Origin: a virus
IMG/VR virus record: IMGVR_UViG_3300030109_004745
Location: 9,007-45,354 of that record
DNA length: 36,348 bases
Strand: one strand, 5' to 3'
Program-made: the position numbers and the translations under genes
The notes under the pieces: model-generated
What the model saw: the letters and a program-made list of their open reading frames with translations, nothing else
What the model was told of the DNA's origin: nothing
The model's database searches: none
Part shown: in pieces, positions 1 through 36,348 of the stretch
How positions within the stretch are numbered: the first letter of the stretch is position 1
Layout of the letters: every line of letters begins with the position of its first letter

Positions 1-2
1 CA

Positions 3-218
3 AAACAAGCTGATTCAGTAAAACAGATGGTGGATTCTTATCTTCATGGTCTTGAACAGTTATTGGATAGTTTAGACGAGATGGTAATGTCTGATTACCT
101 TGACATGGGGAATCGCCCCATGCTTGAGGATGAGGACAATCATACAATGGGAGATACTGCATCCCTCAAAGCCATGATGGAAGCGGCGAAGGCAGAAGTA
201 ATGAGGAGGTTAAGATAA
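3..218 (+). CDS. Hypothetical acidic protein, 5'-truncated by the window edge
   Basis: The reading frame is open from the first complete codon at position 3 to the TAA at 216-218, so the gene probably enters from the left. An ATG at 27 would give a 63-residue protein and is the alternative start, but no clear ribosome-binding site precedes it. The product is acidic and methionine-rich, with a leucine-rich N-terminal helix (HGLEQLLDSL) and a C-terminal helix ending in RRLR. No domain is recognised. The stop is followed two bases later by the next ATG, which suggests translational coupling. Function unknown. Confidence 0.6.
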   Translation, partial: KQADSVKQMVDSYLHGLEQLLDSLDEMVMSDYLDMGNRPMLEDEDNHTMGDTASLKAMMEAAKAEVMRRLR

Positions 219-220
219 TT

Positions 221-439
221 ATGACAGCATTCGACAGAGCTTTTGATATCGTTAAAAATGATGGCATGATTACTCTTAGAATGCCAATGTCAGCATACAA
301 CACCATAATGGAAACATTGGCGATGGATATGCAATCAAGCATGATTGAACCCGATATTAGAGCAGACCTTTCGAGGGCTATGGATCAGATTCAAGAATTG
401 CCGATGGTGCGAGAGGACTTACCGGGTGGTTCCGAATGA
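221..439 (+). CDS. Small protein with N-terminal FxxAW-type helix
   Basis: A 72-residue acidic protein beginning MTAFDRAFDIVKND, a variant of the F-x-x-A-[WF]-x-x-x-K signature that recurs at the ends of several proteins here. The rest is predicted helical and methionine-rich with no recognised domain. Its first 35 bases match the start of the next gene at about 30 positions, so the two gene starts look duplicated, while the remaining sequences are unrelated. It overlaps the next gene by ATGA (436-439). Function unknown. The shared start suggests a common partner or location rather than a shared enzymatic role (inference). Confidence 0.75.
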   Translation: MTAFDRAFDIVKNDGMITLRMPMSAYNTIMETLAMDMQSSMIEPDIRADLSRAMDQIQELPMVREDLPGGSE

Positions 440-966
440 CATCATTCGACAGAGCTTGGGACATCGCTAAGGAGGATGACCCCGATTACAGCAAGTTTGG
501 CGAGAAGTTTGCACGGAAGATCATGGATATGAAGGAAGGTGCAAAGGGGCTCCCCGAAGGCACGAAGTTTTCTGACTTGACACCCTCGACTGGTTCAGGA
601 AAGGTCAGATCGTTCGATAGAGGAGACATACATACCGAGGAAAGTCGCCGCAAACTCGGAGATATGATATCATATCTCAATGTGGACGGACCAAAGTCTC
701 CTAGATATACTGATGCACAAGGACGCTCTACTTCAATGGCGTATCACAGAATGATAGACAGATTGAGAGAAGAACATTCTCTTGAAGACCGTCAGAAGAT
801 GGTTGAAAGATTGAAGCGAGAAGCTGCACTACAACAACCGGACACCAGACCTCTCATGCCTGAAGAGCTCAGCCCCGGACAACAGAGCTTCATTGATAGG
901 ACAAGAAGGGCATCGGCCATGCCTCCGAAGGAATTGCCGGATGAAACAGAAGAGCTCTCTGACTAA
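436..966 (+). CDS. Hypothetical hydrophilic protein with N-terminal FxxAW tag
   Basis: A 176-residue charged protein starting MTSFDRAWDIAKEDD, a clean copy of the recurring tag. After the tag it is Lys/Arg/Glu/Pro-rich, with a helix around residues 100-135 (RMIDRLREEH) and a proline-rich C-terminus (residues 140-170). There are no cysteines, membrane segments or catalytic motifs. Start choice is supported by the ATGA overlap with the upstream gene and by the tag being at the extreme N-terminus. It ends against a possible small minus-strand gene. Function unknown; a minor virion protein or scaffold-associated factor is possible by neighbourhood. Confidence 0.8.
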   Translation: MTSFDRAWDIAKEDDPDYSKFGEKFARKIMDMKEGAKGLPEGTKFSDLTPSTGSGKVRSFDRGDIHTEESRRKLGDMISYLNVDGPKSPRYTDAQGRSTSMAYHRMIDRLREEHSLEDRQKMVERLKREAALQQPDTRPLMPEELSPGQQSFIDRTRRASAMPPKELPDETEELSD

Positions 967-1106
967 TAATCGCCGTGTGTGCTGTTATTCATCGTCCCCT
1001 GACCACAGCTAGTGAACAGGACCCAAGCGTAAGGGTCTTTTCTTCGAGCTAATGCGAGCCATTCATCGTATGAATATCCGTAGCTGTTGTTGAGTCTCTC
1101 GTCCAT
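963..1106 (-). CDS. Candidate small antisense gene (47 aa)
   Basis: On the reverse strand an ATG at 1106 opens a 47-codon frame ending at TAG (965-963). The sequence AGAGGA lies about five bases upstream of this ATG, a reasonable ribosome-binding site. The product is rich in aromatic residues (segments YGYSYDEWLALARRKD and YAWVLF) and looks compositionally like a real globular protein. It would be the only minus-strand gene in the window, convergent with the 436-966 gene and overlapping its stop by four bases. No family is recognised. It fills the left half of an otherwise gene-free gap. Chance is not excluded at this length. Confidence 0.35.
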   Translation of the reverse strand: MDERLNNSYGYSYDEWLALARRKDPYAWVLFTSCGQGTMNNSTHGDY

Positions 1107-1142
1107 GCAAGTCCTCTGGACGTGTCTCGTTGATAATGTTGG

Positions 1143-1229
1143 TGCAGGAGGAAGTGGTAGAAAGAAATGATTGCAGCATTCTAGGGGATGGCTGAGTTAT
1201 TAGCACTAGACGAGTCGCTTCCTCCTGCA
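1143..1229. repeat. 12-bp perfect inverted repeat in the 967-1302 gap
   Basis: TGCAGGAGGAAG at 1143-1154 is matched exactly by its reverse complement CTTCCTCCTGCA at 1218-1229, leaving a 63-base loop. The left arm contains GGAGG, so pairing would hide a ribosome-binding-like sequence. The gap is not explained by a + strand gene. The element could be the stem of a small RNA, a terminator-like structure or a protein-binding site. No coding frame was recognised between the arms. Confidence 0.5.
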
Positions 1230-1254
1230 AACACAGCATCCTTTACAATCCTCT

Positions 1255-1288
1255 ATGAATTGTCCGGCAGTCTTTTGATGAATTGTCC
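1255..1288. repeat. 11-bp direct repeat just upstream of the 1303 gene
   Basis: ATGAATTGTCC occurs at 1255-1265 and again at 1278-1288, a 23-base period that is close to two helical turns. Both copies lie within 50 bases upstream of the GTG start at 1303. The spacing suits a pair of sites for a dimeric DNA-binding protein, but this is inference; no promoter element here is convincing. Confidence 0.4.
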
Positions 1289-1302
1289 CTCATCGTGATA
1301 GC

Positions 1303-3483
1303 GTGAGTGACCACTTTGAGAAGAGCTGGCAGGACATGATGGCCAGTATTGGCTATCCACTTACTGAGGGCGGCACACTTGAGGGCATGAATCCAAGAGC
1401 TCAGATGAGAGGTCATCGAGTAGACCCTGCCGGAGCTGTGGCATATGCACTTAGAGACGAACCGAGTGGTAAGGGTCAGAAAGCGACTGAGGGCTCCGAA
1501 GAACGATTTAGAGACCCAGATTTTACATCTAAGAAGGGGCGTTTTGATACTGTTGTCCAAGATCGTAGTTTAGCACCGTTCAATGTGAGAGGATTCAGGA
1601 ACAATCAACTATTCGGCAATAGAAGACTTCCATCTCCTACAATAACGGAAGAGGGATTAGACCCCTTTGGCTCAGGTATGCTATCTCTTCAGAGAAATAT
1701 CAGAAGTCCAGCTGGCAAAAGAAGGATGCAGACACTTGGAGCTACCAACATACTCCCCCTGTTGAACCCCCGTGTTCAAATTGACAGGAAGAAGCAGGTT
1801 GCAGCTATGGGTGGCGACAAGAACGAGCACCTGTGGTCAGCTGGTGACTTAGACCAAGACAGGATGCTTAATCTCCTGAGTGGCGATGAGGAGCTTGATC
1901 TGGGCATGGAAGGCGTCAGCGTCGCTAGAGGTCCGTTCGGTGACGCTATGGTCATGGATGACAAGACCGGATTACCACTGCCACATCTCGCATACTCCGT
2001 GTTTGACTTGAAAGACCCGGCCAAGACGAAAGGCAGGTGGAGACCCGACAACCGACTCTTCAGAGATGTCGATGCCGGTCAAGACTGGAGGGAAACGATA
2101 ACCGGGCCCAAAAACAAGGAAGGCAGAATCACGGGTTCGATAGACCCCGTTCTAAGAATACCTGTGCCCCTTGAAGGCGGTGGTGTTGGCATCCCAAGAT
2201 TCACCGATGACTCAGGATATAGGTTTGAAGGCATACCCGTCCCCATGAATTTTGCAGCTCACGAGGGTGAATTGGGGCTTGAAAGAGGCGTATCCACTGG
2301 ATCGAAAGGGATATTCTTCAGGCCCGAAGACCTGACCGATGCTGGCAGGGACGTGTTTGACACAGCTAGGCGTGGCGATGTGATACGCCTGTCGGGTGAC
2401 AGCTTCGAGGATGCTTGGGATTTAGCGAAGGCTCGCTTCCCCGGCAGGAGAAGGGAATGGGGACAACCCGGAGAGATGTTCTTTTGGGAGAGCAAACTTG
2501 GTGGAAAGCTACCCCCAGCTGTAGCATATGCTAAAGGGGGGGGCGGAAATAGGGACATTTTTGACTACGTAGAGGTCAATCCCGACAAACTCGAACAACT
2601 CATAGGCCCAAGAGAGGACAGATTCGTCCCTGACTACCCGCTTGAAGGCATGGAAATACCACGTTTTAGTGGCTCACAGAAAGAAGCTGATCAATTAGCT
2701 CTATTCGGCAACCCGAACAAGATGCCGGGGATTTCAATGCTCGATATGCCCATGCACACCTGTCACATAACTGGAAGCGGTGCTTGTGAGGCTTGTTATG
2801 CTGCACAGAACAAAATGGCATTCAATCCCGCACAGAGGAAGTATTATCGGAATAAATTAGCTTCATTGGAGGATTTACCGGGAATGATGTCGGCAATTCA
2901 AGAGAGAATGTATGACAGGGCCATGAAGACAGCTGATTACAGTAGAAGTGCGAATCCAGATATCCGAGGTAAGGGGTTCATTCGGCACAAGGCATCGGGA
3001 GACTTTGGAAGCCCCGAAGAGTTTTCAGCGGTTTTTGACCTTCTACAACAACAGAGCCCTGAAGAGCTCAGGGACTTGAGGCATTGGATATCCACACGGC
3101 AGTATCCGTATCTCATGGAAGCTATGGAGGCCAGAGGCGGCCCTCAAGAGGACTTCCTACCTGAGAACGTGAACATTAGAGTATCACTACCTCCGACTAA
3201 CAGGATGCCAAGTAAGTTTAGTGATCTGGAGTTAAACCCAGCTGTTTCAACTTCTGGCTTCATCCCCAAGGAGTTTGCCGTTCCTTCTGACATGAATGAG
3301 GTGTGTCCAGCTACGATCCACGGCAATCAACAGAAGTGCGATGAAGTTATGGACCCTGATACCGGACTCTTGGGTTGCAGAAGGTGCTTCAGAAGAAAAG
3401 CACCTGTAAATTACTTAGAGCACGGTAGTAGATTGAATGATATTCTGGAGAGGCAGTTTGCCCGTATGACTCAGAACGAGTGA
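1303..3483 (+). CDS. Two-part protein with C-terminal GP88-like cysteine domain and two FxxAW motifs
   Basis: A 726-residue protein with a GTG start, beginning SDHFEKSWQDMM (tag variant). Residues 1-365 are hydrophilic and unrecognised. At residues 368-376 a second tag copy, FEDAWDLAK, sits inside the chain as if a second protein had been joined there. The C-terminal part (about 480-700) resembles the phage 'gene product 88' family: C487, C495 and C498 in C-x-x-C-Y-A, the R-H-x-x-S-G-D-F signature (R561 to F568), and a late cysteine cluster C668, C679, C692, C695. That family has no established biochemical function to my knowledge; the cysteines suggest a metal or iron-sulfur site (inference). 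GTG is chosen because it puts the tag at the N-terminus; no strong ribosome-binding site precedes it. Confidence 0.75.
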   Translation: MSDHFEKSWQDMMASIGYPLTEGGTLEGMNPRAQMRGHRVDPAGAVAYALRDEPSGKGQKATEGSEERFRDPDFTSKKGRFDTVVQDRSLAPFNVRGFRNNQLFGNRRLPSPTITEEGLDPFGSGMLSLQRNIRSPAGKRRMQTLGATNILPLLNPRVQIDRKKQVAAMGGDKNEHLWSAGDLDQDRMLNLLSGDEELDLGMEGVSVARGPFGDAMVMDDKTGLPLPHLAYSVFDLKDPAKTKGRWRPDNRLFRDVDAGQDWRETITGPKNKEGRITGSIDPVLRIPVPLEGGGVGIPRFTDDSGYRFEGIPVPMNFAAHEGELGLERGVSTGSKGIFFRPEDLTDAGRDVFDTARRGDVIRLSGDSFEDAWDLAKARFPGRRREWGQPGEMFFWESKLGGKLPPAVAYAKGGGGNRDIFDYVEVNPDKLEQLIGPREDRFVPDYPLEGMEIPRFSGSQKEADQLALFGNPNKMPGISMLDMPMHTCHITGSGACEACYAAQNKMAFNPAQRKYYRNKLASLEDLPGMMSAIQERMYDRAMKTADYSRSANPDIRGKGFIRHKASGDFGSPEEFSAVFDLLQQQSPEELRDLRHWISTRQYPYLMEAMEARGGPQEDFLPENVNIRVSLPPTNRMPSKFSDLELNPAVSTSGFIPKEFAVPSDMNEVCPATIHGNQQKCDEVMDPDTGLLGCRRCFRRKAPVNYLEHGSRLNDILERQFARMTQNE

Positions 3484-3518
3484 AATCGCCTTCTGATATC
3501 TGCCATTGATGACAACTG

Positions 3519-3534
3519 TCTTAAGGCTGACAGG
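3519..3534 (+). promoter_or_regulatory. TATA-like box plus CTGACAGG operator candidate before the RHH gene
   Basis: TCTTAAGG is centred about 26 bases before the ATG at 3549, the distance expected for an archaeal leaderless promoter, and no Shine-Dalgarno sequence precedes that ATG. CTGACAGG (3527-3534) follows directly. The same octamer is found at two other spaced gene junctions (5135-5165 and 25610-25617). A ribbon-helix-helix protein binding its own promoter is a common arrangement, so autoregulation is a reasonable inference. Confidence 0.4.
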
Positions 3535-3548
3535 GGTCACATTGACCA

Positions 3549-3701
3549 ATGAGCCGACACGTTTCTGTCGTTATGCAGGACGAATTATTCCGTAGAATGG
3601 AAAAAGAAAGGGGAAGAGAATCTAAGTCGTCATACGTGAATCATGCACTTCAGCATTATTTTCGGCTACTAGATGAACTGAAAAGGGAAGGAAAGATATG
3701 A
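3549..3701 (+). CDS. Ribbon-helix-helix (CopG-like) DNA-binding protein
   Basis: A 50-residue protein with the size and pattern of a ribbon-helix-helix repressor: a short N-terminal beta strand (HVSVVM, residues 3-8), helix 1 (residues 10-20), a turn with S-K-S-S-Y (residues 25-29) and helix 2 (NHALQHYFRLLDELK). In this family the strands of a dimer pair and insert into the DNA major groove. The final ATGA (3698-3701) overlaps the start of the next gene. It is the first gene of the GTPase/membrane-protein module, so it may control that module and perhaps itself through CTGACAGG. Fold assignment is by pattern; DNA target is inference. Confidence 0.75.
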   Translation: MSRHVSVVMQDELFRRMEKERGRESKSSYVNHALQHYFRLLDELKREGKI

Positions 3702-4156
3702 AGCCAAGCCAAACAACACCAATGTGGAGCCCACAACCAATGGAAACAACGAATAGAGTAGATGTAAATCTTATTGCTATGCTGTTGTGGCAGTCGTTAC
3801 TGACTGGTACAGCTGTAGGTATATCTCACATGGGGTGGTATCTATCAGATGCTCCCGCCGGAGAGATGGGGTTGCAGTATGGTTTGATCGCGTTCGGTTT
3901 CTTATGCACGTCTATGGTTCTGTTCCAAGTGGGGGGCGTTAGGGACAGTATGGCCATGAGAGCTGAGTTCTCAAAGGAGGCGAGCTATGACAAGTGGTTC
4001 AGGCAGCAGATGCAAATGCAAAACAGAAGGATGCAAAAACAGCAATACTACACCGAGATGCAACAGCAGATGCAAGTAATGCAAGCACAATCAGAGGGCC
4101 GTGACGTATTTGGCCTACCAAACGCCCCGAACTCTGAGGACGAGCAGCAGTCCTAG
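3698..4156 (+). CDS. Two-pass membrane protein with Gln/Met-rich coiled-coil tail
   Basis: A 152-residue protein with two hydrophobic spans, about residues 24-43 (LIAMLLWQSLLTGTAV) and 59-78 (GLIAFGFLCTSMVLFQ), separated by a short acidic loop. The C-terminal half (85-140) is a long hydrophilic helix rich in Gln, Met and Arg, likely a coiled coil. No signal peptidase site or catalytic motif is seen. It starts inside the stop of the ribbon-helix-helix gene and precedes another small membrane protein and the GTPase. A plausible role is a membrane anchor or receptor for the neighbouring cytosolic proteins (inference from position). Confidence 0.8.
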   Translation: MKPSQTTPMWSPQPMETTNRVDVNLIAMLLWQSLLTGTAVGISHMGWYLSDAPAGEMGLQYGLIAFGFLCTSMVLFQVGGVRDSMAMRAEFSKEASYDKWFRQQMQMQNRRMQKQQYYTEMQQQMQVMQAQSEGRDVFGLPNAPNSEDEQQS

Positions 4157-4174
4157 ACGAAAGGGTGGAAATAG

Positions 4175-4396
4175 ATGTGGCCATTTACTACAAGACAAGA
4201 ACGCCAAGCAGCAGAAATGGCTCAGATGCTAGCCGAAAACTCATACGAGCGAAAGATGGAGAGAATCGCCGGCTGGGTCCGAACGACTGTCGCTCTGATT
4301 GTTGGTGTGGCAGGGACGTTCGCATTGTTGATCATACTAGACGAGTTGGGCACTTCGCCTATTGGCGTCTGGGAATACCTGAAAGACCACGTCTAG
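4175..4396 (+). CDS. Single-pass membrane protein
   Basis: A 73-residue protein: an amphipathic charged N-terminal helix (residues 6-30), then one hydrophobic span (about 36-55, RTTVALIVGVAGTFALLIIL) and a short acidic tail. GGGTGG lies about eight bases upstream of this ATG. A longer frame through the same DNA starting at 4165 gives an Arg-rich, non-membrane sequence of unnatural composition and is rejected as a shadow. Topology by the positive-inside rule would place the N-terminus in the cytoplasm. Function unknown. Confidence 0.75.
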   Translation: MWPFTTRQERQAAEMAQMLAENSYERKMERIAGWVRTTVALIVGVAGTFALLIILDELGTSPIGVWEYLKDHV

Positions 4397-4409
4397 GTGG
4401 GCAAGCCGC

Positions 4410-5138
4410 ATGAGTGCGGTTATAGCGGGCCATCTTTTGATCGGGTCTATTTCTGCATTGCAGAAGATGTATAGAATACTAAGGCCATACAAAGTAGGCA
4501 TATATGGCCCTAGTATGACTGGAAAAACCACTCTTGACCAATATTTGACGGTTCCCGGCGACATTGACCCCATACCTGTTGAAATGCGAACTTCACACGC
4601 AATGGTCAATGGAAGGCCAAAGCTTCCGAAGCCACACCGCAAGCTAATTCGTTGGAAAAAGGATAGAGTTCCAATAAGTAACGCTGATGTAGCTGGTCAG
4701 GCACAATTCAGAAATCTTTGGATCGAAGATATGTTTTCCAGAAAGTGTGAGATAGTAATATTCATGGTTGACCATCGCGTTTTGACCAGTCCGTCGTTTC
4801 TAAAAGAGTCATTAGCCTCATTCAAGTATCTAATAGACAATATCACCAGAACGGATGTTAGCACAGTCATATCAAGAAAGGCCAAAAAAACGGCTAGGTC
4901 TACTTATTCCCCCAAGGTTTTCTTATTTTTGATAAACAAAATGGACGTTTGGTGGACTCCCGAAGCCAATGTACTATGGGCTAATCAGCTACAACGTGAA
5001 CATCCGATAGTGGTTCCATTTAGATCAGAATTAAGAAGGCTCAGAAAAAAGGGGATACGAGCGGAGATAGATGCTATTTCTGCCCAACATGGCGTAAATG
5101 TAGAAAAGGTCTTATTATCCATTGTAGAACTTCTCTGA
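4410..5138 (+). CDS. Arf/Ras-superfamily small GTPase-like protein
   Basis: A 242-residue protein with the ordered signatures of a small GTPase: G1/P-loop GPSMTGKTT (residues 33-41), G3 ADVAGQAQFRNLW (92-104), G4 NKMD (176-179) and G5 SAQ (224-226). The G3 segment closely resembles the Arf/SR-beta form D-V-G-G-Q-x-x-x-R-x-L-W; the P-loop also resembles MglA-type GTPases. Residues 2-24 form a hydrophobic/amphipathic helix, reminiscent of the Arf membrane-binding helix. An insertion of Lys/Arg-rich sequence lies between the G3 and G4 regions (about 145-165). Such proteins switch between GTP and GDP states and recruit partners to membranes; that it does so here, with the membrane proteins on either side as partners, is inference. 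GTPases of this kind are unusual in virus genomes. Confidence 0.85.
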   Translation: MSAVIAGHLLIGSISALQKMYRILRPYKVGIYGPSMTGKTTLDQYLTVPGDIDPIPVEMRTSHAMVNGRPKLPKPHRKLIRWKKDRVPISNADVAGQAQFRNLWIEDMFSRKCEIVIFMVDHRVLTSPSFLKESLASFKYLIDNITRTDVSTVISRKAKKTARSTYSPKVFLFLINKMDVWWTPEANVLWANQLQREHPIVVPFRSELRRLRKKGIRAEIDAISAQHGVNVEKVLLSIVELL

Positions 5139-5165
5139 CAGGACTATCTTTATTTGGCTGACAGG
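5135..5165 (+). promoter_or_regulatory. Tandem CTGACAGG sites at the GTPase/5172 junction
   Basis: CTGACAGG occurs at 5135-5142 (including the GTPase stop codon) and at 5158-5165, 23 bases apart, with the AT-rich CTTTATTT between them. The second copy extends to GGCTGACAGGG, an 11-base match to the site before the ribbon-helix-helix gene. A promoter with paired operator sites for the downstream genes is the likely reading, but the TATA-like element is somewhat close to the ATG at 5172. Confidence 0.4.
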
Positions 5166-5171
5166 GTTGGG

Positions 5172-6161
5172 ATGGCTAACATGAACCTCAGTTCGATGTG
5201 GCCGCTCGGCAATTCCAACGCGAAACTATCCGGTTTGACCGATGAGCAATTGAAGGTTGTTTCTGCTAATACTGGTATTTCTCTCAATATATTAAAAGCT
5301 CAACAAAGGGCAGAAATGGCAAATGCAGGAGCTTCTGGCGGTTTTGGAGGTCAAGACGAGGTGGTGCCCACTGTAGAAGTGGCCTTGATCCAAGACCCTA
5401 AAAATCCTAAAAAGGCCAGAAAAAAGAATATCAAGAAGCTCAGAAAGGCTCTAAGGCCGCCAAATTACTTCTTAGGCATTTGGAGAATTTATCGCTACAA
5501 TGGCACCTTTGAGTGTGCGTGTTGCGGGACGGATGTCAGAAGATTCTTAGAAGGGGATAACGATTATGCACAGATAGTCGATTACGACGTTGGCTTGAGT
5601 TTAGCCGACATATACTGGTTTGACGAAGAAACGGGCAATTCTTTGATACCACATGCAAGGACAAGAGGAGACCATGGTGATGAGATGAATAGTACCTTGT
5701 GCCCTGCACATCTTCACATATATCACACATTGAGAAAGCTCGTACAAGAGCAAGAAATGGAAGAGGACGGTTTGCGTCCTGTTGCCAAAGGGACGAAATT
5801 CTTGAAAGTCCCCGGCATGAGCACTTTAATGGGCGGAATGTCCAGTTCTAATAATCGAGCAACTACTGACTCATTGGTGAAATATCAACCATTTTTCAAG
5901 ATGATTAGACAGGATGCTGAACATAAGAAGGGAATAGTCCTACAGCAATACCCTAATCCCATAACAGGAGTGGCCGACCTCGTGACAGTGACATTTGACC
6001 TCAGAGCTTTACAAATTGAAGACGCTCTGTTACAGAGAAGCACTATGGGCATGGGAGCTCCGATCCCGTCCGGTGTAATGCCTCCTATGCCTAATGCAAA
6101 CATGCCACAAGCACCTACAACTCCCCAAGTACCTAATAATGAGGCACGGACGGGACAATAA
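5172..6161 (+). CDS. Hypothetical protein with central Cys/His cluster
   Basis: A 329-residue protein from the ATG at 5172; an in-frame TTG at 5154 would add six residues but has no better upstream signal. Residues 1-70 are small-residue-rich, then a Lys/Arg-rich stretch (KKARKKNIKKLRKALR) leads into an aromatic segment. C115, C117 and C118 (CACCG) and, later, C177-P-A-H180-x-H182 with H185 could form a zinc-binding site. The C-terminal 50 residues are Met/Pro/Asn-rich and disordered, like those of its downstream neighbour. No family recognised. It belongs to the GTPase/membrane module by position; an effector or adaptor role is conceivable but unsupported. Confidence 0.8.
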   Translation: MANMNLSSMWPLGNSNAKLSGLTDEQLKVVSANTGISLNILKAQQRAEMANAGASGGFGGQDEVVPTVEVALIQDPKNPKKARKKNIKKLRKALRPPNYFLGIWRIYRYNGTFECACCGTDVRRFLEGDNDYAQIVDYDVGLSLADIYWFDEETGNSLIPHARTRGDHGDEMNSTLCPAHLHIYHTLRKLVQEQEMEEDGLRPVAKGTKFLKVPGMSTLMGGMSSSNNRATTDSLVKYQPFFKMIRQDAEHKKGIVLQQYPNPITGVADLVTVTFDLRALQIEDALLQRSTMGMGAPIPSGVMPPMPNANMPQAPTTPQVPNNEARTGQ

Positions 6162-6179
6162 AAAGGAATGTGATTAAGA

Positions 6180-6821
6180 ATGGGTTGGTTTTTCAACAGA
6201 AACGAGACGACAACACCCGCTCAAACTTTTGGTGCTGCTAGTAACCCTATGGGGGGATATGGTGGAAACATGGGAATGGGTGCTATGGGTGGATATGGAA
6301 TGCAGCAAAACGGTATGATGGACCCGATGCAAATGCAGATGATGGGGCAGAATCCCATGATGCAACAAATGGCAAATGACCCTGTAATGGCTACTTCACG
6401 ACTGTTGCAGTATTACGATCCGGTCTCGGCGTTTATTGTGTCTCAGAATTTTGCTACTACAATGAATCTTGTGGGTGAAGTAATGACCATGGCTTTGAAG
6501 GACTTCTTTGCCAATGTAAAACTCACGACCGACGAAGACGGAAAAATATCTCTTGATATGACTACTTTGCCGAATAATATCGCAACCATGTCCGCAGAAA
6601 ACCTAGCTTTGACTCTTCAGGGGCTTCAAGGAGCTGCTAATCAACAGCTACAGATGAACTCCCAGCAAACGCAAATGCTTCTACAAGCTCACAACCCTAT
6701 GTTAAGCGGGCAAAACCAACCCGGCTTCTTTGGTAGTATGTTAGGCACTATCCTTGGCCAACAGATGCAACAGGGTGGTATGCCATCGATGGGAACAATG
6801 GCCGCAGGAGCATTGGTGTGA
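6180..6821 (+). CDS. Met/Gly/Gln-rich hypothetical protein
   Basis: A 213-residue protein whose first 75 residues are dominated by Met, Gly, Gln and Asn (for example GGYGMQQNGMMDPMQMQMM), followed by a more regular helical core at about 78-155 with a beta-like acidic segment (LTTDEDGKISLDM) and a Gln-rich helix, then another Gly/Met/Gln-rich end. Low complexity at both ends suggests disorder or self-association, as in condensate- or filament-forming proteins (inference). AAAGGAATGTGAT upstream gives a weak ribosome-binding match. No known family. Confidence 0.8.
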   Translation: MGWFFNRNETTTPAQTFGAASNPMGGYGGNMGMGAMGGYGMQQNGMMDPMQMQMMGQNPMMQQMANDPVMATSRLLQYYDPVSAFIVSQNFATTMNLVGEVMTMALKDFFANVKLTTDEDGKISLDMTTLPNNIATMSAENLALTLQGLQGAANQQLQMNSQQTQMLLQAHNPMLSGQNQPGFFGSMLGTILGQQMQQGGMPSMGTMAAGALV

Positions 6822-6831
6822 GGTAGATAAC

Positions 6832-7092
6832 ATGGAAAGAAGAGATGACAAACGACCTAACAGTCAGCCATATGGGACGAACATGATGGACACCACCATG
6901 GAGATGTTCGCACCGAATAAGATGCTTGTAGAGAGCGCGACCATGATCTTCATTATTGCATTCTCTCTTTTGATTACCGCTGTGATGCTATGGAAAGGCC
7001 CTAGTATGGACCCGACATTCTCGATGCTAGCTATCTTTGGTCTGTTCTTCACCTTCTTCTTAGCAGTCAGACAGTATGCAGCTTTTCGCTGA
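6832..7092 (+). CDS. Two-pass small membrane protein
   Basis: An 86-residue protein. The start at 6832 is set by GAGGTAG ending five bases upstream; longer frames from 6754 run through the preceding gene and have an unnatural composition. Residues 1-34 are hydrophilic, then two hydrophobic spans at about 36-54 (ATMIFIIAFSLLITAVMLW) and 63-79 (FSMLAIFGLFFTFFLAV) flank a short loop. It is the third small membrane protein in this module. Function unknown; a partner of the GTPase or its neighbours at the membrane is possible. Confidence 0.8.
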   Translation: MERRDDKRPNSQPYGTNMMDTTMEMFAPNKMLVESATMIFIIAFSLLITAVMLWKGPSMDPTFSMLAIFGLFFTFFLAVRQYAAFR

Positions 7093-7103
7093 GCCCCCCA
7101 TCA

Positions 7104-7526
7104 ATGTCGATGGCGGGGCCTTACCGTCCTCCGACAACAGCGGGCTATAGACGAGAAAGAACATATTATAACCCACTTGATGTAAATAGAGACGGTAAGG
7201 TAAATCTAAAGGATTTGAAAGCAGCTAAAGACAAAGTAGTGAATAAGCTAGACCAAGACGGAGATGGCGATTTTGATCTACAAGACCTTCACGCTGTAGC
7301 TGATAAACTAATAAATAGAAAAAAGACATGTTCAAAGTGTGGTAAGAAGCTCAAGAAGAAGAGCAAGTATCAAACGGGGGTATGTGTGGAATGCTACAGG
7401 AATCCTTCTGATGAGGAGAGATGCATAGCGGTGACTTCGTCAGGAAATCGATGCCAAAGACGCATATCCGACAAATCCCACAAAGGTTATTGTGGCATAC
7501 ATATCAGAAAGTATGAAGCACAATAG
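7104..7526 (+). CDS. EF-hand pair fused to zinc ribbon and C-x-x-H zinc motif
   Basis: A 140-residue three-part protein. Residues 26-37 (DVNRDGKVNLKD) and 50-61 (DQDGDGDFDLQD) are canonical Ca2+-binding EF-hand loops; the first has the dockerin-like form. C76, C79, C94 and C97 form a zinc ribbon inside a lysine-rich stretch. The end has C107, C117, C130 and H133 in the pattern C-x-A-x-T-x-x-G-x-x-C followed by Y-C-x-x-H, a short zinc motif known from many small phage and bacterial proteins. The combination suggests a calcium-sensing or calcium-stabilised adaptor (inference). An ATG at 7110 is an alternative start. There is no clear ribosome-binding site. Confidence 0.85.
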   Translation: MSMAGPYRPPTTAGYRRERTYYNPLDVNRDGKVNLKDLKAAKDKVVNKLDQDGDGDFDLQDLHAVADKLINRKKTCSKCGKKLKKKSKYQTGVCVECYRNPSDEERCIAVTSSGNRCQRRISDKSHKGYCGIHIRKYEAQ

Positions 7527-7556
7527 CCAATAACCATGGTATAACATGATTAGACC

Positions 7557-8267
7557 ATGAGTGGTCGGCGGACTCGCAAAACTTGTCCATTCTGCCAGCA
7601 TCCAGAAAGGGATGAGCTTGAAGCTAATTTTCGAGCAGGAGTCATCGATCTCAATATATTGGATAGAGATCAGGGGTGGCCAAATGGCACATCGCACACT
7701 CATATGAGAAGGCACAGCGGTCAATTCACCAATCAAAGCAATGTTGAATGTCCTATATGCACACACCCCGAAAGAGCAGAGATAGAGGCTTCTATACTAG
7801 ACCAAAGAGCTAGTATAATGGATTTCTCGGAAGAGTTGGACATTGCCGAGTCTGCAATAAGCTATCATATGGAAAAACACACCAAGCCTCTGATACAGCG
7901 TCAAGCTAACATAGAGGTTTTACCTAGAGCTATACAGACTACAACAGACAGCTTGGAAAGAGTCGAAAGAAACATGAATCGAATGGATAACATCTTATCA
8001 CTTCATTTGGATCGTGTTGAAGAACAGATGATTAACTCTCCAGACTTAGTATCTACGAAAGACCTAGACCTTGGTATAAAATTGCACAGAGAGGTGCGCG
8101 AAACTCTTGGAGAGCTCGCTAAATGGATGGATAAGCTCAAAGAAGTCGATAAGGTTGAAAGCGTGTCTGTGATTACCATCATGCAACAGTATTTCTCTGA
8201 GAAGGCTCCAGATGAATGGAGAACGATTAGACACATGCTAGCTGAAGCAGGAGTGATGGACGAATGA
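7557..8267 (+). CDS. Tandem CPxCxHP zinc-finger DNA-binding protein, terminase small-subunit candidate
   Basis: A 236-residue protein with two copies of an N-terminal module: C10-P-F-C13-Q-H15-P-E-R followed by a helix-turn-helix-like region ending in H-M-R-R-H, and C65-P-I-C68-T-H70-P-E-R followed by a clearer helix-turn-helix (ELDIAESAISYHMEKH). C-P-x-C-x-H-P-x-R linked to a helix-turn-helix is frequent in phage DNA-binding proteins annotated as terminase small subunits. The rest is a long helical region (135-225) suited to oligomerisation. It overlaps the next gene by ATGA. Sitting several genes before the large terminase, it is the best candidate for genome recognition, but a transcription factor cannot be excluded. 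Confidence 0.7.
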   Translation: MSGRRTRKTCPFCQHPERDELEANFRAGVIDLNILDRDQGWPNGTSHTHMRRHSGQFTNQSNVECPICTHPERAEIEASILDQRASIMDFSEELDIAESAISYHMEKHTKPLIQRQANIEVLPRAIQTTTDSLERVERNMNRMDNILSLHLDRVEEQMINSPDLVSTKDLDLGIKLHREVRETLGELAKWMDKLKEVDKVESVSVITIMQQYFSEKAPDEWRTIRHMLAEAGVMDE

Positions 8268-8764
8268 ATGACCCCTTAGATCGCCCAAGTCATGATGACC
8301 TTCAACTCAAAACAGGTATTTATGCTGATAGATTCTCCGAAGTTCTTCACAGTTCATTTCCGAAAGATTGGAGCTCGCTTTTTCTCTTTATGGACGCACT
8401 TGACTTTGTGGTTGAACAGTGGAAGGAGTCTATGGTCTACTATGGCCTTGGTGAAGAAGCCGAGTTAGCCGCTTCAGAGGTCCTCATTCAAAATGCGGTC
8501 ACGAGATGGGTAATCTATCAATTCGTTGCAGAAGATAACGAAGATGTAGATTTTGTAGAAGTGATGAAGGAATTAAACGAACTCAAACAGTGCTATGTTG
8601 ACATCGCAAAATCATATGCCAGAGACCCGATCCTATCTCATTGGTACCTCAATTTACCTTTACATGTATCCGGTTCATTCAAAGCTATCAGGCAAAAAGA
8701 AAGAATCGAGAGAATGAAAGAAGACCTCTACAATGCTGAGGCAAGAAAGGCACTGTATAAGTAG
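8264..8764 (+). CDS. Hypothetical helical protein
   Basis: A 166-residue, mostly alpha-helical acidic protein with aromatic-rich segments (WSSLFLFMDALDFVVEQW; HWYLNLPLHV) and a charged C-terminal helix (KERIERMKEDLYNAEARK). No cysteines and no recognised motif. It starts inside the stop of the zinc-finger gene (ATGA), implying coupled translation and perhaps a joint role in packaging initiation. Function unknown. Confidence 0.8.
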   Translation: MNDPLDRPSHDDLQLKTGIYADRFSEVLHSSFPKDWSSLFLFMDALDFVVEQWKESMVYYGLGEEAELAASEVLIQNAVTRWVIYQFVAEDNEDVDFVEVMKELNELKQCYVDIAKSYARDPILSHWYLNLPLHVSGSFKAIRQKERIERMKEDLYNAEARKALYK

Positions 8765-8775
8765 GGGGTAAAAAA

Positions 8776-10059
8776 ATGGTTTCAGCGAATCCTCGTGATA
8801 TTGGCAACCTATACCGTCCAAGGACTCAGGAGTTCACGGGTGGACACAACCCTAGAGAAGTTCTCGACCTTCAAATCAATCCGAATGAGGATGATGACGG
8901 TTTATCTCACAATTCAAGAAATACCACAGAAGACAAGGAAAGTAGGGAGCAAAGAGACCCTAAGAAAAGAAGAGACAAAGCTCTGCGTGAACTAGCTCCT
9001 GCCTTGCAGCACATATCCATCAAACCTGAGACAATGGATGACGTAGTTACGAGGTCTCCTCGCTTTGATGAAGAAAACAAGCTCCTCGAATCGGGGTTGG
9101 GCGTTGATCTTGGAGCTAGAGGTTTGTCATTGGCTGTCGGCGCGAACCGTGGCCCAGCTAGGAGCGATACGCCGTATGTCACATATGGGCGTGACAATTC
9201 ATTGGGTGCCTTTGGTAAAGAGGACCTTCAGAAGGCTAAAAGGAAGTATAGAGGTAGGAAGTATTCCGAAGATGAGGAATCCGAAGAAGAAGAGAAGAAA
9301 TCTAAGCGTTCTAACAAACGCAAGAAAAAGAGGTCTGGTAGGAAGGGCAAGAAAAAGGCAGGGGGTAAGCTTAGAGGGTCGGCTAGTCGTGATCCGAAGA
9401 GGACTTCAAGGACTCGTGCCGCAGCTGTTAGGCATACGGTAGACAGAGATAGCAAGAATCAAAAGTTTGGGAGACAGCTTAGTCGTCGCTTCGGTTTGGG
9501 GTCTTCTACTGAGCTACCTCTCAGGCTCAGAGACCCGATAGCATATGCACGTAAGTTAGCTAATGAGAAGCTCAGGCGAGAGACTGGTGCCTTACCTCGT
9601 CAATTTACGCCACACCGATCAGCCGGTGCTGGTGTTTCAGAAGGACAGACCCGTGGGGGCTACATCGGAGGTTCAAAAGGGGCAGGGACTCGTATGGCCT
9701 CTCCTCCACAAATGGGTACTAGCATGAGGTCGGGAGCTGCTCTTGATAGATTGTTAGCAGGAGCAGTAGGAGACCCGCTCGGAACTAGCGACCCCCTCGT
9801 TTCTAAAATGAAAGCAGGAAGTTTGTCAAGAACTGAAATTATCGCACTCAAAAAGAAAATAGAGGCTCTTCTCCGTAAATTAGACAAATTAGCGAAAAAC
9901 TCACCAGAACTCGAAGAAAATGCAAAGAGAGGGGCACAGCCATCAGAAAATATAGCAACTTCGCCCACAGGAGGAACCAAATTGGAACCGGGCTACGAAG
10001 CTTGGCAGTTTGAAGACCCCACTATCAGTTTCGAGAGTGGAGTGGTGGGTAGGAAATGA
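8776..10059 (+). CDS. Large low-complexity protein with polybasic tract
   Basis: A 427-residue protein preceded by the weak ribosome-binding sequence GGGGGT. Residues about 160-200 switch from an acidic run (SEDEESEEEEK) to a dense Lys/Arg run (KRSNKRKKKRSGRKGKKK), which would bind nucleic acid or other polyanions strongly. The C-terminal 150 residues are Gly/Ser/Pro-rich with one leucine/lysine helix at about 350-375 and end near YEAWQFEDP. No family is recognised. The position between the small- and large-terminase candidates and the charge pattern suggest a genome-associated internal virion protein (inference). Confidence 0.75.
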   Translation: MVSANPRDIGNLYRPRTQEFTGGHNPREVLDLQINPNEDDDGLSHNSRNTTEDKESREQRDPKKRRDKALRELAPALQHISIKPETMDDVVTRSPRFDEENKLLESGLGVDLGARGLSLAVGANRGPARSDTPYVTYGRDNSLGAFGKEDLQKAKRKYRGRKYSEDEESEEEEKKSKRSNKRKKKRSGRKGKKKAGGKLRGSASRDPKRTSRTRAAAVRHTVDRDSKNQKFGRQLSRRFGLGSSTELPLRLRDPIAYARKLANEKLRRETGALPRQFTPHRSAGAGVSEGQTRGGYIGGSKGAGTRMASPPQMGTSMRSGAALDRLLAGAVGDPLGTSDPLVSKMKAGSLSRTEIIALKKKIEALLRKLDKLAKNSPELEENAKRGAQPSENIATSPTGGTKLEPGYEAWQFEDPTISFESGVVGRK

Positions 10060-11978
10060 TTGGACGCTCTTGGGTGTTTGACTTTGATAGATATGTCATC
10101 CAGAAGGGCTATGGTGCCTTTGACATGGATGCTTTGGCACAAGCTATTCTAGCTAACCCAGATGAAGGGCTAAGCCTTCTCTTTAGCGACCCATCAATAA
10201 GGATAAATGTCTTGGAAAGCGAACTGACTGGTGTCGAGATAGATGCCATTGATATGGCCTTGAAGACTACCCTCGATCCAGAGTTTCAACGAGTCGCTCA
10301 GGCTATACACGACGGTCCAACGAATCCTGAGTACAATAATGCCATAGCTCTCGCAATACGTCAGGGAGCTCCATTGATTAACAGTGGAATAGAACAACAA
10401 AATAGGATGAATGCAAATGCAGGAAGGGGGTTTGAGAGTATGGACCCTGCATTCACCATAGACCAAAACGGGGTGACTGTAAATTCGCCTTGGCGAAGAG
10501 GGGCTATGGCTCAAATGGGTGCACAGATAACGGATAAGAAAACACGGGCCGTCAATCCCTTTGATAAAAGTGGAACTTTGGTTACGCACATTCTTTCCCC
10601 TAAGATGTCCAAAAACACACCAGAGGGGTGGGCGCGTCCCTATGAAGAAGCTCTTCAATCGATGGGAGTGGATAAGGGAGGCAGGAGAGATAGGTACATC
10701 AGAGCACACAAAGACCCTTCTAAGCGAAGAACGGTTAGCTTTCATGACGACACACAATTTCTTCAATTCAAAGATTCGATTCTCACGTCCTCACAAGTCA
10801 ATCCACAGCCATCAACAGAAGAAGCAGCAAGTGCGGCGGTGGGTGATTACCTAGCTACGAACAATGCATTCACCACCACTGGTCTTCATCATCACGCATT
10901 AGAATCCACATTAGCTAGGAACATGAGAGCAGATGACCCGGAGATGCCGATACTCGATGAGCAGTTAGAACAGGAGCGGGTAGAAGATCAACTCAAAGAG
11001 CCAACCGCACCACCAGTTCCTGATTTTAATCAGATGAGGTCAATAATACACCCAGAAGATAGAGATCAGAAATGGCTTAACAACATGCAGAGCAATACGA
11101 ATGCATATCTTATGAACAACGCTACAGGTAAAATCAATCAAAATGTTGTTGATTATCTGACTTCTCCAAAACACAACATGTCTGAAGAAGAAGCTCGTAA
11201 GCTCATTACAGACGTTAGATTTGGAAGAGGTAGCGGTGGCGTTACTCGCAGGTTCATGGACGCTTTGACTCAGCACCATTCGTCTAGCGGTATAATGCCC
11301 GGTCACTACGAAGGAGATGCAGAATCTACCGCTGATCCTATATCAACTACTGATAGTCGTCAACCTGTTGTAGAACAACCACCAGTACAGACACCAGACC
11401 CAACGGCTCCAATTCCTCCTGCTTTTCCTCCTCCTGCTGCTCCAATACCGATACCAGACCCCAATCCTCCACCTCCACAGGGCGTCATGCCTCCTCCAAC
11501 TAGAACTAGAGCTGCTCCTCCTGTACCTGACCGAAGTAGGCTATTGCCTATCGAGCAATCACCTGCACTTCGTAGATACCTCATGTCTACCATGCCCGGT
11601 ATAAAAAGAGATATACCATCGTCCGACACACCTGCACGGGGCAGTGGAGGCGATAGCATAGAAGAACAAATCGCTCAAATCATGTCTCAACTAGAAAACG
11701 GCAATCCAAATGTGTCTAAGAGTGCAGCTTCAGATATCGAAGGATACCTAGAAATGGTTCAAATGGAGCTCGCTAAGGCAGTAATTGAGGATAAATTTGA
11801 TGTGCCCGATTTCAATATAGATTCTCCGACTGACATAGCTATGATGGGCGCACACATTCAAAGACCGACTACAGATGTGATCGGTATATTGTTCACAAAA
11901 GGGGATTGGCGGAATATTGCTAAGACGATGGGGATTGAGCATGAAAAAGTACAGTTGGTGAAGGTGGCGTTCTCATGA
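10056..11978 (+). CDS. Large hypothetical protein with proline-rich linker
   Basis: A 640-residue protein overlapping its upstream neighbour by ATGA. The N-terminal 130 residues look globular and helical, residues 140-430 are mixed and hydrophilic, and residues about 435-495 are an extended proline-rich linker (for example APIPPAFPPPAAPIPIP) at DNA positions near 11370-11530. A helical C-terminal domain (about 535-640) ends with a beta-like strand (KVQLVKVAFS). No catalytic motif, cysteine cluster or membrane span is evident. Linked two-domain architecture and position favour a minor structural protein; function unknown. Confidence 0.75.
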   Translation: MIGRSWVFDFDRYVIQKGYGAFDMDALAQAILANPDEGLSLLFSDPSIRINVLESELTGVEIDAIDMALKTTLDPEFQRVAQAIHDGPTNPEYNNAIALAIRQGAPLINSGIEQQNRMNANAGRGFESMDPAFTIDQNGVTVNSPWRRGAMAQMGAQITDKKTRAVNPFDKSGTLVTHILSPKMSKNTPEGWARPYEEALQSMGVDKGGRRDRYIRAHKDPSKRRTVSFHDDTQFLQFKDSILTSSQVNPQPSTEEAASAAVGDYLATNNAFTTTGLHHHALESTLARNMRADDPEMPILDEQLEQERVEDQLKEPTAPPVPDFNQMRSIIHPEDRDQKWLNNMQSNTNAYLMNNATGKINQNVVDYLTSPKHNMSEEEARKLITDVRFGRGSGGVTRRFMDALTQHHSSSGIMPGHYEGDAESTADPISTTDSRQPVVEQPPVQTPDPTAPIPPAFPPPAAPIPIPDPNPPPPQGVMPPPTRTRAAPPVPDRSRLLPIEQSPALRRYLMSTMPGIKRDIPSSDTPARGSGGDSIEEQIAQIMSQLENGNPNVSKSAASDIEGYLEMVQMELAKAVIEDKFDVPDFNIDSPTDIAMMGAHIQRPTTDVIGILFTKGDWRNIAKTMGIEHEKVQLVKVAFS

Positions 11979-13231
11979 TTGAATCATATCAGAACCGCAG
12001 CGTATCGGATATGCTCTTCAAGCATTTCGTAAAAATGACTCCACAACAACAAGAAGCTATTGATTTCGCATCTAATGCTCAATTGCCTCGGAAGGAATCA
12101 AAGAGAACGATGTCCGATGAGAACCTAAGAGCGGGAGTAGAGAAGGTAACTGGGTCAACAACAGCACCAAGGGGTAACTTTACTGAGAGATTAAATGCAC
12201 TCAAGCCACAAGCTACGCCCTCACCAGAACCTAAGTTTGATGGCAGTATGTTCAATCTACCACAGGCAAAGGGACCTGAAATGCCTGAGAATGCACCCGA
12301 AGGAACACAAATGATCTCCGGTAGAGCCGACTACAGTAATGTCGCACCGACCAATAATCCTGAGAAAGAAGCAGCAAAACCTGAGTTTGGTGGCTTTGAC
12401 TCAGAGAGCTTTCGAGATATGTTCGGTCAACAGGTCGAAAATGCACCTTATCAGGATAGGAGAATTAAGTCAGGCGGTGCTTTCAGAAACACTGCCGATG
12501 CGACAATGGACCGCCTTTCGGCCATAAGAAGGGGCAAACTACCAACCGCTGCCAATGCAGCTGAGAGTCAGAGGCTTTCCACTCGTATGACGCCAGACCA
12601 ACAAGCTAGGAGAGTACGAACTCAACAATCTACTTTAGAACGGGAGAAAAGAGCTAGGGCTACAAACAGACAGGACACTAAAATGAATACTCTGATGAGC
12701 AGAGCTCCGGGTTCTCCATTCGCGGGAACGAAACCACGAGAGGTTCAAGGAGCTTTGAAAGCGGGCCTTAAAGAAGGTTCTGAACCAGCCACAGCAGGAT
12801 CAACGACGCAAACAGGAACACAAACAGAAACTGAGCAGCCATCCGTAGAAGAAGCGACAAGAGTCCTTTCCACAGGGAACGGAAACCAGCGAAACGCAAG
12901 AGGTGGAGGCGCACTGTTTGGGGGTAAGGACGGTGGCGTAAAAATACCCGGCGTCAGGGCAGCTGCAAACTACTCAGCACGGAACCCCGGAAAGACAGGT
13001 GCCATGTTAGGGTTGCCAGCTGCTTACGCCATGTTCGGCGGGGCTCTTGAAGGTGGAATAAATTTAGCTAGAAGAGGTTTTGACGCTATTCAACAAAGAC
13101 AGAATCCAACAATAACACGTAGTCTCGCAGAATACAACCCCGAACTATCTATTTTGCTTAAGACGCAAGCAGGTATGAGGGCACGTCGAGACATTCGATC
13201 AACGGAGGTCATTCGGTATGCCTACGGATGA
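11975..13231 (+). CDS. Hypothetical structural-type protein
   Basis: A 418-residue protein starting within the previous stop codon (ATGA). It is hydrophilic, rich in Ala, Arg, Gln and Thr, with a Thr/Gln/Glu-rich low-complexity stretch near residues 270-290 and a small-residue hydrophobic patch near 335-355 (GKTGAMLGLPAAYAMFGGAL) that could be a single membrane-interacting helix. The C-terminus is basic. No domain is recognised. It overlaps the next gene by 14 bases. By context it may be a minor virion or ejection protein, since such proteins often combine disorder with one glycine/alanine-rich helix (inference). Confidence 0.75.
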   Translation: MIESYQNRSVSDMLFKHFVKMTPQQQEAIDFASNAQLPRKESKRTMSDENLRAGVEKVTGSTTAPRGNFTERLNALKPQATPSPEPKFDGSMFNLPQAKGPEMPENAPEGTQMISGRADYSNVAPTNNPEKEAAKPEFGGFDSESFRDMFGQQVENAPYQDRRIKSGGAFRNTADATMDRLSAIRRGKLPTAANAAESQRLSTRMTPDQQARRVRTQQSTLEREKRARATNRQDTKMNTLMSRAPGSPFAGTKPREVQGALKAGLKEGSEPATAGSTTQTGTQTETEQPSVEEATRVLSTGNGNQRNARGGGALFGGKDGGVKIPGVRAAANYSARNPGKTGAMLGLPAAYAMFGGALEGGINLARRGFDAIQQRQNPTITRSLAEYNPELSILLKTQAGMRARRDIRSTEVIRYAYG

Positions 13232-14549
13232 TACGTTTGATGTTGCTTGGGGTCAAGTATCCAATGACAATCTCCAGAAATTTAGTTTTTTTGAGGGCCT
13301 TGCTAGGGATTTTGGGTTTGAAGACTATGCAAATCGAATGAGAGACCGAGAAGAAGCTCAGCAGCAACTCCAAGCAAGTCTCCGGGCAGGTCTTGTTGAT
13401 TCAAACACACCATATCAGAACATGGTGGCAACACAACAGGCCATGTTCGCAGAACAAGAAGCAATGAGACAAGCACAACTCCGTGAACAATTAGCTGCAC
13501 TCCAAGCTCAACTGGCCGAACAAGAGTCTTCAGAGGCAGAAACCGTAGGTGACACTATGGGGCAACCTCCTGTACCTTCTGACGACGAAACCGAAGCAGA
13601 AGAAATAACCACAGTCGAAAGCGCGGAAGAAGTGATGGGTACTCCGCCGGAAGCCCCTTCCGACAAAAGGACGAAAGAGATTGGTGAGTCTTTTGACCTT
13701 GATATCGAACCAGACCCTTCATTGGGGCAATTATCTACTGATTACGAGTTCAATGCTATTGATATGATCACAGGGGCCAATGAGCTCGCAGATAAGAGAA
13801 CTGCAAATGAGCATTTGACAAGTACAATCTACAATTCTAGTCTTGGGGATGAAAAGGCACTGAGGGTGCTATACGAACTTAGCAACCCAGCGGCCTTTCA
13901 AGGAGCTGTAAGGACGACCGGGATTCCTGAAAGCACATTGAAAGATATGCTAAAAGAGGCTACAAAGAAAGCCCAAGGAACAGTGGATAGCCGAAGAGCG
14001 AAGGAAAGTCAAGATAGCTTGGCCGGAGAAACTGATTCGGTCGATGTTACAATGACAGGGGGGTCGCCCGAAGAAGATAGAACAACGGTTAAGGTAGGCG
14101 GCAAGAAAGGAGCCATAGAGCTACCTCTCAAATTCACTGAAAACCAAATAGATAACGTCCGGCCCGACGTGTTTGAAACCGATGATAAAGGCGATGTAGT
14201 TACAACAACGGGTAGAAAGGGCCCCACAAAGAAAAAATCCGATGATATAGTCTCAGATGTTTGGAGCGTTGTCAAAGACCCCTTCGCAAATCCTTTTTAC
14301 AATCGGAATGCTTTTGCTATGACTGACCAAAAACCACCGGAGGTGACATATGATGATACTCCTACATTCGAGGTAGATACTAGCTTACTCAAAAAAGCGG
14401 GTCCAGAGAATGCACTCAAAGAGGCCGGTTTCGATAGCAGATCGGGTGATGATGTTAGCTTATTGCCAACGTCTATTTTTACACGGGACGATACTCCTTC
14501 TGTAGATAATATGAGTTTGTTGCCAAAGGGGTGGAAAGCAGATGAGTGA
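13218..14549 (+). CDS. Acidic hypothetical protein with FxxAW-type N-terminus
   Basis: A 443-residue acidic protein beginning MPTDDTFDVAWGQVSNDN, a recognisable member of the recurring tag set (F-x-x-A-W). Residues 50-100 form a long Gln/Ala/Glu-rich helix suited to coiled-coil formation, residues 100-160 are very acidic, and the remainder is Asp/Lys/Thr-rich with few hydrophobic segments. The fold is not recognised. It overlaps the large terminase by eight bases, and both stops and starts are tightly packed. A scaffold-like or terminase-associated role is possible but not shown. Confidence 0.75.
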   Translation: MPTDDTFDVAWGQVSNDNLQKFSFFEGLARDFGFEDYANRMRDREEAQQQLQASLRAGLVDSNTPYQNMVATQQAMFAEQEAMRQAQLREQLAALQAQLAEQESSEAETVGDTMGQPPVPSDDETEAEEITTVESAEEVMGTPPEAPSDKRTKEIGESFDLDIEPDPSLGQLSTDYEFNAIDMITGANELADKRTANEHLTSTIYNSSLGDEKALRVLYELSNPAAFQGAVRTTGIPESTLKDMLKEATKKAQGTVDSRRAKESQDSLAGETDSVDVTMTGGSPEEDRTTVKVGGKKGAIELPLKFTENQIDNVRPDVFETDDKGDVVTTTGRKGPTKKKSDDIVSDVWSVVKDPFANPFYNRNAFAMTDQKPPEVTYDDTPTFEVDTSLLKKAGPENALKEAGFDSRSGDDVSLLPTSIFTRDDTPSVDNMSLLPKGWKADE

Positions 14550-15957
14550 AGCCGTTCAGAAACTGACCAGCAAAGTCGATTTCGACATGGGTCGGCGCGA
14601 TTTTAGATTCTTTTTTGAGGACATATGCGGTTTTCAATTAGCAGATTTCCATAAAGAATGGTATGAGATGGCACAGAACAATAGCAAGATATGCGTCATA
14701 GCCAGCCGTGACCACGGCAAATCGGTTTTCTTTAGATGCTATCTATTATGGAGGATGGCTTACAACCCCAATACTGAGGTTCTTTTCTTCAGCCACAGCC
14801 AGCATCAATCTATAGACCACATGGCTAAGATGGATGAACTCATCATGACAACCCCCGCTCTAGCTCATTTGAAGCCAAAAAGAGGTTGGGCAAAGCAGCT
14901 ATTCAAGATGACTAACAAGTCATCGATCAGGGCTATGTCTGTCGGTAAGGCTGTTCGTGGTGCTCACCCTGATATCGTGGTCCTTGACGACATATTGTCA
15001 AGTGAAGCCCAAACTCAGCTCAAAGCCATAGCCACATGGTTCTATACAGCTTTACTACCCGTTCTTCACCACACCGCTCAACTATGCATAGTAGGTACGC
15101 CTTTTTCATATACAGATTTGTATTCGGAGTTAAAAACTCTTGACGGTTATTCGGTGGGAGAATATCCAGCTATCAATGAAGCCACGGGTGATCCTTTATG
15201 GCCGGAAAGATGGAATCTTGATGCGTTAAATGCTAGAAAGGGAGAAATGACCTCTATTGCATTCACAAGAGAGTATCTGTGTAAGCCAATAGCTAGTGAG
15301 TCTAGCTTGTTCCCCGAAGAGGTGCTAGACCGAGTGAAAGACGATAGCTTGTCTTTGTCCTATTATCCAGACCCCGATGAGAGTCTGAACTACTATATTG
15401 GATGGGACCCGGCAATCAGTGCTGACCGTAGAGCAGATTATACCTGTATGATTGTTATTGGTATGAATGAGAATAGGCATAAACGGGTCATACACGTACA
15501 CCATGAGAAAAACATGGATTTCAATCAGCAGATCGAGAAGATAATCGAACTCAATGCAAGATTTAATCCTGTTATAATAGAGCTTGAGACGAATAACTTC
15601 GCTATGGCCTTTAATCAAGTATTACAAGAAATTAGTGATCTTCCGATTAAACCATTCAATATGAGTAGAATGAAGAAAGAAGCTCTTATTCACACCTTAC
15701 AATTACACTTTGAACAAAAACACCTCTTAATTCCTTACAAAGATGAAGGAGCTACTAGAAGGCACATGAACGCTCTTCTCACTGAATTATCATATTTTAC
15801 CATGTTAGAGAACGGTAAGATGGAGAGCTTGGGGGCTCATGACGATATGGTCATTGCCTTGGCACTTTCCGTTCAAGCTACAAAAGAGTACAGAGAGAAT
15901 ATTGTGATACTCGATGGAGACACATGGCGTAGTAGATTGGGGTGGGCCGATGCTTGA
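14542..15957 (+). CDS. terL: Large terminase subunit (packaging ATPase and nuclease)
   Basis: A 471-residue protein of normal terminase length. The ATPase domain has a Walker A variant ASRDHGKS (residues 54-61), a Walker B DIVVLDD (144-150, with D149 and D150), and a coupling-type segment VGTPFSYTDL downstream. The RNase H-like nuclease domain has D289 in YYIGWDPAIS (284-293), E347/E349 in IIELETN, and a C-terminal HDDM (433-436). These acidic residues are the expected metal ligands. The enzyme cuts concatemeric DNA and drives it through the portal into the procapsid. It is followed with an eight-base overlap by the next gene and then by portal, the usual packaging order. Confidence 0.95.
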   Translation: MSEAVQKLTSKVDFDMGRRDFRFFFEDICGFQLADFHKEWYEMAQNNSKICVIASRDHGKSVFFRCYLLWRMAYNPNTEVLFFSHSQHQSIDHMAKMDELIMTTPALAHLKPKRGWAKQLFKMTNKSSIRAMSVGKAVRGAHPDIVVLDDILSSEAQTQLKAIATWFYTALLPVLHHTAQLCIVGTPFSYTDLYSELKTLDGYSVGEYPAINEATGDPLWPERWNLDALNARKGEMTSIAFTREYLCKPIASESSLFPEEVLDRVKDDSLSLSYYPDPDESLNYYIGWDPAISADRRADYTCMIVIGMNENRHKRVIHVHHEKNMDFNQQIEKIIELNARFNPVIIELETNNFAMAFNQVLQEISDLPIKPFNMSRMKKEALIHTLQLHFEQKHLLIPYKDEGATRRHMNALLTELSYFTMLENGKMESLGAHDDMVIALALSVQATKEYRENIVILDGDTWRSRLGWADA

Positions 15958-17335
15958 GAAGCGGTATATTGAAGGTATAACGGGCGTAGAGTCCCTCGGT
16001 GATAGTATAGAGAAGATAGCTCCGGCCGTTGCAGCAGCAGGAAAATTAGCAGTAGGGGCAGCCGCAGGAGCAGCTGTTGATTATGGAAAAGACCAGTTGG
16101 TTCAGGCTGCAAAAGAAAGACTATCTGGAAAAGAAAAAGAAGTGGCTACTGCTACTCAAGAGCTTGCTTCTGCTGAGGAACAAGCCAAAAACAACGCGAC
16201 CGTAGAAGCTAACAGGCAGAAAACAGAAGCCGGACAGGGAGTTGGGCTCCGAGGAATGGATAACCCAGAAAGTGATACGCCGGATGGGGACCAAGAAGGC
16301 ACTGAGGTAAATGCGCCAGACAAGACAGGGCTAAATCAAGACCCAAATGAAATCAAGCTGTCAATCGATAGGAATTGGTTCGTCAACAATTTTGGTATGA
16401 CTGGTTCTGAGATGGCCTCTTTACTGATTCTCAAAAACGAATTATCTACATTGGATGCGTTATATCCCTTATTGATACAGGAAAAACAAGCAATATTGTC
16501 TTCCTTCCCCGGTGTTTCCCCTAGTTTAGTAAAAAGTCTCCCATTGACAGATGTGGATTATGACAACCTAAACAGATATTCAGATAGGCTTGGAATCCCA
16601 TTTAGGAGGTTTGTTAAAATGTGGTCAGGTGCAAATGACCCCTCTTCACAATTAAAATCCTATCAAAAGTGGAGAGAAGTTATTGACGCCGATCTTAGAC
16701 TTTCTATGCGCGAGAGAAGCATACTCAAGCAGTGTGCAGACCTCTTATTGACTAGGGGAGCGTTAAACGCGCAGACTCTGAAGTTCAATGGCGTCTCTGC
16801 AAGTCCAGCTGAAATTTCGTCCTTGATAAAGTCGCACGGCTTCCTTTTCGACATAATTTCTGTGGGTGAAGTTAGTAAGTCTGTGGGTAGAGGTCTTTTC
16901 TATGATGTCAAAAGAAGAGATGTCATACTCAAAGACGCTGGTAGATTCATAGCAGGACTCATCGAAAACCATGCAACGGTCAAGTACGATAGTCGTTATA
17001 ACCCCAGATTAGAGCTTAGCTTCTCAGCCCCAACCGCACCTTGGTACGCTACAGCTTTGAACCAAGAGCTTGGGGTCGATGCTGTGACTGCTGCGAGCCA
17101 CGGCCTCTGCATACAGGGAGAAGAAGGAATAAGAAAGGCGTTTGACCTGTCCTATTCACATATAGAGAATCCAAAGACAAACATATCATTGTTAAAGAGA
17201 GCTATAGACGGAGATGATGACGCTATGGTGATTATAACTCATGATTCCCTCAAAAAGAAAGACCAAGTAGCTTTTCTCAAATCAAAAAATATTGGTGTTG
17301 AAGCGTTTGATAAGATCAAGGAGGGCGTGTTCTAA
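15950..17335 (+). CDS. Hypothetical protein between terminase and portal
   Basis: A 461-residue protein. The ATG at 15950 is preferred because it follows GGGGTGGG and makes an eight-base overlap with the terminase stop; an in-frame ATG at 15914 is possible. Residues 15-60 are Ala/Gly-rich with a helix that could touch membranes (AAAGKLAVGAAAGAAV), residues 60-130 are a charged coiled coil and linker, and residues 150-461 are globular. The globular part has a winged-helix-like stretch near 250-330 and a C-terminal alpha/beta segment that faintly recalls LAGLIDADG folds; neither is secure. Terminase-portal intergenic genes are usually packaging or portal-associated. Function unknown. Confidence 0.75.
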   Translation: MLEKRYIEGITGVESLGDSIEKIAPAVAAAGKLAVGAAAGAAVDYGKDQLVQAAKERLSGKEKEVATATQELASAEEQAKNNATVEANRQKTEAGQGVGLRGMDNPESDTPDGDQEGTEVNAPDKTGLNQDPNEIKLSIDRNWFVNNFGMTGSEMASLLILKNELSTLDALYPLLIQEKQAILSSFPGVSPSLVKSLPLTDVDYDNLNRYSDRLGIPFRRFVKMWSGANDPSSQLKSYQKWREVIDADLRLSMRERSILKQCADLLLTRGALNAQTLKFNGVSASPAEISSLIKSHGFLFDIISVGEVSKSVGRGLFYDVKRRDVILKDAGRFIAGLIENHATVKYDSRYNPRLELSFSAPTAPWYATALNQELGVDAVTAASHGLCIQGEEGIRKAFDLSYSHIENPKTNISLLKRAIDGDDDAMVIITHDSLKKKDQVAFLKSKNIGVEAFDKIKEGVF

Positions 17336-18825
17336 TGTCACTAGATAAGCAGAGGATGGACCGTTTGTTCTCAGCGGTCGGCATGGATATGGAAAGACAC
17401 TCCACTCCTACTCCTACGATGCCGTTATTTACATCTGGTGTCCAAGAACCTGCTCTTTTACAGGGGATTACAATTCCAGCTCTATATGCTGCTGCATATG
17501 AATGCATGGTGCTTCGCTCTATACTAAACCATCTCACCGTTGAAACCTTTAGAAAAGGATGGGGCTGGAAACCGAACTTCGTCGTGAAGGGTGTTAGTTC
17601 GGATAGAGAATATAATCAGGAATATGAAACGGACCCCGAAGATGGAGGCGAGGTTCGTAAAGCTGACCGATCCCAATTAGAATATGCAGATGCCGTATTC
17701 AGCTCAAAAAACACCATGGGCCAGTCATTCATTGATGTTTTGAAAGAAATAGAGATGGATTTGAATATAGTCGATGATGCATATATCATAGTTACAAAGG
17801 AATACTTCGTTGATCCAAAATCAAACAAACCGGCTTTCTACAGAGTCAAAGAAATTACAAGGGCAGACCCCATATTCATGAGAATAGTTTCTGACAAGAG
17901 AGGAGTCCGTGGTGGTTCACAATACACCAGCCTAGTTGACCGTTCATTTAGAACATCTGATTCTGAAGCCAAATGTCCTACTACTGGTATGCCAGTGGTA
18001 CCAATTCATTACATGAACTTAGCTGGTGTCGGTTCAGGACAGGTATATACAGAAGGAGAAGTAATACACGTCAGTAAGTGGTCTCCCTCCAAATTGTACG
18101 GTCGAAGCCCCGTAGCTACTATGTGGAGACAGGTAAATACACTCATTGCCATGGACAATTATGTCTATTCTGCATATCAGAAAAAGAGAATGCCGAGAGG
18201 AGTGATGGTGATAAAATCGTCCAACATGGAGACAGTAGAGCGTACTGCACGTAACATTCAGGAGCATCTTGAAAGAGACCCGAATTACATACCAACTATA
18301 GGTGTAGAGACCGAATCAGGGCGTGGCGGTCTTGAGTATGTGAGAATGATGGACACATTGGAGGAGTTACAATATATCCCCATAAAGGACGATATAAGAC
18401 AGCGCATTTCTGCATTCTATGGTGTTTCAAACGTATTCATGAATGACGTATCAGGAGGGGGTTTGAATAACGAAGGCATGCAGATCGTAGTTAGCAATCG
18501 TTCAGTATCTTATGCCCAGTCAGTATATGACAGACTTATTTTCCCCGCATTGATGGAAGCGTTTGGAATAGACGAGTGGAAGATATCCTTGACGCCTCAT
18601 GAAGAGGAGGATGAAGTCATGCAGATGCGAAGAGATGAGATGGCTATCCGTAACATGATGCAGATGAAGCAAGCAGGATACAAGGCCAAGCTCAGAGATG
18701 ACATAGATGATGCTTACCTCAAGTTTGACTTCGCAGAGCCATCTCCAGAGGAGATGCAAGCCGAAGCCGCAGCAGCTCAAGAACAGGCCGGAGGCGGCCC
18801 CCCGCAAGGAGGTGCGCCACAGTGA
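17335..18825 (+). CDS. Portal protein
   Basis: A 496-residue protein in the usual position after terminase, starting in a TAATG overlap. It has the typical portal features: an N-terminal helical region (AAAYECMVLRSILNHL), a central alpha/beta body with VIHVSKWSPSKLYGRSPV (the common 'h-x-x-x-G-x-S-P' stem entry), a long helix with a K-K-R-M-P-R-G turn, FYGVSNVFMND with a glycine loop (crown/stem region), and a Glu/Ala/Gln/Gly-rich disordered C-terminus. Twelve copies form the DNA channel at one capsid vertex and dock the terminase motor. Assignment is by architecture and context, as no catalytic residues exist in this family. Confidence 0.9.
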   Translation: MSLDKQRMDRLFSAVGMDMERHSTPTPTMPLFTSGVQEPALLQGITIPALYAAAYECMVLRSILNHLTVETFRKGWGWKPNFVVKGVSSDREYNQEYETDPEDGGEVRKADRSQLEYADAVFSSKNTMGQSFIDVLKEIEMDLNIVDDAYIIVTKEYFVDPKSNKPAFYRVKEITRADPIFMRIVSDKRGVRGGSQYTSLVDRSFRTSDSEAKCPTTGMPVVPIHYMNLAGVGSGQVYTEGEVIHVSKWSPSKLYGRSPVATMWRQVNTLIAMDNYVYSAYQKKRMPRGVMVIKSSNMETVERTARNIQEHLERDPNYIPTIGVETESGRGGLEYVRMMDTLEELQYIPIKDDIRQRISAFYGVSNVFMNDVSGGGLNNEGMQIVVSNRSVSYAQSVYDRLIFPALMEAFGIDEWKISLTPHEEEDEVMQMRRDEMAIRNMMQMKQAGYKAKLRDDIDDAYLKFDFAEPSPEEMQAEAAAAQEQAGGGPPQGGAPQ

Positions 18826-19019
18826 TATTTGAGAAGGCATGGGAGTTAGTCAAAGGAGATAATGCCCCAACCAATCCGAGCCTATGGTCACAGGCTAAGT
18901 CAAAGGCCCGTGCTAAATTCGATGTATATCCCTCAGCTTATGCTAACGCTTGGGCCTCTAAGTGGTACAAGTCCAAAGGCGGTGGCTGGAAGAAGAAGTC
19001 AAAGAAGGGGAAAAAATGA
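18822..19019 (+). CDS. Small basic protein with FxxAW tag and YPSAYAN motif
   Basis: A 65-residue protein beginning (GTG start) MIFEKAWELVKGDN, a clean tag copy. The rest contains KFDVYPSAYANAWASKWYK followed by GGGW and a polylysine tail. The core [KR]-F-x-V-Y-P-S-A-Y-A-N, with a K-x-x-x-G-G-x-W end, is a motif I recognise from small phage and algal-virus proteins with no assigned function. The GTGA overlap with the portal stop implies translational coupling. It is strongly positively charged and may bind DNA. The following gene carries another motif that often accompanies this one. Confidence 0.8.
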   Translation: MIFEKAWELVKGDNAPTNPSLWSQAKSKARAKFDVYPSAYANAWASKWYKSKGGGWKKKSKKGKK

Positions 19020-19606
19020 ATGACCAACTCTTCAGACAATGGCCCGAAGACGAGCTCAGAAAAGACCTCCGAGACTGGTTCAAAGAAAAGTGGGTGGATG
19101 TCTCACGCAAGGACAAGGATGGCAAGCACCCGCCGTGCGGCAGGGACGATGCTGACAAGTCGAGCAGGGGCTATCCGAAATGTCGTCCGTCGAAGAAAGT
19201 TAGCTCTAAGACTCCGAAAACGTCAGGATCGATGAGTGCCAAGGATAAGAAAGCCGCCACAAAGAGAAAGAGAAGCAAAAAGCAGGGAGTAGGAGGAAAA
19301 CCGACAATGGTCAAATCTGTCTGTGAATGCGATACCTGTCAATCTCTGGTCAAAGCCGTTCTACTCAAGGCTGGCCCAAGTCTATCTGTAGGTAGAGGCG
19401 AGAAGCAATCTGTCAAAGCCGGCGGTGGCTTAACTGCCAAAGGCAGAGCGAAATACAACAGAGCTACTGGATCAAAGCTCAAAGCTCCAGTCACAAGTAA
19501 GAATCCAAAGGGTAAGGACAAAGCGAGAAAGAAGTCGTTCTGTGCTCGTAGTAGAAGCTGGAAAGGGCCACGAGGCAAAGCAGCTAGAAGGAGGTGGAAT
19601 TGCTAA
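19016..19606 (+). CDS. Basic protein, WVDVSRK-type N-terminus and DUF6321-like C-terminus
   Basis: A 196-residue, very basic protein. The ATG at 19016 overlaps the previous stop (ATGA) and follows GAAGGGG; an in-frame ATG at 18962 would read through the previous gene and is rejected. Residues 15-60 contain EKWVDVSRKDKDGKHPPCG and GYPKCRPSKK, a short Cys-containing module seen in phage small proteins. Residues 105-120 carry CECDTC. The C-terminal 80 residues (GGLTAKGRAKYNRATGSKL ... KSFCARSRSWKG) match my memory of the DUF6321 family of phage proteins of unknown function; this name needs a profile check. Likely DNA-associated by charge (inference). Confidence 0.8.
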   Translation: MNDQLFRQWPEDELRKDLRDWFKEKWVDVSRKDKDGKHPPCGRDDADKSSRGYPKCRPSKKVSSKTPKTSGSMSAKDKKAATKRKRSKKQGVGGKPTMVKSVCECDTCQSLVKAVLLKAGPSLSVGRGEKQSVKAGGGLTAKGRAKYNRATGSKLKAPVTSKNPKGKDKARKKSFCARSRSWKGPRGKAARRRWNC

Positions 19607-19806
19607 TGGCAAAGAAAGATGCTCCTAACTATCGCAAAGCGACTACTAGCAAGAAGTGCGGTAACTGTAAAGCATGGGACTCTTCAAAGACTAAAGACCC
19701 AAAAACAGGTTATTGTGAATGGTACGATTTCAATTGCCGAGCAGATCATGTGTGTGATGCTTGGGCTCCTAACAACTTTGAGAAAGCATGGAGGGCTATT
19801 ACATGA
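19606..19806 (+). CDS. Small Cys-rich protein with C-terminal FxxAW motif
   Basis: A 66-residue protein starting at the ATG in TAATG (19604-19608), with AAGGAGGTGG about nine bases upstream, one of the strongest ribosome-binding sites here; the in-frame ATG at 19594 is too far upstream of that signal. KKCGNCKAW is followed by GYCEWYDFNC and HVCDAW, giving a C-x-x-C, C, C, C arrangement typical of small zinc or iron-sulfur phage proteins. It ends NNFEKAWRAIT: F58-E-K-A-W62 is the recurring tag placed at the extreme C-terminus instead of the N-terminus. It overlaps the next gene by ATGA. Confidence 0.8.
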   Translation: MAKKDAPNYRKATTSKKCGNCKAWDSSKTKDPKTGYCEWYDFNCRADHVCDAWAPNNFEKAWRAIT

Positions 19807-19829
19807 TATTTGAGAAGGCTTGGGAGGTT
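19777..19829 (+). repeat. Direct repeat of the tag-coding DNA across a gene junction
   Basis: TTTGAGAAAGCATGGAGGGC begins at 19777 (3' end of one gene) and TTTGAGAAGGCTTGGGAGGT begins at 19809 (5' end of the next), 32 bases apart and differing at only a few positions. Nearly the same DNA opens the gene at 18822. The repeat encodes the F-E-K-A-W tag in both genes, in the reading frame proper to each, on either side of the ATGA overlap at 19803-19806. Confidence 0.8.
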
Positions 19830-20096
19830 GCCAAGCGTAGCGTCAGAGACCCAATACACGGTAGTGTCCCTGATAAGACTGCAATGATAGGTGTAAAAGG
19901 CACAGATATCAAACCCCTCAGAAGACAGGGGCATACTCAGAAGAACAAGGTGTTCAAGAGAAAGACAGGCGACCCAACAGCTGGTTCAAAGGGGAATAAA
20001 GACACTGATGCTACGCCGGCCGAGAAGCGAGTCAAGGCAAAGCTCAGAAGACTCAATTTAGTAGGTGAGAGAGGCGACCCTAAGCAGAAGTCTTGA
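19803..20096 (+). CDS. Small basic protein with N-terminal FxxAW tag
   Basis: A 97-residue basic protein beginning MIFEKAWEVAKRSV, almost the same first ten residues as the 65-residue protein encoded at 18822. The rest is Lys/Gly/Thr-rich and probably disordered (KVFKRKTGDPTAGSKGNKD), with a basic helix near the C-terminus (EKRVKAKLRRLNL). No cysteines or known domain. ATG 19803 is used because it overlaps the upstream stop and puts the tag first; the in-frame ATG at 19788 lies in the neighbour's coding sequence. Function unknown; nucleic-acid binding is plausible from charge. Confidence 0.8.
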   Translation: MIFEKAWEVAKRSVRDPIHGSVPDKTAMIGVKGTDIKPLRRQGHTQKNKVFKRKTGDPTAGSKGNKDTDATPAEKRVKAKLRRLNLVGERGDPKQKS

Positions 20097-20129
20097 ATAC
20101 GATTGTTATATGTGGAGATACTGATAGGC

Positions 20130-20474
20130 ATGAGCGACTCACTTTTTGACCTCAAGAAAATGGACCCTATGGCACGTAGGGCAACAGCGGCATTAGAAGC
20201 ATTAACGAAAGCAATTGAGACGGAGGATCGTCTTGCTGTAGAGAAGCATCTTGACGCTGCAAACAACGCAATGGCACTTCTAAGAGAAGATTTGAACTTG
20301 TATGATTCATTGAACAAAGCAATGCCAAAAAATGATATGGCAATTCAGAAAGGTGTCAGTTTTAATCCGTCTAACACAGACAAGACATTCTCTGGCGGAG
20401 AAGAAGCCTCAGCTCTCGGTGTGGTAAGAGCAGGTAGAACCGACAAGCTCTATCGACCACACACAGTGTATTGA
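20130..20474 (+). CDS. Hypothetical helical protein
   Basis: A 114-residue protein from the ATG at 20130; an in-frame TTG at 20103 is less likely. Residues 10-65 form two or three amphipathic helices (RRATAALEALTKAIETEDRL; AANNAMALLREDLNLY) compatible with a small helical bundle, followed by a polar C-terminus. GTGGAGAT lies a little far upstream. A TTATATG at 20106-20112 is AT-rich but too close to the ATG for a leaderless promoter. No family recognised. Confidence 0.75.
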   Translation: MSDSLFDLKKMDPMARRATAALEALTKAIETEDRLAVEKHLDAANNAMALLREDLNLYDSLNKAMPKNDMAIQKGVSFNPSNTDKTFSGGEEASALGVVRAGRTDKLYRPHTVY

Positions 20475-20483
20475 GGAATAAAT

Positions 20484-21002
20484 ATGGCAGGATTCTCTTC
20501 TAATCGTGGCAGTATAGCCGACCGAATGAGGTCTCTTGAGATAAGAGATACAATGCTAATGAAGCAAGACCCGGCAGGAGCTATGGCTGCATCTGACCCA
20601 ATGACAGGGGCTGGAGCTGCATTATCGAACATTCCAACCGGACAGACACCAGCACAACCACCACAGACTAATACCAAGGCTTTCTTAGATACATTAGCAG
20701 GTCAATTGGGAGAAATGGGGGCTCATTTAGGATCATGGCCAGCCACAATAGCTATTCTTCAACAAAATGGCATGTCTACAGATAGTCTGGCTACAGTAAC
20801 TAACGCAATTCAAGAGCTTCAAGCAAGAATGATACAGACTCAAAGAGCCGTGTCCTTGCTAATGGAAGACCCAGATGTAAGAACTCTAATGAATTATGAC
20901 GCTCCAGTGGGAACACCTAACATGACTAATGCCATGCCTCCAGTAATGGGCATGGGTACTGGTATGGGGTCATTAGATTCTATGATGGGGGGTGGAATGT
21001 AA
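20484..21002 (+). CDS. Hypothetical Met/Gly/Ala-rich protein
   Basis: A 172-residue protein with GAGGAATAA just upstream of the ATG. Helical segments at about 60-85 and 95-125 (ATVTNAIQELQARMIQTQRA) are flanked by Ala/Pro/Thr-rich linkers, and the C-terminus is Gly/Met-rich (GMGTGMGSLDSMMGGGM), similar in style to the protein at 6180. No recognised domain. TAATG overlap with the next gene. Confidence 0.8.
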   Translation: MAGFSSNRGSIADRMRSLEIRDTMLMKQDPAGAMAASDPMTGAGAALSNIPTGQTPAQPPQTNTKAFLDTLAGQLGEMGAHLGSWPATIAILQQNGMSTDSLATVTNAIQELQARMIQTQRAVSLLMEDPDVRTLMNYDAPVGTPNMTNAMPPVMGMGTGMGSLDSMMGGGM

Positions 21003-21337
21003 TGTCCGACGATAAAAACGCAGAGTTAGAAGTGTTGAAACAAGTAGTTTCAGAACTACGAACCTTGAACGAGCGCATAGCTAGTGTTGAGGGTGAAAAC
21101 TTTGAATTACGCAAAGCTGTCTCCGATCCAGAAACTATGATGAGAAAAGCGGGATGGTTGAAGATAGTCACGCCCCATGCAGACGAAACATTCGATCCAT
21201 TGAACAGAGCCGTTGTAGACGGTGCTGCTTCATTTAACGGACCATTTACGGGCTCAGGAGAGGTTTTTCAAAAGTCCAAGTCCAGATATGATGAGCTACA
21301 AGATTGGATTGATGCAGAGGAGGCTTCAAGAACATGA
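21002..21337 (+). CDS. Small coiled-coil protein
   Basis: A 111-residue acidic protein. Residues 5-42 form a regular heptad-type coiled coil (LEVLKQVVSELRTLNERIAS), followed by a less regular segment with WLKIVTPHADETFDP and a helical acidic C-terminus. The start in a TAATG overlap and the ATGA overlap with the following gene show tight coupling. Oligomeric adaptor or minor virion protein are possible; function unknown. Confidence 0.8.
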   Translation: MSDDKNAELEVLKQVVSELRTLNERIASVEGENFELRKAVSDPETMMRKAGWLKIVTPHADETFDPLNRAVVDGAASFNGPFTGSGEVFQKSKSRYDELQDWIDAEEASRT

Positions 21338-22179
21338 GTTTGAGATACGTTGACCCAATGAAAGAAACACCAGAAGGAAAGCTGTTAGGCATAGTCAAGC
21401 AGCTCGAAGACGTAGTTAAGGCGAAATATGGTATGGGCTGTAAAATGGAGAAAGGCATGTGTAAGGATGAAACTTGCTGCCCTCAAGATACTAGGAAAGC
21501 CGATGACAGTGACAAAGGCTACAAATCAAATAGAGGAGAAAAGCCACCAAAGAAACTTCCGTCTCCCAAAGGCAGAGACAAGGACTTTGCAGCTTTGGCA
21601 GAACCCCGTGATAAAATTACATTTGCAGATAAGATCGCCGGAGCTACAAAAGGCGATAAAAAGATTAAGAAAGCTGACATGAGTGAAAAGAACAAATACT
21701 GCCAAAAACACTTTGGCTGCGATTACTCTGAGTGTTCAGAAAAACAAAAGGCGCAGTGTAACAGAGAATGTGGCAAAGTCGAGAAGGAGGACGCAACCAC
21801 TGCATTCCTAAGAGAAAGAGGTATCTTCGTCAAGTATGAGCAGGAGAAAACTGTAGAGAACGGAGTTCCTCAATTACTAGAACAGCCAGCAGGGACTAGA
21901 GCTACAGTATATTCTACTAATCACAGGATACCAGCTATGAACGACGGCCCAAGCAAATCAATCATAAGTGAGGTAGCAAAGATGCCGTCTGTAGCTCAGA
22001 CTGGTTACGACACAAACGCATCATCTCTTCACATGCACCTAAATTATGCTGGTGGAGTGACAGATAACTTGGACAGTGCCGAAGACGCTCTTGCATCACT
22101 AAGGAAGGCACATCCCGACAAGATTGGGATTATTGAAGAAATTGCGAGCCTTACGGAACAAGTCTATGCTCGCCTATGA
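21334..22179 (+). CDS. Cys-rich hypothetical protein
   Basis: A 281-residue protein with two cysteine clusters: CKMEKGMCKDETCC near residues 36-49 and YCQKHFGCDYSECSEK followed by QCNRECGK at about 122-147. A Lys/Pro/Gly-rich linker separates them, and the C-terminal 130 residues are a cysteine-free mixed region with a helical end (IIEEIASLTEQVYARL). The clusters suggest metal binding or disulfides. The ATGA overlap with 21002-21337 links it to that coiled-coil gene. No known family. Confidence 0.8.
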   Translation: MSLRYVDPMKETPEGKLLGIVKQLEDVVKAKYGMGCKMEKGMCKDETCCPQDTRKADDSDKGYKSNRGEKPPKKLPSPKGRDKDFAALAEPRDKITFADKIAGATKGDKKIKKADMSEKNKYCQKHFGCDYSECSEKQKAQCNRECGKVEKEDATTAFLRERGIFVKYEQEKTVENGVPQLLEQPAGTRATVYSTNHRIPAMNDGPSKSIISEVAKMPSVAQTGYDTNASSLHMHLNYAGGVTDNLDSAEDALASLRKAHPDKIGIIEEIASLTEQVYARL

Positions 22180-22188
22180 GGTGGGTAG

Positions 22189-25100
22189 ATGTCAAAAGAA
22201 ATAGTTAGACAGAGGACTGATGTACTACTCTCTTCTCTAACTGGTCAAGATTCTGAGCTTGAGTCATATCTGCTTAAGCTCGAAGAAACCGAAGCTACGA
22301 GTCTTGACATGGCTACTGTAGCTGTAGCTGTTGACCCTCCTCCATACTCAATGAGAGATTTGGACAGACCCATGGCACCCTCTAAAATGGTCATGCCAAC
22401 AGATATGCAAGCATTTCTAGCAGGTCATACCAAAATCTCTACTAGCTATTCAGGAGATTGGCCAGAAGCTGAAATTGACAATAAGTTTGGAAAGCATCAA
22501 CCATTTGATTTTGAGTCGAACAGTTGCCCACTCTTACACGGCGGTGCTCATGGAGAACCAGAATATGTTGACATAGTTTTGAGATTTATCGGAGAGCCTA
22601 TGCAGACTCATCGGCAAATGGAGAGAAAGATAAGATCAGAACTAACAGCGGTCTTTGAAAATTATGGAGACCCCAACCTAAGCATGTTCGACCTTTATTC
22701 TACAGATAGGAGCAGATACCCTCAGCTTACCGATGAAGGATATATGCAAGAAAAAAGAGAGGAGCTATCCGGTGATTACGGACTGTTGTCCTATCTTTTT
22801 GGTCTCGAATATCAAACAGGGGAGCAAAGAGAAGTAATAATGGGACTTCTTTCTGAGTTGTCAGCTTCACCCGATCCTACTTCACCCGAAGCTAGAACCT
22901 TGAAAAACAAGCTACAAGAAAAAGGCGGAATTACCTTTGATAGATTACTTAGGAATTGGAGGGATAGAGCTACTCCTCTCAAATCTTGGTGGTCCCGACC
23001 TGCTGACAAATCAGGACCTACTCAACCAGACATGACCAATTCTCCCGACCGTTACCACAATTCCCCATGGCTAGAAGGAGGAGAGAAAAATCACAACTAT
23101 CATTGGTGGGAGCCATTCCAATATTGGGGCGGTGTCGGAAGGGACCTAAATTCATTCAAGCAAGTTCTAATGCAATCTTATTCTAAAGTATTTACAGGTT
23201 CTTGGCTTAGTAGTCTATTATTAGATGCTCTTCCAATCATAGGAAAGCACATGATCGCAGGGTCACATTACCCTGCGGCTGTTAATTCTCCTAACGGTCA
23301 GCAGTATGCTTCTACCTTAGCATCTGATTCGGAAATGAACTTAGACTTTGAAAGAAAGAGAGCCAATTGGAGTGGCGGTTCTGCTCATCATCATCATCTG
23401 CATCCTTCTGAGATAGAGGGACAGGGGTCCGTCATGATGATACCTCACACGGCTTACACTATGAGTCCGTTTGGTAGAGCTATGATGAATGTAGGAGAAC
23501 ACGGAGCAGCTCTAGCTCCCTTTATCGGTGAGGAGCATCCAAACTCAAACCCCACCTTCCATGACCTTCACAATCAACTTTCTACCTTTGGAAGTAACAC
23601 TATGTCCTTTGAGGCAAGAAGACTCGCTAACGATGTCATGGCACAATTCGGCATTGAGGTTCTTAGAAGTAAATCGGACGAAGGTAGCAAGCAATATATT
23701 GATGTTGAAAGCAACACAATAGCAAGAGGCAATATCCAACAACTCTTAGCGGCTGCTAATTACCGTTTAATGAGAAAGGGAGATACAGCGCAGTTCACAG
23801 AAATGCCTCTTCCAGATACTACTACAATGAAACTCATATCTAGCAAAGGCTACTTTGAACCTCTTTCGCCATCTGCTAAAGCAATCATACCTCCTGTGTT
23901 CAACTCAGGCAACACAGATGCGTGGGGTCATTTAATGCCCGCAACACTCACATGGAAGTACAACCCAGAAATAGATGACATAGAATTTAATGTTACAGAA
24001 CAGCCATTTAACATAATGCAAAGAACGGCACATGAAGAACATATCAGAGCTGTAGACCCTGCATTTAACCTCAAAGCAATAAGAACGAAACAGAAAGACA
24101 TCAATTTACTTGAAAGAGGCGAAAGGGGCTTTCCTTCTCTTCTAACTGATCTACATAAGGCAGATGATGATTACAAACTTACAGGAGTATTTGGAAAGGT
24201 CTTGATCGAACCGGCACATATAGTGAAAGATTTGGATGACTTAGAAACTATGAAGGGTTTCAGTGGGGGTTGGGTTGTCCAGAAAAAACCAGAAGGAGAC
24301 CGCAAACTAATCAAGAAGGAGGGTAAAAGGTTAGAACCTAGTCTACCTAAAGAAATTAGCAAGGACCTCAAATCAATAAAGGGAGATTTTACAGTAGACG
24401 CATATCTCAATGATGGTAAGCTGAGTGTAATTGACCTATTGGTACACAAAGGAACCGATTTGTCCTTTGAACCATTAGAAGATAGAATAAATGTTTTGAA
24501 GACACTGTATCATTCTACTGACAATGTTCATTTCCCGGCACCTTCTAATTGTGTCTTTTCAGATCATGATGGCTTAGTCAAAGCCATTGCATCCTTCGAC
24601 AAAGGCGAGTTCCTTGTCAGAGATTCATCATCTACGTTCATCAAGGACAAAGAGCTACATCCAAAATGGATTCTATTTGCTAATGATGAAATATCAAAAT
24701 CAAAGATATATCCTCCATTGCCTGAGATATCGGTCATGGGCTCTCAAATATATCTTGAATACCCCGAAATTGTTTCCATAGTGAAGGTAGATTTGGGGGT
24801 AGATAAGAATGGCACATATATTCAAGGATATGAGGGGCTATCATATTTGGTAAAACAAGCAAGGTCGCAAGAAGACCTTTGGATACCTCCAGTGGCATTT
24901 TTGTTGAAGGAAGGCGGAGGCGGTGCAGCAGGTGGTGGTGCCGCGGGTGCAACCACGGGGGCTGTTATGTCAACTTCAGAAGGAACATATAGTCCAGTTC
25001 ATTCTATTACTAGAAAGAAGAAGAAGAGGAAGATCAAGGAAATAGCTAAAGCTCCAGCGGTTAATGACGAAGAGACCGACGACATAGAGAATATGATGAG

Positions 25101-25605
25101 AAATGTTGTATCTATAATAGAAAGAGGAGAGAAGACTCTTACATCTGAAGAGCTTTGTGAAAAGGTGAAAGGTCTCAAACACGACCACTTACTTAGATTC
25201 GGGGGAGAATATGGTATAGAGAGAACGGAAGACGGTAGCTTCACACTCAATGAAGCCATCGATGACGACATCGCAGATACCCCGATCAAGAAATTCAAAT
25301 ATCCTAGAATGAATGCAGCATCGGCCGATGGAGGAGCATGGTCAGGTATGCAAGCCGACATTACAGCACCAATGGGAGCTACGGAAATTACAGAAGAAGA
25401 GAACACTACATTCGGAGACCCCAGAATGGGACAGGACGATGAAAGAGAAAAAGAGGATATACCTCAGCTAGAAATCATATCTGATGATATAGAAAAACCA
25501 GAAATTGAAATCGACGAAGATGGAGCTGTTATGAGGGTCCCTCCCAAGAAAAAAAAATCGTCAATAGCTCCGCAGCCTAGCGTTCGTAGCGATTCTGTGA
25601 ACTGA
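22189..25605 (+). CDS. Giant protein with degenerate ATP-ligase-like nucleotidyltransferase domain
   Basis: An 1138-residue protein, the longest complete gene here. Residues 1-640 are unrecognised, with a His cluster HHHHLH (400-405) and many aromatic residues. Residues about 665-840 follow the order of an ATP-dependent DNA/RNA ligase adenylation domain: motif I K700-P-E-G-D-R705 (family K-x-D-G-x-R), a motif III-like TVDAYL (735-740, family E replaced by Y), VIDLLVHKG, the helix EDRINVLKTLYH, a motif IV-like GEFLVRD (806-812) and KWILFA (826-831) where motif V lysines are expected but missing. So the lysine nucleophile is kept while other catalytic residues are altered. Then come a Gly/Ala linker, a basic patch KKKKRKIK, a possible winged helix (about 968-1015) and an acidic tail. 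It precedes the protease, so a virion-associated DNA-end protein is conceivable. Confidence 0.7.
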   Translation: MSKEIVRQRTDVLLSSLTGQDSELESYLLKLEETEATSLDMATVAVAVDPPPYSMRDLDRPMAPSKMVMPTDMQAFLAGHTKISTSYSGDWPEAEIDNKFGKHQPFDFESNSCPLLHGGAHGEPEYVDIVLRFIGEPMQTHRQMERKIRSELTAVFENYGDPNLSMFDLYSTDRSRYPQLTDEGYMQEKREELSGDYGLLSYLFGLEYQTGEQREVIMGLLSELSASPDPTSPEARTLKNKLQEKGGITFDRLLRNWRDRATPLKSWWSRPADKSGPTQPDMTNSPDRYHNSPWLEGGEKNHNYHWWEPFQYWGGVGRDLNSFKQVLMQSYSKVFTGSWLSSLLLDALPIIGKHMIAGSHYPAAVNSPNGQQYASTLASDSEMNLDFERKRANWSGGSAHHHHLHPSEIEGQGSVMMIPHTAYTMSPFGRAMMNVGEHGAALAPFIGEEHPNSNPTFHDLHNQLSTFGSNTMSFEARRLANDVMAQFGIEVLRSKSDEGSKQYIDVESNTIARGNIQQLLAAANYRLMRKGDTAQFTEMPLPDTTTMKLISSKGYFEPLSPSAKAIIPPVFNSGNTDAWGHLMPATLTWKYNPEIDDIEFNVTEQPFNIMQRTAHEEHIRAVDPAFNLKAIRTKQKDINLLERGERGFPSLLTDLHKADDDYKLTGVFGKVLIEPAHIVKDLDDLETMKGFSGGWVVQKKPEGDRKLIKKEGKRLEPSLPKEISKDLKSIKGDFTVDAYLNDGKLSVIDLLVHKGTDLSFEPLEDRINVLKTLYHSTDNVHFPAPSNCVFSDHDGLVKAIASFDKGEFLVRDSSSTFIKDKELHPKWILFANDEISKSKIYPPLPEISVMGSQIYLEYPEIVSIVKVDLGVDKNGTYIQGYEGLSYLVKQARSQEDLWIPPVAFLLKEGGGGAAGGGAAGATTGAVMSTSEGTYSPVHSITRKKKKRKIKEIAKAPAVNDEETDDIENMMRNVVSIIERGEKTLTSEELCEKVKGLKHDHLLRFGGEYGIERTEDGSFTLNEAIDDDIADTPIKKFKYPRMNAASADGGAWSGMQADITAPMGATEITEEENTTFGDPRMGQDDEREKEDIPQLEIISDDIEKPEIEIDEDGAVMRVPPKKKKSSIAPQPSVRSDSVN

Positions 25606-25609
25606 TAGC

Positions 25610-25625
25610 CCTGTCAGGATTAACA
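25610..25625 (+). promoter_or_regulatory. Inverted CTGACAGG copy plus AT-rich element before the protease gene
   Basis: CCTGTCAG (25610-25617) is the reverse complement of the CTGACAGG found before 3549 and 5172. It is followed by ATTAACA (25619-25625), an AT-rich element about 29 bases before the ATG at 25651, which has no Shine-Dalgarno sequence. This is compatible with a leaderless promoter for the capsid genes under the same regulator, but each element alone is weak. Confidence 0.35.
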
Positions 25626-25650
25626 TCCTACCATTCATATACGATTGAAT

Positions 25651-27042
25651 ATGGAACTACCGACAATGTCCGCAGAGGCTATACTACAACCCTCCGTAAA
25701 ATGGAGTGCGATTGGCTCTGATTTCATCATGAAGTCAGAATCGAGCAATGGGGACCTCTACATCGCAGGATATGCAAGTGTGGACATGGTGGACAAGCAG
25801 GGTGATCGAATACCTTCCGATGCTTTGAAAAGCGCATTCAGGAAGTTTATGGACAATACAGCGTTCAGAAACGTACAGCTGGCTCACAGCGGTATTCAGG
25901 TCGGAGAGGTTGTAGGCGACCACACTGATTCACAAGGCAGAATGTGGAAGTCTGAAGTAGACGACCACGGCCTTTTCGTCGTATGCAAGATACGCAGCGA
26001 CATACAAAAAGCGAGAGAGGTGCAAAAACAAATCCGTGATGGAGACCTCCGAGCTTTTTCCATTGGTGGACAGGCACTGTTCAGGGTAAGTAAGCATACC
26101 CCTGAGCACGGCAACCACCGTGAAATTACCGAGCTTGAGTTACACGAAGTAACTCTCTGTAAGAAAGGGATCAACCCTGAAGCTCGATATACAATCTTGA
26201 AAATGGATAATGAAACGGAAGTGGAAAAAATGACAGAAAGCGAAGCATTGAATGAAATAAGAGACGGACTAGCTCGTGTGTTAAAGCACATGGACGAAGA
26301 CGTTGTAAAAGAGAAGAAAGAGGACATGAAGGGCATGTACGAGGACAAAGGCGACATGAAAGAAGACGAGGATGAGAAAACAACAAACAAATCCGAAGAT
26401 TCTGCGGTAGCCTACATCGACACCCTTGAGAAGTTCGCACACGAGCAAGGAATTGACCTTGACAAACTACGTGGGCACTTCGGTCTTGAGAAAGCGTACC
26501 TACCCGGATACGGAGACGGCGGCTATGACCACAGGGGTCAGGGCGACGAGATCGGTAGCGGAGAAGATGCAGCTGAGACCACAAAACCAGCTCTACCAGC
26601 TCCCGGTGGCAATCAATATGTCATCAAGCAACCCGGTGTATCCAACATGGCATACAACGAACCATCTGGAAACGAGTCCGTAATCAAGGGCACTGACGTT
26701 ACTCCAGAGGGCTTAGAGAGAGGTTACAGAGCATACGCAACCATGAGAGACGAAGAGACACTAAAGACTCTAGTCAAAGCTCAGTGGGAAGAGAGATACT
26801 CTGCTGAATCAGCTCAGGCTGAAGAGATGAGAAAGGCTCAAGACTATTCTGGACAGATTACTGCACTCAAAGCAGAAATCGAGAACCTAAGAACAACTGG
26901 GTCAGACCTACAGAAGTCTGCACCAAGCACAACATCAGACATTCGTGTCCCTTCCCATGAGGAATTTAACGCAATGGGCAATGACTTAGAGGGCTGGAGA
27001 GCCGTCGAAGAACTGGCAAGGAGGGCCGTCCGAGGCGAGTAA
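25651..27042 (+). CDS. Prohead protease fused to scaffold-like C-terminal region
   Basis: A 463-residue protein from ATG 25651 (an in-frame TTG at 25645 is the alternative). Residues 30-185 match the HK97/U35 prohead protease: LYIAGYASVDMVDKQGDRI, the catalytic-type histidine H79 in VQLAHSG, the serine S137 in RAFSIGGQ, and ITELELHEVTLCKKGINPEA before the end. The remaining 275 residues are highly charged, with coiled-coil segments and a Lys/Asp/Glu-rich stretch, as expected for a scaffold. No separate scaffold gene lies between it and the capsid gene, so the C-terminal part probably scaffolds procapsid assembly and is then degraded (inference from known fused systems). Confidence 0.92.
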   Translation: MELPTMSAEAILQPSVKWSAIGSDFIMKSESSNGDLYIAGYASVDMVDKQGDRIPSDALKSAFRKFMDNTAFRNVQLAHSGIQVGEVVGDHTDSQGRMWKSEVDDHGLFVVCKIRSDIQKAREVQKQIRDGDLRAFSIGGQALFRVSKHTPEHGNHREITELELHEVTLCKKGINPEARYTILKMDNETEVEKMTESEALNEIRDGLARVLKHMDEDVVKEKKEDMKGMYEDKGDMKEDEDEKTTNKSEDSAVAYIDTLEKFAHEQGIDLDKLRGHFGLEKAYLPGYGDGGYDHRGQGDEIGSGEDAAETTKPALPAPGGNQYVIKQPGVSNMAYNEPSGNESVIKGTDVTPEGLERGYRAYATMRDEETLKTLVKAQWEERYSAESAQAEEMRKAQDYSGQITALKAEIENLRTTGSDLQKSAPSTTSDIRVPSHEEFNAMGNDLEGWRAVEELARRAVRGE

Positions 27043-27072
27043 TCGTCTCAGGAAAACACGAGGTGAATTAAA

Positions 27073-28260
27073 ATGAGTGGATCAAGAGGATACATAAGAA
27101 CAATTGAAGATATGGAGCGCATGTACTACGGTGCAGGTGCAGGAGAGAACGCATGGGCATACAGCGGAACCGACCTTCTCAAGGCCGATTCCCCTTTGAT
27201 GTCATCTACCACAGGTACCTACCAAGCAATCTTTGGAAGAAAAGTATGGAGTCAGCTGAACCAAGAGTTCAACGCCTTCTCAATACTACCAAAGAAGCCA
27301 TGGGAAAAGTCCGGGTGGAGAGTTGTCACAGCCAAGCCCGGTGCATCGGCTGATGGTACTTTCAACGTAACTGGTGGACTACCAGAAAACGGTACACTAC
27401 CTGACACGACCAAACCAACCTTTGCTCACGTCAGCGACAAACCAAGAACAGTAGCTCACACATTCGATCTGAGCGAGACTGCAATGTTCCTAGCCGACAA
27501 AGATGACGGTCTAGGAGATGCTAGAGCTGTCATGAAGATGGAAATGGCAAAGCATCACGCTGAGACCATCAACAAGATGCTTCTTTCCGACGTAGGTAAC
27601 AGATCAACTACCTTGAACGACTTCGAGTCAATCGATAGGTGCATTTCAGCTACTAACGTCGAAACAGCGAGCGGATTCAGCGACATCAATGCTGGAGACC
27701 ACAAGCAATACAATATTGACAGAGCAGACAATGGGTCTTCCCAGCAATGGTACGATTCAAACGTCGATGCTGGGTCAAGCTCTACTAACAGACCTCTAAC
27801 CCTTAACATTCTTGACGGAATGTTCCGAAGCATCTGGGAGCGAGGAGGACAGCCGAAGGTTATCCTAACTGGCTACGACACTCTGGAGAAAATCCAGCAG
27901 CTCCTACAACCTCAACAGAGGTTCACGGAGATGAAGAGAGTCGTCCCCGGAGTCAACGGAGTGAAGGGTGTACCCGGTATGGAAGCTGGCTTCATAGTCG
28001 CAACCTACAACGGCGTTCCACTAATTCCTTCCAAGGACGTAGTAGAAGACAGCGCAGGACTAAGCCGTCTTTACTACATGGACACAGACTACATGTACTT
28101 CTGCACAGCTAAGCCAACTCTCTACCACGAATCTGGTATCGAGACTGGTGATCCGTTCGGAATCAACAGACTAGGGCAAATGGGTATGTTCCACACAATG
28201 GGAGACCTATGGCAACTATTCTACGGAGCTCACGGAAAAATCAGGGACTTGAGTGCTTGA
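27073..28260 (+). CDS. Major capsid protein, HK97-type
   Basis: A 395-residue protein directly after the protease, with GAGGTGA six bases before the ATG. It has an N-terminal arm (about 1-45), a loop region with FNAFSILPKKPWEKSGWRVVT, the conserved TFDLSETAMFLADKDDG then a long spine helix (DARAVMKMEMAKHHAETINKML), and a C-terminal axial-domain pattern with PKVILTGYDTLEKIQQLL and LFYGAHGKIRDLSA. Length, order and strong ribosome-binding site fit the major capsid protein of a tailed virus. An extended N-terminal propeptide is not obvious, so processing by the protease may be limited (inference). Confidence 0.92.
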   Translation: MSGSRGYIRTIEDMERMYYGAGAGENAWAYSGTDLLKADSPLMSSTTGTYQAIFGRKVWSQLNQEFNAFSILPKKPWEKSGWRVVTAKPGASADGTFNVTGGLPENGTLPDTTKPTFAHVSDKPRTVAHTFDLSETAMFLADKDDGLGDARAVMKMEMAKHHAETINKMLLSDVGNRSTTLNDFESIDRCISATNVETASGFSDINAGDHKQYNIDRADNGSSQQWYDSNVDAGSSSTNRPLTLNILDGMFRSIWERGGQPKVILTGYDTLEKIQQLLQPQQRFTEMKRVVPGVNGVKGVPGMEAGFIVATYNGVPLIPSKDVVEDSAGLSRLYYMDTDYMYFCTAKPTLYHESGIETGDPFGINRLGQMGMFHTMGDLWQLFYGAHGKIRDLSA

Positions 28261-28294
28261 TGGAGATATGGTGGAGAAAAAGAGGTGAAAAAAT

Positions 28295-28672
28295 ATGGCA
28301 AACGTAAATCTAACTGAAGCAAGCTGCTCCGTGGTCCTAGATACTGGACTATGGATGGGAACAATTGAAAGCTCGACCGCATGGTTGAATGGCATCGCAG
28401 GTGTGTCCGCAGGAGACGCCGCTGAGGGTGTAAAGCTAATGATCGTCGATCTGGTCATCACCAGTGCATCTGGTGCTACTACCTTCGACCTAACAGACAC
28501 AGGAATCACTGGTGTTGTAGGGACCACTGCTCACGCAGTGCTTGGACTTCACAACAACTCAGGCGGATTTGAGATCCCTGCTGACATCAGGACATCTGGT
28601 TCAACAGTGCTCTTCACATCCCCGTCTGGAACTAACACCGACACAATGCGATTGACATTACTGTATTCTTGA
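28295..28672 (+). CDS. Small beta-rich virion protein candidate
   Basis: A 125-residue Ser/Thr/Gly/Ala-rich protein with a GAGGTGA site six bases before its ATG, like the capsid gene. Alternating hydrophobic residues (VKLMIVDLVIT; TMRLTLLYS at the end) suggest a beta sandwich. Its end resembles the end of the 29240-29770 product (RLIIIYE), so the two may be distant paralogues. Position next to the capsid gene and composition fit a capsid decoration protein, but no family is recognised. Confidence 0.8.
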   Translation: MANVNLTEASCSVVLDTGLWMGTIESSTAWLNGIAGVSAGDAAEGVKLMIVDLVITSASGATTFDLTDTGITGVVGTTAHAVLGLHNNSGGFEIPADIRTSGSTVLFTSPSGTNTDTMRLTLLYS

Positions 28673-28677
28673 GGTGA
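28671..28677 (+). promoter_or_regulatory. GAGGTGA ribosome-binding site that selects a TTG start
   Basis: GAGGTGA overlaps the stop of the upstream gene and lies five bases before TTG 28683. The same heptamer lies six bases before the ATG of the capsid gene (27060-27066) and of the next gene (28282-28288). This spacing favours TTG 28683 over the overlapping GTG at 28674, which sits inside the site itself. Confidence 0.65.
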
Positions 28678-28682
28678 GCCAG

Positions 28683-29243
28683 TTGGCTCTAACCTTGAAG
28701 CATGTAGGAGCGAGGTCGTACACAGAGATCACCATAAACGGTGTTCGATACGGCTTTGGACGTGGTGTTGAACGAGACGATGTACCTGATTGGTGGATCG
28801 AGAAACATGTTCTCCCAGACATAGCTAATGGCGGGACCGCTTGGCAGGTCATTAGCACCAAAGGCAAGGCACAAGGCAAGTCCGCTATAGCTGCTCTCGA
28901 AGCTGCTGATGCGGCACCAGAACCTGTAGTTGAGGTAGAACCAGAACCAGAGCCTGAACCAGAGCCTGAGCCCGAACCAGAGCCTGAGCCTGTAGTCGTC
29001 ACCAGTGAGGACTTGCAGCCAGAGGTCGAAGAGATTACAGCAGAACCAGAACCAGAAGAAGAGACAATGTCTGCTTCTGACGTGACTGATGAGATGCTTA
29101 TGGGTGCAGGATTTTCCGCCGGTATGACTAGGGCGCAGATGCAGAACTGGTGTTCCAGTAGAGGTATAGCTACCATAAACAGGGACACTAAAGCATCATT
29201 AACAGGCAAAGCTCGTCAATACCTAGCGGAGGGCAATGAATGA
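28683..29243 (+). CDS. Probable head-associated protein with Glu-Pro repeat linker and SAP-like C-terminus
   Basis: A 186-residue protein with the TTG start set by GAGGTGA. Residues 1-75 form a small domain (TEITINGVRYGFGRGV; WWIEKHVLPDI). Nine Glu-Pro dipeptides in a row (DNA 28938-28991) form a stiff, negatively charged spacer. The C-terminal 45 residues (MTRAQMQNWCSSRGI ... KASLTGKARQYL) resemble the SAP/HeH helix-extended-helix fold used for DNA binding. The product could project from or tether DNA to the capsid; head-fibre or vertex roles are known for similar layouts. ATGA overlap with the next gene. Confidence 0.75.
   Translation: MALTLKHVGARSYTEITINGVRYGFGRGVERDDVPDWWIEKHVLPDIANGGTAWQVISTKGKAQGKSAIAALEAADAAPEPVVEVEPEPEPEPEPEPEPEPEPVVVTSEDLQPEVEEITAEPEPEEETMSASDVTDEMLMGAGFSAGMTRAQMQNWCSSRGIATINRDTKASLTGKARQYLAEGNE
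28938..28991 (+). repeat. Nine-copy Glu-Pro dipeptide repeat
   Basis: Eighteen codons encode nine consecutive E-P pairs within the 28683-29243 gene. Codons vary (GAA/GAG with CCA/CCT/CCC), so the repeat is kept at protein rather than DNA level. Such runs form extended rods. Confidence 0.9.
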
Positions 29244-29770
29244 CCGATAATCCAAGATCAATCTTTGATGGTGATGGAAGATACGGTAGTCGCACTCGCG
29301 TGAACCGTGAGTTCGTCGAAATAACCATGCCCGCTGCGGCCACAGTGTCTGAGACTATACAGCTCAATGGAAAAATAGCTAGAGTCGTTCTCGATCCTAG
29401 CAGAATCACTTCTAATGGTTCTGTGACAGCTACGAGTGGAACCTTACAGCTAACTATGGATATCGCAGATTCGGGTAGCACAGAGTACCCCTATTGTGAC
29501 ACAATATCATTTCTTGACTACAGGACTGCCAGCAACACACCGTTGAACTTCCAGACCTCAGAGGGCGGGAACATGAATGCAGACGCTGGAACTACCAGTG
29601 GTTTGCATTTCACAGTGACTGCTCCTTCAGGATCAAAGACTGGTGGTGTGGTTATCGATGAGCCAGCAGCATGGTCGGGACTGGTTTGTGGAGCCGTTAC
29701 AATCACTTTGGCGACAACAGCAGGTGCCTTTACGGGTGGTACTGCGCGTTTAATTATCATATACGAATAG
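29240..29770 (+). CDS. Beta-rich virion protein candidate
   Basis: A 176-residue Thr/Ser/Gly-rich protein, few charges, alternating hydrophobic strands (KIARVVLDPS; GAVTITLATTAG; TARLIIIYE). The C-terminal strand resembles that of the 28295-28672 product. It starts in an ATGA overlap and ends just before a terminator-like T run, so it is the last gene of the protease-capsid transcription unit. A decoration or tail-tube-like role is possible; no family recognised. Confidence 0.8.
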   Translation: MTDNPRSIFDGDGRYGSRTRVNREFVEITMPAAATVSETIQLNGKIARVVLDPSRITSNGSVTATSGTLQLTMDIADSGSTEYPYCDTISFLDYRTASNTPLNFQTSEGGNMNADAGTTSGLHFTVTAPSGSKTGGVVIDEPAAWSGLVCGAVTITLATTAGAFTGGTARLIIIYE

Positions 29771-29779
29771 TTTTTTTTT
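29771..29779 (+). terminator. T-run terminator after the capsid transcription unit
   Basis: Nine T residues directly follow the TAG stop at 29770, with no GC-rich hairpin before them. Archaeal RNA polymerase terminates at bare T runs; bacterial intrinsic terminators normally need a hairpin. This is one of the few longer gaps in the right half of the window. Confidence 0.6.
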
Positions 29780-29789
29780 GAAATTACTG

Positions 29790-29798
29790 TTAAATAGG
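29790..29798 (+). promoter_or_regulatory. TATA-like box of a leaderless promoter
   Basis: TTAAATAGG is centred about 28 bases upstream of ATG 29822, and no Shine-Dalgarno sequence lies between them. Together with the T run just before, this fits an archaeal promoter whose transcript starts at or near the start codon. Confidence 0.5.
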
Positions 29799-29821
29799 AT
29801 TGTCCCCACACCTATCTTCAT

Positions 29822-30136
29822 ATGGCACTCACAGTAGAGCAACTTGGACGAACGAATGTAACTGGTAACAGATTATCTGTTGCTCTAAAAATCACTTTTG
29901 ATAATAGCTATCCGACTGGTGGCGAGGCTCTTGACCTCACGACTTACGTGAATAACATCGAGACTGTCCACATCGAGAACATGGATGGATATCTCTTGGA
30001 ATACGACAGGACGAACGGAAAAGTCCTCGCATTCGAGTCCGGTGCAAATGGCTCAGCTAACGATGAGGTCGGCAATGCATCGTCCGATCTTGACGGTAAA
30101 ATCTCCTTCATCACAGTGTCAGGCGGAAGAGCGTAA
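29822..30136 (+). CDS. Small virion-type protein (FDxSYPTGGEAL motif)
   Basis: A 104-residue protein. ITFDNSYPTGGEALDL and LLEYDRTNGKVLAF are a motif pair I recognise from small proteins next to capsid and tail genes in marine phages, with no assigned function. Predicted mostly beta. It begins a new transcription unit after the terminator-like run, with a leaderless-type start. The C-terminus reads KISFITVSGG. Confidence 0.75.
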   Translation: MALTVEQLGRTNVTGNRLSVALKITFDNSYPTGGEALDLTTYVNNIETVHIENMDGYLLEYDRTNGKVLAFESGANGSANDEVGNASSDLDGKISFITVSGGRA

Positions 30137-30151
30137 TCGGGGTGAAGCCCG

Positions 30152-30457
30152 ATGGGACTGCAAGTAGGTGAGATAAACCTCCAAGAAGTATTGGAGATAC
30201 AAAAGAGAAGGGGCAAGCGGTTAGCTGAGCTCGGTAGCAGTGAAGTCAGAAGTGACGACTCTCCTTTCAGCAAGGAGAATATGGCTAAGAACTCACACAC
30301 TGTCCGCGTACCTATGAGAGGACGACAGAGATTCGATATCCAGAATATAGGGTCAGGGACACGATGCACCAAGTGCGGTCTTTTGCATTTTTGTTGGACA
30401 CCCGCATGTGCTAGCTGTGGCGGAAAAATGGAATATAACAAGGGGAGTTACTCATGA
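30152..30457 (+). CDS. Zinc-ribbon protein
   Basis: A 101-residue protein with GGGGTGAAG upstream of its ATG. The N-terminal half is a charged helix (EVLEIQKRRGKRLAEL); the C-terminal half carries a C-x-x-C pair (RCTKCG) and a second (ACASCGG) about 14 residues later, a standard zinc ribbon. Basic segments around it suggest nucleic-acid or protein docking. ATGA overlap with the next gene. Confidence 0.75.
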   Translation: MGLQVGEINLQEVLEIQKRRGKRLAELGSSEVRSDDSPFSKENMAKNSHTVRVPMRGRQRFDIQNIGSGTRCTKCGLLHFCWTPACASCGGKMEYNKGSYS

Positions 30458-30639
30458 GTGATGCGTTTCAAGAAGGTTGGGAAGAGATAGTAAAGGCCAG
30501 TCCTTGTCCTCTGTGCTTCTCAGCAGGTGGAGAACCCTGCCGAAAGAGACCCGGTAATCATCCTGCTAACAGGTGTAAGTTGCGCCGAAGAGCAATGGAA
30601 GCTGGTTATCAAGCAGAGCATTTAGAAGATTGGGATTAA
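30454..30639 (+). CDS. Small zinc-binding protein with degenerate FxxAW tag
   Basis: A 61-residue protein beginning MSDAFQEGWEEIVKASP, a divergent tag copy (F-x-x-G-W-x-x-x-x-K). It continues CPLCFSAGGEPC with a downstream H-P-A-N-R-C, resembling the short C-P-x-C ... G-x-P-C-x ... H zinc motif common in actinophage and other phage proteins. Start fixed by ATGA overlap with the zinc-ribbon gene. Function unknown. Confidence 0.75.
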   Translation: MSDAFQEGWEEIVKASPCPLCFSAGGEPCRKRPGNHPANRCKLRRRAMEAGYQAEHLEDWD

Positions 30640-30660
30640 GGAGACGGAGGAGAATGAAGA

Positions 30661-32268
30661 ATGCCAAGAACATTCAATCCGGGGCATAGGCCCAGTCAGC
30701 CTCTGTATCCTGACGATCTCGTCTATACCACTGTTGACAAAGTAGTAGAATTTTTACAGTTACCAGAGACAGAGCCAATAGCTCTAGCAGACGCAACAAG
30801 TGTAAGTGGTAGCAACATAAGGATACCAATAGCAGGTGCCGATTATAGAAGATGGGGAGTCGGAGCGGGAGATACAGTTACAGTTTATGACGATGTAAAG
30901 GCTCTTGGCTCCACATATGTAATCGGAAGCGTACAATCTGTTGGTTCTAGTGGAGCAATATGGTTGATAGCTCCTAATGATGGCAATACTTACAGTAAAG
31001 ATAACAATGGATTCGTTCAACCTTCCGCAATACTTAGCAACAGTAAGCAGAGAGGGATAACTAAATCAAATGTTGAAAATCTAATTAGGAAAAAACAGGA
31101 TTACATCGACACAGTAACTAGGAGCGCATGGAGACCCAGAATAGTCGTCGATGAATACAAGAACTTCACTACCTTCAAACCATACAGAAGGAGATACTAC
31201 ACCGATTACGTCGGAGCTGTCTATCTTAATCATAGAAATATTAGACAGGTGCTCAGGATGGGTGTTTGGCAAGGAGACTACTACCGAGAGCTGGCATGTG
31301 GTAGGATCAAGCTAAAGGTAGCGGATATGTCTAGCCTTTCTAGCTCTAGCAAGATATTCCTATGCCCTAACGCATCACACGCCGCAACATTACAGGCATG
31401 TGCAAGCGGAGATACTTCTACCTCAAAGTGGATACGCGACTTTGGAGCTAAATCAGTGGCTGATGAGATAGCAGGGCTGATCAATGAAGATTCAGATACT
31501 AACAAAGCAGCAATACAGATAGGTAGCTTGACACAGAACGGAAAAGCTCTCAATGTTTCTAACGAGTATCTAGCTACAGGCAATAGCGACGATGGTGACG
31601 GTGTTGTATGTATTAGCAGTATGAGAGAAGGCGAAGATGGAATCAATAGCACCATTGCAGTCAATCATCCTGCTGGATTAATTCATGACAAAGGGACACT
31701 CGTTACGACTACTGTGGCGACTCCTTCTGGAAGTCCTGTCACCTCGTTTTCAGTAGCAGACCCGGCTGGCTTTGTCAAAGGTGCTGGATTAGTATTTATA
31801 GAAGATGGCACAAATAACAACAAAGTTGCCCTCTGCACCCTGTCTGGAAGCACATTTACGATAGTTTCCGATCTTACTAGCAATTTCGCAGCGGCCGTCA
31901 GTGCTAGTGTGACGATTAAACAGCTACGCTTCAAAACTGACGTTTCCGACGAAGAAAGACAGAAAGACTGGTGGGCAATAGAAGACAATGGTGCTATTCT
32001 CTTTAACAATCAATACCCTTTCTTCGAGAATCATAGCTTAAAGGTCTCATACATCTATGGGCAGAGATACCTCAGCAAAGTGATAGAAGAGGCTTGTACC
32101 AAGATGGTCGTAAAAGATATACTAATGTCTGACGATTATACTGCACTATTCCCAGAAGGCACTCAAAATCTGGACCTAAACTCAAAGATACAGAAGTTGG
32201 AAGAAGAAGTCAAACGTATGTTAATTCCTTATCAAGAGACTATAATGGTTGCAGGAGTAGGTGGTTAA
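30661..32268 (+). CDS. Probable head-tail connector (adaptor) with large insertion
   Basis: A 535-residue protein with GGAGGAGAATGA upstream. The N-terminal TTVDKVVEFLQLPETEPI, the helix NVENLIRKKQDYIDTVTRSAW (about 137-157) and the C-terminal helices after FENHSLKVSYIYGQRYL (about 455-525) follow the layout of gp6/gp15-type connector proteins that sit below the portal. That family is usually about 100-200 residues, so the middle of this protein (beta-rich, about 35-125 and 190-440) must be insertions, possibly surface domains. Position after capsid genes and before tail genes supports the call. Family is inferred from pattern only. Confidence 0.6.
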   Translation: MPRTFNPGHRPSQPLYPDDLVYTTVDKVVEFLQLPETEPIALADATSVSGSNIRIPIAGADYRRWGVGAGDTVTVYDDVKALGSTYVIGSVQSVGSSGAIWLIAPNDGNTYSKDNNGFVQPSAILSNSKQRGITKSNVENLIRKKQDYIDTVTRSAWRPRIVVDEYKNFTTFKPYRRRYYTDYVGAVYLNHRNIRQVLRMGVWQGDYYRELACGRIKLKVADMSSLSSSSKIFLCPNASHAATLQACASGDTSTSKWIRDFGAKSVADEIAGLINEDSDTNKAAIQIGSLTQNGKALNVSNEYLATGNSDDGDGVVCISSMREGEDGINSTIAVNHPAGLIHDKGTLVTTTVATPSGSPVTSFSVADPAGFVKGAGLVFIEDGTNNNKVALCTLSGSTFTIVSDLTSNFAAAVSASVTIKQLRFKTDVSDEERQKDWWAIEDNGAILFNNQYPFFENHSLKVSYIYGQRYLSKVIEEACTKMVVKDILMSDDYTALFPEGTQNLDLNSKIQKLEEEVKRMLIPYQETIMVAGVGG

Positions 32269-32517
32269 GTGGATGACCTCTTGGAAAAAATACAAAAAGC
32301 TACTAAAGAATTGAGTAGCAAATTGACCAAATTTCACGAAACAGCTCCCTCGGTTCAAGAAAAGCTGATGCTTGTAGAAAAAGAGTCTTCCGAAAAGGAC
32401 GGACTAAACTACTCAGATGAGCAGATTGAAGAAATAATCGACATACAGATGAAAAACCACCCACTTACTACAGAGCTTGAGAAGGCAATAGCCGACTTCG
32501 AGGAGGTCTATGAATGA
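32269..32517 (+). CDS. Small acidic helical protein
   Basis: An 82-residue protein with a GTG start immediately after the connector's stop and GGTGG upstream. It is almost entirely charged helix (LEKIQKATKELSSKLTKF; TELEKAIADFEEVYE), suited to a short coiled coil. The ATGA overlap ties it to the adhesin gene. A neck or tail chaperone-like role is possible; function unknown. Confidence 0.75.
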   Translation: MDDLLEKIQKATKELSSKLTKFHETAPSVQEKLMLVEKESSEKDGLNYSDEQIEEIIDIQMKNHPLTTELEKAIADFEEVYE

Positions 32518-35500
32518 CAGATGCAATTTCCATCATTGTCAATCTCTTGGACGCTAACTGGTCAAAGGCACCTAAGCCTTCTATTGAAGACATAGCTGCT
32601 TTGGACAAAGGCGACAGCAAGAGAATTAGATTACAGGATAAAGACGTTATTCGTATCTTCGAGACTGCTCATAATGAAGCACAACCTGAGTTATTGTATG
32701 ACTTTGTAAATGAGCACATCAATCTAACTTTAGATATTAGGACAGTCAAAAGCAGAGAAAGATTGTCTATATTGCGTAATGAAGTCCGCAGGATTCTTCA
32801 CGGATTTAGAAAGGGAGACAATACAAATATTGACAGGATCATCTTCAAGACTAGGACTGACTTATCAGATCGGACAAAAAAACTGTTCAGATACACCATG
32901 CAATGCGAAGTAGTCACATTCAGCTTGACCGCTGGCAGTGAAAGCACATTCATCAATCCAGCCACCAACCAAGTTAGTGGCGCAGATGTGTTTCAGTCCC
33001 TAAACACTAGATTGACGGAATTATCTCAGCTCAGCCCTACAGCTAATCAGGCTATAGTCGGAAATGGAAATAACTGGATTACTCAAGAGGTCGGAGACAT
33101 AACAGCAGTAACTGCTGGAACTGGGCTAACAGGAGGCGGCTCTTCTGGAGCGGTGACACTGAATGTAAGTGGGCTGACCTTATCTGAGCTAGCTGCAAAC
33201 AGTCTTCAGATAAGCTCGGAGTCTTTTGCAGATAATGACACTACGGTAATGACCTCAGCAGCTGTTCTCGATAAGATACAAGCCGAGCTTGCAGCATATA
33301 CTTCTGGTGTCGATTTGACAGGAGGAACGGGAGTTCTCATTCAAAGTGAAGCAAATACCGGGAGTGGAGATTACTCTGCTACGATTGCTCTTGATCTGAA
33401 AGACGAAGACAACATGGCTTCTAATTCGGCCACACATGCAGCTTCTCAGCAATCGATTAAAGCTTATGTTGACTCTGAAGTGTCGAGTTTAATTGACTCT
33501 GCACCGGGTGCTTTAGATACATTGAATGAACTTGCGGCAGCAATAAATGATGATTCTAGCTTTGCTTCTACCATCACTACTAGCATAGCCACTAAATTAG
33601 CCAAAACTAGCAATTTATCTGATCTGGCTAACGCTGGCACGGCTAGGACAAATCTTGGTTTGGGGACATTAGCTGTTGAATCTCTTGCCAATCCTCTAAA
33701 CAATCGCGTGATAACATCTACCGGCAGTGGTTCGGGTTTGAATGCTGAAGCAAATTTGACCTTTGACGGCACCACTCTTACAATAGGCAGCAGTACGTTA
33801 TCTCTCGATGGTTCTAACAACGCAATCACTGGTCTTGCTTCTTTTGCTCCAGCAGCAGCGAGTGGTACGAATGCAGTAGGAGTCAATACTACAATTTCAG
33901 GAGGTAATTCTACAGGTTCGGGAGCCGGAGGTTCTATCCTTTTCAAGACCGCAGCTGCTGGTTCCAGTGGTTCAAGTGCCAACACTCTTACCACGAGATT
34001 AACCATCTCGTCTTCGGGTGCGGTATCTGCAACATCATTCGTTGGAGCATTGACGGGCAACGCAGACACTGCTACTACCTTAGCAACTGCTAGGTCAATA
34101 GGAGGAGTATCCTTTGATGGTTCGGCTTCTATTACGCTACCCGGTGTCAACGCTACTGGAAATCAGGACACCAGTGGCAATGCGGCTACAGCGACCGCAT
34201 TGGCAACAGCTAGAACAATTCATGGTGTATCTTTCAATGGAACTGGCGATATCGATCTTAGTGAAGTCATTCAAGATACAGTAGGTGCTATGTTCAGCAG
34301 TAACACGGAATCAGGCATAACAGTGACCTATCAGGATGGTGACGGTACGATAGACCTATCTGTTGCTAGTCAATTGACACTCCTAGATGAAGATAATTTT
34401 GCTTCTAATAGTGCCACTTCAGCAGCAAGCCAGCAGTCTATCAAAGCATATGTAGACAATGAAGTCGCGGGCCTGATCGATTCAGCACCTGCGGCTTTGA
34501 ATACACTGAATGAGCTAGCTGCGGCATTGGGGGATAACGCATCGTTTTCAACAACTACGGCTACAGCACTAGGTAATAGATTAAGGATAGATGTCAGCAA
34601 TCAAGGTCTGAGTGGAACACAACAGGGCAACGCGCTTACAAATCTAGGCATAACAGCCTCACTTGCAGAAATAAACATACTAGACGATGGGCTGGCGGCT
34701 GGAGATATCCCAAGCTTGGCGACAAGCAAGATAACCAGCGGAACTTTTGCAGATGGTAGAATATCCGCCTCTTCTGTTCAACAACACATTACTGCCGGTG
34801 CTCTAATCGACATTAGCTCAGGTTCAGTAGCAGTAGACCTATCAGAAGCCACCGAAGCGGCCGTGGCTGTTGCCGATGACTACTTTTTATTCCTAGATGG
34901 AGGGGCTACAGGAGCAACCAAAAAGGAGGCTATAGCCGATTTCGTGGCTGCCATAGCCGGTTCTAACCTTACAGCTACAAATGGCGTATTGGCGTCTACC
35001 GATACTAACACTCAGCTTACTACAGAACAGGTTCAAGATATTGTTGGAGGAATGGTCGATGGGGGAACAGAGACCAACATAGCAGTCACTTACGATGACA
35101 CTGGTGGCAAACTCAACTTCGTCTCGACAGACACAAACACATTCAGAACAGTGACAGCAGGTGGAAACACACTGGGAAGCTCAGAGACATTAGCATTTAC
35201 AGCGGGTTCTAATGTAACTATAACAGAAAGTGGCGGTGCAGTAACCATTGCATCATCAAATGCTAGTCTTTCAGCTGAAGAAGTTCAAGATATAGTCGGG
35301 GCTATGTTCTCTAGTAACACAGAAACCAACATCACTGCAACATACCAAGATAGTGACGGGACAATTGATCTGGTTGTTGGTTCTGGTGCGGGCCTTAGTG
35401 ACACCGACGGATTAAGTGAAGGCTCAAGTAATCTATATTTCACCAATGAAAGAGTAGATGACAGAGTCAATGCACTCCTAACCGCAGGATCGAACATTTC

Positions 35501-36348
35501 TCTGACGTATGATGATGCGAGCAACAGCTTGACATTGGCCTCTACTGATACCAACACACAACTTTCCACTGAGCAAGTACAGGATATTGCCGGTCCACTC
35601 GTCGCAACAGGCGGGACTAAGACATTCATTACAGTAACTTATGATGACACGAATAACGACATGGATTTCGTTGTCCCTGTCAAAGATGAAGACAACATGA
35701 ACTCTAACTCTGCAACACACCTTGCTACACAACAATCAATCAAGGCATACATAGACAGCAAAACGGCATCCATAGTTGATTCTGCTCCAGAAGCTTTGGA
35801 CACTCTCAATGAGCTAGCCGCAGCATTGGGGGATGATGCTTCTTTCTCAACCTCAATCGCTACTAGCATAGGAACCAAACTTGCGAAAGCTAGTAATCTT
35901 TCGGACCTCGCCAATGCAGGGACTGCAAGAACCAATCTAGGTCTTGGTTCATTAGCGACTCTCTCAAGCATAGACATAAGCTCCAATACGAATCTTGCGG
36001 TGTCATCTCCGATAACTCTCACTGGAGATACAGTTGGTTTAGATGACCCTGCAAACCTAACTCAATTACACGCAACCGTTAGTCTGCCATTGTCTGCTTC
36101 AGAATTATCAGATAAGTTTCTCTTATGGGATGAAAGTGCTTCTGATTACAAGTATATAGAGTTAGAATCTATCATAAATATGGTTGACCATTCCAATTTC
36201 AATACCATAGCAGTATCGGGTCAATCCAATCTCGCAGCCGATTCAGGAAGTGATATTCTTACTTTGGTGGCAGGGTCAAATGTTACGATTACTACTACTG
36301 CCGGAACAGATACCATTACCTTTGCCTCTACCGACACCAATACAAATC
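32514..36348 (+). CDS. Tail protein: completion-like domain fused to repeated adhesin modules (3' end outside window)
   Basis: The frame is open for 1278 codons to the window edge. Residues about 1-140 (IFETAHNEAQPELLYDFV; HINLTLDIRTVKSRERL; RTDLSDRTKKLFRYT) look like a neck/tail-completion protein, where D-I-R-T, an evenly charged helix and D-L-S-D-R alternate. From about residue 180 the chain becomes Thr/Ser/Ala/Gly-rich with tail-fibre modules: three 90-92-residue repeats, and four segments built on V-Q-D-I-V-G-x-M followed by T-x-T-Y-x-D. Such modules make trimeric fibres that bind host surfaces in marine phages. A completion domain and a fibre in one polypeptide is unusual. Start ATG 32514 overlaps the upstream stop (ATGA). 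Confidence 0.85.
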   Translation, partial: MTDAISIIVNLLDANWSKAPKPSIEDIAALDKGDSKRIRLQDKDVIRIFETAHNEAQPELLYDFVNEHINLTLDIRTVKSRERLSILRNEVRRILHGFRKGDNTNIDRIIFKTRTDLSDRTKKLFRYTMQCEVVTFSLTAGSESTFINPATNQVSGADVFQSLNTRLTELSQLSPTANQAIVGNGNNWITQEVGDITAVTAGTGLTGGGSSGAVTLNVSGLTLSELAANSLQISSESFADNDTTVMTSAAVLDKIQAELAAYTSGVDLTGGTGVLIQSEANTGSGDYSATIALDLKDEDNMASNSATHAASQQSIKAYVDSEVSSLIDSAPGALDTLNELAAAINDDSSFASTITTSIATKLAKTSNLSDLANAGTARTNLGLGTLAVESLANPLNNRVITSTGSGSGLNAEANLTFDGTTLTIGSSTLSLDGSNNAITGLASFAPAAASGTNAVGVNTTISGGNSTGSGAGGSILFKTAAAGSSGSSANTLTTRLTISSSGAVSATSFVGALTGNADTATTLATARSIGGVSFDGSASITLPGVNATGNQDTSGNAATATALATARTIHGVSFNGTGDIDLSEVIQDTVGAMFSSNTESGITVTYQDGDGTIDLSVASQLTLLDEDNFASNSATSAASQQSIKAYVDNEVAGLIDSAPAALNTLNELAAALGDNASFSTTTATALGNRLRIDVSNQGLSGTQQGNALTNLGITASLAEINILDDGLAAGDIPSLATSKITSGTFADGRISASSVQQHITAGALIDISSGSVAVDLSEATEAAVAVADDYFLFLDGGATGATKKEAIADFVAAIAGSNLTATNGVLASTDTNTQLTTEQVQDIVGGMVDGGTETNIAVTYDDTGGKLNFVSTDTNTFRTVTAGGNTLGSSETLAFTAGSNVTITESGGAVTIASSNASLSAEEVQDIVGAMFSSNTETNITATYQDSDGTIDLVVGSGAGLSDTDGLSEGSSNLYFTNERVDDRVNALLTAGSNISLTYDDASNSLTLASTDTNTQLSTEQVQDIAGPLVATGGTKTFITVTYDDTNNDMDFVVPVKDEDNMNSNSATHLATQQSIKAYIDSKTASIVDSAPEALDTLNELAAALGDDASFSTSIATSIGTKLAKASNLSDLANAGTARTNLGLGSLATLSSIDISSNTNLAVSSPITLTGDTVGLDDPANLTQLHATVSLPLSASELSDKFLLWDESASDYKYIELESIINMVDHSNFNTIAVSGQSNLAADSGSDILTLVAGSNVTITTTAGTDTITFASTDTNTN
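33399..33674 (+). repeat. Adhesin repeat copy 1
   Basis: Ninety-two codons starting K-D-E-D-N-M-A-S-N-S and including QQSIKAYVD, IDSAP, LNELAAAI and NLSDLANAGTARTNLGLG. Copies 2 (34383-34655) and 3 (35682-35957) share these landmarks. Confidence 0.9.
34383..34655 (+). repeat. Adhesin repeat copy 2 (most divergent)
   Basis: Ninety-one codons with L-D-E-D-N-F, QQSIKAYVD, IDSAP and LNELAAAL, but the usual NLSDLANAG segment is replaced by GNALTNLG. It has diverged more than copies 1 and 3 have from each other. Confidence 0.85.
35682..35957 (+). repeat. Adhesin repeat copy 3
   Basis: Ninety-two codons, the same length as copy 1 and sharing K-D-E-D-N-M, QQSIKAY, DSAP, ALDTLNELAAA and NLSDLANAGTARTNLGLG. 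Copy 3 is nearer to copy 1 than to copy 2, which lies between them. Confidence 0.9.

Follow-up and report, generated by a model that had tools for sequence, protein, structure and literature searches.

Gene content of the locus

The stretch of DNA analysed here (the window, 36,348 nucleotides) corresponds to positions 9007–45354 of an IMG/VR virus record of 45,354 bases, IMGVR_UViG_3300030109_004745. At 4410–5138 on the plus strand, with its ATG at 4410 and its stop codon at 5136–5138, lies a gene for a small GTPase of 242 amino acids, and the neighbouring genes described below are all encoded on the same strand. Their order was read over 134 loci, and transmembrane (TM) segments were called from Kyte-Doolittle hydropathy only. 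Two genes upstream (gene −2, 3698–4156) is a 152-residue two-TM-like protein with a Gln-rich, coiled-coil-like tail that is found at this place in 122 of the 134 loci; in the window one TM segment lies above threshold and the second is seen by eye. Gene −1 (4175–4396) encodes a 73-residue single-TM protein, with orthologous single-TM reading frames directly 5' of the GTPase in related loci, about half of one subgroup falling just below the TM threshold.

On the other side, the 335-residue product of gene +1 (5154–6161; alignment A6) carries invariant Cys/His positions of zinc type, and the 213-residue product of gene +2 (6180–6821) is rich in Gly, Met and Gln; both are present in 134/134 loci. 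Gene +3 (6832–7092), for a small two-TM protein, is found in 121/134 loci, with two TM segments called in 111 of these 121. Gene +5 (7557–8267; alignment A5; 134/134 loci) encodes a double Cys/His zinc-finger protein with weak helix-turn-helix matches in Pfam, and gene +8 (10056–11978; 131/134) a late protein of 640 residues. Further downstream on the same strand are the genes for the terminase large subunit (14542–15957; PHROG 38, E 1.7e-74), the portal protein (17335–18825), the prohead protease (25645–27042) and the major capsid protein (27073–28260; PHROG 24667, E 3.7e-51), which places the GTPase in the late region.

The conserved unit consists of the two-TM protein, the single-TM protein, the GTPase and the Cys/His (zinc-type) protein. 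This −2/−1/0/+1 block is kept in a divergent Poseidoniales contig (G260:C65, hereafter L433) whose GTPase shares just 31% identity with that of the window: L433 has a gene similar to gene −2, a counterpart of gene −1 at 17294–17503 and a homologue of gene +1 recognised by profile. Searches of Pfam, PHROGs and NCBIfam gave no firm function for the neighbours of the GTPase, and no resemblance to a known GEF, GAP or coat protein was seen among them.

Sequence motifs and conservation

The first-pass annotation of this DNA held that all GTPase signatures are present in order, and they can indeed be followed through 4410–5138; the conservation counts given here are based on an alignment of 80 members (A4). 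The P-loop (G1) GPSMTGKTT lies at 4506–4532, with GPSMTGKT as residues 33–40, and G33, G38, K39, T40 and T41 are invariant in the 80 rows. The switch I-like segment IPVEMRTSH (4572–4598) contains the putative G2 residue Thr61, which is invariant together with I55 and R60, while H63 is kept in 79/80. G3 and switch II, DVAGQAQFRNLW (4686–4721, residues 93–104), have D93, G96 and W104 invariant, and correspond exactly to the D-V-A-G-Q-x-x-x-R-x-L-W form that had been reported. G4 follows as NKMD (4935–4946, residues 176–179; N176, K177 and D179 invariant) and a G5-like SAQHG at 5079–5093 (residues 224–228), of which G228 is invariant and the rest variable; D121 is also invariant. The ordered Ras-superfamily/TRAFAC signature of G1 GxxxxGK[ST], G3 DxxG and G4 NKxD is found in 80/80 members. 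Together with the predicted fold, these motifs strongly support the assignment of the protein as a Ras-superfamily/TRAFAC small GTPase, predicted to bind and hydrolyse GTP.

The position of the catalytic G3 glutamine, Gln97, is variable: Q occurs in 50 members and is replaced by E (18), D (10) or H (2) in the other 30/80. This variation suggests that GTP hydrolysis may be slow, or may depend on a partner acting in trans.

A search with the single sequence returned relatives on 14 contigs at 55–84% identity, an alignment-based search brought this to 56 viral loci encoding the GTPase, and a divergent member used as query added about 148 further viral stretches that form a sister group, giving more than 200 viral relatives in total. 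Synonymous changes approach saturation, dN is low, and in the close pairs with unsaturated dS the dN/dS ratio is about 0.01–0.1; these values strongly support purifying selection, which appears to be strong. The low dN/dS and the invariant residues of the 80-member alignment also mean that the reading frame and its motifs are not due to chance. PHROGs holds no family for the protein, and matches there to Sak4 and ferredoxin-oxidoreductase (E 0.01–0.15), which reflect the P-loop or chance, were dropped as identities. As far as the searchable data reach, the protein appears to be a core member of a previously undescribed family of Poseidoniales tailed-virus GTPases; no earlier description was found in the searched literature, prior annotation in key magrovirus papers being possible.

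Predicted structure and comparison with the Arf family

An AlphaFold2 model built with alignment A4 reached a pLDDT of 84.1 and a pTM of 0.83. A first run with 14 close homologues had given a poor model (pLDDT 63.6) and was set aside for that with 80. The fold search proposed in the first-pass annotation returned a G-domain: Foldseek against the PDB gave Ras-superfamily GTPases throughout the matches listed (best E 2.8e-8), and the top rows of VIA-align were Arl1, Arl8b, Arl3, Arf1 and Arf6 at Z 16.0–16.4, with 155–173 residues aligned and an rmsd mostly near 2.5, followed by Asgard ArfR at Z 15.7, where rows no more than 1 Z apart count as tied. There is no Era/EngA-type structure among the VIA matches listed, although that listing rules out no family, and the matches listed among viral structures are GTPases from giant viruses of eukaryotes. 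When, independently of the AlphaFold2 model, all PDB sequences were searched by profile, 8oun came first (E 3.8e-6), ahead of Arl proteins and Rab33B; 8oun is an archaeal Arf-type GTPase with Gerdarchaea ArfR1 (8oum) as its sister entry. The modelled fold thus appears closest to Arf/Arl/Sar, a likeness that in itself carries no information on function. Placement with a P-loop family lacking the G3/G4 layout did not come about, both G3 and G4 being present.

The model begins with a hydrophobic helix (residues 2–24; 4413–4481) that leads directly into strand 27–32, the β1 strand of the GTPase. The helix, which the first-pass annotation had likened to the membrane anchor of Arf, coincides with conserved hydrophobic columns of the alignment, but it is only mildly amphipathic, does not reach the TM threshold, and has no recognisable lipidation site.

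Arf, Arl and Sar1 proteins (PF00025) share with the viral GTPase the fold, the helix directly before β1, and a D-x-[GA]-G-[Q] motif with Leu-Trp downstream. The differences lie in the sequence. The WDxGGQ form of the Arf G3 has no equivalent, as Trp is missing before Asp93 and Gln is found in 50/80 only; the G1–G3 and G3–G4 spacings are 60 and 83 as opposed to 43 and 59 in Arf1; and the myristoylated Gly2 of Arf is replaced in the window by Ser, with no conserved Gly in the viral alignment. The Pfam Arf score of the window protein is 17.3 bits against a cut-off of 22.3 (E 0.0035), 8 of 17 records match this family at E up to 1 with none above the cut-off, and the window protein is likewise below the cut-offs for Roc and Ras. 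Of the label "Arf-like" given on first reading, the small GTPase with a fold nearest to Arf/Arl/Sar is therefore retained, whereas membership of the Arf family is not supported by sequence, in view of the sub-threshold Pfam scores, the missing Trp, the variable Gln and a best host-phylum match to ArvA/OapA instead.

A core gene of marine archaeal viruses

The GTPase is a viral gene and a core late gene of its lineage. Among 293 Poseidoniales genomes, two contain a homologue. In the single-cell genome AG-422-I20 it lies on a 106-kb viral contig whose terminase, portal, capsid and protease proteins are 89%, 80%, 81% and 70% identical to those of the window, and the second is on L433 (128 kb), with the 31% identical GTPase and the same flanking gene types. 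L433 may itself be a virus or a provirus; its divergent GTPase, used as query, found no viral kin. Genes +5 and +1 (alignments A5 and A6) were used as anchors in a search of viral contigs because circularity was to be avoided, and the GTPase was present in 71/71 and 75/75 loci, respectively, that had enough upstream sequence; both genes being neighbours of the GTPase, these counts gauge co-conservation inside the lineage. Of contigs anchored on the terminase and having 10 kb upstream, 20/20 encode the GTPase (11 with the GTPase inside the flank and 9 already in the 56-locus set). Such counts describe a core gene rather than a stray acquisition from a host.

The link to Poseidoniales is provided by the AG-422-I20 contig, which has the same terminase, portal, capsid and GTPase module, a co-sorted free virus being possible. 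Long viral records with the GTPase encode a chaperonin in 19/21 cases and PolB in 14/21, and both genes have been described for Poseidoniales viruses (PMC5332604, PMC10768690), for which reason we call these viruses magrovirus-like. They resemble the magroviruses (order Magrovirales) as large marine tailed viruses with chaperonin, PolB and a Poseidoniales link, and the term is meant informally, on gene content and host link. Seven long records near the window (L019, L027, L034, L035, L038, L040 and L054) have no Pfam DNA_pol_B match, which the sister group does have; they possibly use another replicase or host replication.

The remark that such GTPases are rare in viruses of prokaryotes agrees with the searchable data: two divergent members found no match in the 50,697 phage records of INPHARED, and the viral structures listed belong to giant viruses. 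The Ras/Rab-like GTPases of giant viruses are also virus-encoded proteins of the Ras-superfamily fold, but they come from another virus realm with eukaryotic hosts, are about 10–20% identical, and those listed are annotated as Ras/Rab/Ran-like.

Cellular relatives

Alignment A4, searched against 390 genomes from the host phylum, consistently picked out a single family at weak scores (best E 2.8e-6, over residues 14–72). Two of its members were examined and share an operon with genes for OapB (PF09846) and OapC (PF09845), confirmed by Pfam on one of them, and the family is identified as ArvA/OapA because of these operon partners. Within the host phylum, ArvA/OapA appears to be the closest cellular match, with a likeness confined to 52 columns that span the helix, the P-loop and an IPxExR switch I (hhalign E 7.9e-9). 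The family includes HVO_3014 of Haloferax and Thermoplasmatota copies (L245–L263), and has in common with the viral protein the N-terminal helix, a [KR][IV]GIYGPxxxGKTTL P-loop, and switch I, where the viral IPVEMR aligns with IPHETR of ArvA; in both cases a Cys/His protein is encoded nearby. Total length and motif spacing are also similar, but the spacing is filled by different inserts, and as these sit at different places the likeness is not taken as homology. The G3 motifs differ, being Era-like DTPG in ArvA/OapA and D[IVL][GA]G[QED] in the viral GTPase, and the G3 region is without a match. Neither OapB nor OapC was found by Pfam among the window neighbours or three viral +1 proteins, whereas a cellular ArvA operon used as control matched both families.

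ArvA is present in 52/116 genomes of the host phylum, but in 0/79 of Poseidoniales, and the Poseidoniales genomes sampled gave no Arf-family match at 1e-5; the virus would thus bring a kind of switch apparently missing from its host order. Other genomes of class Poseidoniia encode Ras-like GTPases (L264–L273) that share with the viral protein the Ras superfamily and a D[IV]AGQ G3, and that match it over the full length in hhalign (E 2.3e-6); these lack the N-terminal helix, have 179 residues, and were not found in the Poseidoniales genomes sampled. A small-GTPase tree does not separate an ArvA from an Arf origin: with Sar1, HRAS, Era and Arf1 as references, of which Arf1 alone was checked against the PDB, the viral proteins group with ArvA at 71/81, which is unsupported, on a viral branch of 3.9 changes per column, and a tree constrained to group them with Arf/Sar is not rejected (p-AU 0.25).

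Proposed function and alternatives

Eukaryotic Arf proteins are membrane-bending GTP-binding switches; membrane switches built on small GTPases are seen as a trait of cells. An Arf-shaped late GTPase beside small membrane proteins suggests that the viruses of this lineage bring their own membrane-remodelling machinery. We propose, with a probability of roughly one half, that the GTPase is a late switch in the style of Arf and ArvA, organizing a viral complex at the membrane that serves assembly or exit. It would be made late, together with the virion proteins; on binding GTP its hydrophobic helix would insert into the host cytoplasmic membrane, where it would organize a complex with the −2 two-TM, −1 single-TM and +3 two-TM proteins that remodels the membrane for assembly or exit, the adjacent Cys/His protein acting as its partner or regulator. 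We infer the nucleotide cycle, the helix insertion, the partnership with −2, −1 and +1, and the step that is served. By analogy with what has been suggested for ArvC, the +1 protein could be a partner of the GTPase, no homology between the two having been found.

A predicted membrane-remodelling role is plausible in the light of the invariant motifs, the Arf-like model, the profile match to 8oun, the core status and the kept neighbourhood. A further point in its favour is that the best match in the phylum, ArvA, acts in vesicle formation in Haloferax, where fewer vesicles are produced on its deletion and more on its overexpression, and where an Arf1-like release of the helix has been proposed (PMC10927574). 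Against it stand the mild amphipathicity of the helix, the replacement of Gln in 30/80 members, the absence of a GEF-, GAP- or coat-like neighbour, and the occurrence of TM proteins in ordinary lysis cassettes too.

A tentative alternative, and one to be kept in mind, is that the GTPase serves head or tail morphogenesis, either as a nucleotide-driven assembly factor or as a minor component of the virion; the helix would then dock on a viral protein instead of a membrane. Its fixed place in the late module upstream of the terminase, portal, protease and capsid genes would fit this, as would its universality in the lineage, which structural genes share, and the conserved late proteins encoded by genes +1 and +8; its nearest fixed 5' neighbours are, however, small membrane proteins, and its closest matches, in fold as well as in cellular sequence, are membrane-acting GTPases.

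The same small TM proteins, flanking the GTPase in a late operon, might instead be holin-like pores or disrupt the envelope, with the GTPase setting the time of their firing. We consider such a timer of lysis or exit unlikely: gene −2 does have a weak PHROG holin match (E 0.087), which may be chance, but no lysis gene was recognised, no lysis system is known to use a small GTPase, and the block of GTPase and zinc-type protein is kept even where the GTPase has diverged to 31% identity.

It seems very unlikely that the protein acts by mimicking or blocking a host GTPase of targeting or division; the Ras-like single-domain layout and a catalytic Gln as variable as in sequestering mimics could be read in this way, but the gene is a universal part of the late module and not a variable host-takeover gene, and the lack of Arf matches at 1e-5 and of ArvA (0/79) leaves no obvious counterpart in the Poseidoniales genomes sampled. 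A contaminating or mis-assembled cellular housekeeping GTPase, foreseen as a possible refutation and resting on the two homologues among 293 Poseidoniales genomes, has a negligible probability and is refuted, since one of these is on the 106-kb contig, which also encodes the terminase, portal, protease and capsid protein of this type of virus, the second is set in the viral gene block described above, and hundreds of viral contigs share the locus.

The membrane switch can be extended to a stronger reading, which we regard as rather doubtful at present: that the tailed viruses of Poseidoniales possess a full module for membrane vesiculation, driven by the GTPase and similar in function to the ArvABC vesicle system of haloarchaea, for non-lytic or vesicle-assisted exit or membrane-bound assembly. 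The module would comprise the GTPase, the small membrane proteins and the zinc-type regulator, in hosts without ArvA, and, if real, would be the first case of a small-GTPase membrane switch among the core genes of tailed viruses of prokaryotes. The host archaea are abundant in the ocean and the virus lineage is very abundant. The question bears on the assembly and cell exit of tailed viruses of uncultured marine archaea, and four or five synthetic genes would be enough for a direct test of a GTPase-driven viral membrane step.

Further features around the GTPase block

Several other features were observed in the flanking regions. Upstream of the module, window positions 1303–3483 encode a 726-residue protein with a Pfam GP88 domain (E 7.9e-10) that is kept in about two-thirds of the loci. 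The 140-residue protein at 7104–7526 has two EF-hand-like Ca-binding loops (DVNRDGKVNLKDL and DQDGDGDFDLQDL) and a zinc-ribbon-like tail, and occurs in a minority of related loci (28 family members). The C-terminus of the gene +8 product (10056–11978) contains a GDWRNIAKTMG segment that is LysM-like by eye and has no Pfam or PHROG match. In L433, two genes that appear glycosyltransferase-like by eye lie just 5' of the GTPase block (11681–15266), and the single-TM gene and the GTPase are separated by a gene for a 271-residue protein whose tail is a long Asp/Glu repeat (17485–18300). The GTPase and gene +1 are separated by about 0.8 kb in contig 3300030102_006326 (L361), the sole such case among the 40 spacings listed.
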